64,000 nucleotides of DNA, taken from assembly GCA_036971615.1 (NCBI GenBank), contig JAYKKR010000038.1, positions 124,001-188,000 of the forward strand, read 5' to 3'. This DNA comes from Amyloporia xantha (lineage: Eukaryota; Basidiomycota; Agaricomycetes; Polyporales; Adustoporiaceae). Both the position numbers and the translations under genes were made by a program. The notes under the pieces were generated by a model. It saw only the letters and a program-made list of their open reading frames with translations. It was not told where the DNA came from and ran no database searches. Positions 1-64,000 of the stretch are shown here, piece after piece. Within the stretch, counting starts at the first letter, position 1; each line of letters starts with the position of its first letter.

Positions 1-1
1 T

Positions 2-952
2 TTTGGGCTGGAAAATGGGCTGGATATAACGCAATTGCTTCAAACGCTGAAGCAACTCCCCAAGCTAGAGACCTTGGAACTACAAGAGCTGGGGCCTTTG
101 TATAGTACGGAGGAGTTGTCGGAAGCCGAGATGGTCTCGCTCGGCTCTCTTCGTTCTTTGCACCTAGCTGCATCTGCCATGAACTGTGTATGTCTCCTCG
201 GGCAACTCCGCTATTCAGCGAACGTGACCCTTGCGATGAGTACATATTTTGAACTGCAAGCTGAGGACGTGTTCGAGCAATTCATTTCCTTCCTTGGGTC
301 CAGGCTATCTACCTCAAGACCATTTGCCGTGTTTTCGATGGAAATGAAATCGCACGACACCTTCCGGATCCGGGCTTCCAACGGTGGCGAAAACATACTC
401 TACCTTGAACTGCCTTTTTCCACAAATAGACGTCACTTCTCACTGAGGACAATATGCGAGAAATTTTCACTGTCTCAAGTTTGCGTTCTCAATCTCGTCA
501 AGTTGTTCTCTGATGACCCACCGCAGGGCTGGGCCAGCATCCTGGGCTCGATGCAGAACGTGGAGGTCCTTTATGTGCAGGACATGCCGATTGCAAACCT
601 CATCGAGCTGCTGGAGCGGCGACAGATGGACCGGAAGTTGGGTCGGATCGCCTACGTCTTCCCTCAACTATATCGTTTGCGCTTGAGAGGGTCCCAGATA
701 ACGGATCTCTCGAATTACAAGCAGGGGGGCGAGGGTAAGATGTACGCGTTCCAGGACTTGCTCATAAAGAGGCGCGATCAGGGTGCGATGCTCAAGGAGC
801 TAATCCTTATGGAATGCGTTCACATACGCAGAGAAGGAGTCGTTCGTTTGGCGCAAGTTGTGCCACATGTGTATTGGGACCAAGTTCAGCTCGTCCGCCA
901 ACCCCTCCCGGAAAGGATGACCTCCGCGATGCAAACGGCGCTTTATGCATGA
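2..952 (+). CDS. F-box/LRR-like protein, 3' part (truncated by window start)
   Basis: The reading frame is open from the first bases of the window, so the gene starts upstream. About 316 residues are visible and no intron is apparent. The sequence has spaced Leu-rich segments (LPKLETLELQELGPL, LGSLRSLHL, FPQLYRLRLRG, LKELILMECVHI), as in the degenerate leucine-rich repeats behind the F-box of the large Agaricomycete F-box-like family. Such proteins usually act as SCF ubiquitin-ligase substrate receptors, but the F-box itself would lie outside the window. It ends in a TGA stop. The family call rests on repeat pattern only; a non-F-box LRR protein is possible. Confidence 0.6.
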   Translation, partial: FGLENGLDITQLLQTLKQLPKLETLELQELGPLYSTEELSEAEMVSLGSLRSLHLAASAMNCVCLLGQLRYSANVTLAMSTYFELQAEDVFEQFISFLGSRLSTSRPFAVFSMEMKSHDTFRIRASNGGENILYLELPFSTNRRHFSLRTICEKFSLSQVCVLNLVKLFSDDPPQGWASILGSMQNVEVLYVQDMPIANLIELLERRQMDRKLGRIAYVFPQLYRLRLRGSQITDLSNYKQGGEGKMYAFQDLLIKRRDQGAMLKELILMECVHIRREGVVRLAQVVPHVYWDQVQLVRQPLPERMTSAMQTALYA

Positions 953-1704
953 TATCAGCATTTGTGAGTGCTTTATGGCTTTCCCGCTGTAGATGGTCAA
1001 CTGACGCGGTGTATCAGCGGCGCATCAGTTTTGTGGGCATGTGCGAGGGAATGGCGGTCAAATAATTGTCGATTGACGATATGACTGGACTTGTCACAAG
1101 GGATAGAAGGGCTCGACTTGCGTGGATCGCGCTGTGGCGTGTGCTATGATATATCTAATTATCTGTGCTTTATCTTTTAGCTCTTGAATCAGGGCGGATT
1201 CGTGCTAGCATCTTACCCTAACTGCGATAGCTACTAGATCAGGTCTATACGTGCTTACCCCTGTTTCAAACGTCGAGGCGGTAGGCAGAATAAAATGTTT
1301 CAATTAGTTGAACGAGCACTCGTCAAACGATGGGCTACAGGAGCACGTTATAGATTGACACAATATGCTGGAATGCTGTATCGCTTCGTGTTTGACGGGA
1401 ATAGGTTCGTAGCCGAGTCTGTAGCAGGTCCGTCGCATTCTCCTGGAATCTGGATGGCAAATGACGTTGCAAAAGTATCAAAGGCTCCCATCAGATTTAG
1501 TTGTTAGGTAGACTATCCACGCTGCAATTCGGAGGGCAGGATGCAATAATGCTGAAGAGTGACAGCTTGCCCGCTCCCAGCTCATTCGTTAACTGTGAAG
1601 ACTATAGAAACATAAGCTCCAATTCAATATTCACAATGCCACCGTGCTTTGTTCTAGCATAATGACTACAACACGTACAACTGCAGCACCTATTTTAACG
1701 CCTG
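953..1704. other. Intergenic, no supported gene
   Basis: Only short frames without recognisable similarity are seen, for example a 70-codon one at 1295-1507 (+). Nothing supports a gene or RNA. The left part serves as the 3' flank of the LRR gene and the right part as the 3' flank of the oxidoreductase gene. Confidence 0.5.
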
Positions 1705-2817
1705 TCACTTCTTATAGAACTTCCGAGCGAAGTCGGCTAGTTTGGTCGGCACGATATCTGGGTACAACTCGCGGACGTCCAGCGCACCGAGGGATTTCGC
1801 GCTTTCCAGCGAGTTCTCGCCCAAAATATGCATGCTGATCTGATACTGCGAATACGCCCACATTGCGTGAGCAGCGTCAGAGTGAGATCGTGCGAACTCC
1901 TCTTTCCCTTGCGCTGCCCGCTGAAGTAGTTCATCTTCAGATACCTATAAATTTGTCAATCTTAGTGATCGATGGCAGCTCTATGTGTGCCAATGACATA
2001 CAGAGGTCCTCCTCGCCCGAATGGCTTCCGCTTCCCCGGACTGCTCCTCAGATACCGCCTTCGCCTCTGGTAGGGTCATCTCGTCTTCCCATACGATCAC
2101 GTACTGATTGAGGGTTCTCTCGTCGGCGATGATCCTGGCGACATATTGTCCAATGTGGTCAAGGTCGGTGAGAAGCATCTTCTTATCTCCAGCGCCGTAG
2201 ATCTCGTCACTCCATGGGCCCAGCATTGTTGGGCTTTTCGAGCTGGAAGGGACTGCGAGTTGCATCCACCACCCTACGTCGATGAAAGTGTATCCAATAC
2301 CCAATTCCTGAATGTACTCTCGGATAGTGAGTTTCTAAAAATCGTGGATGAGCACAAATTAGAATCTACCACCGCGAAGACTTACCGCATCATGAAGATC
2401 CCTCACTCCCCGTTTCCCCGGTGTGCCAAAGTCACAAGGTATCACCCGCTTCACACCTGCGGCTTTTGCAGCTGCGATAAGCGGCTTCTGGGCGAGGATA
2501 GCCTCCGCAGTGACGACACTGATCAGCACATCGACACCGTCCAATATTTGCGCGAGCTTCTCGATGCGGTTCGAGTGAATGTCCGCTGTGCGGATCTCGA
2601 CTCCTTTGGACCTTAGATCGTTGACCTGTGGCTTGTCCCAAGATTCAGGACGAGTAATAGCAGCTACCCTCTAACCGATACGAATAGGATAAGAACTAAA
2701 TCAATGCATGAAGAAGTCGAAACGCACGAATTTTCCGCTTTCCAATAGAGCAGGAATGATAGACTGTCCCGTATTGCCAGACGCGCCGACCACGAGGACG
2801 AGTGGTTTGGAAGACAT
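1705..2817 (-). CDS. NmrA-like/isoflavone-reductase-like NAD(P)-binding protein
   Basis: The protein starts MSSKPLVLVVGASGNTGQSI, an N-terminal Rossmann fold with the GxxGxxG-type dinucleotide motif (GASGNTG) typical of the NmrA-like/PCBER family. Further family blocks are DGVDVLISVVTAEAI, AAAKAAGVKRVIPCDFG and GIGYTFIDVGWWMQL. The C-terminus is helical and ends FARKFYKK. These proteins are atypical short-chain reductases or redox-sensing regulators that bind NAD(P); the substrate cannot be told from sequence. At least three short introns interrupt it: the first has donor GTGCGT after codon 32 (about 2722), another lies near 2340-2390 and another near 1945-1985. The stop is at 1705-1707. The start is chosen because the Rossmann glycine motif begins within 12 residues of it. 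Confidence 0.85.
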
Positions 2818-3370
2818 TGATAGGAACGAAATTGATTTTCAAATGTATGATATGTATGATCCGCGACTGTACCAGGCGACGGTGTGTTATCGTGTGTATC
2901 TGTCGCGGCCTTTCTTTATGTACTTATCACAATGTCCGATTCCGAGACGATCGGGAAAGTTCTGGCTGACTACACATAAGTCGATGCTGATTAATGGCCA
3001 AACGTCGCAGCCTTGCCAAGTCCAGTGGCCCATGGTCCATGGATGGCTCCGGATATCAGTACATCTGAGTCCAGAGCTGTTCTTGAATAAGGCCAGTACT
3101 GTCTAACGTAAGCAGACATTTGCATATGGCTTTGTAGCGCTGTGAACCTATTCGTCCCCCTCGAGATACCTCCCGCGAAGAATTCGTGTGACCACGAGAA
3201 CTGATCATGGCGAGCTCTGCGTTCATTACTTGCGCCTTGCATTCTTTGAAGCCTTCCTATGAGCGGAGTTTCCAAGGAGATGTACAAGTCTTCCAGGATC
3301 ATACAAGTAGCACCGTGAAAATGCAGGCAGCACGAAATGAGTCAAGTGCTACAGTCGGTGATAGCTCTGG
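2818..3370. other. Intergenic between the NmrA-like gene and PAF1
   Basis: This stretch holds the promoter side of the NmrA-like gene and the 3' flank of PAF1. Frames on both strands are short and without family features. Confidence 0.5.
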
Positions 3371-5056
3371 CTAAGCTTCGCCAAAGACCTCCAAAGCGTC
3401 CTCTTCAATCCTGCCGCCACCCCCATGAGCGTCTCCATTAGCCGCTCCTGGTAGCGTGTCGTCTACTTCTCCTTCAGCATCTACCTCTCCTCGAGATAGA
3501 AGGTACATGGGGTCCATAACCTCCGCGAGAGCGTCCTCACGCTCGGTCTCTTCTTCCTCGCTCATGGGCACATGCGTCACCTTGATTACATCCCATTTGT
3601 CAAGGTATGCCTCATACGCCTGGAACCGACGAGGTTGTTACACATTTAGGAGACGGATAAAAGGGATTCCGAAAGACACTCACGTTGGTGCGCTTCTTCT
3701 TGAGTAGCATTTTCCGCTCAATATTCTTGTAGTACGCGCCCTTCGCTCTGGGTTTACTGGGCTTCATATCCTCAATCTTTTCCTCTTTGACATCCTCATT
3801 CCCGTCGTCGAGTACTAGCAGGAACTCGTTCGGCACCTCCTGTTCTACTTTGACCGTCTCATAATCCCGTACGAAATTGAACGGTATGGGCTTGAAAATG
3901 TAGTTGTGCGGTAAGAGACAGCTCTATAAAAAGGTAAAGCCACATACCTCTTCTTCCTCCGGTTCGTTTGGAGACCGCGCAAGCCGCGCTCTCTTGAACT
4001 CAATGGCAGTCTCGTCATCTTTGGTAAGATAGTACGCCAAGAAATGATCCCCGTCAGATTCCATAGGTCGCAATATAGCACAATCCAGCCGTGGATCCTC
4101 GACCTGCAGCGCGAAAGTCACATCACTATTTGCTGCAGTCACATAGGATATGATATGTACGTACATCTGGTGGTCGTTCACCAGGCCGTTCTGAGAACCT
4201 GAACAGGTCATAGGCATTCGCCCAGATCTCTGCATCAGGAAAGATTTCGTAAGATTCCACAGCTGTCACGTCGGGCTTGTTGGGGTGCTTGAGGGAGCTG
4301 AGATCAAATTTCTCCGTCACAGCGAAGGATGCCTCGATATCTCGTATCTGTGCTGCTGGAGATATATCAATGATCGCGTCCATGTTTTGTTTTCTGTTGT
4401 GAAAATGAATACGATACTAATGGTCATGATGACACAGGCAACGTACGTTTCCTGCGAAAGCGTCGAATCGTGTCACACCCTCCCGACTTAAATACTCTGT
4501 TCTTCGTAGCCATGGCACGTTCGGCATTGTCGACAATGAAGGGGATGACTGCACGCTAGGTATGCCGAAGCCATTGCTGATATACGGAGCAGATGTCGAA
4601 GGATCTCCTAGCAGGAACTGGTCTTTTGGATCCAATTTTGGCAGGTTCTCCGGGTCGGGGTTTAGTTCTGCAGTGACGCCACGGTCAGACTGAATGCTTT
4701 GTACACGCAGCTTCGTAACCACCAGATACATTTCGAAGCACAAGGAGGAGAATCACACACCAGAATCATCCCCATTCTCTTCCCACAAGCATTCCCACCG
4801 TGACAAGTCCAGAGGCATACCCAAATCTCCATCCACAATCATGGGGAGCGGAGTGTCGGCTGCAAGATCGTCTAGAAATTCAGGACGCGCATAGCGCATA
4901 GGATCTGTAGGAATGTCGAGGAGTTTGGGTGGGCATGGTGGGGCGGGTAGTGGGTTTGAGTATCGAACGCGGACCAGAAGATCGAGCTTGCTATATGGAC
5001 AGTTCAAGCATATTAAATGGTTTTAATTACAACGCGCACCTTTTTCTGAAGCTCAT
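3371..5056 (-). CDS. PAF1: RNA polymerase II-associated PAF1 complex subunit Paf1
   Basis: This is the Paf1 subunit of the five-member PAF complex, which travels with RNA polymerase II and promotes elongation, H2B ubiquitination and H3K4/K36 methylation in the nucleus. Diagnostic Paf1 blocks are KLDLLVRVRYSNPLPAPPCP, PPKLLDIPTDPMRYARPEFL, MPLDLSRWECLW, then a central block (ISPAAQIRDIEASFAVTEKF). The C-terminus is acidic and ends EDALEVFGEA. Exon 1 is only 17 nt (MSFRK plus part of a codon) and is joined across a small intron with donor GTGCGC and acceptor TATAG to the KLDLLVRV exon; this decides the start at 5056. Several further introns of 50-70 nt follow. No frame damage seen. Confidence 0.93.
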
Positions 5057-5462
5057 CTTAGGACAATGAAGTAGACGTTATGTCGCTCCAAGCAACCTGG
5101 TATGTACTATGAACTAGAATCTTACGTTAGCATGAAGTGCTCCGAAACGAGTTCTGACTTACATATACACAGATATCTCTTACACTGCGTTTCAGCCAGT
5201 TTAAAGCGCCCGGAGAAGGAGCCAAGATACTAGCTGTAGTCTTAGCCTGTAGATGTCGAGTCCAAGGTCACCGTCAAGGGGGTGCCTACTACAGTTCGCA
5301 CCGACTTTGCAATTGATCGAGCATCACGTGCTCTGTTCATCCTGAGTTTGGTTCGGTTCTATTCACGTATCTTATCAGATACCCAACGTAAGCGCAGCCA
5401 GTATAAGTACTTCGTCGCTTCGTCGTTCGTTCAGAGATTCTGTGCTGTTCTTTTCTCTCACT
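5057..5462. promoter_or_regulatory. Shared divergent promoter region PAF1 / SFH5
   Basis: The two genes are transcribed away from each other from this 406-bp interval. I see no convincing TATA box. A CACGTG E-box-like hexamer occurs near 5326. Confidence 0.4.
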
Positions 5463-6858
5463 ATGTCCTCCACTGCTGAACCTGAGTCCACAGCGACGAC
5501 AACAGCTGCTGATCCTGAGCCAGAGGCTACTGCTGCTGTTCCTGCCTCAGACCAGCCTACAGAAAGTGAGTCGCCCGCGGCCAGTGCCATTTTGGGCGCA
5601 ATGATCTCTCACCACTTCTGCGCCCGCCCATTCGGGAACCAGACGTCAGCGCAGAGAAGGTAGAAGAGCCTCAAAATGCACTCACTAGGAAGTTCACCGA
5701 GGAGGAATGGAAAGCCGTGAAGGAGCTCCGAGTGGGTGCCCGCATGTAGTGTAGTATCACCGATGCATCCACGACTGAACGCGGCCGCCTCCAGACACGG
5801 CTCCCACACATTTTTGCAGAGGCGTACGCGCAGAAGGAGGACAAGACGTCTCCTATCACGCTATGGGGTGTGAAGATTGACCCGTCCAATCCGAACGACG
5901 CACGCGTGAGCGTCATATTGATTAAGTTCCTGCGCGCAAGGTATGTTGTGAGAATGATCACCGGAATGAGCCACACTCATGTGCACCGAATTGAGGAACC
6001 TCAATATTGACGAAGCTCAGAAGATGTTCATTGACACACTTCAATGGAGAGAGCAATTTAAGGTTGAAGAAGTCATGAAGGAAGAGTTCCCGGAGAAAAT
6101 CTTCGGCCAACTAGGCCGTATATATGGCCATGACAAAGAGGGCAGACCTGTAGTGTGCGTTCTCAACTGCGGCCATGATACACGTGTATTCATCTGATCT
6201 CTAATGCTTTAGATATAATCTCTATGGGGCGAACAAGGATCTAAACGCCGTTTTTGGCGACGTAGAGCGGTTCCTCCGGTACGTGCATCCGCTTCGTACC
6301 TATCACGGCGACTCACGATGCATCATCTCCGGCCATTTCGCTGCTATAATAGTTGGCGTGTCGCTTTCATGGAGAAGAGCATCGAAATGCTTGACTTCGA
6401 GAATGTCGACCAAATGGTTCAGGTACACGGTACGTCCCGGTGGTCCAGCCCTTTGGGCCTTCGATGCTTACTCGCGGGATTGCTGGTAGACTATGAGGGC
6501 GTTTCCATGATGTCGAGGACTGCCAATCAGAAGGCGGCGGCATCTCAGGCTAGCGCTCTCTTCCAAGACTACTATCCCGAATTTTTGGTCCGTACACACG
6601 CCTAGACTGCACCCGCCCAACTCATGCGCCTATTGACTAATCATCTTTCCCATGCAGGCGAGCAAGTTCTTCGTCAATGTGCCTGCCTTAATGGCTTGGA
6701 TCTTCTGGATGTTCAAGCCTTTCCTCTCCGCGAAAACCCTTGACAAGTTCAGCATGGTCGGCACTGGCCCCAAGACGATTGGAGTCTCCCTCTTGCCAAT
6801 CATTGACCCCAAAGAATTGCCGAAGCGCTATGGGGGAGAGGGCGACGATATAGTCTAG
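5463..6858 (+). CDS. SFH5: Phosphatidylinositol transfer protein SFH5 (CRAL-TRIO/Sec14 family)
   Basis: Sec14-like lipid-transfer protein that moves phosphatidylinositol between membranes at the ER and cortical ER/plasma membrane. The N-terminus is Ala/Thr/Glu-rich, followed by the CRAL-TRIO N-terminal helices (RVSVILIKFLRAR, MFIDTLQWREQFKVEEVMKE) and the lipid-binding domain (RIYGHDKEGRPVVYNLYGAN, FMEKSIEMLDFENVDQMVQV, MMSRTANQKAAASQASALFQ). It closes with LLPIIDPKELPKRYGGE. I infer eight exons. All junctions use GT..AG and restore frame: introns start with GTGAGT (5534), GTGGGT (5732), GTATGT (5941), GTGCGT (6155), GTACGT (6281 and 6431) and GTCCGT (6590). An in-frame TAG near 5747 lies inside the second intron and is not a nonsense mutation. 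Confidence 0.93.
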
Positions 6859-7162
6859 ACCACTAGACGTTTTTCTAAAGCGTTGCTTCATCTGCGCCCT
6901 TTCATTTGGTTTATTGCACAGGATTCCTTGTACTTCTATGACATACCCTTCCCTCGCATGCATTTACCCAGTCTCACCGTGGTTTACTCCGTGATACTAA
7001 TCTCCACTTACTTCACTCTGCCTTGAATAAATGATTTGCTGATGATCCTGTTCTCATTTTGCCTGGCATAAGGACACGCAGACTTCGCAACGAGAAACGA
7101 CAAGACAAATTAATAAAAGACAATAAACATACAAACAATACAGAAGCCAACTACGGATACAT
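6859..7162. other. Convergent 3' flanks of SFH5 and histone H3
   Basis: The two genes end toward each other here. Nothing else is seen. Confidence 0.5.
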
Positions 7163-7792
<630 letters not shown>

Positions 7793-8105
7793 TGCGATAT
7801 GAAAGTTTGGTAAAGAGTTTTGGATAGATACTTAGGGCTAGGCTAGGTGGCGAATCAGTGGGATCTCACTGCACCTGAGCAAGCGCTCTTATGTATAGTC
7901 GCGTCGCGTCCATTTCCACGTGCTCTGAAGCGCGTTTAGACAAATTCAACAGAATAGAGTTCAATGCACGTGACACGCGAAATCCGCCCACCCGCGCCTG
8001 TATATAAGCAGGACGGTAGCAAACCACAACACTAGCTGCATTTCTCGCTGAGACTATAACCTTCGTGGTCATCAAACACCTTTCAAACTCTCAACATCCA
8101 AAGAT
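7793..8105. promoter_or_regulatory. Bidirectional histone H3/H4 promoter
   Basis: A 313-bp interval drives H3 leftward and H4 rightward. Both sides have a TATA-like box about 100 bp from the ATG: TATATAAG at 8001-8008 for H4, and TATACATAA (complement of 7889-7897) for H3. Two CACGTG E-box hexamers lie between them at 7917-7922 and 7967-7972. Cell-cycle (S-phase) co-regulation is expected for such pairs but is inferred. Confidence 0.7.
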
Positions 8106-8592
<487 letters not shown>

Positions 8593-9253
8593 AGTACTTT
8601 GTAGCTATTGGGTGCGGGCATTGTTCGGTGTATTTCTATCTACTGTACAACACCATTGTCAATTTCCACTTGATTCTCTTGATGGCAGCCCGAGGCTTCG
8701 TATTCGCATGATGAGGGTTCGAATCAGCCCGGTTTTCGAGGGCTTCGTTCAGTGGGATGTTGCCTTTGTTGGTAATATCCGCATAGTTCACCGTGAGTGG
8801 TGCCACGGACCCGCCCCATCCAGCAACAACAGCCGGCGGTCTGATGCTGATATCGGGTAAACGCCGTTCGTGGTTTTGGAGACTATGACTGAGTCCTCTC
8901 CATTCCTTGGGTCATTATTCACCTGGAAACTGACTTTGACGGTATTACTTCCACTCCTCTCGAGAACATGCCGTCCTCACCCCGCTCTGCAGTCTGTTTA
9001 CATACCTTGTTAGCTCAGCTGGGAAGCTTTTACCCCATTCTCCGTAATTTCTCCGTTCTTCGAGTATGTCACGATAAATACTCTTCGTATCGCTCTCTGA
9101 TCGCCTCCAGATCCAGCGTGCTGTTGGCCGCGTTCGCTTGAACCCGGCACCGTCAACATATATGCGCGGCACGATTCAACCGTGCTCCTGCCAGATTCTC
9201 CCTCACTGCCAAAAGTACTCCCTCATATTATTTGTATTTCTTCCCAATCCCAG
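8593..9253. other. Intergenic between H4 and the F-box-like gene
   Basis: Short frames only. A T-arm-like GGTTCGAATC at about 8717 has no fitting acceptor, D or anticodon stems around it. Confidence 0.5.
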
Positions 9254-10447
9254 ATGCCGAGCTCACTCCCTAACGAGACCCTCTTCGCCATTTTCGCAAA
9301 CCTCCAGCCAGGAGATCTCACCCCGGTGATTCGCGCTTCGCACAGGTTCGGAGCCATCGCGGAACAGACCCTCTACTCTAATATCATCATTTCCGAAGGA
9401 GTCCCCCGCTGTGATCCAGTCCCCCATCGGACTTTGCGATGCTGCGAGACTCTCATCAGCCGTCCCCAACTTGCCCAGGTGGTCAGGAAATTCAATATCA
9501 GATGGCAGACCGAGTCCGGTCCACGAGAACACTACATGCCTTATATTCAGCCAGCTCTCACGATGCTGAATCGCGTATTGCGCATCCTGACACAAGCTGG
9601 ATGTTCTTGATTTAGCGGTCGGGCTGATAGGTGCGCCCTTCGATGCGGAGGCCATATTGAGCGGGTGTAATTTCCCCGCCCTTCGGCTGTTCGCTCTATG
9701 TGGTGTCGGCCGCGGGAGTCTCCTCGCTAAACTCCATCCATACGCGACGTCGATAGAGCGATTCCTTTCCGCAACACCCACTATTCGACATCTCAGGCTG
9801 TCGGATCACTTCGAGCCCATAAACCTCAGTCCATCCGACCTCCCTGCTCTCTCTGCGTTTCGTGGCACCGCTATTGGGGCGGCCACAATTATTCCTGGAC
9901 GTCCTGTTCAATGCCTTGCTTTAACAGGCCAGGAGTATATTTCCGACGAACAGCTTGTCCAAATGGCCCGCGGTAGTGTCCGGCTTCGATGGCTCGATCT
10001 AAGCGCCATCTCCGTCACACCCAACGTCTTACGCGATATTTCACGGCGTTTGCCTGGCGTTAGGCAGCTCCGATTCAAGCTCGCTCTGCGTCACAGTCTT
10101 CACCACTCATTTACGGGGATCGTGAGTAACCTCCTTACATCATGTCGCACCTTTCTGTCGCCTGCTATCCTCATGCATGACTCGCTTTTCGTTTCTCCTA
10201 GAGCATCCTAGCAGGACTGAGTCCAGTTCTGGGTGCGTTTTCCGAGCTGTACCAGCTTGACATATCTTCAACACCCGTGTCCAACATGGGACTTGGCAGC
10301 TCGCTCGAGGAATCTACGCTATGCGGGACGTGGGCGCGGAGCTGCCCGTCTCTGCGTCAGGTGATATTCCCATCCAAGACAGAGTGGAATCTCTCGCCAG
10401 AATATACTTGGGTATCGCACTCACCGCCGCGCTATACGCGCGCGTAG
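9254..10447 (+). pseudogene. F-box-like/LRR protein with a +1 frameshift
   Basis: Starts MPSSLPNETLFAIFANLQPG, a fungal F-box-like motif (LPxELxxxIFxxL), then an LRR-like region (FPALRLFALCGVGR, TIRHLRLSDHF, RLRWLDLSAISVTP, GVRQLRFKLALRH) and a C-terminus with the family's typical TEW..SPEYTW ending. It would be an SCF-type adaptor. The frame breaks near 9590: an extra A after RVLRIL leads to a TGA at about 9608, while one base out the frame reads HKLDVLDLAVGLI and stays open for over 200 residues. One GTGAGT..CTCCTAG intron lies at about 10123-10201. It is either a pseudogene or a gene hit by a one-base assembly error. Confidence 0.75.
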
Positions 10448-11047
10448 GCTGCCAAGCCTATGTTTGACTTTATGAGTACCCTGTGCGATGATTCTCTTCC
10501 GAATATTCCAGCACTTACGGATTGTCGTGGGTATAGATCCTCCACTTGGGCTTGGCGTTCGGGCCATTATGTCGAAGAACAGCACCAATATTGGGAGGGC
10601 GGCTATTGGTCACCCCAGGCTGCGATATCTATAGCTGTCCGTGCTCCATCGACGGGACTTCCCGCTCTCGTACTCACGTTGCTTCTACTACCAGCAGTTA
10701 ACTTATTTAGCTGCGGTGCAGCTCTTTACCGTAGAATTATATCAGATCTGTCAGGGGAATCATTCCAATCGCACGCTTTCATCGATGATACTCATCTGAC
10801 TCCTACATTGTTCCAATTCAATATAGAAGACGTCAATGCAATAAGATACGATTTCCAACTACAGTTTGATCCAGTATAGGTGTCCAATGGGTACGAGCAC
10901 AGCTCGGTCAAAGTACTGTGGAACGCAGAGTGGGCGACGACCAATAACCATTTAGGGGTAGGGGATACAGTGAGAATAAGGGTATAAACTAGTGCTCCGA
11001 CGCAAAATCAAACAACAAGGGAGAAGAAAAAATACAAATGTGAACAC
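10448..11047. other. Downstream flank with a doubtful 139-codon frame
   Basis: An open frame at 10460-10879 (+) begins with LRR-like text (FMSTLCDDSLPNIPALTDC) and then loses it, while another frame nearby reads AAIGHPRLRYL. This may be the decayed end of a second F-box/LRR copy. I do not call a gene. Confidence 0.3.
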
Positions 11048-13933
11048 CTAGGCCTCACCCTCGTCCACGAATATGTCGGTGTAATGTTCCAGGATTGTCT
11101 CGATTGCCTACATATTCTATTTAGTTAATCAAATGTCATTCTTACGCCCAGAACCACGTTACCTTGTTCTGTAAGGATGCATCTGCCATGCCATTCATTT
11201 GGCCGTTGATACCAAGCTGACCCTGGCCAAATAGTGTCGGACCGAAAACGATGGCCAAATTCTGGATCGACATCGCGTTCTGAGACTCATGTTCGGCAAT
11301 CCTGTACGTGTCGTGAATATACATCAGGCCAAGAATTATCAATCGACTTACTTATGCAGGTGCCCCATGAAGTATTTAAGAGTAGAATAATTGGGGTCTG
11401 GCAAGTCATTGACACGTTCGTGCAAACGGATGTGTCGTAATCGTTCATTATCGTTCCCTGACGGCAATGAGTTAAGAAGTCCGCGAGGAGGTAGCGCGGA
11501 CTTACTTGCGGCATCTAGGAAGGCGTTATGCAGGCTGGACGTAAGCAACGGGTCCGGTAATTCGCGGAGCCAAAGTTTGAGCACGCTCGTGACATTGCTG
11601 ATATCAGACGACCATTCGTCGGCGTCAAGGTTCACAGAATCGAGATCTACATCGGCGTCCGGCGATATCAGTACACGGTGCATGAGCTTGCTAAAGAAAC
11701 TACTCACCACGGTCAAGCCGTTCCTTCAGCTTCGCGACCTTGCTCATAGTTCCACCGATCCGGTAGACACCCTGAGACTCCAATCCATACTTCTCGATAG
11801 CCTCGCAGCACTTGACCATAATCGGCGGGACATCGACGTCGTCTCGCCCCATCTGCTCTGCCAGATCTACACCAAACGTGGGTCGACCTTTGTCCGGCAT
11901 CTGTGAATGTGCTGTTGCTGGAGAGCCCGCTGCCTGGGAAGCGAGTGCAGGGATTGGTGGAAGCTGCGATGACCAAGCGGTTCAGAATGTGTTCAAGGGA
12001 ATGTCGTCACTGAAAACCTACGAAGCCTTCATCCCTCGGGCCGTCGCGACGCGGGCCTCGACTGTTAGCACCCCCGTGCGCAAAGGCATAGTTCTGCATG
12101 TAGGTTTTGAAGTCGCTTCGGTTGTCGATGGCTTCCAGCGACGCTCTCAGTCCTGGCGCAGCTATACAGACCAACTGATCAGCAAACACGTGGATGGTGG
12201 TCAACAGATCATTACCGTTTTCTTCAGTGGGCGTCAGTGTAGTGCCTTCTTGTAGGACAATACTCTCGCAGAGGAAAGCATACCGGGACAGATGATACTG
12301 CATGCCGAGATCAATCTCGTCCACGCATTCTTTGAGGCCCTATTCAGCCGCTTGGTTAGTCTCAACTATCACCACCGTAGAAGCGCATTACTCGGAGCAA
12401 CCGTGGGTATTGGAAGTTGAAGTATTCTTGGCGAATAGCTTGTGTTTCTGTCACCGCCTTTCGGTATGCATCCGACTCCCTTGACATCCTGGCACGGATA
12501 TCTTCCTCTTGTCGTTGAAGCTGAAACACAAGAACAGAGTTATAGCTTCAGCTGCAGGTAGCGGATGAGAGGGTACGAACGTTTCCCGGGTTCCTCCCCT
12601 TGAGTAGTAATCCACCCTTCGCGACAGCTTTGCCTATTGCTCGCTTTCCGCCGACACCCGCAGGTGACCTGCCTTGAACGGGGGTATCTCGATAGGGCTC
12701 GCCCTCTTTCTGCAACAACAGTCGCTCGAGTTCTTCCGCAGTAATATCGAACTTGGTCTTGCATTTCTCTGTCAATGTTTCTGACTCTTGCAGAGCTTTC
12801 TCATAACGACCGGCGAGTTCTTTTGTCTGATCATATGGTTCGATGTGATACTCTGAGAGCTACACGCTCTGAGACTACTCACTGATTTTCTACTCCTGTC
12901 TACCTCTTTGGCCAGTGTCGACAACTCGTCGCTCATCTCGTGCAGACGCGCTCCGAAATGGATCCTATTAGAGCCCATATATTCGTGAGTTCTCAACGCA
13001 GATTGCCAAGCTGTGACGAAAGTTCTGAAGGATGCGTTCAGGTCAGCGATACATAGAAGAGTCGATTGGTGTCGCACCCAGCTTTCCCGTCGCTCATCGA
13101 ATATGCATCAGACGTCATTTTCGCCAGCTTGTGCAAGTTACGCCCGTATTCTTCCTCCATTATTGCTCTCTTTTTGAAGAACGAGGCCGCTTCCTGTACG
13201 AAATATTAGATAACATCTAGGCACCCCTCTACGTATGGCATGGAGAACCGCGTAACCCATGCATTCCCCATATTATTATACGTACGGTGAACGTGCGTAT
13301 ATTTCCGGGGCCCCAATGTATTATAACACTGCATGGGATCGTAGCACTGCGACGACAAAACACTAAGGCCTCCACTGCGACACCGTCGCCAACTACCAAC
13401 GCATACATTGCCCCAGCTATGTTCCATGCCACAAGTAGAATGTAGAAAATTTATACACACTCTGCAAGACACCATACTCTGCTTGATTCGGTCTAGTAGC
13501 AGCGGGATCCCGCACTGTCAATGAAATCCGTTTCCATTAAGCCTCCCAGCACTGAGAATGAACAAATGAACAGGATACTCACGTCCATATCACATAATGC
13601 TCGTAAGACGTTCTCGTCAAAACTCGGCTCTACGAGTGTTGCACTGTCTATGGTCGCGTTGTCCGGCACTTCCGTAGCCGCAGGTAGAACGCTGTCACGC
13701 CATCTAGAGCCAGACGGCCGGGTAGGTGACTCTGCACTGGAACGAGGTGGTGTGTTTGATTTGGTGGGGGTGGGAGGACCGGCACCGTTGAGGTCGAGGG
13801 ATTCGCCAGAACCGACCTGGTGGCCTTGAGAGAGAGGCAGGCGACCGTAGCCGTTATGTACTTGAGCTGAGTGGTGGGTATCAGAGCCATCTGCGTTCTC
13901 CCAAGAGGACGGCGAGTAACGCTCCTCGCTCAT
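11048..13933 (-). CDS. F-BAR and RhoGAP domain protein, Rgd1-like
   Basis: Rho GTPase-activating protein with membrane-binding F-BAR domain, the architecture of yeast Rgd1 (GAP for Rho3/Rho4 at sites of polarised growth). The N-terminus is Ser/Pro-rich and disordered (MSEERYSPSSWENADGSD..). The F-BAR region contains CGIPLLLDRIKQSM, ASFFKKRAIMEEEYGRNLHK and AWQSALRTHEYMGSNRIHFG. The RhoGAP domain starts FGVDLAEQM and carries the arginine-finger block ESQGVYRIGGTMSKV, the block LKLWLRELPDPLLTSSL, and MSIQNLAIVFGPTLFG. It ends ILEHYTDIFVDEGEA. At least ten short introns are inferred. An in-frame upstream methionine codon at 14080 would extend it by 49 residues; I prefer 13933 because the extra part has no domain character. 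Confidence 0.88.
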
Positions 13934-14129
13934 CGTCGTCGTCGTCGTTGAGGGGGTTAGCCTCGCCACTGGCCAGAGATGAAGGCAGCGAGCAGAAAGT
14001 GCGAGACTGGTGGCTAGGGCACGTCGGGCGCGTAGATCTCGACTTATGTAAGCACATCTTACTATGAACTTTCGCGGCAATCTTATCAGTCCGTCTCAGT
14101 CGGCTATAACAACAAAGCCGGTGCCAATG

Positions 14130-15529
14130 TTATTGCACAACGCCTATCCATACCTCTACAGGGTCCCCTCCCGCGCCGCACCTCTCTCCCACCTTTTCGA
14201 AAGTTATGCCAATCTCTCGCACCATATCCCATAAAGAACGCTCTCCTGGATCGCGCTCTTTGTACCCCAGAAGGATCAGAGGGCTCCGTGGTTTGGCTCC
14301 TGAACATATAGCAGAGGCTCCTAGGCGGATGAGACCAGAAAGGGTACGGATCAGGGAAGGAAATGATGATGTGTTGTAGGTGACATCGGCCATTCTGCGG
14401 ATAAGCATCATATCAGCGAGGGATGAACAACGGACGCATTGATTCTGACGAAATTCACATGATGACATCGAGCCCGTTTCGGATAGCAGAAACCTCTTCC
14501 GGAAAGTGTTCGTCGTCCCAATCGAGTACAAATTGCTTGCGGACGCGTGGAAGCAGACTTGAAGAGATTCTCATTGGCGGAGATATTATGGACGAGGAGA
14601 GGCATAGCGGAAGCTACGCGTGGAATTTATCAGTCGGCGGCATTATCATGGGTCCTAAGATCCTTACCGAGGTCGGTGGTAATGATGAAACCTTCGCTGG
14701 AGGGTTCCTTCCCAGAACGCAGAGCACCCAACGTCAACGATACGATGCCAGTACCAGCACCTTCAAAGCCTCAATAACGTAACAACCACGGACACTATAC
14801 ACGTACCTAGTTCGATGATATGCCTCGCTTTGGGAGACAGCAGAGCGTCTGCGAGATCACGGACAATAGGGGACATTCCACCGGTGTTTTCACTATTGGC
14901 CATGTCGACAATCCATGAACTCAATCCGATGCCACTGTCCCACACTTTCTAGCGTATCTTGCACAACGTTGTAAACCTGACGTAGCATGCTTTCACACCA
15001 CACGTACCTTGTCCAAATCGAACGAAGTTTGCTCCTTCACGGTCATGAAGACCTGGTCCTGGGAGTTCAAGGGAATCCTGTAAACCCGTTCAACCTGCTC
15101 CTGCTTCCCGGTGGCTTTTCCCTTCGCACTGCGGGCGCTGAAGAGTATAGGCATAGACATAACGGGGAATGGCCTCTCCCCAAGCACAGAGGAAGCGAGG
15201 TTCACTACATGCGGGTTCCCCTGCGCGTGAGCAGTGAGAACGAGGCGACACGACTGGCCTTCCCTGACGCCAGGAGGAAGCGAGACGGATATCTCCTTGT
15301 AAGCGCTGCTTTGTCGCCAGTTGGTCAGTTTTTGCGGTTTGGTGATTATTGGAGGTGCATTATTCTGATCAGAAGGTAAAAGGCAGTTCGACCACGCGTA
15401 AAAGATTTCTTGAGAATCTGCGCAGAGGTCGGTACGTAGGTCATTCGCGACTTGGGGTGTTATTGAGATAGAACCAGCGGGGGAAACCTGCGATAGAGGC
15501 GGTCGAAGAAATGACAGATAGTAAAACAT
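14130..15529 (-). CDS. METTL21-type protein lysine methyltransferase
   Basis: Seven-beta-strand SAM-dependent methyltransferase of the METTL21/EFM family, which trimethylates lysines in chaperones or translation factors. An N-terminal region of about 170 residues (PPLSQVSPAGSISITPQVAN..) precedes the catalytic fold. Visible motifs are the family tryptophan segment KVWDSGIGLSSW, motif I across an intron (IIELG joined to AGTGIVSLTLGAL), MPLLVHNISANENL, VLDWDDEHFPEEV, and the DxxY-like post-motif II (MADVTYNTSSFPSL). It ends GDPVEVWIGVVQ. Introns were placed at GTACGTG (about 14806) and GTGAATTTCG (about 14459), among others. The substrate is unknown. Confidence 0.82.
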
Positions 15530-16682
15530 CAGAGTCAATAATAATGTAAAGATGTCTCAAGCTGTCAATGTAAGAAGAGATCGTGACGGCTTGTCTTTTT
15601 CCGCTCAAAATGCGATGGATCTGACCAGGACGACCGACGCGCGCTAATTGGACGTGTAAATGAATGATCACGTGCGCGCATGCACGACGCGTTCGATGCC
15701 GGGTCTCAGCGTATGTTCTCGACCAGGTGAAACTAGCGTCTTTACCCGTGGCTTTGCCACGTAAGGTTTGAATACAAACAATATGAATAATTTATAATCT
15801 AGTGTCTTCTAGTGACGCTACCTGTGGCTTCGCCACAGAGGTGCTCTGCACCTCCAATTGAACAAATATAATGAGTTAGATTCAAATTCGGATTGTTCAC
15901 TTTGGCACGAACCCAGTGTGCCCACCAACGGGCACTTCGTGCCCGTGACCCGTTCCCATTGCAGGGAAGTACAGCAGTGAGCACTAAAGGCCCGGGGGCG
16001 CTTCGCACCCGTCGTTCCCATTCAGAGTGATTTAGTAGCAACACTTTATTTAGAATCAATGTGCGAGGAAGGCATCGGGAAGTATACCGAGACTGGTTCC
16101 CGTTGCAGCCACTGCACCCGGGACTACTCCCGCATCGCACGCTATAGGGACAACCCGTTGAGCCGGCCCCCGTTCCCGATGCAGTGGGCATGCTGTTTTT
16201 TTGCTGTAAATATATTACATTTTTGTGAATCCTTGCACCTGAGCCCGTTCCATTAATGCTGTATTTTACTTTGAATCCTTGCGCGGGGGAGACCCCCGCG
16301 GACCCCCCTGCCGCTGCGCGGAGCCCGGTGCCAACTCTCGCGCTGCGCGCGCACGTCCTATGGGAAGACCTGCGCCATCGCGTGGCAGCCACGCGGCCAA
16401 CGTGCGCTCCACGCGAGTTACGCGCGCCACATCGACCCCGTCGTCCCATTATCTTTAGATGAAACCAGCCTCAAGACCTCTGCTTGAAGCCATCAGGTCC
16501 TGATAATTCGTGTTTTTCTAGGCTGCTTTCAAAGGTGCCATTTTGTTCAAGAGGGTTGAAGCCCTGCTCTGTGACAACGAGGCGCTCCTCGAATTTGCTG
16601 CTTTCGACCTGATCGCTGAATAATTATCGAGACGGCTGCTCTGAGAGTATACTAGATTGTCCTGATCGTCAGCAAGTCGATT
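15530..16682. other. Non-coding block with short hairpins and repeated GTTCCC motifs
   Basis: This interval contains a series of small near-perfect hairpins with 3-nt loops: 15747-15761 (CGTGGC/GCCACG), 15822-15838 (CTGTGGC/GCCACAG), 15839-15853 (AGGTGC/GCACCT), 15929-15945 (CGGGCAC/GTGCCCG) and an imperfect one near 15995. A loose motif GTTCCCRTTGCAG recurs at about 15950, 16016, 16096, 16170 and 16241. GC content jumps at 16270-16450. A 216-codon minus frame runs through it, but its translation looks like read-through of repeats. Possibly a non-autonomous repeat. Confidence 0.45.
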
Positions 16683-18284
16683 ATGCTCTTGACATTACGC
16701 CCCTGTCAGCGTCTTCCTCGAGTCTCCTCTCGCTCGCTTTCGTTCACCGCAAATTGCCGATCACCTCGAGGAATCCTTAATCATCATGTACGCCACGCAA
16801 GCGAGCCAGTGCAGCAGGCTTCGCGACAAGGAACACTTCAAATAAACAAAGTGAAATCCTTCGCTGAAGAGGTGAAGCCCCCCTCGGTACGAAATCAAGT
16901 AATCGTGAGTAACGCTCTGCATTTACGTCTTATTCTCATCCGGTCTAGTAATCGTTGCAGTTCTTCGTCGTCGGGTCGCTCGTCACGTTCGGGGTAGCGG
17001 CACGGCTGACGAACCTAGATACCTACTACTGGACGAATAGGATCACCGAGTCGGGAGTTATCTACAGGCTCAAAAACCCTACCAATGACGAGCTGAGGTC
17101 GACGAGATATCAAGCCTTGCTAAAAGTACATATATGGTTCATTTTTACGGTGCCCAAGCTCAGACAGCTACCTAGAGACTACTTGCGGACCTGGACAGAT
17201 TTCGAGAGGCTGTCGCAGGGCTACCGCAGGACATCAAAGCCATGGCCGTGTACAGTTACGCCTCGGTCGCCCAATCAATACTGAACACGTCAGAGGGCAA
17301 GCGATGTGTTACGCCATAGGAGCGGTCAACGGGCTGGTGTGGCTCGCATGGCAGCTGCCTCGATTACACCCCTTCATGATGAGGGCTTTCGCACATAATC
17401 CGCTGTCCGGGCTATCCTACACTATGTTGACCTGCACATTCAGGTATACTTGTATTCTTTTCATTGTAGGTGCACTCCTCACTCCGCAATTCTTTTAGTC
17501 ACAGCAGCTTCTTCCACCTGCTTTTCAATATGTTGGCATTGACAAGTTTCGGTAAGAATATGCTGCTCTAGCTATTTCCCAATCTTCAATATTATTCCGT
17601 ACAGGTGCCAGTGCAACCTTGTATCTCCAGAAGACGCAACAAAACGACCCGACACATCTTCGAGAATCGACGAGCCAGTGGCACTTCCTGGCGTTCTTCA
17701 TATCCGGTACGTGTCTTCCTACCCGCCTGCAAACTCCCGCTGATATTGTCCGCGACCTAGCCGGGTTGTTCTCCTCACTGGTCTCGCAGGTCGCCTCTGC
17801 ACGAATTATCTACCCCAGACTCGTGGCGAAATTGATGCCTGCAGCTTCTCGTTCGACCGGCGCAGGCGCGGCTCGATCCACAGTGAGCGCGAATGCAGAA
17901 GAGATTACGTCCGTCATAAAGCCGTCGCTCGGTGCTTCGGGAGCCATCTATGCCGCCGTCACCCTGACGGCCATGGCGTTCCCTGACACGCATGTAGCGC
18001 TCATTTTCCCGCCGACGCCGCCTATCCCTATACAATACGGTGTCTTCGGTCTCATGGCGGCAGACGTGCTTGGCGTCCTCCGCGGCTGGAAGTACGTGGA
18101 TCGAGGAAAAATTCTTATACCTTCACGCTCTGACTTGTTGTCTTCACGTAGAATGTTTGACCATTATGCCCATCTAGGGGGCGCGTTGTTCGGAATATGG
18201 TATCACTCCTACGGTGGGAAAGTCTGGGAGTCCTGCAGGGAGCTGACCCTCGGTTCGCTGCCGCGTTCGCTCCGGAAGGAATGA
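16683..18284 (+). CDS. PCP1: Mitochondrial rhomboid protease (PARL/Pcp1 type)
   Basis: Intramembrane serine protease of the inner mitochondrial membrane, which in yeast processes Mgm1 and Ccp1. The N-terminus is Arg/Ser-rich without acidic residues (MLLTLRPCQRLPRVSSRSLS), a mitochondrial presequence. Then a first transmembrane helix (FFVVGSLVTFGVAARL), a helix before the rhomboid core (AIGAVNGLVWLAWQLPRL), the HxxxN region SSFFHLLFNMLALTSFG, the catalytic serine motif GASGAIYAAVTL, and the catalytic histidine helix HYAHLGGALFGIWYH. It ends SLPRSLRKE. Six or so short introns are inferred; the one near 18095-18152 joins GVLRGWK to MFDHYAHLGG. An insertion of about 45 residues (LVAKLMPAASRSTG..) precedes the serine motif. 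Confidence 0.88.
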
Positions 18285-19565
18285 ATGAGACTGTTGTGTT
18301 TTGGTACTGCTTACGACTGGTGAACGCTACAACCACCGCTCAATATCACTGATTAATAATTCATTTCGGGACCTATGAACCTAACGTGCTGCGCGCGTGT
18401 GTGAAGCAAATGCCCATTGTAAGGAGCGGTCGGATGTGCGGCTACGACGTCTTCCATGCCTTGCTGCTATTCGCCTCCGCTCCACCAAGCTGAAAACAGT
18501 CGTGGCGACACGTTCCCAGGGGCACCCCAGGCCAGGCCGACGGAGGCAGGGGCGGCCGCCGCGCAGGAGAGGGAACGTCTAAAGTCTCCTAGAATAGCAC
18601 AGTGCTACGAGGACCTACAATTGGTCGGCGTTACGCAATCCTGTGTCGGCGTCCGGCAATTCATAATGAGACGGGCCAGGGGCCAGAGTCTGCGCAGAAC
18701 GCGGAAGTCCAGGCACGGGCGATGAATAGCGTTGGCACGATCTGGAGAAGACTCACAGGGCCCCCCTTCCCCCCGCTTCGATTCGCGTGCGCGCGCGGGG
18801 AGGTCTACCGTGTCGCCTATGGGACTGGGAATACATAGAACACGCGAAGTCGCCAGGCACGAGAAGTGTCCTCCTACCCTGATCCCGACCACATCTCCTC
18901 AATGAACACAACAGCGTCCGACGAACTCCGCCGGATCCAAATGTGTAGGTCATCGGGCCGCACCTTGGGTGGTGACAAGCAGGACAAAGTCAGCCATACG
19001 CGGCGATGTCGCACCGAGGTGGCCACGGCCACCCGTCGCGAAAGCTGGGCCGCGCTGAGCCGCACCACCCAGAGAGTAGCACGACATGAAGGACCCTTGA
19101 TCTCTGGTATTGTAGAATGACAAAGCGGGTAGTGGTGAACATTCACACAACGGTAGATGCGTTTACGACGGATGCACGTCTGGTGACGCACACGTTCAGA
19201 GAGCAAACATAGCGCGAATGCGAAAGGCGAGTGAATAGATTTAGCGCACCCAATGGCAGCGCGAAGAACGATCAGACCACACCACCACAGCAGCTAGGGG
19301 TCGTCCAATGCTGACGGTCCAGACCAGAATCAAAGGGGGGGTGGAAATTCCCTAGCAGAACCCTGAGTGATTCGTCACGGCACACGAGAGCACGAGAAAG
19401 AGAACGAGAACTTGATGCAGTGATGACCCGAAGAGAGCCTGGAAGAAAATATCGCCGTATACGGACACCCTCTTCCGTCTCGACATGATGTTGGCCGGGT
19501 GACAGCGTGATTTAGTAGGGTCTCAACCAGATAGTGAAGACCGTCTGCCGTTCGGTGTTGGTAAT
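18285..19565. other. Intergenic, GC-rich, no supported gene
   Basis: CpG-rich sequence with overlapping short frames on both strands and no family features. A poly-G run (GGGGGGG) lies at about 19335-19341. Confidence 0.45.
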
Positions 19566-21030
19566 ATCCACACGTTGATCTGCTCCAGAATGGCCAGCGC
19601 CACGTCCAGGATATGTGGCGCATCATCAACGTACTTGGCAGCGACGCTGACAGACAGGCAGCAGTCAGATATCGCAGAAGCCAGCCACAGGCGCCAGAAT
19701 TGCCAAAAGCTTTCGTGAAATCGGCAACTCGACGGGCAGATAGCTTGCCCGAGTCCGGTACTTTGAACCCGAAATGCCTGCAGCACGTACTAATCAATAA
19801 ATGACAGCGGGAAATTTCTTCGCACACACCGCACCGTGAAGACGGAGCTTCACCTAACCATTTGGTCCTTTCTGCACACCAACGATCACACGCCGAGTCG
19901 GTGACAAAGCACCGAACCAACCGAAGTCTAGCGGTCAGTGAGTGGCAAACAGCATCAGTTCCGGGAGTAATTAGTGACACGGCCTTGAAACACCCATCAA
20001 TCCAAGGACAACGGCGCCACTGTCAAAATCAACGGGGTGCACCAGCAGCCCAGCAGACTATTCCGACGCCTTCTGCCATCGTCGTCCGGGGAAGGCGCAG
20101 ATCGTCATCAGTCTGCACTAGGGCAGCTGTGCACTGATCGGCGAAGCACCTCAATTATAGCCGGTCAAGCCAAATACCATCCCGGGCGAACATAGACCCA
20201 TAAATTTGGTCATTGGGTACCGCTATTGCTCTGGCATGCCAACGCGGATGTAGCGGATTTTCCAGCAGGACTCACTAAAGCTGAAAGAGGGAGCGGTATA
20301 GCCCACTGGCAGGCCCTTGGCCGTCTTCAGAAAGAAAAGGCGCTTCGATGGCGGGGGATTGCCTGTTTCCTGTTTCTGTAGCAAATGCAACCACAGAGCG
20401 GCCTTTAGTCCCCTTGCACTTCCCTGTGTCATCCGCCACAGAGTCGTCGCAGAGGAAGCTTAATTAACCAATTCAGGACAAACCCGCCTACCACAAGAGA
20501 AGTCCGTGTCCTTGCATTTTCACTAGAGTTACATACCATAACGTTAGCCCCTAATTTTCTCGCCTCTGCCTTAATGAGTAGATAGAACGGACTGAACTGA
20601 CATATTGATTGAACGTGTCCCCCTGGATACACCGAACTTCTCGGCGAACTAAGCTCGTGTCCGGGCGCAAGTTGCCAGAGCAGTTATGATAGAGCGGCTC
20701 GACCCTCATCATCATCATCCAGTAGCATTGCAGCGCCGGTCGTCCTCGAGGTATCGCGGAACATAGAGGGAAGTGATCACGTCGAAGCGCCAGATTTCCA
20801 GAGCGCTGTGGAATGATGCGGGGACTTGAAGCGCCGAGTCTAGACTCCAGTAGCTGACTAGCGTATGGCGTCCACGGTGGATGATGCGATGCGGAGAAGT
20901 GCTACTGGGTCGAGAGGCTTGTGGCTGACAGTGTTATATAGATGGCGTGCTGGGTAGCGGTCGTCTATGGATCGCGCCGGCGGGGGTGGTGCGGCAGGTG
21001 GCGAGAACGGGGAGGACAAGCATGAGTAGT
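19566..21030. repeat. Diverged direct repeat, left copy (upstream of the NACHT-WD40 gene)
   Basis: This segment aligns in the same orientation with 39540-41120. Shared landmarks, in order: GATCTGCTCCAG, ATGTGGCGCATCATC, CTTGGCAGCGACGCTGA, CCAAAAGCTTTCG, CACCTAACCATTTGGTCC, CCAAGGACAACGGCGCCAC, CAGCTGTGCACTGATC, AAGGCGCTTCGA, CCGTCCTCGAGG and its left-copy variant, ATTTCCAGAGCGCTG. Small indels and many substitutions separate the copies, so the duplication is old. No intact gene is seen inside; a minus-strand stretch reading KYVDDAPHILDVALAILEQI (about 19564-19630) hints at coding origin. Confidence 0.8.
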
Positions 21031-21106
21031 CGGAAAGCGCGTGGCGGGTCAAATGGGAGTGAGGCAGGACAGAGCGAGGAAAGCGAACGATCGCGAGCTT
21101 GAGAGA

Positions 21107-21158
21107 GTATTCAACTATTGAACATTGAACGTTGAACGTTTGAACATTGAATATTGAA
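21107..21158. repeat. Short TTGAAC-type tandem repeat
   Basis: Five to six imperfect copies of ATTGAACGT-like units in about 50 bp, roughly 400 bp upstream of the receptor start codon. Confidence 0.6.
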
Positions 21159-21550
21159 TAAATAATGCTTCAGTCAGTTCAGTCGCACCATAAGCGCCCA
21201 CTGCCCCATGGGGGGCACCGACAGCCACTCCCTACGAATCTGCTGCAATCCGCCTACTTACATATAGGCTATAGCTATGCGCAGCCAGCTGCCGCCTCGG
21301 TGAGCTTCCTGCATCTTGCGACCTGCGTAGCTATCGGTGGATGCTCTGTAGCGCCCACGCTGATATCAAACGCTCTCTGTCGACTCGGCGATGCACGAAG
21401 GAACAAACAAAGCCAAGCTAAGTGCAATGCTTGGAACACGCGTTCCCGGGTTCCTCAGGACGTCGCCTTGCTTTGCGACCCATCTTTGCACAGACCCCCC
21501 AAGTTGAAAGTTTTCAACCTTTACCTCTCGAATTTGCGAAATACAGCATC

Positions 21551-24500
21551 ATGTCTCCTCCCTTGAAGGACAAGCCTCGTGCCGGCCGTTCTATCAGCCG
21601 CCTCGGGAACACAGTCCATTTCCTTAGAAACCGCCGGTCCCCGCCGTCTTCTAGCACACCTGCGGAAGGCGCACCTGCGATAGCTGAAGTAGGATCTGCT
21701 CCTCAGTCGGAGGTAGAACATGGGTCTATCCATCAGAAGCCCAAGTTGCTCGAGCGCATTGCAGACAGAATTCACCTTCCGCGCCATGGGCATTCGTCGC
21801 CTAAGGCTACGTCGAGTGACGCATCCGCATCGTCTAGTCGCGCGAACCTCGAGCCTAGTGGCTCAGGGCTAGAAACCATTCTTCATACGGGTCAGAGTCG
21901 TGGATCTACTCCCCCGGTTTCCGAGGCGCGATCGGCAGCGCTTTCGTCGCCCTCGCTAAAACCTACCGACGGCGGTACACCCGCCTTATCCAAGCGAGCG
22001 ACCCCCGGGCCCAATGCCCCGAGACGCGAGTCTACTGTTCGCGATCAGAGTGGATCTAACCATGGCATGTCCGAGGCGGGATCGGCTGCGGCCGGTTCTT
22101 CGTCAACTTTGCTAGGACCTACGCGCAGCGGTTCACCTGCCGCATTCGATCAGCAGACCGTCGAACACAGGGCTTCGCAGCCTGCATCTCTCGGGGTTTC
22201 CGAGGCGCGATCGGCAGCGCTTTTATCGCCTTCGCTTGAACTTACCGGCAGCGGTACATCTGCCCCATCTGATCAGCCGATCGTCGAGCGCGGGGCCTCA
22301 CAGTCTGCATCTGCTCGCGATGCTCGCGTTTCTTCCAAGGGTGTTTCTGGTGTCGCGCCAACTCTGCCTGATGATCAATTCAAGTTACTTATCAACCCTG
22401 CATCCCCGGAGCACGGTGTTGCATGGGATTCTCTTGCATCTGGTCTTGAAGTCATAGAAAAGTTCTCAGATACTTTACCTCCACTGAAGTTGGCAGCTAG
22501 TGCTGCATCAATTGCTGTCAAACGGGTTACTGTCAGTATGAGTTTTTTTCATCCCTTACTTCAACTTGTTGACTGTCATTCAACAGACCACAAAGGATGC
22601 CACTGCAAATTTCTCCCAGCTTCTTAACAACCTTCTTGCACTGAATTCAGTCCTGGAGAACCCACATGGACATCTTTCTCCCCATCTCAAATCAGCTTTG
22701 GACAATTTCTCAGAGTATGTAGTCTAGCATTTGTTTTAATGATAGCAAATTCAATACTGACCATGAGACAGAAACATCAAGGACAAAATAGAAGATATTG
22801 ATATGAAGATGAAGCGCTCACTAGCCAAACGTGCATGGACTGCACCTAGTGATGTGCAGGATATTGCACGAGACTTTCAGGGTATTGATGATGCATTGAA
22901 GGTCTTTGAGGTATGCTTGCTTCAGGTATTTGAAGCCATCAGCATAACTGACATGCAGTAGCTGGATTTAGCACTAGCAACACATAAGATCTCTACAGAG
23001 ACAAACAACATTTCCACAGCACATTTCAACCTTGGTGAGCTGGAGAGATCTTTTAAAGATGTGCTTTATTAATATTACTTTCAGCCATGCTTGACAAACT
23101 TTGTCCAGTCTCTAAATCAGAGGCCAATCATGGAGATCGTCCAAAGTGTATGCCTCAGACCAGAGCAGCACTACTGGATGATCTTCATAAATGGGCATTG
23201 GATCCACGAGGACAGCAAGTATTTTGGCTTAATGGCATTGCTGGTGCAGGAAAAACCACAATTGCTGAGTCATTAGGTAAAATGCTGCTGGAAGAGAAAT
23301 TACTTGGGGGTAGTTTCTTCTGTTCAAGAGCCAAAGAGGACCAGAAAGACATAAAAAGAATTCTGCCCTCTTTGGCATACAGACTGGCCCACTCTATCCC
23401 AGGCTTGGAAAAACCACTGGTGGAAGCAATTCAGGAAGATTCATCTGTTATTGATCTCCCACTCCATGATCAATTCAACTTCTTGCTTGCTGGACCATTG
23501 AAAGCTGCATACACTAAATCACCACCACCACTTTCTTGGGTTGTTATTGTGGATGCTCTTGATGAATGTGGAAATCCTGATGCCACAAGAGACTTTCTTC
23601 AAATCATCCTTACTCATATATCAACTCTTCCTATCAAGTTCTTTATATCCAGCAGACCTGAATCTCAAATTCGGGAAGCCTTTGACAAAGGACTGTATTC
23701 ACCTTCTGTCTTGCGACTTCATGATGTCAACAGCCAAGTTGTCCAAAATGATATCAGAAATTATATGTCTACTGAACTGGGCAAGATTACCAAGCTCAAG
23801 GCAGCATATGGTGACAGTTGGCCTCCCCCAGAAGTCATCACTCTGGCTGAACAAGCTGGCAATCTATTCATCTATGCATCTACCTTGTGCAAATACATAG
23901 CAGTTCACAATCCTCAACAAAGGCTTCAGAGTCTAGCTGCATCCACTTCACAACATGCAATTCACTCTATTGATGATATTTATAGTCTCATTTTGGATAC
24001 TGCCTTTCAGAAATTGGAGGAGAAGGAAAAAGATGACATAAGACAACTGCTTGGTTGTATTTCTTGTGTCTTTGAACCACTATCCCTCCACACTATTGCA
24101 CAGCTGCTGGATATGAAAGAAGACAATGTGACTGCAGCTCTGGAGGATCTTCACTCAGTCATTCAAGTTCCTTCAAATGAAAAGGATGCTGTTGCATTCT
24201 ATCATGCTACCTTTCCTGACTACCTGCTGGACCCCAAGCGATCAGGAAATAAGCTGTGGACTGTAGATATGACGTCCACCCATCATGACCTTGCTGGCAA
24301 ATGCATGCATGTCATGACTTCACAGCTTTTTTTCAATGTCACACAAGTAAAAGACTCCCATTACAGCAATAAAGAGCAAAAGGAATCCATCAAGATAGCT
24401 GGGCATTTGGCATACACATGTCAATACTGGATAGATCATTGGCTATTGTCAAATCAACTTTCTAGTCATTTTGACAAGATAGAAGAGCTGTTGTCCAGCA

Positions 24501-25405
24501 AATTTCTCTATTGGCTGGAGGTCATGAGTGTTATTGACAAGATAGCTCATGTATCTGTTGCATTACAGAGGATGTACAATGTGTGTCATAAACTTTTGGT
24601 CATATTTTGCATATGCTAATATTTAGTGAATAGAGCTCACCAGCATCATCATTAGTAAAACAATGCACAGAATTCATTACAGCAAATCAAGAGCCAATTT
24701 ATCTCAGTGCCCCTCATATTTATATCTCTGCCTTGCCATGGATGTCCTCAAACTTCTCAATTACACATAACTTTCATCCACAATTCCCCCATGTGTTCAA
24801 ATATGTGTGCTCAGGCCAAGTGAATAAAGCAATATTTCCAGTTTGGAGGGTGAATGCACACACAGATGGCGTGTATGACGTTTCATTTTCTCCTGATGGA
24901 AGGCATATTGTCACTGGTTCTGAAGACAGCACAATTTGCATATGGGATGCACAGACAGGCAAGCTGGTATCTCAGCCATTGGAAGGCCACAAAGATGCTG
25001 TCTGGTCTGTTGCATTCTCCCCAGATGGAAAGCACATTGTCTCTGGGTCTGGAGACAAGACAATTTGCATATGGGATGCACAGACAGGCAAGCTGGTATC
25101 TCAGCCATTGGAAGGCCACAAAGATGCTGTCTGGTCTGTTGCATTCTCCCCAGATGGAAAGCACATTGTCTCTGGGTCTGGAGACAACACAATTTGCATA
25201 TGGGATGCACAGACAGGCAAGCTGGTATCTCAGCCATTGGAAGGCCACAAACATGCTGTCGTGTCTGTTGCATTCTCACCAGATGGAAAGCACATTGTCT
25301 CTGGGTATCAAGACAACACAATTTGCATATGGGATGCACAGACAGGCAAGCTGGTATCTCAGCCATTGGAAGGCCACAAAGATGCTGTCGTGTCTGTTGC
25401 ATTCT
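21551..25405 (+). CDS. NACHT-WD40 STAND receptor (HNWD/HET-E-like), 5' part up to transposon insertion
   Basis: Fungal NLR-like receptor of the STAND class, the group used in heterokaryon incompatibility and proposed innate immunity. Start MSPPLKDKPRAGRSISRLGN. A Ser/Ala/Pro-rich low-complexity region (to about residue 270) contains three imperfect repeats around VSEARSAAL. A helical domain follows (LEVIEKFSDTLPPLKLAASA..), of the kind that precedes NACHT in many Agaricomycete NLRs. The NACHT has Walker A GIAGAGKTT and Walker B VVIVDALDECG, sensor-like FFISSRPESQI. An intron with donor GTGTGT at about 24582 joins the winged-helix region to the linker IYLSAPHIYISALP, then WD40 repeats 1-4 and part of 5. 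At 25405 the frame enters the LTR and stops after about 15 codons. Introns at about 22532-22586, 22714-22771, 22911-22961 and 23034-23084. Confidence 0.9.
24859..25405 (+). repeat. WD40 repeats 1-5a, 126-bp units
   Basis: Four full 42-codon units plus the start of a fifth. Units 2-5 are almost identical in DNA. Variable codons sit at the start (GHK[D/H]) and after SV, and at SG[S/Y]xD[K/N]T. The array continues after the transposon at 37105. Confidence 0.93.
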
Positions 25406-26462
25406 TGTTAAGAACTAGGGTAATACTAGTACCTAAGCTTGTGTATCAGTAGTAATAGATAGAGATGGAAATACTTATGGGTTTGAAGCGAAGACTCAAG
25501 TAGTCTTCAGAGGTTTAATACCGATATACCGAGTAAGTAACGTAAGACCAAAAGGTCTTAGAGCTTGAAGACAGTAAGTTTGATTGGTATCGATTAAGAC
25601 CGAAGGTCGTAGGCTTAAGACCGTCTTAAGGCGATACCGCTTGGAGCGCACACAGTGATAAGTTTGAGGTAAAGAGTAAAGACTTCTTATTACAAGATAA
25701 CTCAATTCCTTCGCAAGTATTGTTGCCAGACCAAGGACTTAGGTAGCGCAGGGCAATACCGAAGTCCACTACTTAGCGAAGCTATAAGTAGCTTGTCAAG
25801 TCTGGGATAGATCGTTTTACCAGCGCGTAGCTATGGTAAGATCTACAATAGTAATTGAAGGAGACTAGGTCTCGTTGTGCTAAGAGCTTTAAGGGTAAAG
25901 TGGATTGCTCGAAACCGAAGACTGTTGGTCTTCTTAAATACAAGTGAGATATGCTAGAAGGTTCCTTAACACGCCGTATCCTACAAGCTATTGTACACAG
26001 CCTTATACCTGTGCTCCTATTGTTCTTACTTCACCGCATGGGATCCTAAGTGAGACCGCACCATTACCTGCCGTCCTAGAGTGGCCTCCCTCGGTCATCC
26101 TTCGGTCTTGCTTCGGTCTCGAGCAAGCCTTATGCAAGACCGGCCCGTATCTCCTTACTCGGCTCGAAGTACCGGTCCTCGTGGGTTTCACGGGATTCGG
26201 TATCTTGCGTTCTCTGTAGGCGTTTGTGGGTCCCTGAGATCCGCTTTCGCTAGGGAAAGTAATTCGAGAGTTCCAGCGGGATAGGTTACTGAGTCACTTT
26301 CCTAAACGAGACGCGGTCTCACACGCGAAGCAAGAGGGTTGGCTGATACCGGCGTTCCGTTAGGTCTTGGACAGGTAGTGAAGGACTACCCGTTAGTTGG
26401 GGACCGAGCTGCACACCAGTGGTCTCGGTCTTAAAAGGAGACTAACCACGATATCCATAACA
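25406..26462 (-). repeat. 3' LTR of the retrotransposon (left copy)
   Basis: 1057 bp, starts TGTTAAGAAC and ends CCATAACA as read on the plus strand. It matches 36048-37104 with one difference noticed. It has about eight AGACCG/CGGTCT words and several small palindromes around GGTCT/AGACC. Confidence 0.96.
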
Positions 26463-26476
26463 TAGCCCCCCCAGTC
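26463..26476 (-). other. Polypurine tract next to the 3' LTR
   Basis: On the element strand the bases before the 3' LTR read ACTGGGGGGGCTA; the seven-G run (26466-26472) sits at the expected plus-strand primer position. Confidence 0.6.
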
Positions 26477-26509
26477 CTGCATTACCGTCTAAGACCGCTG
26501 CTTGCAATC

Positions 26510-27829
26510 ATGGCCCCGCTTTCTCTCGAAGATATGCCTGCGTCGATACTCGCAGAAACTTTCGAAATTCCTTCGGCTCCTCCCCTCTGGACTCCCGAGC
26601 TCCTACGCGAGTTCGAAATTCGTCTTTGGGAATCCATGAATTCCGAGCTCTACGACTGGGAGCTGATCGACGCGATTCATCGCGCCCACATGGTGAGTCT
26701 GCGGTTTTAGTTCATTACTCGCCTGGAATACCTGTTGAAACCGAGCTTTCTTAAAAAGAATGACGAAATTCTGGACTCTCTGGAGGAGCAACCAGACCTC
26801 GACCTCCCTCCTTTGATGCTGGCGCTGACCGTGTGGCGGGAAGACCGACATGATCTTCCTGCTACTTATCCCGCTTTTCTAGCGTCTCGCGATGTAATCG
26901 ATGATGCGCCCGAGTTCTGGTTAGGTAAGTTTCAATTCCTCGGTTTGATTGAGACCGAGCGGCTGACCTCAGGCTCCTAGTTGAAGGCGAAGACGATGAC
27001 ATTGACTTGGAGGCGATGGAGGAAGAAGTCGGACTGATTCGACGAGTAAGTTATTCCGCTTGTAAGACCGATAGATAGGGTTTACTAATATCCTTATCTT
27101 CTGATGCTTAGTTTCGAGGGCAAAACCGGTGTGCACGCTGCAAGGCAGCTGAGCAGGAAGTCTGCGAAACTCTGCGCCCTGGTGGCGCTTGCACTTTCTG
27201 CAGCGGCAAGAAACAGCGGTGCTCCATTAGTGGGGGGCGCGGTCGATACCGACGTTTGGCGAGTGAGACGGTAGGGGTACCTGTAGTCGACTCAGGAGCG
27301 CGGTCTTTCCGGTCTTCCACCAAGCGTTCAGGTGAGACCGCTCCTTCTCTGTTTCCTGCCTGGGTTCTAACCTTTCCGTCGGTTTGTAGCGGCCTCTTCG
27401 GATCGTTCTACGCGGTCTAAGCGGTCTCGACATACCACTCAGTCCTCTCAAAGGACGTCTACCCCTCCTGTCACTCCCTTGAATGAGGAGTCAATCGTAG
27501 CGGAGAATGAACCGAGACTGGCGGAGGCGTATACTCCTCCCGTCACTCCTTTGGATGAGGAATCGGTTGTAGTGGCAGACGAACCAAGACCGGCGGAGGC
27601 TGGTCCTGGGCCAGCCACCCTTGCCCAGCAGGAACGCGCGCGCTTTGAAGCGCAGATAGCGGAACTGCAACGTCAACTGCAGGAAGTGACTGGTAAGCAA
27701 CGGTCCAAGGGTGCTGCTAAGAGACGTCGTCAGCGGGAAAGAAGAAAAGCGCGAAAGGCTGCGGAGACCGAGAAGGGGAAGGGCGTTGACCGTGACGAAG
27801 ATGACGAGGACGAGACCGAGGAGGAGTAA
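26510..27829 (+). CDS. Accessory antisense gene: Zn2Cys6-like cluster protein with coiled coil, carried by the retrotransposon
   Basis: This gene lies inside the element but on the strand opposite to gag-pol. Start MAPLSLEDMPASILAETF. Introns at 26925-26980, 27046-27111 and 27332-27389 all use GT..AG, restore frame and are 56-66 nt. The third coding block carries six cysteines spaced CX2CX7CX8CX2CX6C (27129-27222), close to the fungal Zn(II)2Cys6 pattern CX2CX6C..CX2CX6C, with basic residues between. Downstream are a Ser/Thr/Pro linker with two near-repeats (TPPVTPL.EES), a short coiled coil (RARFEAQIAELQRQLQEV), a strongly basic stretch (AKRRRQRERRKARK) and an acidic tail. Between the first two blocks, 26693-26710 (GTGAGT..TTTTAG) holds an in-frame TAG: an 18-nt removal, a 66-nt intron ending at 26758, or a nonsense mutation. 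A DNA-binding role is inferred. Confidence 0.7.
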
Positions 27830-28003
27830 ACGGACTCGTGTACCAAGGACTTCATTATCGTAGTCGTGCCTTATTCGTAAATGGTCGGTTTTTTTTTAAA
27901 ATAAATACTTTTCTTGTAGAGATCAAGACCGAGTGACAGATAAATAAGAGAAATGATATTTGACTAGTGAAGCATGCAGTTCCCTTTCGGTTCTCACTTA
28001 TTT

Positions 28004-28801
28004 CTAAGCACAAGAAACCTGACCATTACAACCCTGGTAATCATGAGAAGGATGATTCCCACATCTATCCCCCACCAAAATGAAGTCCTCATCCGAGTCC
28101 GTACCTTCCTCGTCCATGGAAGAGTCATCGGTCTCGTCCATCACCCTGTCGAAGTATGGCGAGACCGGGTCATATTCTTCTGCACGTCGGATGGAGCGGG
28201 TGGGGTGGAGGATAAGCTCTCGACACTCGTTTGCAGACTCGCCCTCCGTGAAACCGGGCCATCCTATAGACTTGTAGTAGGATACCAGCTGACGATCCAC
28301 GGTCTCGATACCGGTAAGACCGTTAGGAAGAGCCAAGCAGGCATGCACGAATTCACCGACCCATGAGATAGCATCAATGCCATCACGCTGAGCGTCCGCA
28401 ACCGCGGTCATAGCCTCCTCTTCAGAGGGGAAGAGTCGATTTAACTCGTTGAATTCGCCATAGAAAGGGGCAGTGAGGAAGACGGGGGGAGACCGTATAC
28501 CGAGCTGGCGGCAGGCGAGCTTGATCTGAGGGGTTATAGTGAACTGCGTGTGGACGGTCTCGAGAGCGAGCCACAAGGCGGCGGCGAAACCGGTATGGAT
28601 GGTGGTTCGGTCTGGAAGACCGACTCTGGTGATACAGATGGGGAAAGGGGGAGTCCAAGTGAAGAAATTTCCTACGAACATAGTCGAGGGAAAGTAAGGG
28701 TCGGCAACTTGAGCCAAGGGAGTCGTAGGAATGAGAGCGAGTTCCCTGGTAGCTGAAGTAAGAGCGGTCATGGAGCGGTCTTCGTCAAATATAGCAGACA
28801 T
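28004..28801 (-). CDS. Accessory sense ORF of the retrotransposon, 265 aa, unknown
   Basis: Uninterrupted frame between the chromodomain frame and the antisense gene, on the element strand, starting MSAIFDEDRSMTALTSATRE. I recognise no family. The N-terminal two thirds look globular (YFPSTMFVGNFFTWTPPFPI, TIHTGFAAALWLALETVHTQ). The C-terminus is acidic (DETDDSSMDEEGTDSDED) and ends in a Cys/His-containing tail. No signal peptide or transmembrane helix is visible, so an envelope function is unlikely despite the env-like position. It converges tail to tail with the antisense gene, 174 bp apart. Confidence 0.65.
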   Translation of the reverse strand: MSAIFDEDRSMTALTSATRELALIPTTPLAQVADPYFPSTMFVGNFFTWTPPFPICITRVGLPDRTTIHTGFAAALWLALETVHTQFTITPQIKLACRQLGIRSPPVFLTAPFYGEFNELNRLFPSEEEAMTAVADAQRDGIDAISWVGEFVHACLALPNGLTGIETVDRQLVSYYKSIGWPGFTEGESANECRELILHPTRSIRRAEEYDPVSPYFDRVMDETDDSSMDEEGTDSDEDFILVGDRCGNHPSHDYQGCNGQVSCA

Positions 28802-29061
28802 GAGTCAAAAGTATAAGAGGTAGTTGAGCTTGGGAGTTCTGTTGGAAAGAAAACGGATTTGATGCAAGACTGTGATGAGAGGTGATCCCTTAAATATGAA
28901 TCCTTCTTAGAGTGGGCCCTACCCTTGAGAGACCGAGACAGCGGGAAATTAACTTATTGTTCAGAGTGGCATAGCAGAATCGTAGAGAAATAACTTACCG
29001 GGAAAAGGAGGAAGGTGGCTTCCTGCCTGGTTTAGTGTACCTGAGACCGGTTATGCTTGCT

Positions 29062-29475
29062 TTATGCGCCAGTAGCCAGACCCAGCTTACTAGTTACTGC
29101 GGCTCGATTCTTCTGGTCTTGCCAATCCTTGAGCACATCGGGCGCGTTGCGGAGCTGAGACCGAGTCAGCCATTCATCGTATTCAGGACCGTATCCCACA
29201 AATCGAGTCTTGAATAGAGGGATCCTACGGCCATTACGCCCTCGTCGAGACCGCTCCGCTATAATGGATTCTACCTCGAATTCTGGCAACTCATTAAAGT
29301 CTTGGCGAGAGAGATCCTTGATCGGTCTCTCTCCGAATTCCGCAGGGGACTCGTGATACCGTTCGAGATGCGCTATGTTGATCACAGGGTGTATTCCATA
29401 GGAGGCAGGTAGGCGAACCTGATAAGCCACTGCACTGATTTTACGGATGATCTCAAAAGGCCCGTCGTACTTCAT
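29062..29475 (-). CDS. Integrase C-terminus and chromodomain of the retrotransposon (separate frame)
   Basis: Reads KYDGPFEIIRKISAVAYQVR and INIAHLERYHES, the conserved end of chromovirus integrases, then a chromodomain (VESIIAERSRRG.., FKTRFVGYGPEYDEWLTRSQ). Chromodomains bind methylated histone H3 tails and direct integration to heterochromatin. It continues the pol reading one base out of phase: pol ends at its stop near 29475 while this frame is already open from about 29497. So the polyprotein is broken by a small indel or joined by frameshifting. Confidence 0.88.
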   Translation of the reverse strand: MKYDGPFEIIRKISAVAYQVRLPASYGIHPVINIAHLERYHESPAEFGERPIKDLSRQDFNELPEFEVESIIAERSRRGRNGRRIPLFKTRFVGYGPEYDEWLTRSQLRNAPDVLKDWQDQKNRAAVTSKLGLATGA

Positions 29476-32400
29476 TAGCAGCTTCCGCCCCGACCTGATT
29501 GAGACCGAAGTAGCTCTAAGGAGTCCACATTTAGCACTACTTTGTCCCCGACCTCGAATTCAGTCATGAGCCGCCCGTTATTGTAAGCCCTCTTTTGGTG
29601 TATCTGACCCAAGTACAGAGCTTCTTGAGCGTCGTGCCGATCAGCCATGAATCCATCTACCATATCTCCTGCCTCGGGGTGGCTTGTATCTGAGACCGAT
29701 CGCGGGATCGCGGGTCCGGGATTCATTACCGTGCCCCCCGTGACCGGGTGATATCCGCGGAGCAAGTAAGCGGGCGAATATCCAGTGGCAGAGTGCGGGC
29801 TTGTATTGTAGGATAATCGAAGACCGTCCAAGTGGTCAGACCAATCATCCCTAGACGGACCGATGTAGGCTCGCATTGCGATTTCCAAGGTCTGATTCAG
29901 GATCTCGGTCTGACCATCCGCTTGAGGGTGATATGACGTCGTCAGAGACCGATCGATCTTCATGAGTCTACAGACCTCCTTCCAGAAATCTCCCCTCCAG
30001 CGCACGTCTCGGTCTGAAATGATTTGTTTGGGCAGACCGTATTCACTGAAGACATGCTTGAATAGGAGCGCAGCAGTCTCCTTTTCCGTGATCTTCGTAG
30101 TGGTTGGAATAAATAGACCGTACTTAGTGAGCTTGTCCACTATTACCAAGATGTTATCGAAACCGCTGGAATTAGGAAGTTCAGGAATAAAATCCATAGT
30201 GATCACTTCGAAGGGTCGAGTCGGAATCGGTATAGGTTGAAGAAGACCGATTGGAGCATGTCGTCTTGGCTTAGATTTCTGACAAACGTCGCAAGTGGAA
30301 ACATATCTCTTAATATCCCTAGACATCCGTGGCCAGTAGTAAGTGGATGCTATTCGATTGTAAGACCGATGATAACCAGCGTGAGCTCCTTCCGTCATTA
30401 AATCATGAGCCTCCTTCATGACCGGCACCCGCATTGCATCCGGTACACACAGTCGACTGTTACCTTGATGATCCTCAAAATGAATCAGTCCTTCTGAGGT
30501 GGTAGTGTATTGAGGAAATTCGGGATTAGACCAGTTGGTTTCGGTCTCAAGACTCTTCTTGACCTTACTGAAATGCTCGTCCTTTCGATAGGCTTCCTTC
30601 CAAGCTTGGACCTCCTCAGGGGTAATGCCGATTAGAAGCGAGTGCGTTGACGAGGTTTGGTAGACCGAACTTTGATGGATCTCGGACTCCGTACAGTCGT
30701 GCGATGCGAACAAGACCGTTACCTCCTCGACTTGCTCATCGCGGTCTAAGATCTCACAAAACCGGGCCGCGACCTTGATCAACTTTTCCTCGAATCGCGG
30801 TCCCAATTCCTCGTACATATTCCTGAGGGGATCCTCTACTTCCTGGTGAAGTTGCAGTGCATCAGTAGGATCAGAGGAAGGGCCGTCTTGGTAAGGGATC
30901 CTTCGTCGAAGTCTCGAGATAGGATCGACGTTAGAATGGACTCGTCCTGCTCTGTGAATAATCTTGAGACCGGGGTATGCAGCGAACACTGTTCCCCAGG
31001 TCAGTAGTCTTCGATTTACGTTCTGAAAGGTCCGACTCCAGGTTAGGGCGGCATGGTCCGTAATGGCCAAGACCGAAGATCCTTCCAAGAACGATTGGAA
31101 CTTGATTAAGCCTTCCTTGAGAGCGAGAGCTTCTCGTTCAGTGGGAGAATAATTTCGTTCCGCTGCTTTCAGAATGCGAGACCAGTAGGCAATCACTCTT
31201 TCGACATAGACTGTAGTGTCTTCAAAGCGGTCAGCCCATTGACCAGGAGCGGGCACATCGCTTTCTGTTGGGGAGACTGCGACTACCAGGTTCGGTATTG
31301 GCTCCTTATTGTCGAAGGCTCTCTTTAACCGCTCGTAGACCTTAGTGCCTCGTAAATCCTTGATCAACATGGGCTGTACTTGTTGAAGAATAGCGGCGAG
31401 ACCGTAGTCACAAGCGTCGGTATACAATCGGTATGGTCTTCCAGGCATAGCATATGCTCGAACCGGAGCGTTAACCAGAACCTGTTTGCAAAGGTTGAAA
31501 GCCTCTTGATGCGCTTCGGTCCATTCCCAACCTAAACCTTCCTTCTTGAGGAGACCGAACAATGGGGCTGCAATCCAAGCATAGAAAGGAATATAGGAAG
31601 AAAAGTATACCATCATTCCCAAGAAGACTTGTAATTCCTTTACATTTCGCGGTTCCATGAGACCGACAATAGCATCCACCTTCTCTTTGTGGGTAGAGAT
31701 TCCGAGGCGGGACACCTTTTGTCCTAGAAGAAGTAATGATTGATAGGCTAAATGACATTTTCCTGGAGAGAGGGTTATACCGGCTTGTTCTATAGCAAGG
31801 AAGACCGAATTGAGGTGCTTAACGTGGTCCTCGAATGAAGTAGAATATACCACGATGTCGTCGATATATACCAGCGCAAATATCCATAGGAAAGGTGCCA
31901 AAATGTTCTGCATTACTCTTTGAAAAACACTAGGACCGTTTCTGAAACCGAAAGGCATACGTCGGAATTGGTGAAGACCGCGATGAGTGCGAAAAGCGGT
32001 TTTCTCCTTATCCTTATCTGCCATTTCTAATTGAGTGAAACCAGAGAGAGCGTCGAGGGTGGATAACCATTGCGCACCCGTAAGAGCCTGTAAGATATCC
32101 TCCTGCTTGGGCAGAGGGAACTCATCCGGTATTACTTGGTCATTGAGCTTTCGAAAATCAATAACCATCCTAGGTTTCCCGTTCCGGTATACTATGAATG
32201 CAGGCGCACCCCATGGACTTTTGGAGGGTTCGATCACTCCTAATTCCAGCCAAGCATCCATCTGTTTGTCCATAACTTCTCGTTTAGCCGGGGACGAAGG
32301 AAAGGGAGGGAGAGAGACCGGAGTAGAGTTCGGTTTTAACGGTACCTCGACCTTGGCGTTGTAATGCCCTAATCGTCCATTCAGGCTGAAGGCTAACTTA

Positions 32401-34868
32401 TGCTTTAAAACCACCTGTTCCAGAACCGATCGCTGAGAATCCGATACGTGACTACTGAAGTCGACCTCCTTGAGGAGTTGAGACTCGTCAATAATCTCCT
32501 CTGGGGGCTCCCCGGTCTTGGGTCCTCCCTCTAATGGTTCCGTAGAGGAAGGGTCTTCTACAGTATCCTTTCCTCGACTAGTGATCAGGTCTTGGACAGT
32601 GCTTGAGACCGTTTGACCTTGGGCCAAGTGGCTAAGCACATCTATGGATCCGTTACTTTCCATTAATAAACGTATAAACCTAGCGTGGGATGCCGCCTTG
32701 GCTAAGGCGGTCTTGCCCATTCCCTCAGGTCGGTCTAGCCATTTATCGGGATCGAAAGCCTTTCCAAGAAGTTGCCCAGCAGGAATGATCATAGGGTGCT
32801 TACTGAAGTTGGCGACGTGTAGAGCCGGTCTTTCCGAGGAGATGAATGAGTCCGTGGTAGCGAATACATCCTCCATATTCTTATGCGTTTGAAAAGACCG
32901 TTCTACAAATAATGACTTCAAGTTGTCTTTGAATGGCGCGTAGACTGGTACTAGCTTAGAGGATTCTGGCGGAATGATAACCATCTGCTTAGCTCGGACT
33001 AGATTATCTTGAGACCGAGAGCGCTGTTGTCGCTTTCGCCGTTGATTCCTCTTATGTAGTCTTGTCCTCCCCGTGCGGTCTCGCGATCCTATGAATACCT
33101 TGAAGGCTTGGCCATGATCATCGGTAAGTGAAGAAGTCGAATTCTCTACTTCCAAGGAAATTCCTGTGTCCGCAAACTGAATCGCGGTCTTACCGTCCTG
33201 CCTTAAGACCGATAGAGAATACTGATCCGCGAAGTCGTTGCCTAAAATGAAAGGAGTAGTCATTCCTTTGACCACATAAGCTTCGATATTCATTTTAATG
33301 GATCGGTCTTCGGTCTTGAAGATCAAGTCAATAGGAACGTAGCCAGAAATCTTAGCGCGGCCAGTGACCTGCACTAAGTTGATCTTCTGTCCCGCTTTGA
33401 TCTTAGGAGGGTGGACCATCTCTTCGAGACATCTGGCAGAGATAAGAGTGATATCTGAACCCGAGTCGATGATTATATCCTGCATTTCTACCTCTCGATC
33501 CCCTAGGAATCCGCGGGCCTTGGTAGCTTTAGATCCCAGAAAAGAGCATCCGGGTGGTCGAGCGAGGTGTTTGCGAAGCTCTAAGACCGGTTGATTGTCT
33601 AGAGAGACCGGTCCTTGGAAGAGAGATCGAAGATTTTTAGTAGCGAGCCTGCGACTCCGTCGAAGGGGAGGAGGAGCGGGGCGGGCACTATAAACCGTGA
33701 CTGATTTGGACTCCGGAGTAGCCGAGGGGACTGTCTCTCCCTCCAGGGCCTTACCTACTGCTTCGGTCTTGCTAGGCTGAGCAAGATATACAGAGGGTTC
33801 GGTAGACTGGAGGGATTCATGAAAATCCTGCTCGGTCTCAGACTCTACATCCGACAATCCTAAGTAAGCAATCTCATATTCTTCTTCCGCACGTAGTTCC
33901 TCTTCGGAAAGCTGAATGTAATTGGTGCGAGCAAACCGCCGGCCTTGTCGAGCGTGTTTACACTCATTGTCCCAATGGAAAGGACTATCACAGTGACGAC
34001 AAGGTCGCTTGCCTAGTTCCTGCGGAGTCTTACGAAGTTTAGACCGGTTGGAATCGTCTCGAGGGAACTTGGGTGGAGACCGGTTAGGAGAGGAGGAATC
34101 AGCGGCATTGGAACGTGAATCCCTGAATCGGTTTCGTCGGTCTTCAAAGGAAGGTTTTAATGGTTCCTTAGAATCAGTTCCAAGACCAACAAGGGTTTCC
34201 TCGTAATACTTGATAGCGTTCTGAAGATCGACTACCTTAGCATACAGATGGGGAGAAAGAACCGTGTTCCACATGACCGGGGCTCCATCCAGGATTTCAC
34301 CAACCAGCTCGGTTTCGGTGTAATCGTATACGAACTCCAATAACTCCAGCTTTCGTATATAATATTCAGAAGGTAATTCCCTGTGGTTACCGCTGTCGCG
34401 ATACCGAGCGCGATTGGCTTTAGACTTTTGTCGGTCTAACCAGGCTTTGTTCATGTAGTGTTTCCCAATAGCCTTTCGCAGGGAAGTCCATCCTTTCTGA
34501 ATACGTTCTCGTTCATAACCCGGGAGTGAAAAGTACCAATTCTCAGCGTGAGACCGAAGTCGACGGGGAACGACTGACCCTAACTGTTTGGCTATCATAG
34601 AAGATCCTTCCGCTATTTGATTGACCTTCATAATCCATCGAGCTAGAGTCTCAGTGTCTCCGTCCCATGTTGGTACGACATCGATTTTAAGTTTAAGGTC
34701 AAACCTAGGTACCTCAGCGGGTTTCGCGTCCTCGCTGTCTGAATCCGGGTTCTTCGGTTTTCGCTTTGGAGGAATAGGACCTGCCGGTTTCTTCGGAGGT
34801 CCAGTCGGTTTTCCATCGTCTGAAGAATCTGAAGGATCGCTAGGATCATCACCAGGGAACCTTCTCAT
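29475..34868 (-). CDS. Gag-pol polyprotein of the Ty3/gypsy retrotransposon
   Basis: 1797 residues from the first ATG. Capsid-like retrotrans_gag domain at about 60-230 (PTWDGDTETLARWIMKVNQI). Zinc knuckle CX2CX4HX4C at 290-303. Aspartic protease at about 455-560 with active-site DSG at 468. Reverse transcriptase at about 840-1050 with FRRMPFGFRNGPSVFQ and catalytic YIDD at 1001. RNase H from about 1145 (LYTDACDYG). Integrase with HHCC zinc finger at about 1488-1529 and catalytic D1559, D1619, E1655 (TMDF, SDRD, GQTE). All catalytic residues are present, so these enzymes look intact. The frame upstream is the same as that of the gag-like ORF, separated from it by one TGA. Confidence 0.96.
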   Translation of the reverse strand: MRRFPGDDPSDPSDSSDDGKPTGPPKKPAGPIPPKRKPKNPDSDSEDAKPAEVPRFDLKLKIDVVPTWDGDTETLARWIMKVNQIAEGSSMIAKQLGSVVPRRLRSHAENWYFSLPGYERERIQKGWTSLRKAIGKHYMNKAWLDRQKSKANRARYRDSGNHRELPSEYYIRKLELLEFVYDYTETELVGEILDGAPVMWNTVLSPHLYAKVVDLQNAIKYYEETLVGLGTDSKEPLKPSFEDRRNRFRDSRSNAADSSSPNRSPPKFPRDDSNRSKLRKTPQELGKRPCRHCDSPFHWDNECKHARQGRRFARTNYIQLSEEELRAEEEYEIAYLGLSDVESETEQDFHESLQSTEPSVYLAQPSKTEAVGKALEGETVPSATPESKSVTVYSARPAPPPLRRSRRLATKNLRSLFQGPVSLDNQPVLELRKHLARPPGCSFLGSKATKARGFLGDREVEMQDIIIDSGSDITLISARCLEEMVHPPKIKAGQKINLVQVTGRAKISGYVPIDLIFKTEDRSIKMNIEAYVVKGMTTPFILGNDFADQYSLSVLRQDGKTAIQFADTGISLEVENSTSSLTDDHGQAFKVFIGSRDRTGRTRLHKRNQRRKRQQRSRSQDNLVRAKQMVIIPPESSKLVPVYAPFKDNLKSLFVERSFQTHKNMEDVFATTDSFISSERPALHVANFSKHPMIIPAGQLLGKAFDPDKWLDRPEGMGKTALAKAASHARFIRLLMESNGSIDVLSHLAQGQTVSSTVQDLITSRGKDTVEDPSSTEPLEGGPKTGEPPEEIIDESQLLKEVDFSSHVSDSQRSVLEQVVLKHKLAFSLNGRLGHYNAKVEVPLKPNSTPVSLPPFPSSPAKREVMDKQMDAWLELGVIEPSKSPWGAPAFIVYRNGKPRMVIDFRKLNDQVIPDEFPLPKQEDILQALTGAQWLSTLDALSGFTQLEMADKDKEKTAFRTHRGLHQFRRMPFGFRNGPSVFQRVMQNILAPFLWIFALVYIDDIVVYSTSFEDHVKHLNSVFLAIEQAGITLSPGKCHLAYQSLLLLGQKVSRLGISTHKEKVDAIVGLMEPRNVKELQVFLGMMVYFSSYIPFYAWIAAPLFGLLKKEGLGWEWTEAHQEAFNLCKQVLVNAPVRAYAMPGRPYRLYTDACDYGLAAILQQVQPMLIKDLRGTKVYERLKRAFDNKEPIPNLVVAVSPTESDVPAPGQWADRFEDTTVYVERVIAYWSRILKAAERNYSPTEREALALKEGLIKFQSFLEGSSVLAITDHAALTWSRTFQNVNRRLLTWGTVFAAYPGLKIIHRAGRVHSNVDPISRLRRRIPYQDGPSSDPTDALQLHQEVEDPLRNMYEELGPRFEEKLIKVAARFCEILDRDEQVEEVTVLFASHDCTESEIHQSSVYQTSSTHSLLIGITPEEVQAWKEAYRKDEHFSKVKKSLETETNWSNPEFPQYTTTSEGLIHFEDHQGNSRLCVPDAMRVPVMKEAHDLMTEGAHAGYHRSYNRIASTYYWPRMSRDIKRYVSTCDVCQKSKPRRHAPIGLLQPIPIPTRPFEVITMDFIPELPNSSGFDNILVIVDKLTKYGLFIPTTTKITEKETAALLFKHVFSEYGLPKQIISDRDVRWRGDFWKEVCRLMKIDRSLTTSYHPQADGQTEILNQTLEIAMRAYIGPSRDDWSDHLDGLRLSYNTSPHSATGYSPAYLLRGYHPVTGGTVMNPGPAIPRSVSDTSHPEAGDMVDGFMADRHDAQEALYLGQIHQKRAYNNGRLMTEFEVGDKVVLNVDSLELLRSQSGRGGSC

Positions 34869-34952
34869 ACGTGGAATCCCCCTTACCGAACAACTCTGTA
34901 ATTCGGCGACCGTGACGAGCGGGTTCAGCTCTCTTCTTCTTAGCCTTCTCCC

Positions 34953-35972
34953 TCATTCCGGGAATCCTGGTAGTCGGGTCTTGATCCTCGTCTTGCGGCG
35001 GGTCTTCAGCCTCGTTTCGTGAGGAACTTGATCAGTTTCGGTGGGAGCAGTCGCAGTCGGTCTTGTATTTCCTGCCATATGCGGCGGTCTTGGTCGGTTG
35101 GTGATAGGAGTTCTTCGAAGGGTAGATGAGACCGCAGGAGCCGTTACTGGAGTCGTCGGTCTAGCGTTTGGGACGGACGCGTTACTGTGCCGACTAGGTA
35201 CTCGAGGGGGCGCCTCGTCTTCATCCTCATCAGGAATGATTTTCTGACGAATCCCTAAAACCCTAGCTAAGAATAATAGGAAGGTCTCGACCTCTGCTCG
35301 GTATGCGACTCCCAAGATCTGGAAATCATTAACCGAATAAACAATTTCCTTAGATAGACCAACCTTGTCAAATTTAGGAAAGGGAGGAGGAGGAACACCG
35401 CAGGCTTGAATACGGTTTCCGTAAGTATAAGTGAGCTTTCCAAGCAAACCGTTAAGTTTGTTATACAAGATAAGGTCTGGGCATACTCCGACAATACCGC
35501 CCTCTGCAGAGTAAAGGACGGGATTCTGTAAGATTTGATCGAGCAGATCGATTTCTCGACGCCAATACCGACTTTCAGTCCTGGATAGATGCGTTCCGTC
35601 GTAGCCCTCGGGGAGAGTATAGGGAGCGCGCTTCAGATACTCTTGTGCCAGTAGGGTTGCGTCGTATCTGCGACCGAAGATGGTTCCTAGTGGACCGTCA
35701 ACGTTAGCAAGGTCGCGAAGTGCATTAGTGATTGGAAATTCCAGAGTGACCGAGCTGACATTGGAGAAGTAGACCGAGTCCACTGGTTTTCCTCCCTGCA
35801 CTGGAGCGAGCTCGGTATCGAATAGCGATTGATCGATGAAATCTTCCTCATCTTCTGAGTTAGTTCTCCTAGGGGGAGAAGCTGGAAGAGGGTGATCTGC
35901 CGGTTCATCGCGGTCTTGAGGGCCGGGATTACTAGAGGCGGCGTCCTCGTGCTCTAGAGTGACAAAAGACAT
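34953..35972 (-). CDS. Gag-like ORF1 of the retrotransposon, 339 aa
   Basis: Starts MSFVTLEHEDAASSNPGPQD about 75 bp after the 5' LTR. It has a disordered acidic N-terminus, a globular middle (NALRDLANVDGPLGTIFGRR, YTYGNRIQACGVPPPPFPKF), and a Pro/Arg/Thr-rich basic end. No zinc knuckle is present; that lies in the next ORF. It ends with a single TGA (34953-34955). The same frame then stays open for 28 codons into the pol ATG, which suggests stop-codon read-through as in some retroelements, or an independent pol start. Confidence 0.75.
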   Translation of the reverse strand: MSFVTLEHEDAASSNPGPQDRDEPADHPLPASPPRRTNSEDEEDFIDQSLFDTELAPVQGGKPVDSVYFSNVSSVTLEFPITNALRDLANVDGPLGTIFGRRYDATLLAQEYLKRAPYTLPEGYDGTHLSRTESRYWRREIDLLDQILQNPVLYSAEGGIVGVCPDLILYNKLNGLLGKLTYTYGNRIQACGVPPPPFPKFDKVGLSKEIVYSVNDFQILGVAYRAEVETFLLFLARVLGIRQKIIPDEDEDEAPPRVPSRHSNASVPNARPTTPVTAPAVSSTLRRTPITNRPRPPHMAGNTRPTATAPTETDQVPHETRLKTRRKTRIKTRLPGFPE

Positions 35973-36034
35973 CTGTTAGTGAAGCTTAAAGCGAACGAAA
36001 TGTGAGTAACTTTATTCAAAGGAAAAGTTCCTCT

Positions 36035-36047
36035 GAATGTCCACCAA
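36035..36047 (-). other. Primer-binding site candidate next to the 5' LTR
   Basis: On the element strand one base after the LTR end reads TGGTGGACATTC. TGG matches the CCA end of a tRNA primer. I cannot assign the tRNA. Confidence 0.5.
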
Positions 36048-37104
36048 TGTTAAGAACTAGGGTAATACTAGTACCTAAGCTTGTGTATCAGTAGTAATAG
36101 ATAGAGATGGAAATACTTATGGGTTTGAAGCGAAGACTCAAGTAGTCTTCAGAGGTTTAATACCGATATACCGAGTAAGTAACGTAAGACCAAAAGGTCT
36201 TAGAGCTTGAAGACAGTAAGTTTGATTGGTATCGATTAAGACCGAAGGTCGTAGGCTTAAGACCGTCTTAAGGCGATACCGCTTGGAGCGCACACAGTGA
36301 TAAGTTTGAGGTAAAGAGTAAAGACTTCTTATTACAAGATAACTCAATTCCTTCGCAAGTATTGTTGCCAGACCAAGGACTTAGGTAGCGCAGGGCAATA
36401 CCGAAGTCCACTACTTAGCGAAGCTATAAGTAGCTTGTCAAGTCTGGGATAGATCGTTTTACCAGCGCGTAGCTATGGTAAGATCTACAATAGTAATTGA
36501 AGGAGACTAGGTCTCGTTGTGCTAAGAGCTTTAAGGGTAAAGTGGATTGCTCGAAACCGAAGACCGTTGGTCTTCTTAAATACAAGTGAGATATGCTAGA
36601 AGGTTCCTTAACACGCCGTATCCTACAAGCTATTGTACACAGCCTTATACCTGTGCTCCTATTGTTCTTACTTCACCGCATGGGATCCTAAGTGAGACCG
36701 CACCATTACCTGCCGTCCTAGAGTGGCCTCCCTCGGTCATCCTTCGGTCTTGCTTCGGTCTCGAGCAAGCCTTATGCAAGACCGGCCCGTATCTCCTTAC
36801 TCGGCTCGAAGTACCGGTCCTCGTGGGTTTCACGGGATTCGGTATCTTGCGTTCTCTGTAGGCGTTTGTGGGTCCCTGAGATCCGCTTTCGCTAGGGAAA
36901 GTAATTCGAGAGTTCCAGCGGGATAGGTTACTGAGTCACTTTCCTAAACGAGACGCGGTCTCACACGCGAAGCAAGAGGGTTGGCTGATACCGGCGTTCC
37001 GTTAGGTCTTGGACAGGTAGTGAAGGACTACCCGTTAGTTGGGGACCGAGCTGCACACCAGTGGTCTCGGTCTTAAAAGGAGACTAACCACGATATCCAT
37101 AACA
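36048..37104 (-). repeat. 5' LTR of the retrotransposon (right copy)
   Basis: Same length and sequence as the left copy apart from one base noticed. It carries the promoter for gag-pol transcription toward lower coordinates. Confidence 0.96.
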
Positions 37105-38320
37105 ATTCTCTCCTGATGGAAAGCATATTGTCTCTGGTTCTTGGGACAAGACAATTTGCATATGGGATGCACAGACAGGCAAGCTGGTATCTCAGCCATT
37201 GGAAGGCCACAAACATGCTGTCTGTTCTGTTGCATTCTCTCCTGATGGAAAGCATATTGTCTCTGGTTCTTGGGACAAGACAATTTGCATATGGGATGCA
37301 CAGACAGGCAAGCTGGTATCTCAGCCATTGGAAGGCCACAAAGATGCTGTCCGGTCTGTTGCATTCTCTCCTGATGGAAAGCATATTGTCTCTGGTTCTC
37401 GGGACAAGACAATTTGTATATGGGATGCACAGACAGGCAAGCTGGTATCTCAGCCATTGGAAGGCCACAAAGATGCTGTCTGGTCTGTTGCATTCTCTCC
37501 TGATGGAAAGCATATTGTCTCTGGTTCTTGGGACAAGACAATTTGCATATGGGATGCACAGACAGGCAAGCTGGTATCTCAGCCATTGGAAGGCCACAAA
37601 GATGGTGTCTGGTCTGTTGCATTCTCTCCTGATGGAAAGCATATTGTCTCTGGTTCTTGGGACAAGACAATTTGCATATGGGATGCACAGACAGGCAAGC
37701 TGGTATCTCAGCCATTGGAAGGCCACAAAGATGCTGTCTGGTCTGTTGCATTCTCTCCTGATGGAAAGCATATTGTCTCTGGTTCTCAAGACAAGACAAT
37801 TTGCATATGGGATGCACAGACAGGCAAGCTGGTATCTCAGCCATTGGAAGGCCACAAACATGCTGTCTGGTCTGTTGCATTCTCACCAGATGGAAAGCAC
37901 ATTGTCTCTGGGTCTGGAGACAACACAATTTGCATATGGGATGCACAGACAGGCAAGCTGGTATCTCAGCCATTGGAAGGCCACAAAGATGCTGTCTTGT
38001 CTGTTGCATTCTCTCCTGATGGAAAGCATATTGTCTCTGGTTCTCAAGACAAGACAATTTGCATATGGGATGCACAGACAGGCAAGCTGGTATCTCAGCC
38101 ATTGGAAGGCCACAAAAATGGTGTCTGGTCTGTTGCATTCTCACCAGATGGAAAGCACATTGTCTCTGGGTCTCAAGACAACACAATTTGCATATGGGAT
38201 GCGCAGACAGGCAAGCTGGTATCTCAGCCATTGGAAGGCCACAAATGGGCTGTCCTCTCTGTTGCATTCTCTCCTGATGGAAAGCACATTGTCTCTGGGT
38301 ATGCAGATGCTACAGTGATA
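37105..38320 (+). repeat. WD40 repeats 5b-14, 126-bp units
   Basis: About nine and a half units. Two DNA subtypes alternate: one with CTCTCCTGATGG..CATATTG..GGTTCT, the other with CTCACCAGATGG..CACATTG..GGGTCT, the latter in units 11 and 13. Protein variation concentrates at a few sites (D/H/N/W, A/G, W/V/C/R/L, S/Y, G/W/Q/R, K/N). Confidence 0.95.
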
Positions 38321-38641
38321 GACTGGCCCAATCCAATATCTGCTATGCCATCTAATTCCCCATCAAATTGTTGTGGAATTCATGGTCTTCTTTGGGATGC
38401 TTTTGCTCCATCTGGTGGCACACGGTCTGGTATATGCCTGAATTCTGATGGTTGGATTATAGGGCCAAACAATGAGCTTATACTTTGGATTCCTCTTCAC
38501 TTCCGTGCAGGGCTGTTGTGGCCAGGTTGCCAAAGAATATTTGGAGTTCCATTCACAGTCACACTGGATCTCAGCCAATTTGTTCATGGAGAGCACTGGA
38601 ACAAGTGTTATTCCCCTTCTGCAGCTTTAGACATCAATTGA
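37105..38641 (+). CDS. NACHT-WD40 receptor, 3' part after the transposon insertion
   Basis: Continues WD40 repeat 5 in the frame left at 25405 once the element and one ATTCT copy are discounted. Repeats 5 to 14 follow, then a divergent tail (CCGIHGLLWDAFAPSGGTRS, NNELILWIPLHFRAGLLWPG) typical of Agaricomycete NACHT-WD40 proteins, ending SAALDIN with TGA at 38639-38641. The total of 14 repeats equals two seven-bladed propellers. The interruption shows a clean, recent split with no other damage seen on either side. Without the element the gene would be intact; as it stands this half lacks its promoter and start. Confidence 0.9.
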
Positions 38642-39375
38642 CTTGTGATTACCTATGTGATATCTAGCTTGTATTCATTGATGGCCATTTTTTCAATTTC
38701 ACTTTCTTTGCATTGTATTTTGTTGATTCTGATTTCCCATGTTTGATACTCCCTTTGATTAAAGTAGTGTGTTATTAAGTTAGAACTATGCTTGGAGTAT
38801 GTCATCATTTAAATTTTTCTCTTGAAGTGCAAGCTATTGCTAAAAAAAAGCCAAAACAAATCTTTGCTATTACTGAGCATCCAAATAAACCACATGAGCC
38901 ACATGAGTTGTTGCTATGGGATGTTATTTCAAAGAATCTTTCACATTTCCATCTTCCTCAAGAAATACATCCTGAACCTTCCAGCCTTTCTTATGTACTA
39001 TAACAACACTAGACATATCTCTTCTGAAAAATCAATGCATGTTGGATATTTTTGACTATTGATACCTCATGTTTTGCATGTTCAAGGACTGATCAAGATT
39101 GTAGACATCACATTGAATTGAGAACATTTCCTTTTCATGTACTGTGCCCAACATAGTGCTTTATGAAAACTACCAAGTAAATTCAACTATGACACACAAA
39201 AAGTGAATGCAAATTTGTTTCTTTCAATTTATTCACTTAGATCTGGTACTTGTATCTGTAGCACAAATAAGGTCCTCACAAGGCACCAGCAAATGACTAG
39301 TTGGTGCACAGAGAAGAGCAATAGATGGCATGGGCAGCAGAGATAAGTGGACTGAATGGTAGTGACTCAACAGTG
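38642..39375. other. AT-rich, CpG-free 3' flank of the receptor gene
   Basis: No gene is supported. The dinucleotide CG is essentially absent until GGCGATC at about 39376, and then becomes common. Confidence 0.6.
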
Positions 39376-39539
39376 GCGATCAAAGATAGATGAGCACAGA
39401 TACAAGCTGTGTGGTATCCCGGAAGGCCGGTGAGGAGAGAAGGAGACAGGAGCAAGGGCACAAAGTGGGAAATGTCAGGAACAGTTACACAATGGAGGAC
39501 GGACACGGGAAGGGGACGGGCAGGAGATCCCGGTGGGCC

Positions 39540-41120
39540 GCACGTCGATCTGCTCCAGACCAGTGCCACGTCCCGGCTATGTGGCGCATCATCGACATAC
39601 TTGGCAGCGACGCTGAGAGGCGTCGAAATCCAGCAGTTAGGTGTCGCAGAAGTCAGCCACAGGCACCAGAGCTGCCAAAAGCTTTCGCGGATTCGGACAC
39701 TCGACAGGCAAATAGCTGTCCCGAATCCGGAACGTTGAACCCTGGATGCCTACAGCACATACTAATTAATACATGACAGAAGGAAATTACTTCACACGCA
39801 CCGCACCCTGGAGACGATGCTTCACCTAACCATTTGGTCCTTTCTGCACACCAACGGTCGCACGCAAGATCGGCGACGAACGACTGAACCAACCGAAAAT
39901 CGAGCGAGCAGTGAGTAGCAAACAGCATCAATTCCGGAAGTAGGAAGTGACACGACCCTGAAACACCCATCAGTCCAAGGACAACGGCGCCACGGTATCA
40001 AAATCAACCCGGGGTGCGTGCACGAGCAGCTCACCAACCTATCCCGACATCTTCTGCCATCGCCGTCCGCGGAAGCCACAGATCATCAACGGCCCGCACT
40101 GGCACTAAAGCAGCTGTGCACTGATCAACGAAGCACGAGAGCACGAGAATCATCGCCCGCCAAGCGAATACCACCCAGGATGAACATCAGACAAATACCC
40201 GCAAAACTTGGCCATTGGGGCACACCTCGCGCAGGGGGGCTGAAATTCCGTGAAGTGGCGCGGTCCAGCCCAGGACCTCGCCCCTTATGAGGAAAAAGGC
40301 GCTTCGACGGCGGACTGTTGTCTGTTTCTCGTACCTATAGCAAATGCGGTCGGAGAGCGGCCTGTCGTCCAATTGGACTTCCCTGCTCCATGCGCGACAG
40401 AGGAACCGAAGGCGAAGTCTTCATGAACCAATTCAAGAATACCCCTCGACCGGTCGTCTACCGAAGGAGAAATCGGTATCCTCGCAAAGCGTCCAAGAAA
40501 CTGGGAAGTCCGCCGCCCGCCTGTGATTGTGATTGTTCCGGCTGCCGGCCTCGTTCAATGCAGATACATGATGCTGGCCCACCTCGCTTGAGACTGGTTA
40601 TGCCGCCCTAGGCCTACGCTATCAACACCCTGACGAGTAGCCAGACGGACTGAACCGACTTACTCATTAGACGTGTTCCCCTAGATACACCGAACTTCTC
40701 GTCTCGGCGAAATAGACTCATGTTCGGGCGCAAGCTTCCAGGGCAGCTAGAGCGGCTCACCCTCACCATCATCTAGTAGCATGGCAGCGCCGGCCGTCCT
40801 CGAGGCATCGCGGAACATTGAGGGAAGTGATCACTAGTACAAAGCGCCGGATTTCCAGAGCGCTGTTGAATGATGCGGGGAACCCGCCGAGCCTAGACCG
40901 AGAGCCTTCGTTGGCATGCCGCACGCGCACGGCGTCCACAGTGGGTGATGTGGAGAGATGCCAGTGCTGGAGAGAGGCAGCGGTTCGGGTTCGAGAGCTT
41001 GAGCTTGTGGCTGACGGCGTCGATCCCCACGCGCAGCACGAGGAGCGTGCGTTCGCGAAGTTGGAGCCGCGAAGCACCGAGCACGAATCACGGGAAGAGA
41101 GAACGGGGCGAGGATGAGAG
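39540..41120. repeat. Diverged direct repeat, right copy (downstream of the NACHT-WD40 gene)
   Basis: Counterpart of 19566-21030 in the same orientation, about 1.58 kb including small insertions. The left copy sits about 520 bp upstream of the receptor start, so this copy may be the promoter side of a former tandem receptor gene, now lost. No receptor-like coding sequence follows it. Confidence 0.8.
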
Positions 41121-43690
41121 TAGAATCGCACCGTGGGCAGCTACGAATGAAATTCGCCTTCGCGGAGACTTAGAAACACACACGCGTCCGACGTTCCTCG
41201 CTTACGACGGCGATAGTGCTGCAATTGTTTAAGGCAGTATAGCGAGACATTCGCCGATCAGGAGGAACTGAATATACAACGTAGAGAAGGCATAGACGTA
41301 CAGAGGGGAATTGCCAACGCAAGAACTCTGGATCAGACCCGAGAATGAGCCCCAGCTGTCTCCATGGTGTTCAGTTTATTATAATATGCCCCCACGCGCG
41401 TACTTCGTACACGTACTCGCACCGTGCGGACCTGACAGAGAAGAGATGCCTGCAGGCCTTGTTTGAAATCGGGTACGTACCGGTGGGCGCCACCCGAGCC
41501 TCGATGTGTTGCTGTTGGCCCTATCAAGGCTCTAATTGTCACGACCTGTCTGCATCGCCAAGCGTTTCCCGCCGTCGCGAATTAGGACGTCCCAATTGTG
41601 ACTGGATGTTCGACGCTTGGGACCCCAGCGTGACTCGGCGCCGCCACGCGATACGTGCGGTCGCCTTGAGGCTTGGAACTTGTTGGAACGAACCGCAGCC
41701 CCCGCCAAGGTGGGAAGCTCCGAGGTCGCTCGGATCGTCCTTCACGTTTACGACCACAGAGAACGCCGATGAAGAGCGAGCGGGGTCTGGACTCGAGTGT
41801 CAGCACGCCGCCGGACCACTTACTCCCTGGAGATAGTACTGGTCAAACGAGTAAGAGTACACTGTACCCACTGCTCGTGATGCGTTCCCGCCCATGCATA
41901 GCGTTGCGAACGACATGGTCACAGGCGGACAACAACGTAAGTACATATGACAGCACCTCTGAAACACCCAGCGCGGCGCGACGGCCTCGGAAATCCGTCG
42001 ATCGCAGCAGTGCGGGGCAGGCGCCAATGGCCATCAATTTTATTGTCTTTTTTTGCTCTTTCCTTCTCTTTTTTCCTTTTTGTGCCTGATGTGCACGCTA
42101 CCGACGCCCGCGTTTCACGCACGCACGCCGCCTCGGTCGTCAAGGCGGCCAGGCCATTTTGGCGCGACGGCCTGCGGAATGCCGCCCGCACAGCAGGCAG
42201 GCCCGCGGCTCCGCACCCGGAACCCGGATGCCGCATCCGAGTGTTCACAGTTCAGGCGCGTGCACGCTCGGTCACACGGATCTCGCGTCACGCGCCGGCG
42301 CGATTTTCCCGAAACGGCAGGAGGCACGCCTTTTATGGCAGGTGTTGTTTCGTGTATGTGTCGATTTCGATTTCGGCGCTCGACGGTGGCAGGAGGGTGA
42401 TGGTGGCGCTGGGTCAAGTGCGTGTTGGGCTCCCAAGCTCCAACGGTAGTGCCTGCTGACTGCGAGCATGATATCGATGGCGGCCGCCCCCCTTCCCCTT
42501 GCCGGTACGGCGTCCAAGGCGTGTTTATGGGGGCGCTCTATGGCTGAATCACAGCTGTACTATACCTCAACGAGGATGGTCTAAGTCACTAACATGTGTG
42601 GCGCGATGACATTTTAATTCACTACGCTCGTATCGTTGATGCGGGTGCGATACGTCCGCGAGACCCTTCCCTACCACGCAGTTCTTCCATGCTAATCATA
42701 CGCAGTGCTAGTCATTTACGAAGAGAACTGATTAGAAGCCCTGCATTCGTCGAGCAGACGATCTCATGACGGAAGTCACCTCTGCCTATTCATCATGGTG
42801 GATACATACGAAGCACATGGCTCTTCAATGTCCTGCCCCCAGACTGGCTAGAGCGTTGTCGTTGACAGCACCCTCGGCCTCTTCGAAAATGAATCCATCG
42901 CTCCGAGACGCCGGCGAGGTTCCTGTGGACCTGTGGCGTTTTCAACGAGGCAACACAAACACAGGGTGGGATCACCGGTGGATTTGCTGTTCTCTGTTTT
43001 TTTAAGAAACCGGAACACAAACCTAGTCCTGTTTTCGTGCGTATCTGATACATGGTCCGCACGGACTAGATCGTTGAAAAAGGCCCCGCGCGAATTTATC
43101 GCGGGGGACGAGGCGGTGCCGGAGCTCAAGCATGTCGCCTTGTCGTCGGTCAGTTCCTGTTCCGGACAGGCGGAGAGATGTTGATATCCCAATACGGATA
43201 CATGGCCTCATGAGATCTCCATCAAATTCGACCCTGGGCGCTGTTTTATTGTGCAGCGAATTTATCGAGCGTCTGTGTGTGCGTCGAGTGACAGTTGAGA
43301 CGGGGACGCCGTGTCGAACACCTTCTGCACGACGGAAGGAGGTAAATGCGAGTGGCATTGGCCCCAAGTCAAGCGTGTTTCAAGGAGCAGTGATTAATTT
43401 ACAGAGATGGAAGCGAAAAGAAGAACGCGCTCCATGTCCCGTTCTGGCTCAAGGTTGCCCGGGGATGTGACACCAGGTGTGACGTGTCGGGAGCCGAGGA
43501 TCGATCTGGCAACCCGGGCGGGCGCTTCCATGACGTGGAAAAAACTCAGGGCCGTTTTGCAACGCGTGAACCACCATGCCTGTCCCATATAATAGCCTCC
43601 CGCCAGCCCAGATGGCCTCCACTCATCCCCCTCCCCTCTCCCCCATCATCGACGACGACGACGACAACGGCCGAGGCGACGACGACGACC
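41121..43690. other. Unassigned CpG-rich stretch
   Basis: Many overlapping frames occur on both strands, as expected from GC-rich DNA with few stops. One stretch at 41770-41940 (+) followed by a GTAAGT donor could be an exon, but I cannot link it to a start or family. A pyrimidine tract (T/C runs) lies at 42037-42082. A TATA-like CATATAATAG at about 43585-43594 lies about 100 bp before the next gene's ATG. Confidence 0.35.
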
Positions 43691-45149
43691 ATGGACCAGT
43701 ACTCTCCCCTCTTCACCTCAGGCCTCCTCTCGGGCCGCAACTCTCCCGAGCTCGACTCATCCTCCTCGTCCCGCTCTCCCTCTGTCAAGCATCACAGGCA
43801 GAGAAACTTTCACGACAGTCTTCCGATGACCGTGAACACCGCGACCGTTAGCTTTCATGCTGCTGTGCGTTCGTCGAGCGACAGCATCAACGATAACGCC
43901 ATGTTCCTCACCCTCATGCCGCGCCGCCGGCGAAGCGACGAAGGCAGATCGTTCCTGTCTCTCGACCTCGCAGAGAGCCAGTCCATGCGCTCCATGAGTC
44001 TCCGCCGCAAGGACACCGTCACCACCAGACGCACGACCTTCTTCGGCTTGGGCAGGTCAGAGCCCAGCTCCCCCACCCCGGGCAGCCCCATCCCGTGCGT
44101 CTTGTTGTTTTTCATTTCGATCGGGGCAGTGCTCATTTAAGCTTCGCGTTATCTGCAGGCGTCTCCCCGAACTAAAATTCTCCCAGTTCGCCCTGCCGCC
44201 GGTGGTAGAGCCTTCCCCGGCGCCAGCACGGGCATCGTCGAAGCTCCGTCGCTCCTCCCGCGAGACACTCAACCTCCCCTCCCCCAAGCCCGCGCCGTCC
44301 TCCAGCCTCCCCATGCCCCCGAACCCGCTCCAGCGTCGTCGCGCGTCCAACCTCACCCTCACCCTCTCCGCCTGCCTCTCCAACGCAATGGGCGTCACCT
44401 CCCCCATCTCCCCCGCCCACCGCGCATCCCGGTCCGAGCCCTCCCTCATGTCGCCGTCCCTCCACTCCTCCCCCATCCTCTCGCCCGGCCAGTCGTACTT
44501 CCTCTTCTCCCCTACCTCCCCAACCGTGCCCGTGTTCACCACCGCCAGCACTGCGCAACCAAAGTCCGACCTCCCTCGCACGCCCTGCTCCGCGCTCGCC
44601 GCGGTCCCCCTGCGCGCGACGCCCTCCTTCCGCTCCGTCGCCTCCGTCAACACGCGCCAGCGCAACCGCTCCGCCGCGCTCGCGATGCTGGAGGGCCGGG
44701 CACGCAACGCCGCGCGGCCGCGGAATTTCATGAGCATGAGCGACGACGAGGACGAGCAGGAGGAGGAGGCGCCGGCGCCGGTCAAGGACGTGCAGAACCG
44801 CCTGCTGCAGGTGCTGCAGGAGGAGGAGGACGTCGTCGTCCCGCTCGCTTCTCCGTCGACGTCGACGTCGTTGCGCTACCCGTCTCAGCGCGCCGCTGCG
44901 TGTCCCGCTGCGCGGTCGGAGTCGACCGTCCTCGGTGGGAGCCTCAGCGGTAAGAGGGCGAGCAAGGAGTCGTTGCGGTGGTCCGGCTCGGGGTCGGGTT
45001 CCGGGTCCGGGTCGAGCTCGTCCCCGTCGAAGCGCAGCCGGCGGAGCACGATCGAGTCGTTTCTCTCGCCGCTCGCGAACTTCATCGACCTCAAGGACGA
45101 CGACCGCTCGTCGCGCAGCTGGCGGAGCTTCGTCGAGATCTCGTCATAG
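43691..45149 (+). CDS. Ser/Pro-rich hypothetical protein
   Basis: Two exons joined by an intron with donor GTGCGT at about 44096 and acceptor CTGCAG at 44160. Start MDQYSPLFTSGLLSGRNSPE is chosen because a TATA-like box lies about 100 bp upstream and the frame stays coding-like after it. About 465 residues, dominated by Ser, Pro, Arg and Thr. Blocks with conserved appearance are SFHAAVRSSSDSINDNAMFL, RRKDTVTTRRTTFFGLGR, a middle QRNRSAALAMLEGRARNAAR followed by an acidic run (MSDDEDEQEEEAP), and the end FLSPLANFIDLKDDDRSSRS. No catalytic domain or membrane segment. Probably a phosphorylated, disordered regulatory protein; the function is unknown. Confidence 0.72.
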
Positions 45150-47348
45150 CGCGTCGTGGCTAGACATGTCGTGATTGTTGCGCGCTTGCCCTTGCGCGTT
45201 CCCGGTTATCTTCTCTGCGCGCGCAGCTTGCGCCGTGAAGGCCATGCTGCCGTCGGAAGCTGGTGCAGGCCCGTCTGCGTCTGCCGTCCATCATCTATCG
45301 CCCTTGCGTGGATCCTACTCTATTTATACGCGTCTCTCGCCTCTGTACGATGTACATGGATCCATGCAAGCGGTGCTCTTGCTACCCATCTCAACCTACC
45401 CCACCCCCTAATTCCGCGCCCTCGTCGCGGCTGTTTGTTGCATACGCGCTTTCATCTGCCTTCCGCCTGTATGCATCGCCATACTCACTAGTGCTTTTTT
45501 CGTTTCGGCTCAGTACATCATTCGGACGTTGTTGCATATATATATATATCTAACATGGCTCTCCTTTCGTCCCGCTCCCGTCTTCATTACTGCCGGTCCA
45601 GAGCTACTTTAGATTTCACCTTTCCTGCGTTTAATAATCTCTGCAATTTTCTTTGGTATGTTCCATGTCCTTTGTTCAATATTCATCGTGCATCGTGTAC
45701 CATGCATTTATACCTAGTTTTTTTCCCTCTCGTCTCCTCTCGTCATCCATCTCATGCCCCTCATGCCAGCCTCCAACGCTACTGCTAATCGCTCAGCTAT
45801 TTGCTCCTACCATACTGTGCACTACTACCCGCTTCCCGCTTCCCTCCCCTGCTACTTGTTTGCATGCACTTTGTGCAGTTGTCCCTCTCTCAGACTCTCA
45901 CTGCTCCGTTGTACTTAAGTAGTCTTACGGTCGACCCGGCTGGACGCTATCTTGACTGTACGCGCTACGTATACGCTTACTTACCACAAAATGAATACAG
46001 TATGTTGCATCGTGAATATAGCCTTATGGGTATATGCAGTTGAATATGAGCCCAATTGGAGAAAAAGCGAGACCATGCAGTATCCCGAGATTGTGGATAT
46101 TGCGGCTACGGAGTTTGTTCAATTGAGAAGGCAGCATACCATATGCATATGGGGCAGCACAGCTCGTCTTCGAAGTCGAAACTGTCTCGATTCCAGTCAA
46201 CCGCAAATGATATATTGTTGGAATCAAATCCGCTCAGAAACAATCTGTTCTGTATACGTATCCGAGAAACGTGAACGACGTGGCTGGATGCTACTATCAG
46301 ATATCCACACATCGAACGAGCTACGGAACGTACGGGGATAGGCGGGCCTACGTCAGAATGAAATATCAATCAATACACGGGAGGACGTGGGCTGGACTGC
46401 ATCACAGGTACCTGATATGCTCAATCGTGCAGCTGTCCTAGCAGTCAGATGGGGAGATGGTTCGTTATCCTCCCTTGATAGATAGATAGCTAGACAATAG
46501 CATGACGGGGGATGCTGCTACCTGTCATTGACGCGAGGACAACAGCTATTGCAGCACGCATCTTGGTAATGATGCACGGTTGTGCTGCTGTGCCGTGAAC
46601 ACTCGCCGTGGCAACTTGGCTTGATGACGCTCGAGTCCTTGTCAAAACGGCCGGTGTCAACCGGAAGACCGATGTATACGCTTGACGATGTAGAGTGCGA
46701 AGAGCTGGTAAGGTTGATATCCAGAAATAACCCACGGAGCTATGCATTTTCATCAAGGTGCATCCTCGGCCTTCGGGGAGGCCTGCACAGCAAGAATCAA
46801 GGCGCTGTGTATCCAGCTATCGTCACAGAGGGTTGCTAAGCTAGTACCACGTATCAGACTTACCGCTCATCCCACTGCATCGTAGACCAGATACAGTCCA
46901 GCGCCCGGCCTGCCCAGTTCGCGTGATACTCACTTCCCTGTCCAGTTGGATAGTTCCGAGATTAACACCGCGACCTCACAAGCGCACTTGGGTCTACTGA
47001 AACATCTGATGACACGTTGCCGATCCATGGATAACAGACGGTAGACGTTGTATTGGCCCACATATCCGCGCGTCGAACGTGGAGAAGATTTGTCGTTTGT
47101 CTGCAGTCGGCGCCCGTGCCCGTGCCCGTGCCCGCGTCCACCAGCGCGCGCATGGCACGGGTTTATTACCGCCAAGGGGCAAGTCAGTTCTCACAAGACA
47201 CAACGAGGCTGGAGCGGAGATGTGGCTGCACAGCCCATTCAATCTATGTGAGAGACAATTACACTTTTTCGTTTCGACACCCAACCTGCAGAAACACATC
47301 AGCAGCACGTCCTGCTCAACGACGCCCAAACGCACCTTCTCATTCTCG
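45150..47348. other. Intergenic, no supported gene
   Basis: A T/C-rich stretch with TA repeats (about 45536-45552) and simple GATA repeats (about 46481-46492). A minus-strand start at about 46561 reads MRAAIAVVLASMTG before a possible donor, resembling a signal peptide, but no downstream exon could be followed. Confidence 0.35.
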
Positions 47349-48285
47349 CTATGACTTCGTCACATCCCCGTTCGTCCCCGCCGTCCGAGTCTCAGCCTTT
47401 AGCCGCCACGCCCTCAGCATTTCCACGCTGATCATCTTGATGCCCCACCGGTCGGCAAACCGTCGACACCCGTCGCGGCGCATCATGCTCCCCGCCTCGT
47501 CGTCCTCCACGAGCTCGCACAGCACGCCCGCACGGGGGAGGCCCGCGAGTGCGCAGAGGTCGACGCCAGACTCGGTGTGTCCCGGCCGGGCGAGCACACC
47601 GCCGGGGCGCGCACGGAGGGGCACCAGGTGTCCCGGCCGGGAGAAGGAGGAGGGCGCGGAGGCGGAGTCGGCGAGCGCGCGCGCGGTGAGGGCGCGGTCG
47701 TGTGCGGAGATACCGGTCGTGGTGCCTGTGGTGCAAACGCGCGTCAGGAGCTGAGTAGAGTGGAGAGGGGAGGACGTACCGTGTCTGTAGTCGACGGTCA
47801 CGGTGTAGGCTGTCCGGTGTGGGTCTTGGTTCTCAGACACCATCATGGGTATCTCGAGCTCCTCCAGTCGCTCCGGTGTTAGGGCAATGCAAATGTACCC
47901 GCTTGGAGGAGTGTCAGAGCCATCCCGCCGCGGTCAGAGATTGCCTGACGCACCTGGTATGTTTGATCATCCAGGCCATCTTCTCCGTAGAGACTTCGCT
48001 CGCAGCAATGATCAGATCGCCCTCGTTCTCTCTGCTCTCGTCGTCCATCACCACCAGAAACTCTCCCCGCTCAAATGCAGCCAGAGCGTCCTCCATCGGA
48101 TCAAATGCAAAAGATGTCCGAGCTGGAGCATCCTTGGCCTCTACCGGTCTGGAAGGATGCAGTGGGTCCCGAGGTCGCTGTGGTTGTTCGTCCGCCATGG
48201 TAATAGGGAGAGAGGCTGTTGGTTTCAGAACTCGCGGTAGGGAAGATGACTCGGAATCGGAGGACGTGATTGCCACTGGTGCCAT
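47349..48285 (-). CDS. RIB3: 3,4-dihydroxy-2-butanone 4-phosphate synthase
   Basis: Riboflavin biosynthesis enzyme converting ribulose 5-phosphate to formate and 3,4-dihydroxy-2-butanone 4-phosphate. Motifs: [20 protein letters not shown], the acidic active-site loop [40 protein letters not shown], and [20 protein letters not shown] followed by [20 protein letters not shown]. Introns at about 47900-47955 and 47735-47780. ATG at 48285 gives a 28-residue Ser-rich leader; the second ATG at 48199 ([12 protein letters not shown]) would also yield a full catalytic domain. About 245 residues, slightly longer than the yeast enzyme. A stand-alone enzyme, not fused to GTP cyclohydrolase II. Confidence 0.93.
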
Positions 48286-50408
48286 AAGTTAAAAGCGTGC
48301 CGAGCGAAGTAAAGCAAGATAATTAGACTATAAGCCACTGAGCTAGATGGGCATTACCAGTAAGTCCTACACTCGCGCCGTCCATTAGTATACGAAGCCT
48401 GGAAAGCGCACGGGACCTGGGTAAATTGGTGAGCAGACGCCCGCTCTTGTAAGCTCAATGACGCGGTGTTTGTAACACCTGCGTTACAGGTACGGTATGT
48501 TTTATTGACCGAGGGAAGAGCTCGTCGTCCCGCTCTACGAACGAAAGTAAAAGTGCAAGAATGAAGTGGTTTGGCGGTATGATACACACGAACTCGAATA
48601 TTATCGGTTAGATCGGCGGTCAGATCTGAGACGCCTAGGTAGGGTTCCGATATTCCATATTCATCCATCAAATGCGTCTCTTACTCACATCTACCCTGCA
48701 GACCTGCAGCTTCAAGTTTATCTGCGTATTGTGCTCAAATAAGTACATTCTACTGTGCATTTCTCTCAAGAATCCTTGGGAGAAATGAAAATCATATGAT
48801 CGTATGTTATGGACGTTCTTTCGGAAGCGCTCTTGGACACATAATCAATGCCTTCCTCTGCAAGCATTCGAAGCTACAGATGCTATAGGTTTCCTTGTGA
48901 AACCACCATTATTGACTCTCTGAGATACCAGGGAAAAGAAATGCTTAGCGTGCATTTGATCTAGGGCTGTACTATCAACGCAGACATCTCGACGTCTTTG
49001 TTGAGTTCAACCAGGTCAAGTCTGTATCTTCAGACTGCTACGGCCCTCGAGGTTGGCTCGGACAATTCACCTGATAATTCTGTCGCTCGCGCACAAAGAA
49101 GATCTCGTTATGACCGGAAACCTCTCGGTTTTCTATGGGTCTGCATGTCCCATGTGAACGGTTCGCCTCTTTCCTCTCTTATAAACCGACGTTGTCGCTG
49201 TTTTGCGGAATCTGCAGAATGATTCCGCCTATTAGCATTATTATGCGCCGTCTGCATTCCACAGCAACCTTGTTAAAAGTGGTAAGTTGACTCATATACG
49301 TCACAGTCTTCATTGAACAGATCAACTCATGCTCGTTTTCGCCAGAAATATGGAATGACGCTGCATGCCAGAAGCCTGAAAAATCCAGTGATGCAAGCCA
49401 TCAATTTGTGGATGTAGAACTTTCACCATACAAGTGGCACACATACTACACATACGGCCTGAAAAAAATTCACTGCTCGTCGAAGGAGTAAAGCTAGCAT
49501 GGTGCATACAGGGAACCTCAGGGTTCATTGTCTTGTAAGCGGAATGTCACTCGCAACTGAGATCACCATACGTCACGGAGAAGTAAAATCACCTTGTTCT
49601 TGTCACTACAGACATTGGCGTTTGCTTCAGCGTGTTTCGGTCATTACGCTCTCACTCCGGCTTGTCACTGATGAACTGATGTTATTTTTAGCATTCTTTA
49701 CGAGAGCCTTCCCAGAGGACTCCAGGAGTCGCAACCGTGCAAGTGCCGTTACCGCCTGTTCTATGACTTCTATTCGCCGAGTGTACGAAGCCTGCCGGCT
49801 GGCTGTTGAATTTACAATGCACATGGTGTTTCATTGCACTAATCCCCCAAGTATTCAAACATCCAACGAATAAAATCTTGTGAAAATGCGGATTATCAAT
49901 CGCGATTACAAACTGGTCCTTACGCAATGCGCGACATTGTCTAATACTATGCATCATCCCCATCCTTACGTTCAACTAGAAAGAACTGGTTATAGCCAGG
50001 ATTGCGATGATTTATATAACGAAGGCGATTTTATATTTGGTGTGCTCCTGTAAAATAAAGAATAGACGAACGACGACCCGTACCGACAATATTAGTGTCG
50101 ATGAAACGCTGTGTAAGGTCTCCGGATGGCACGGGCTTCCGCTAGGCATAACAACGAGACAAGGCCAGGATAGGATTGCTGTGAGCTATCAGCGGAATCT
50201 GTCAGTCGTTTCGGAGGGGATGGTGGGATATGTGTGGGAGGACTCGGCAGCGGTACAGCGTGAGGCATCGGTCAAGTTCGGAGCAAGCCGAGCAAAAACC
50301 GCGCCGGTTGTTCGCCAGCGCATCTTCACCTCACTCCTCTACCACCTCGACGGGGCTCGAGCACGACTAGATTCTACTCTACCCTTCACGACCTCTAGAT
50401 AATTCCTC
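48286..50408. other. Intergenic, no supported gene
   Basis: 2.1 kb with only short frames. The right end (about 50300-50408) serves as 5' flank of the phosphate carrier gene and is pyrimidine-rich. Confidence 0.4.
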
Positions 50409-51523
50409 ATGGCCATCGTTGCACCCTCTGGCAAGTGGGACTCCCGGTGAGTCGAATTGCACGCCAGCTCGCGTTGCACCCGTATCTTTACCTTTACTTT
50501 CTAGCTACCTCGGCCCCGTTCCCCATGACGGTTCCTACTACACCAAGTGCATGATTGGTGGTATTCTCGCCTGCGGTACCACCCACGCCGGTATCACCCC
50601 CCTTGATGTCACAAAATGTAACATGCAGGTGCGACCAGGTCTGTCATGCGTCGTGAACTCGCGCTGATATCGTCACTCTGCAGGTGAACCCCGGCAAGTT
50701 CAACGGCTTGGTCTCCGGTATCAAGACGATTTCGGCTGAGGAGGGCACGAAGGGTCTCTGGAAGGGTGTCGGCCCGACGTTCGTTGGATACTCGCTGCAG
50801 GGAGCGTTCAAGTACGGGCTGTACGAGCTGTTCAAGGACACCTACATGAACCTCGCTGGTGAGGAGGCATCCTCGAAATACAAGGGTGCGATCTGGCTCG
50901 CGGGTTCGGCCTCTGCCGAGTTCTTCGCCGACATCGCGCTGTGCCCGCTTGAGATGACCAAGGTCAAGATCCAGACGAGCCCCGCTGGCACCTTCCCCGT
51001 CCCGATGTTCGCTGCGCTCCGCGAGATGAGCGCGCTGAAGGCGGAGACGCGGTATCCGTTCGGGTCGCTCGTCCCCCTCTGGTCGCGCCAGATCCCGTAC
51101 ACGATGGCCAAGTTCTTCTTCTTCGAGTACATCGTCCAGATGTTCTACAGTCATGTCTTCACTGCGCCGAAGGACACGTACAGCAAGCCCACGCAGCTCG
51201 GTGTCACCTTCGCGTCCGGTTACCTCGCTGGTGTCGTCTGTGCCGTCGTGTCGCACCCCGCCGACTCGCTCGTCTCGCAGATGGGCAAGCCCTCGAACAG
51301 GGGCAAGGGTCTTGGCCAGATCGCATCTGAGGTCGGCTTCACGACGCTCGCCACCAAGGGTCTCGGAACTCGTGTCCTCATGATCGGTACTCTCACTGGT
51401 ATGTTTCTTTTTGGACGGTATATCTCGTGCGCGTTATTCACGTAAATACACCTAGGCTTCCAATGGTGGATCTACGACTCGTTCAAGACCGCTATGGGTC
51501 TTGGTACGACTGGTGGCAAGTAA
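50409..51523 (+). CDS. MIR1: Mitochondrial phosphate carrier
   Basis: Inner-membrane carrier of the SLC25 family importing inorganic phosphate with protons. Start MAIVAPSGKWDSR, intron, then YLGPVPHDGSYYTKCMIGGI. Carrier signatures PxDxxKxxxQ appear in each repeat: TPLDVTKCNMQ, CPLEMTKVKIQ and the diverged HPADSLVSQMGK. Matching blocks typical of Mir1/PiC are GLWKGVGPTFVGYSLQGAFK, SASAEFFADIALCPLEMTKV and SRQIPYTMAKFFFFEYIVQM. It ends FKTAMGLGTTGGK. Three introns, the last before FQWWIYDSFK with donor GTATGT. About 305 residues, family-typical length. No damage. Confidence 0.96.
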
Positions 51524-53200
51524 ACATGGCGTCGTCCTCGGCACCCCGAAGTCAGTCAGTCCTGCGTGTGCTTTCAATTGAAATGGCATCCTGATCGTGA
51601 TCTTGTCTATAGAAGTGGATATAATGTGGTAGTTGCTGGTGCTGGTTGCGGTGTGATCTGGATCCGTGTGCACGCTCTGACAGTTATTCTTTCTTATTGC
51701 GTTACCCTTTGTTCCATACTCTATTCAACTTTCAATAGAATAGTGCGGACATCCTCATCCACCACAGTGGAACGTGTGTTCATAACATTGTGCCGACGGG
51801 CTGCAGTTTGTGCCCATTCGGGCTTCGGACTGATGAGCCGACGTCGTTCGGGCGTGTGAGTATCATGATCGGACCGGTCAGTCGTGTCGGTCACCGCAAA
51901 TGTGTAACAAATTCACTTCACCATTGTAAGTTGCAATCACTGTGCGCCTCACAGCGGTCTAAATTAGACCTCTGTTTGAGTCGTTTGACGGTTTCTTTGA
52001 AGCCGTTAAAAGGCCTGAAATGGTGGAAATAGTCCGTTTTACGTTCCACACTAACGGCCGAAAAGTTAAGCCGGTATGTTTCCGTTTTCGACCTTTCATG
52101 AAATTACTGTGCCCAGTCGAATTTAGTCCGTTTATCGATCATAATACTCACACCGTAAACAATCCAATATTCGAACAAGCAATGGTTGGCATTGCGGTAT
52201 ATAAACAAACTAAATTAGATTGATATTACGACTCTTTACAATACACAAATTGGATTCAAATATGCAATTGTGAAGCTACATTAGACCCCAGCTACAATAG
52301 CACATAGAGCAGAAAGATTTACGGTCTGCGCCTGCAGGAGTAAGACGTTGCGTATAGGACAAATGAGACATGTGAAACTTCACGATTTTGACTGATGGGT
52401 TGACACTCTCAGCATGCCCATTGCAGCCGACCTACTGCTCTAATAAACATCATTGCTCATGCCGTGTGCTACGAGTCCAGATGAGGCATGACTGGGAGGT
52501 TGATCAGCTGCGATCCGAGTTGGATGATGTAGACGTCCACGCACCAATTGTAGACCCGCCTCTCAGATACTGTCCTGCACTCCATAACGGCTGTGTTCGG
52601 TTGTGCGCGTGCGGGCATGGCACCGGTAGACTGTCTGGTAGTGTAGATGGCGTACTGTGAGTAATGTGAGGTAGGACAGCCTGTCAGTATGAGAGGACTC
52701 GAAGAATGGAATCAGGGCAAGTGCATGGCCCTATGTTGCCCTTGACAATTAGTGGCAGTATGGTGTCTCTCCAGTGCGGGTGTCAATGCACAGCGTATGA
52801 CTGCGCATAGTGCATACGCTGCGCGCTGAGAACCACCAGGGGAGAGTTGGAGAGAGAGACGAGACAGACGTACGTGGCGATGCTAGCGTTGGATGACTCA
52901 TCACAAGTGCTGCTCGGATGATCCCGTGTCTCATACATTGTGCGGCATGCACGACAACGGACGGAAAACGACTTACAAAACGACCGAAGTGGAAGGGTCG
53001 AAAATGTGTATATTTTTCGATTTCGACCAAATACATCCTTTTAGCGATCGAAAGACACTTTTCGATCCAACTACGGTTGAATTTCGGCCGCTGTGGTGCA
53101 CACAGTGAATGAAGACAATAAATGGAGGCATATCACGATTTCTGGATCAGGATCCTACGTATGTGCTTTTTGTCTTCACTTCGGTCTTCGACCACTGAAA
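51524..53200. other. Intergenic with a pair of related degenerate repeats
   Basis: No gene is supported. Two segments rich in TTTTCG/CGAAAA, at about 51945-52180 and, in opposite orientation, about 52955-53105, share the end CACAGCGGYCKAAATTNRACC. They look like diverged members of one non-autonomous repeat family. Confidence 0.35.
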
Positions 53201-53868
53201 CTGAGAGCATAGACGAGTCTTGAGGTAGACATAGCTGGAAGACAAATACAGTGTGTACTATATTATGGAATTTGACCTGTGACTCATTCCTTGTGTAATT
53301 GACAGTACAGTAAACTTGGAATCCTTGTGCACATGTTGTTATATTAGGATATAGGGGATACAATTTCATGCATTTCATGCATTATCTGTAGTCAGAATCA
53401 AAGGAAATTATGATATTTCTCCACATCTTCCATGAACTCCTATAGTTGCATCTTTCACTGTTAGGAGTGTTTGTTTCTAGGATTTACCCACATCAGTCTA
53501 GAAGCATACATGAGATTCCTAGGGTTATATGGATATCAAATGATGACATTGAAAGAAAATACTTCCATACTGGGTGATATTGTCTTCATCCTAGTATGCA
53601 ACATATGGTGAGTGCTTCTATCTGAATTATGCAACCAAGTGATTTGCTGCCAGCATGTGAGCTACAGTTCAACCACACCAATATATGACCAGGTGGTCCC
53701 TTCTTGTGCTCCAGGATATAAGACCATCTTTGGAGAGGTCATTATCTTATACCTTGCTATCACTCTTTTTGCTCCTGCATCCCCTCTCTGTGTGTTGTGA
53801 CTGTGCCCTTTTCAATCAGACTTGACTGAAGAATTAGCAAAAAATGACAGGCACATACTGTTCAATTG

Positions 53869-55526
53869 ATGCCCAGGCCACGTCAGTGTGCTTCATATTT
53901 TATTTCTTATTGTCTTACCATGTATGCTATGTGTAGCAACCAGACACATTATTGCCAAGTGGCAGTCTGTGGTGAGACACATTTTTTCCTTTTCAAATGC
54001 CTGATTTTCTCAAGAATATATCATATAGCTCTCATATTCTATGACTACATCCTCACTCTTCCTCAAGAGATCAGATATATCTGGACATCACACAAATCAT
54101 TTGTCACAGTGCTGTTTTATGTAAACCGATACATTCTGCTGGTATCAGGTATCATCATTGTTCTGCAAAAATTGTCTTGCAATAATGTGAAGGTAAATAT
54201 ATCAATTCTGCTAGTTTGCCAAAAATGTTGGCTAATCAGGGTTCAACAGTGGTATGAACATCTCAGCTTTCTCTTATATTTTTCCTTATTAGTGGTGCAA
54301 TATAAGTTGCAGGACTATAGGGCTATTGTATGAGATCTCACAAGTGATTCTGCTTGCCTTTTCTGCCTGTAAATGATCATTTTTCTCCTTGAAAATGGTT
54401 GTCATCTCTGATAAATTATATGCCAGTTATCTCAATGCTACGTACACATGCAGTCAGTGGAGGGAAAAAATTTCCCTGTCTTGTCATCTTTGCTCTTGCC
54501 TCTGTTGCTATCAGCATTAACCTGGTGATGTTATTCTGTTGTTCTTCATCAATAAATTGATGCTGACTCAATTCATGTTAAACAGTATGGTGTTATAAAA
54601 CAATCATACATCCCTATTGAATGTATGGATCATACTCCTGAGTGTCCCAGTGTAGATCTCTTTATACCTGTCCTCTCTCTGAAGTATGTGACCACTTTTT
54701 TTCTACTCAAAAAAGCTAATGAATGCTTATAGATGTGTGTGAAAGTTACTCATTAGATGCATTTTGCATTGACAATTTGGGTTTGTGCAGTTATTATCAT
54801 AGAATCCCTCTGCACAATACTATCAGATCTGATAGTGCTGGGTAGTACATGGTATTTCTTGCATCACATTTTGACACACAAGTATACATTGGCCTCACTA
54901 CTGGTCAGAGATGGTGAGATCACATTGGCCTCACTACTGGTCAGAGATGGTGAGATCACTTTGACAAGCTGTCAAACCTCCACTGATGATTTTGCAGGAG
55001 TCATCTATTTTTTGTATGTTCTGTACATATCTATCAAAGTAGTAAAAGTGACTAATCAGAACATCTCCAGAACCCTCCTTATCCTTCACATTTTACAAAT
55101 GGCTGTCAGAGTCACTGAACTGTGCTCTGTGTCTTTTCTGTTGGATTACTGCCATACAGTTGGATATGTCATATACTTCATCACTCCGTCAGTCTCATGC
55201 TTCTCTGTGTGCCTCCCTGTGTGACAAATACTGATTACTGAATTAGATTATCTTCAATGTTGATCTCACACTTTCTGATGGATATACGCCAAGCTGCTAA
55301 TGGAAGTTACAGAACACACCTAACTGCTAGTAGCAATGACTTGAACATATCCTGGGTGTCATCAGTATCCTTTGCCAATGGGGTTAAATCACTGAAGGAT
55401 GCTCAGCCTGTTGCCAACTTGCCAGGAAATACTTTTGATAGTGATATCTTTGTGGAAGATTCCACTCACTGGGAAGAAGTAGCTGGGGATGAAGTTGATG
55501 CTTCATCTAATTGGGGAATGGAGTAA
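53869..55526 (+). CDS. DUF6533-type fungal membrane protein
   Basis: Multi-pass membrane protein of the Agaricomycete DUF6533 family, function unknown. The diagnostic segment reads YHIALIFYDYILTLPQEIRY, IWTSHKSFVTVLFYVNRYIL. Later hydrophobic helices include FALTIWVCAVIIIESLCTIL and FAGVIYFLYVLYISIKVV. The cytoplasmic end is ILISHFLMDIRQAANGSY.. and ends WGME with TAA. Several short introns are inferred; the exact first exon is uncertain, and ATG 53869 is the best candidate. A 36-bp exact tandem duplication (54886-54921 and 54922-54957) repeats TLASLLVRDGEI. The whole gene is AT-rich and nearly free of CpG, unlike neighbours on both sides. Confidence 0.72.
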
Positions 55527-55728
55527 TTTTTATTTGAACTGCCAGCATTGACAGAGAAATTAGCTATGAGTAAGACTCTAATGGACTTTGCCATCTCTAT
55601 CCTAATCAATAACAAGCAGCAATGGTCAGATGGATGTGTTACATTTAGGTTAAGAACCATTTAGGCTTTTAGACAGCTTGACTAGAATAACTAATTTGTT
55701 TATTACTAGTGTATAGCCCTTATCTGAA

Positions 55729-57612
55729 TAGTGTCTCCTAAGTTCGGTCCAGAACCTAGGTCCGAACCCCAAACCCTCAAACCGGACCCAAGGTTCAGGT
55801 TCCATCCAGGTTCTGTCCAGGTGTCGGCCGTTAGGTTCAGTCCACAGTTCTGGGCACTGCCCGAGCACAGTCTGAACGTGTTTGAACCATGAACCTAGTT
55901 AGGAAATCTGATCAATCTGATCGAGGTCATCCTTCGCCCCCCACCATCTCTGGAGTCATCAACGGCTCCCCTCTTTCCTCCCCCTTGTGATCACCCTCCA
56001 ACACTGTCACATCGACCTTGCACTTGACCTTGCACTCGACCCCACACCTCTCACCTAAGTGTGGGAACTCACCACCACCCCCCTCTGCACCATTAATGCC
56101 ACCAGATCACATGCCGTTTGTACACGCATCATGCACCACAATGACTCAAGCTCGGGCAACCTGAAGCCTGAAGCTGCAGGAACACAATATGACGGCCACT
56201 GCACGCAGATCATGGCTAACAATAGCAAAAGGTGAGTACCCGAAGCTGCTTCCACTGCCAACCACACCCTACAAGGTGCCATCTGCCTTTGCACACATCT
56301 TGCAGATGGTCGGGCGCCACTGGCACGATGCCAGCGACAGCAGTTTGTTCAGCATGTGGGCCCACTGGCGATGACATTAGCAATGTTCACTGATCAACCA
56401 ATTCTCGTTTATGCACGCACTCGAATGCACCTAGTATCGTGCAGCTGATCATCAACGTCTCAGGCGGGGCTGCAGGGAATCCGGTATCGGTCAGCTGGAC
56501 AGTGCTTCTCACAAACTAGATGAGTGGACCAGGCAGTGGTGAGCTACTTTTCTTTTCTTTTTTCCGTGACACACTCCTTGGTGACAGTCGTGTGCATGCA
56601 CTTGCCGCCGTCGCCGGCATTTGCATTTGTGAGCAGGGACGGTTTCGAGGGAGTCAGCAGATTAAAGTTACCTGCTGGATAGGCACATCACTGTTAGGAG
56701 CACAGTTGGGACGAAGGTAGCCTACGGTGCGACAGAGAGCGAGAGCAATGATATTCAGATAGTGCTGTAGAACAGTAGTTATACAAGAGCGAAAGACTAA
56801 GGGATAGAGCGAGTAAGTAGGGGTTTATATAGCTAGTCATAGTTGAGCATGAGTAAGGCAAAGTAGGAGTCAGGTGATAGCTGAGTAAGGGATGCATCAT
56901 GTGTCAGCAAAATAGAAGGAAGATGAGATCTGAGAGAGCACAAAGATGAGAAGCAAGAGGGCACAAGATAGCGCGGACACCGACACCGGCACCTAAGGCT
57001 CACGAGAAGTTGCAGAAGCAAGTGATGTATACAAAGGAGGCCATCGCAGATCACGCTGGCCGTGTATGTACATGTTTGTACTATGGCACTTAGCGCGCAA
57101 GCATCTACTGTAACATCATGGTTGCGCATGACGATGAGGCAGTGTGGAATGGAGGAGTCATAGCGGTTGCACACTAAGTATAGTACAGTGAGTCATGGTT
57201 AGGCATGACAACGAAGCAAGTGAACAGTAAGACGAAATAATCAAGGAAATTGTAACAATCACAGAGAGTGATCACTGGTATTATGGTGGGTGTCGGGCAT
57301 GTAGTACTGTATTATATGTTCTTGCAGCCTCATACTCACCCTTCCAGCATCCCCCCATACATAAGGTATCACCACTTTATGTATGTGTACAGTAGAGTAA
57401 AATAAAATGAATTAAATTTTATTAATTTAAAAAATTCAAGGTTCAGAAGGTTCAAACCTGTTCTGAACCTGAACTGAACCTGCTGAACTGGTTCAGCAGG
57501 TTCAGTTCAGGTTCAGGTTCAGGTTCAGGTTCAGCCATATCTATGTAGGCTTGGTTCGGGGTTCAGCCAAAATACCTGCCAAACCAAACTGAACCAAACT
57601 TAGGAGACACTA
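55729..57612. mobile_element. Non-autonomous hAT-like element
   Basis: Bounded by about 20-bp terminal inverted repeats TAGTGTCTCCTAAGTTYGGT; TAGTG fits the hAT terminal consensus YARNG. The subterminal regions are dense in GAACC/GGTTC (six or more tandem GGTTCA units near 57497-57534). An 8-bp TATCTGAA precedes the left end. AATCTGAA is found 6 bp beyond the right end, an imperfect target-site duplication. No transposase motif was seen in the 1.88 kb. It lies between the DUF6533 gene and the ORC1 stop. Confidence 0.65.
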
Positions 57613-57642
57613 CATAATAATCTGAAGGCAGATGCAGACCCT

Positions 57643-60600
57643 TCATGACTGCATGATATTTCTCCATTTAATTCCTCCAACTTCTGCTAGCACTCTCTCA
57701 ACCTCTGAATGCTCTAGGTTGAGAGCAACTTTCCTCTCATGCTCTGGCTTGCGCCCAGCAATCAGACTATCTTCAAAGATCATTGCTCGTGTCGCCAGCA
57801 ATGAATCCAATATCATGCGAAGCTCAGCTGTGGTCGGCTTGTGCACAGGATCACTATCACTGATAATGAAGTTCCGGCAGATATTGTGTTGGTGCTGAAG
57901 CTTTGTGCAAGTCAGACTGTCAGAAACTAGTCGTAAATTTATTTCACTCACATCTCCCCAATTTATCTCCTCTACTCCTTCCCGTTTGACACATTTCACC
58001 AAGGCAGCAAGCAAAAGTCGTTCATGAAAACTGAGCTCGCGTAAATATGCCGCAGTCGGACTATTTTGCATATTCTTGATGACATCCTTGACATCCTCCG
58101 TTCGTGCAGTCCGTGCCTGCTGCTGGACCAACTCTACGGTTCGCCTAATAGTCGATAGTTTATGAAAGCTATAATGGTTGTTTATAACTAACACTGCACC
58201 TGCATATATCGAGGACGCGCCGTGCATCGCCACTGATCGATGACACTTTCATCGCAGCGAACTTGATCCCATCAGGTGCGATGACAGCTTGTGCGTTAGC
58301 TGGTAAACCTTCTCTTGCGCTAAGAAGCCGTGCTTGGACAATCTTCTCGAGCTGAGGAGTCGTGTAAGGTTGAAAATTGATACGGACCATTCCTGTATTT
58401 ACAAATTCACGAGAAATTATCAACGTCCATATCGACAGTGCCAAGAAAAGACAAGTATGCCCATAGAACGACAATAGTAACTCACCCAGTCGACTTCTCA
58501 CTCGCCCAGTCATGACGCGTTCAGGCAGGTCCATAGTGTTCGCCACAGCGAGCACAACAAGCTTGGAACCAACCAGCGTCGGCCAGTTGAAGAAATTGTA
58601 TACTACGTCTTGCTTGGTCGTCATGAGTTGGTCAAGTTCGTCCATCAACACCACACTGGAATATCGACGAACACAAAGGAGAAACAGTGAGTTTTCTGTT
58701 ACTTCCCTGAAGTAAGACCAGCATATTACCATGCATGTCCACCAGGGCCAGCTCTCTCACCGGCGCTGAAGTGCCTTGAGAGTAACTTGAGTGCCTGATT
58801 TGAGCTAATCTTCATGTGCCCGTCCCGAGCGATATCATGTCCGCAGACAGCCTCCCATAGAAGGCCGTATGCAGCCGCGGGCTCCGGAATTCTCAAGCCA
58901 TTGATCTCGACATACGTGAAAGGATTGGCTTCCTAGTGACAACATAGTTAGCGACGGATCTGCGTGTGTGGCGGAATCATTTACATTCTCCTGCGCCATA
59001 CGCTTGAGCTCTCGCACGACAGCATGTACAGTGGCTGTCTTGCCGGTTCCCGGAACGCCAGAAATATCTATGAGATCCACAAAACAGCAGACCGTTCCAA
59101 TCAGTGGGACCGAACGCTGCCCTTCGTTCGCTTTGACTTACATACACATCCCCCGCTTCCCTCTTCCAATAATTCCTCCACTGCTCTCAGAATTCTGCCG
59201 TATTCTTCTTCTCGACATGGTAGCGCCTCAGGCCGTGCAGCGACATGCAAGACATGCATCGCGCGCAGCCATGGATCCTTGCTCGCCTGCGGTCCTAGTT
59301 GTAGATCTAGTTGCATTTGCAAGTTGAATCCAGAGTCGGTTGGCGGCGGCGGCTTAACGGCAAGGGCGGTGCGTTTCCGCTTGCGCATCGCAGCTTTCGA
59401 GTGGGGAGTCGGCTGTACAAGAGCAGATGCTGCTTCCGATCGTTGGGTTCTCGATCGTCGAGGCGTTGCCGCTGTATGCCGGGGTGTGCGTGGGGTGCGA
59501 GGCGTACGGGGAGTTCGTGGGGCGGCGGCAGTGCGTTTGCGCTTTCGCGACGGTGTTGTTGGAAGTGGAATGTTTCCAGCCTCACTCCGACTCCCATCTG
59601 CCTTCTCGTGCTCGTCACCACTTGACTGCGTGTAGATGTCGTCTGCCACCGATACGCCGTCTTCTGATCCTGAGACCATCGCCTGCACTTCTGCTGCATC
59701 AAGGGACGAGTCACCCACGTCTGTCTCGTCGCCTTCTGCAAGCGGGTCAAGCGCAACATCTGCAACATCTGGCAGAACGCTGTTCTTGCTTGACGAAGCT
59801 CGCGCCTGTTTCCTCGGACTTTTTGTGGTACTGGGACCTTCTTCGGCGACCGAGACGTTCCATTCATTTCCTAATGAACCATCCTTAGAGTAGACGATTT
59901 CAGTCAGAGCTCGTTCCCTGAAATCTTCCCAATTGAAAGCGTAGAATAGCCCTCTTCTTGGATCGATAGCAAGTTGACAGTAGTAATGCCTCCACAAATA
60001 AGTGTCTGCGATGGCCTGTGAACGGCCTCCTCGCTTCCGCTTGTCACCTACTGAGGGTCCCGATTGAACCAATTGAGAATTAACAATACAGTGCGACATG
60101 ATACTGGATGATGGAAGTGTAGCGACTGATGAGAGCGAATAGTATATCTCGTTCTAGAAAAGGAGTCAGCCAACGAGCACAATATTCAAAACCGACGACC
60201 GACGGCAATCATGAAGCTTTCATACACTCCTCGACTGCCGCATATCCGGGAAAAAGACAGAAGTACTTCAACTCGGACAGGCAAGCCCGAATATGAAGCA
60301 TTGGCAAAGGTTTCGACCGACTGGTATTGATCGAGAAGGACATGAGAGCAAGATCTGAAGAGCGTACCTCGGCATGTTCCCTACGCGCTCTGATGGCTGG
60401 AAGTTGCGACGGTCTATTGAACCAGTGCACCATGATCCTGAGACCTTTCTCATCTGGAGTGCCATCGCGTGCAACCTCCCACACTCCGACAATAACTGCA
60501 ATACTGGCTTCCTTCGACAGTGTTTTGACTTCCACAGTATCTCCCACTTTGTATTCTTCTTGTCCCGCATGTTCGTCCTCTTCTTCGCCGTTTTGTTTGG

Positions 60601-60892
60601 CCTCATCTTGTTGAGAGCGACGCGTCCGGCCGTATACTTTAGGCTGTCGCTTTACTCTCAAAGCTCTCCTGGTGAATTGAGTGTAAATCCGCGTCTCTAA
60701 CGTTTCCAGATCCACATCTGCGGATTCTCGTTCCTCATCGTAAAGATCTGAATGCTGCGTTTGACGAGTATAGACCGAGTGACTTGACGGCACGTCTGAA
60801 AGATTCGGTAGCTGGAGGGTGGGCTCCGGAACAAGTGGTTGACCACGCTTGGAACGGCGGAGCGGGGTCTGAGGGAGCGGCTCTTGTGCCAT
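57643..60892 (-). CDS. ORC1: Origin recognition complex subunit 1
   Basis: Largest ORC subunit, an AAA+ ATPase that binds replication origins and loads MCM with Cdc6. Start MAQEPLPQTPLRRSKRGQPL. A BAH domain follows (YKVGDTVEVKTLSKEASIAV, MVHWFNRPSQLPAIRARREH, then across an intron NEIYYSLSSVATLP). A long disordered basic linker contains a TPR repeat run (about 59486-59515). Then the AAA+ core: Walker A SGVPGTGKTATVHAVVREL, ANPFTYVEINGLRIPEP, Walker B VVLMDELDQLMTTKQDVVYN, sensor VLAVANTMDLPERVMTGRV, and SGDARRVLDICR. The C-terminal winged-helix ends IKWRNIMQS. About eight introns, all consistent. Its stop lies 30 bp from a hAT-like terminus, so the element may contribute 3' UTR sequence. Confidence 0.94.
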
Positions 60893-61128
60893 AACCGCTT
60901 ATAAGCGAGTAGCAAAGGTAGGTTTAGAATGAAACTAGCAGCAATAGCGGTAGTGGCGAACAAGTGGCCAGCTACAGTTGAGGCCAAGAAAGGAACGCGT
61001 TCAAGTTCGGCGTTATGCGACGCGACAATACGCGCACACGTGACCATATTCAGGAGAAAATCATCTTGGATATAGCAGTACAAATATAAGTTAAATCTTG
61101 TGCCTACAAAACTGCACAGAGAGTAGTA

Positions 61129-64000
61129 TTACATGGGAGGAAGTGGTCTACGGCACTGTGGACAGATATGCTACGAAGAGAAGCGTCAGTTCTGCAGGAA
61201 CATAACATTACAAAAATATTACCTTGATGGCTAGCCACTGTACAGGGAGATCATTAGCTTGAATGAGAACGCATCAACAGAGTACTCACGCGTTCCAGAC
61301 ATGCAGTGTGCTGGGAGACAAGTTGCAAGTTAGGATTAGTCAAGGTCAAAAAAGACTATCAATGAACATACGAAGAGATGATGGCATGGCGCTAGACTGT
61401 AGTTTTTCCTAGTTCCAGCCGCTCCGACGGCTTCGAGAATTCCTCCAGAGCGACGCACGCCTGTCGTTATACCGAGCAAATCACCTCGCTCCTTGCCGTC
61501 ACTCGACTTCGAGCGTCGGCGTAGCGATGGATCTATCTCAATGACATCCATGCAGATCGCACAGTCACCGAGTGTCTGCTCTGGTGCCTCTGGATCTGGT
61601 AATGGCATCGGAGGATGATAGTCATATACCCTCGAGGCAACCGTCTGAGAAGGGATCAATCAGCTGAAAGTCTGAGGCAGGAGACGCGCTAGCCGTACGC
61701 GTTTCCCCAGGAAGAAGGTGGGCCCGAGGCGTTCTTGAAGCATAATTGTCGCTATCTGGACAAGCATGAATGCGGCAACGACGTATATCCATCCTATATA
61801 AGGAGCACAGTTTCAGCGCCATGCAACGGACAAACCCTACTTAACTCACGTCTAGGTTCGACGTCGAGGATGTTCTTCGGACAACCAAGGAAGTCTTTGA
61901 TGTGTCAGAAAATCAAGCAATTGTTTCATGGTTCAGCAGAGGCACTTACATAGCGCAAAATATAGCCTGCATATAGTAGCACCAATGAGGTATTCGGCAG
62001 ACAATCCGCTGCTCCTGCCTCGCCGCACCGAACGATAGACCTGGAACACCCAAATGGACGAGTAGAGCGTTCCAATGAAGAATAGAGGAAGCGACAGCAT
62101 GATGACGATACGGAATACAAATATGAGAAACAGCGATATGATCGCCCCTGCACATTTCAAAGTCAATAAATGAGAGCTGTGTGGATGCGGGGATACTCAC
62201 ACATCCTAGCCGCCGGGTCAGTTCTTATATGTAGCCACATGAAGCGCCAGAAAGACATTCGTGCCGCCGCTGGGACCGTTTGGGTCGGTGTCGCAGTAGC
62301 CGCAGGTGTCGGAGGCTGAGGGGTGGACGCTGCTCGAGGAGGGTATGATGTTTCTTCCGTTGATGCTTCTGTATCAGGTGTAAAATCAGGAGACGAAGGG
62401 GCAGGAGCAGGCGTAGGCGTAGGCGTAGGCGTAGGGGCAGGAGCTGTACGTGGAACAGATGGTGTGACGTCCTCTGACATTTGGACCTGGCCAATCGACA
62501 CTGAGAATCGCTAGCAGAATGCGTCGTTTAGTCGTGCGTCGATCTTACCGAGATATTAACTTACCGCTTCATAGATAAATAGCATGCATGCTAGTCCTGC
62601 AGGAGCCAGAACGCCCAGCGATGGCCGGCCGTCCGCCAGAATGCCCAAGGTGAGATGCTAAGGAACCATGAATATGCGTATGAATCTCGCAAGGGGATGG
62701 CACAGACTTACACCGACAAACGAAATAGCGTCGATGAGGCTTTGAACCAGGAAGACATAGCGTGACATTCGTGAAAGAGCCACGGTCGAATTGGTACGCG
62801 CCATCTCGCGCGAAAGGAGCATGAGGAGAACTACGTAGACCACAGTCGCGATTCCCGCATCTACTCGTCGGAGATACACCTGATGTCAATGCCATGCTCA
62901 AGTAATAAAGATACAAACAAACATGTGGTAATCTTCCTGTACAACTGTGGAGACCTGCAAATATACTACGTTAAATCTGAGCCCATTAAGTAGTAGAATG
63001 CAAGTGGGTCTTACTTCAATCCTACAATATCCTTGATCTCATACAGAATTCCGCAATTTTGACTGATTAGGACACCGTTTAGTTTGAGTTCCGGCGCTCG
63101 TACAGTAGAGATTCCTGTTGGTTTTTCTATCTCGTCTTCCAGCTCTTGCATCGAGTCTTGTGGGACGTCGGTAGGCTCCAGCTGCCCATAGAATTGGAAT
63201 GAGCAGCGCGCCTTTGGGGGCTCGTCTGTGTATATAGTGACAATTAGCTAGATGATGTCAGAGCGACTATAAAGTACTATGTACCGTTGTTTAGTGCTTC
63301 TGTGTCAATAGAGCCAGCATCGATCTTCTCCTTCAATCTAGCTGCTCGAAACCTCAGCTCCGCCTCCACTGCATGTGCAGTATCATTCATATGCTCTATG
63401 GGCACTATAGAAGGAATGCCGCGTAAATCTACATGTCGCCTTTTCCCTTACGTTAACTTGCACTATACCTTCGCAACTACTCAAAACCACTCACCCAGAA
63501 GTCTCGGCAAACGCATAAATAGATCCATTCGCGATGAAGTGTACACCATCAAAGTCGAGTCTGAACTCTTCAGATGCATTGGGATCGGTCAATTCTACTT
63601 TACCCTATGCAAAAATCGTTACTATGAAATCCAAAGACGTAACATCAAACGTACGTGAATGATGGCAATGTCACCAGAAATGTTCTTCCATTCCCCCGGA
63701 ACAGATAGCGCTTTGTCTCCAGCACTAAACGACATCTTGTTTGAAGCGGTCCAATTCCAAGGGCCCAGAAGTTCTGGAAGTGCAGATAGATTCGTGGTAG
63801 TAACGTATTCTTCCGACAAATGGCCCCATGATACATTTGATGCGTCAAGCGAGGTGAGATTGTGGAATTCAGCATCGCCATGCCAAAAGCCCGTCAAATT
63901 GGAATAGTACGACCCTCTTTGCGAGTCGAGTTGCGAACCGAAGGCCATAACCGAGTCCACCAAAGGTTTCGTGGCATTATCCCGGTCGGGCTATATTACA
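61129..64000 (-). CDS. DSC E3 ubiquitin ligase subunit 1 / Tul1-like transmembrane RING protein (5' end beyond window)
   Basis: Golgi/endosomal membrane E3 ligase of the DSC complex, which in fission yeast activates SREBP and in budding yeast (Tul1) sorts membrane proteins. The luminal part reads SQRGSYYSNLTGFWHGDAEF, a Dsc1/Tul1 signature, with several N-glycosylation sites. Then membrane helices: ATVVYVVLLMLLS, SRYVFLVQSLIDAISFVG, LGVLAPAGLACMLFIYEA, LFLIFVFRIVIMLSLPLFF. A Pro/Thr-rich cytosolic loop has a PT repeat. The C-terminal RING is CAICMD.., YSLAPCHHLF, HTACLER, WLAIK, HICPQCRRPLPPM, split by several tiny exons. The stop is at 61129-61131. The start lies past the window end. A generic RING protein is unlikely given the luminal match. 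Confidence 0.88.

Follow-up and report, generated by a model that had tools for sequence, protein, structure and literature searches.

A fungal LTR retrotransposon saturated with a six-base word that its own antisense zinc-cluster protein may recognize

Introduction

Why would a retrotransposon carry the same six-base word throughout its length, and could that word be read by a protein that the element itself encodes? The question is raised by an 11.7-kb element (positions 25406-37104) in a 64-kb stretch of DNA, referred to here as the window, within which all coordinates are given. A first-pass annotation proposed that its AGACCG/CGGTCT words are sites for a Zn2Cys6-like protein encoded antisense to gag-pol, an interpretation that is, overall, partly supported by the analyses reported here.

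Results

Structure of the element

The element is a Ty3/Gypsy chromodomain LTR retrotransposon, a copy of what we denote subfamily A, as classified from its LTRs, target-site duplication, and order of pol domains. Its ends are exact: the two LTRs (1 mismatch in 1057 bp) have short inverted ends (TGTTA...TAACA) and are bordered on both sides by ATTCT, a 5-bp target-site duplication as in Ty3/Gypsy elements. Pfam matches in the main ORF (34952-29478) run from reverse transcriptase (924-1079) through RNase H (1144-1326) to integrase (1503-1676), which comes last; protease and the integrase core score below their cut-offs and the zinc-binding part of integrase above. A chromodomain follows the integrase in the next frame and is barely above its cut-off (25.2 versus 25.1 bits). 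The features are as follows.

25401-25405, no strand: target-site duplication ATTCT, left copy (direct sequence reading)
25406-26462, minus strand: LTR, 3' in gag-pol sense, TGTTA...TAACA, 8 words (LTR comparison and word count)
26463-26477, minus strand: polypurine tract GGACTGGGGGGGCTA adjoining the 3' LTR (named by eye; identical 15 bases in subfamily B)
26510-27829, plus strand: antisense zinc-cluster gene, 357 aa, five predicted exons, 11 words of which 3 are intronic (splice-site reading and A/B comparison)
26510-26692, 26759-26924, 26981-27045, 27112-27331, and 27390-27829, plus strand: predicted exons of this gene (sequence-based gene model)
27130-27222, plus strand: cysteine cluster CARCKAAEQEVCETLRPGGACTFCSGKKQRC (six cysteines invariant across 7 aligned A and B copies)
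28004-28804, minus strand: sense ORF downstream of pol, 266 aa, 9 words (ORF and Pfam scan, without a Pfam match)
29062-29559, minus strand: integrase C-terminus, SH3 (PF24626) and chromodomain (PF00385) (ORF and Pfam scan)
29475-34952, minus strand: gag-pol ORF with reverse transcriptase, RNase H, and integrase, 1825 codons, 43 words (ORF and Pfam scan)
34953-35975, minus strand: ORF upstream of gag-pol, 340 aa, 6 words (without a Pfam match above cut-off)
36031-36047, minus strand: primer-binding-site-like TTGGTGGACATTCAGAG adjoining the 5' LTR (named by eye)
36048-37104, minus strand: LTR, 5' in gag-pol sense, 9 words (LTR comparison and word count)
37105-37109, no strand: target-site duplication ATTCT, right copy (direct sequence reading)
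25406-37104, no strand: field of 93 AGACCG/CGGTCT words in both orientations, mean spacing 125 bp (word count)

The integrase C-terminus lies off the frame of the main ORF, reflecting either an intron or a lesion. The antisense gene is located between pol and the 3' LTR with its start codon 48 bp inward of that LTR, which probably doubles as its promoter.

Excess of the word over composition and codon usage

The element is filled with AGACCG or its complement: 93 copies were counted (55 AGACCG and 38 CGGTCT as read on the plus strand), as compared to 22 in the remaining 52.3 kb of the window. Genome-wide, the word occurs 21,760 times in 46.81 Mb (0.465/kb), so that the 7.95/kb of the element is a 17-fold enrichment. 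Densities of 5.9-11.2/kb were found in eight of ten segments, the exceptions being two short ones (174 bp with one word and a 72-bp leader with none). The first-pass annotation had counted closely, with about 43 words between 29460 and 34600 (43 here), about 14 in 28.0-29.3 kb (13), 8-9 per LTR (8 and 9), and about 12 in the antisense gene (11); its description of the word as sporadic outside the element, and as present in LTRs, coding DNA, and non-coding DNA in both orientations, also holds.

Such an excess could be an artefact of composition, codon bias, or the spread of a longer duplicated unit. Short words may drift up in biased DNA, and the available text of one study describes multiplication of VANC motifs by tandem duplication (PMC5735166). 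Against this, the 43 words of the 1825-codon ORF compare to a mean of 6.8 (sd 2.4, maximum 17) in 2000 codon-preserving shuffles, under which AGACCG/CGGTCT is the most extreme 6-mer of gag-pol, and an order-2 Markov model predicts 13 words in the element versus the 93 observed. CGGTCT is spread over all three reading frames (8, 10, and 9), in agreement with the earlier statement that no single frame or codon bias accounts for the excess. The 24 bases flanking the words agree at a mean of only 6.3 positions (at least 16 in 10 of 4278 pairs, both LTRs counted), so that multiplication of a longer repeat does not account for the words. Together with conservation in excess of expectation relative to subfamily B (see below), these controls refute an artefact as far as sequence can tell, leaving it scarcely credible.

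The extended motif is YRA(G>A,T)ACCGA, with a CCG/CGG core that contains the CGG triplet noted in the first-pass annotation. At position 1 of the word, A is best, followed by G and T; at position 2, G is best, followed by A or T, with C excluded; and positions 3-5 (A, C, C) are near-invariant, with a purine before and an A after favored. The profile resembles the matrix of a protein-binding site. Within the element, words showed no marked preference for a particular spacing or for pairing, and an 11-base periodicity was not evident. Scans of the genome for three direct words with gaps of at most 30 bases returned 9 matches versus 21 for a reversed control, none of the 9 being in the listed A/B copies, while facing words at most 14 bases apart numbered 68 versus 109 in the control, among the matches listed. 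Since close clusters are fewer than in controls, close clustering, the tight spacing that these scans cover, is not a genome-wide feature of the word. Several other 6-mers (GGCCGA, GGTTCA, CTGAAC, CAGTCA, and others) peak locally in 1-3 loci each and were taken for putative minisatellites.

A word acting in RNA (e.g., in splicing, packaging, or binding of an RNA-binding protein) or as a shield from a small-RNA pathway might also run throughout the transcript, as observed, although nothing supports such a role directly. However, both orientations are used, and words are also present within the antisense gene, where three of the four introns contain them; this argues for double-stranded DNA and makes a role in RNA highly improbable.

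The antisense zinc-cluster protein

The predicted protein has an N-terminal domain followed by a cysteine cluster with the pattern CX2CX7CX8CX2CX6C and, by eye, a coiled-coil-like stretch, a basic stretch, and an acidic tail. Zn2Cys6 proteins generally contact a CGG triplet. The order of cysteines (CX2C...C...CX2C...C), the basic residues, the coiled-coil-like stretch, and the CGG-containing word are shared with fungal Gal4-type Zn(II)2Cys6 factors, unlike which the protein is encoded by a retrotransposon, has the above spacing, and lacks a match to Zn_clus (PF00172), either with the exon alone or with the whole protein. Specifically, its first long cysteine spacing is 7, as compared to 6 in classical Zn2Cys6 clusters. 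The earlier designation as Zn2Cys6-like finds support in a plus-strand gene with a zinc-cluster-like pattern of cysteines but not in Pfam.

A search of PDB sequences returned weak matches only (best E = 0.17), and an AlphaFold2 model had a mean pLDDT of 45.9, too low to assign a fold. Neither the whole protein nor its first 205 residues had a homolog in the protein collection searched, which may not cover fungi, such that this is no sign of rarity. Likewise, no relatives were recovered with a pol query of viral contigs or with an alignment of the DNA-binding part against genome and viral contigs. Between subfamilies A and B, the DNA-binding part is conserved at every cysteine and in its RPGGAC and GRGRYRR stretches, and the word is conserved as well. 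Splicing, expression, a zinc fold, word binding, and an effect on chromatin are predicted properties of this gene.

Conservation and turnover of the words

Subfamily B, whose LTRs are 71% identical to those of A, has an equal word density; the A and B LTRs carry 8 and 12 words, of which 5 are common to both. Between A and one B copy (L040), the fraction of words kept was 0.725/0.740, versus 0.242 for other 6-mers; the totals were close (51/50), and private words numbered 14/13. Synonymous changes in the word codons of A were observed in 8 of 71 cases versus 32.6 expected (p = 2e-9); for two further B copies these values were 7 of 39 versus 18.2 (L041) and 6 of 43 versus 19.3 (L042). AGACCG ranks 5th in conservation among 31 frequent 6-mers (median 0.5), many of which overlap it, and the top four share 3-5 letters with it. 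Overall, the words show the behavior of selected sites, kept beyond neutral expectation while turning over.

Of 18 A/B pol loci fetched, eight were tested, and AGACCG was the top 6-mer in every one; of 12 loci fetched from the sister family C, ten were tested, and it was the top 6-mer in none. Aligning the A pol to five C loci showed 0-1 of its 14-15 words to be present there, at amino-acid identities of 0.56-0.61 for word codons and 0.60-0.63 elsewhere. Matched stretches have 4-12 words/kb in A and B and 0-2.1/kb in C. Family C therefore has no word excess, and a nearby zinc-cluster gene was not found in most of its copies. Compared with family C and the genome mean, enrichment is confined to the word's own family, the pattern by which VANC/VANDAL systems are recognized. 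The first-pass annotation had named, as evidence against its proposal, a word just as enriched in the host genome or in relatives lacking the gene; neither the genome nor family C showed this.

A second zinc-cluster family with a different word

Several further repeat families with zinc-cluster genes are present in the genome. One of these (L069; 23 matching stretches) is unrelated to A, has its own zinc-cluster gene, and is rich in another word, GTCGCG/CGCG, with GTCGCG at 5.6/kb versus 0.65/kb genome-wide. In its putative coding ORFs, which overlap at their ends, CGCG exceeded 1000 of 1000 codon shuffles in all three non-zinc ORFs tested, and the GTCGCG count was reached by 22, 17, and 0 of 1000. 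In the zinc-gene ORF, both CGCG (71 of 1000) and GTCGCG (317 of 1000) were non-significant, and an order-2 Markov model gives only about a 3-fold excess of CGCGAC in the family (46 versus 15.7). As the co-variation check put forward at the outset predicts, a different zinc-cluster protein goes with a different word; co-variation of word and protein comprises two independent cases.

This bears on whether a host DNA-binding protein, such as an activator or boundary factor, reads AGACCG with the zinc-cluster gene unconnected. Words with a CGG core are typical of host Zn2Cys6 factors, and the word is present in the host at background level. However, sites for a host factor should be confined to the LTR, yet coding DNA is equally dense, family C in the same genome lacks the excess, and the second family has a different word. 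We thus regard a host reader as quite unlikely.

Discussion

The above observations suggest a mechanism in which the antisense gene would encode a zinc-cluster DNA-binding protein whose recognition word is YRAGACCGA with a CCG/CGG core. The words would have been written by point substitutions, mostly synonymous in coding regions, to about one per 125 bp over 11.7 kb, and the protein would coat every copy of its own family as a mark of self. Its likeliest use may be to keep the chromatin of the element open against host silencing, as VANC does on VANDAL transposons. That AGACCG is bound by the element's own protein is probable given the patterns described above; that binding, if it occurs, counters silencing is also favored by analogy, if a little less firmly. 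For the reading as a whole, in which the zinc-cluster protein of each element binds a private word, marks self, and most likely counters silencing, we consider the case evenly balanced.

The same protein and words could instead steer integration, either by directing it to old copies dense in words or by diverting it from the element's own DNA (target immunity), or escort cDNA into the nucleus. Word cover of the whole element suits a tag for DNA handling, a chromodomain is already present after the integrase, and A and B-like LTRs adjoin twice (339 bp, C34:2.37 Mb; 1.1 kb, C59:0.51 Mb) in a set of 15 A rows and 27 B-like rows. This adjacency, however, is explained by islands of transposable elements, and the surroundings of the window copy are at background (to the left no word for 3.2 kb, to the right one word each at 37352 and 38423). 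Such roles presume word binding just as the anti-silencing reading does, and we consider them unlikely. The protein could also be an autorepressor that controls copy number, with words recruiting shutdown at high dose; the same sequence evidence applies, and transposon-encoded repressors are generally known. Yet a repressor needs sites at the promoter, 76 of the 93 words are outside the LTRs, and it is hard to justify why a selfish element would fill its coding DNA with repressor sites, which renders autorepression very unlikely.

VANDALs are Mutator-like DNA transposons, whereas the carrier here is an LTR retrotransposon. The available portions of the VANC/VANDAL literature describe, as here, a short motif multiplied in its own family and rare elsewhere, an element-encoded protein, and members that differ in motif, the last suggested here by A/B versus L069 (PMC5735166, PMC10398659). 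In Arabidopsis, these sources report demonstrated motif binding and loss of methylation, whereas the function of the zinc-cluster protein is inferred from sequence. According to the accessible text, most VANC motifs occupy tandem arrays of non-coding DNA and share a single orientation (PMC5735166); the words here are in coding and non-coding DNA and in both orientations, with unrelated flanks and no sign of spread by duplication.

Plant Retand LTR retrotransposons also carry antisense ORFs between pol and the 3' LTR, the position of the gene at 26510-27829 (plus strand). In the available text, Retand is a non-chromovirus whose ORF encodes TRP28 (PF04195), and that text describes no self-directed word (PMC11963269); TRP28 was absent among Pfam matches to the zinc-cluster protein up to E = 10. 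Among the titles and abstract openings returned by searches of an open-licence library, none described an LTR retrotransposon saturated with a word, or a fungal one with an antisense gene for a zinc-cluster protein. HBZ of HTLV-1 is an antisense bZIP DNA-binding regulator beginning beside the 3' LTR, and the likeness is one of arrangement, with no homology claimed; we know of no word saturation in HTLV-1. The DNA uptake sequences of Neisseria and Pasteurellaceae are short words that fill a genome, including its coding DNA, in either orientation and are read as self, but they serve bacterial DNA uptake through unrelated machinery.

Tentatively, and just short of an even balance, some fungal mobile elements, including LTR retrotransposons, may form a class in which each family overwrites itself, codons too, with a private word for its own zinc-cluster protein. 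With similar reserve, AGACCG and GTCGCG in two unrelated families may represent a transposon code of self and non-self that evolves by synonymous substitution. If so, each zinc-cluster element family would print the binding site of its protein across itself, a natural protein-word code would be legible from genome sequence alone, and many natural protein-site pairs would be available for studying DNA choice by zinc clusters. Self-directed recognition would then exist beyond plant Mutator-like elements and, in retrotransposons, would evolve by the rewriting of codons, beyond promoters alone. If the words do counter silencing, how selfish elements stay on without activating the rest of the genome would become testable in fungi.

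Structure of the Element and Its Antisense Gene

A recent Ty3/Gypsy LTR retrotransposon is inserted on the minus strand within a NACHT/WD40-repeat gene (gene names were assigned by eye from the translation). The relevant features, in window coordinates, are as follows.

24756-25442 and 36976-38436: interrupted host gene, in which 129-bp WD40 units, many > 90% identical, form an array preceded by a NACHT-like part (by eye)
25406-37104, minus strand: LTR retrotransposon of subfamily A
26510-27829, antisense to the element: putative zinc-cluster gene
29475-29559: change of frame from pol into the integrase C-terminus and chromodomain, either an intron or a lesion

The two 1057-bp LTRs differ at a single position, and ATTCT is duplicated at the target site. 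Gag-pol is a single ORF of 1825 codons with reverse transcriptase, RNase H, and integrase; the integrase C-terminus follows in a different frame, together with a chromodomain scoring barely above the cut-off. The region from pol to the 3′ LTR contains a 266-aa sense ORF with no known domain as well as the antisense gene, whose start codon is located 48 bp inward of that LTR. Judging from its splice sites and from the related subfamily B, this gene appears to comprise five exons encoding 357 aa. The encoded protein carries the pattern CX2CX7CX8CX2CX6C, followed by a coiled-coil-like stretch, a basic tail, and an acidic tail (all three by eye). Pfam and PDB searches with this protein were negative and its predicted fold model was of unusable quality; the putative zinc-cluster assignment is based on the cysteine pattern.

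Density and Sequence Profile of the Word

The first-pass annotation described the element as saturated with the word AGACCG or its complement CGGTCT, and genome-wide counts bear this out: 93 occurrences in 11.7 kb versus 21,760 in the 46.8-Mb genome, a 17-fold higher density. AGACCG/CGGTCT was the most extreme 6-mer of the element when compared to Markov models. It was also the most extreme in gag-pol under codon-preserving shuffles (43 words versus 6.8 ± 2.4), in line with the earlier claim that codon bias does not explain it. As had been noted, the word occurs in coding and non-coding parts alike, at similar density in LTRs, introns, exons of both strands, and spacers. The sequences flanking the words are unrelated to one another, so the word was not propagated as part of a duplicated segment. 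Elsewhere in the window, GGTTCA/CTGAAC has a local peak at 56250-58500, probably a short tandem repeat.

Enrichment of single-mismatch neighbors within the element was graded, being ∼7-fold for AAACCG and ATACCG, ∼3-fold for GGACCG and AGACCT, ∼2-fold for TGACCG and AGACCA, and absent for CGACCG and ACACCG. The base preceding the word was a purine in 80 of 93 cases and the base following it was A in 46 of 93. A graded neighbor profile is the trace that a DNA-binding protein would be expected to leave.

Selection on Words in Subfamilies A and B

Subfamily A accounts for 15 LTR matches in the genome, corresponding to about 10 insertions; another 27 matches, at 68-84% identity, are LTRs of B or B-like elements. 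The pol proteins of A and B are 93% identical (three longest matches, two of which contain one stop codon), with DNA identity of about 80% in the pol region and 71% in the LTRs; the zinc-cluster proteins are 58% identical across the first 211 residues. Word density is equal in the two subfamilies. A 5.8-kb stretch spanning pol and flanking sequence contains 51 words in A and 50 in the B copy L040, of which 37 are common to both; retention was 0.73 for words versus 0.24 for 6-mers not overlapping a word. Comparison of the pol stretch with a second B copy, L042, yielded 51 and 48 words, 34 of them common.

Codons encoding the same amino acid in A and B, and having their third base inside an A word, were compared with codons for the same amino acids elsewhere. 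Third-base changes affected 8 of 71 word codons versus 32.6 expected (p = 2e-9); two other B copies yielded 7 of 39 (18.2 expected) and 6 of 43 (19.3 expected). Fully synonymous changes alone account for 8 of 11 words private to A and 6 of 9 private to B. In the LTRs, five words are common, three are private to A, and seven to B. The total is maintained while positions move, which is the pattern of binding sites selected for density.

Subfamily B LTRs also contain a 13-base palindrome, AGACCG(A/T)CGGTCT, which is present at five sites outside catalogued A/B LTR copies (C1:313291, C7:561301, C8:725321, C9:616685, and C12:366272) that are old remnants or host sites. At C34:2371984-2374376, C59:509452-512595, and C14:102738-107087, LTRs of A and B-like elements are neighbors, separated by 339 bp, 1.1 kb, and 3.5 kb, respectively. 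This may hint at insertion targeted to self, although element islands are a confounder.

Sister Family C as a Control

Family C, from the same genome, has a pol about 62% identical to that of A where alignable. Of 18 A/B pol loci fetched, eight were tested, and AGACCG was the top word in all eight. Of 12 C loci fetched, 10 were tested; AGACCG was near expectation in these (0-5 occurrences versus 2-4 expected), and no other word reached the A/B level. When the alignable part of pol was compared with five C loci, each locus had 0-1 of the 14-15 A words, and amino-acid identity between A and C was 0.56-0.61 at word codons versus 0.60-0.63 elsewhere. Word codons and other codons thus differ little in identity, and the words arose on the A/B branch with no visible cost to the protein.

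No zinc-cluster match was detected within 30 kb of the C copies on contigs C1, C2, C3, C10, C15, and C24, although a diverged gene could escape the queries. The nearest matches to the copies on C7, C12, and C34 are 13, 6, and 12 kb away, belong to a large group of weak zinc-cluster matches, and are probably separate repeats.

A Second Word and a Second Zinc-Cluster Gene

The zinc-cluster search identified 122 places in the genome, including several further zinc-cluster groups, one of them at about 33% identity (e.g., C33:187903 and C23:272606). Weak query matches led to the locus L069/L070 (C31:163000-177499) of an unrelated repeat family with 23 matching stretches, all 94-100% identical and 12 of them > 8 kb. 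Several copies are near contig ends. The family encodes its own zinc-cluster protein (C-X7-C-X9-C-X2-C-X6-C in one exon), and in about ten places another such gene is found in opposite orientation at a distance of about 15.6 kb. Thirty-nine places matched the L069 zinc-cluster exon at an equal 28.6 bits (e.g., C40:239467, C34:229659, and C5:151413); these have open frames of about 110-250 aa and form a high-copy zinc-cluster repeat family.

The density of AGACCG in L069/L070 is 1.07/kb, roughly double the genome mean, and that of GTCGCG/CGCGAC is 5.6/kb versus 0.65/kb genome-wide. The excess of the latter over an order-2 Markov model was about threefold, below that of the A word. CpG richness alone is insufficient to explain it, because several 6-mers with two CpGs that lack CGCG are at background (CGACGA, ACGACG, and CGTCGA), a few are two- to threefold elevated (CGACCG and CGGCGC), and those containing CGCG are highest. 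CGCG exceeded all 1000 codon shuffles in each of three non-zinc-cluster ORFs of the family (23 versus 12.3, 24 versus 14.6, and 33 versus 12.5). No CGCG excess was detected in the zinc-cluster ORF of the family, where 71 of 1000 shuffles reached the count, or in the window gag-pol (17 versus 13.9 ± 3.2). The full GTCGCG count was reached by 22, 17, and 0 of 1000 shuffles in the three non-zinc-cluster ORFs and by 317 in the zinc-cluster ORF. These ORFs have overlapping ends and no known domains.

Proposed Reading and Comparison With Known Systems

In Arabidopsis, VANC proteins bind a short motif multiplied in their own transposon family, and silencing is lost over the element (PMC5735166, PMC10398659). 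This provides a precedent for an element-encoded protein that reads a motif of its own family, as is proposed here for the A. xantha element. VANC motifs mostly occupy non-coding tandem arrays and share a single orientation (PMC5735166), whereas words of the window element are also in coding sequence and in both orientations. Plant Retand elements carry an antisense gene between pol and the 3′ LTR that encodes a putative DNA-binding protein, and the position of the antisense gene described here is therefore not unique (PMC11963269). Word saturation at the codon level, as in the window element, is not described for VANC/VANDAL or Retand in the portions of these sources consulted (PMC5735166, PMC10398659, PMC11963269).

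A, B, and L069 each have both a word and a zinc-cluster gene. Most of the C copies lack both, to the extent seen, and both differ between A/B and L069. The simplest account is that each zinc-cluster protein would bind the word displayed by its own element, a pairing that comprises two independent cases, a small number, in one genome. The distribution of words over the full length of the element, in both orientations and at about one per 125 bp, suggests that the protein may coat the chromatin of the element rather than control a promoter.
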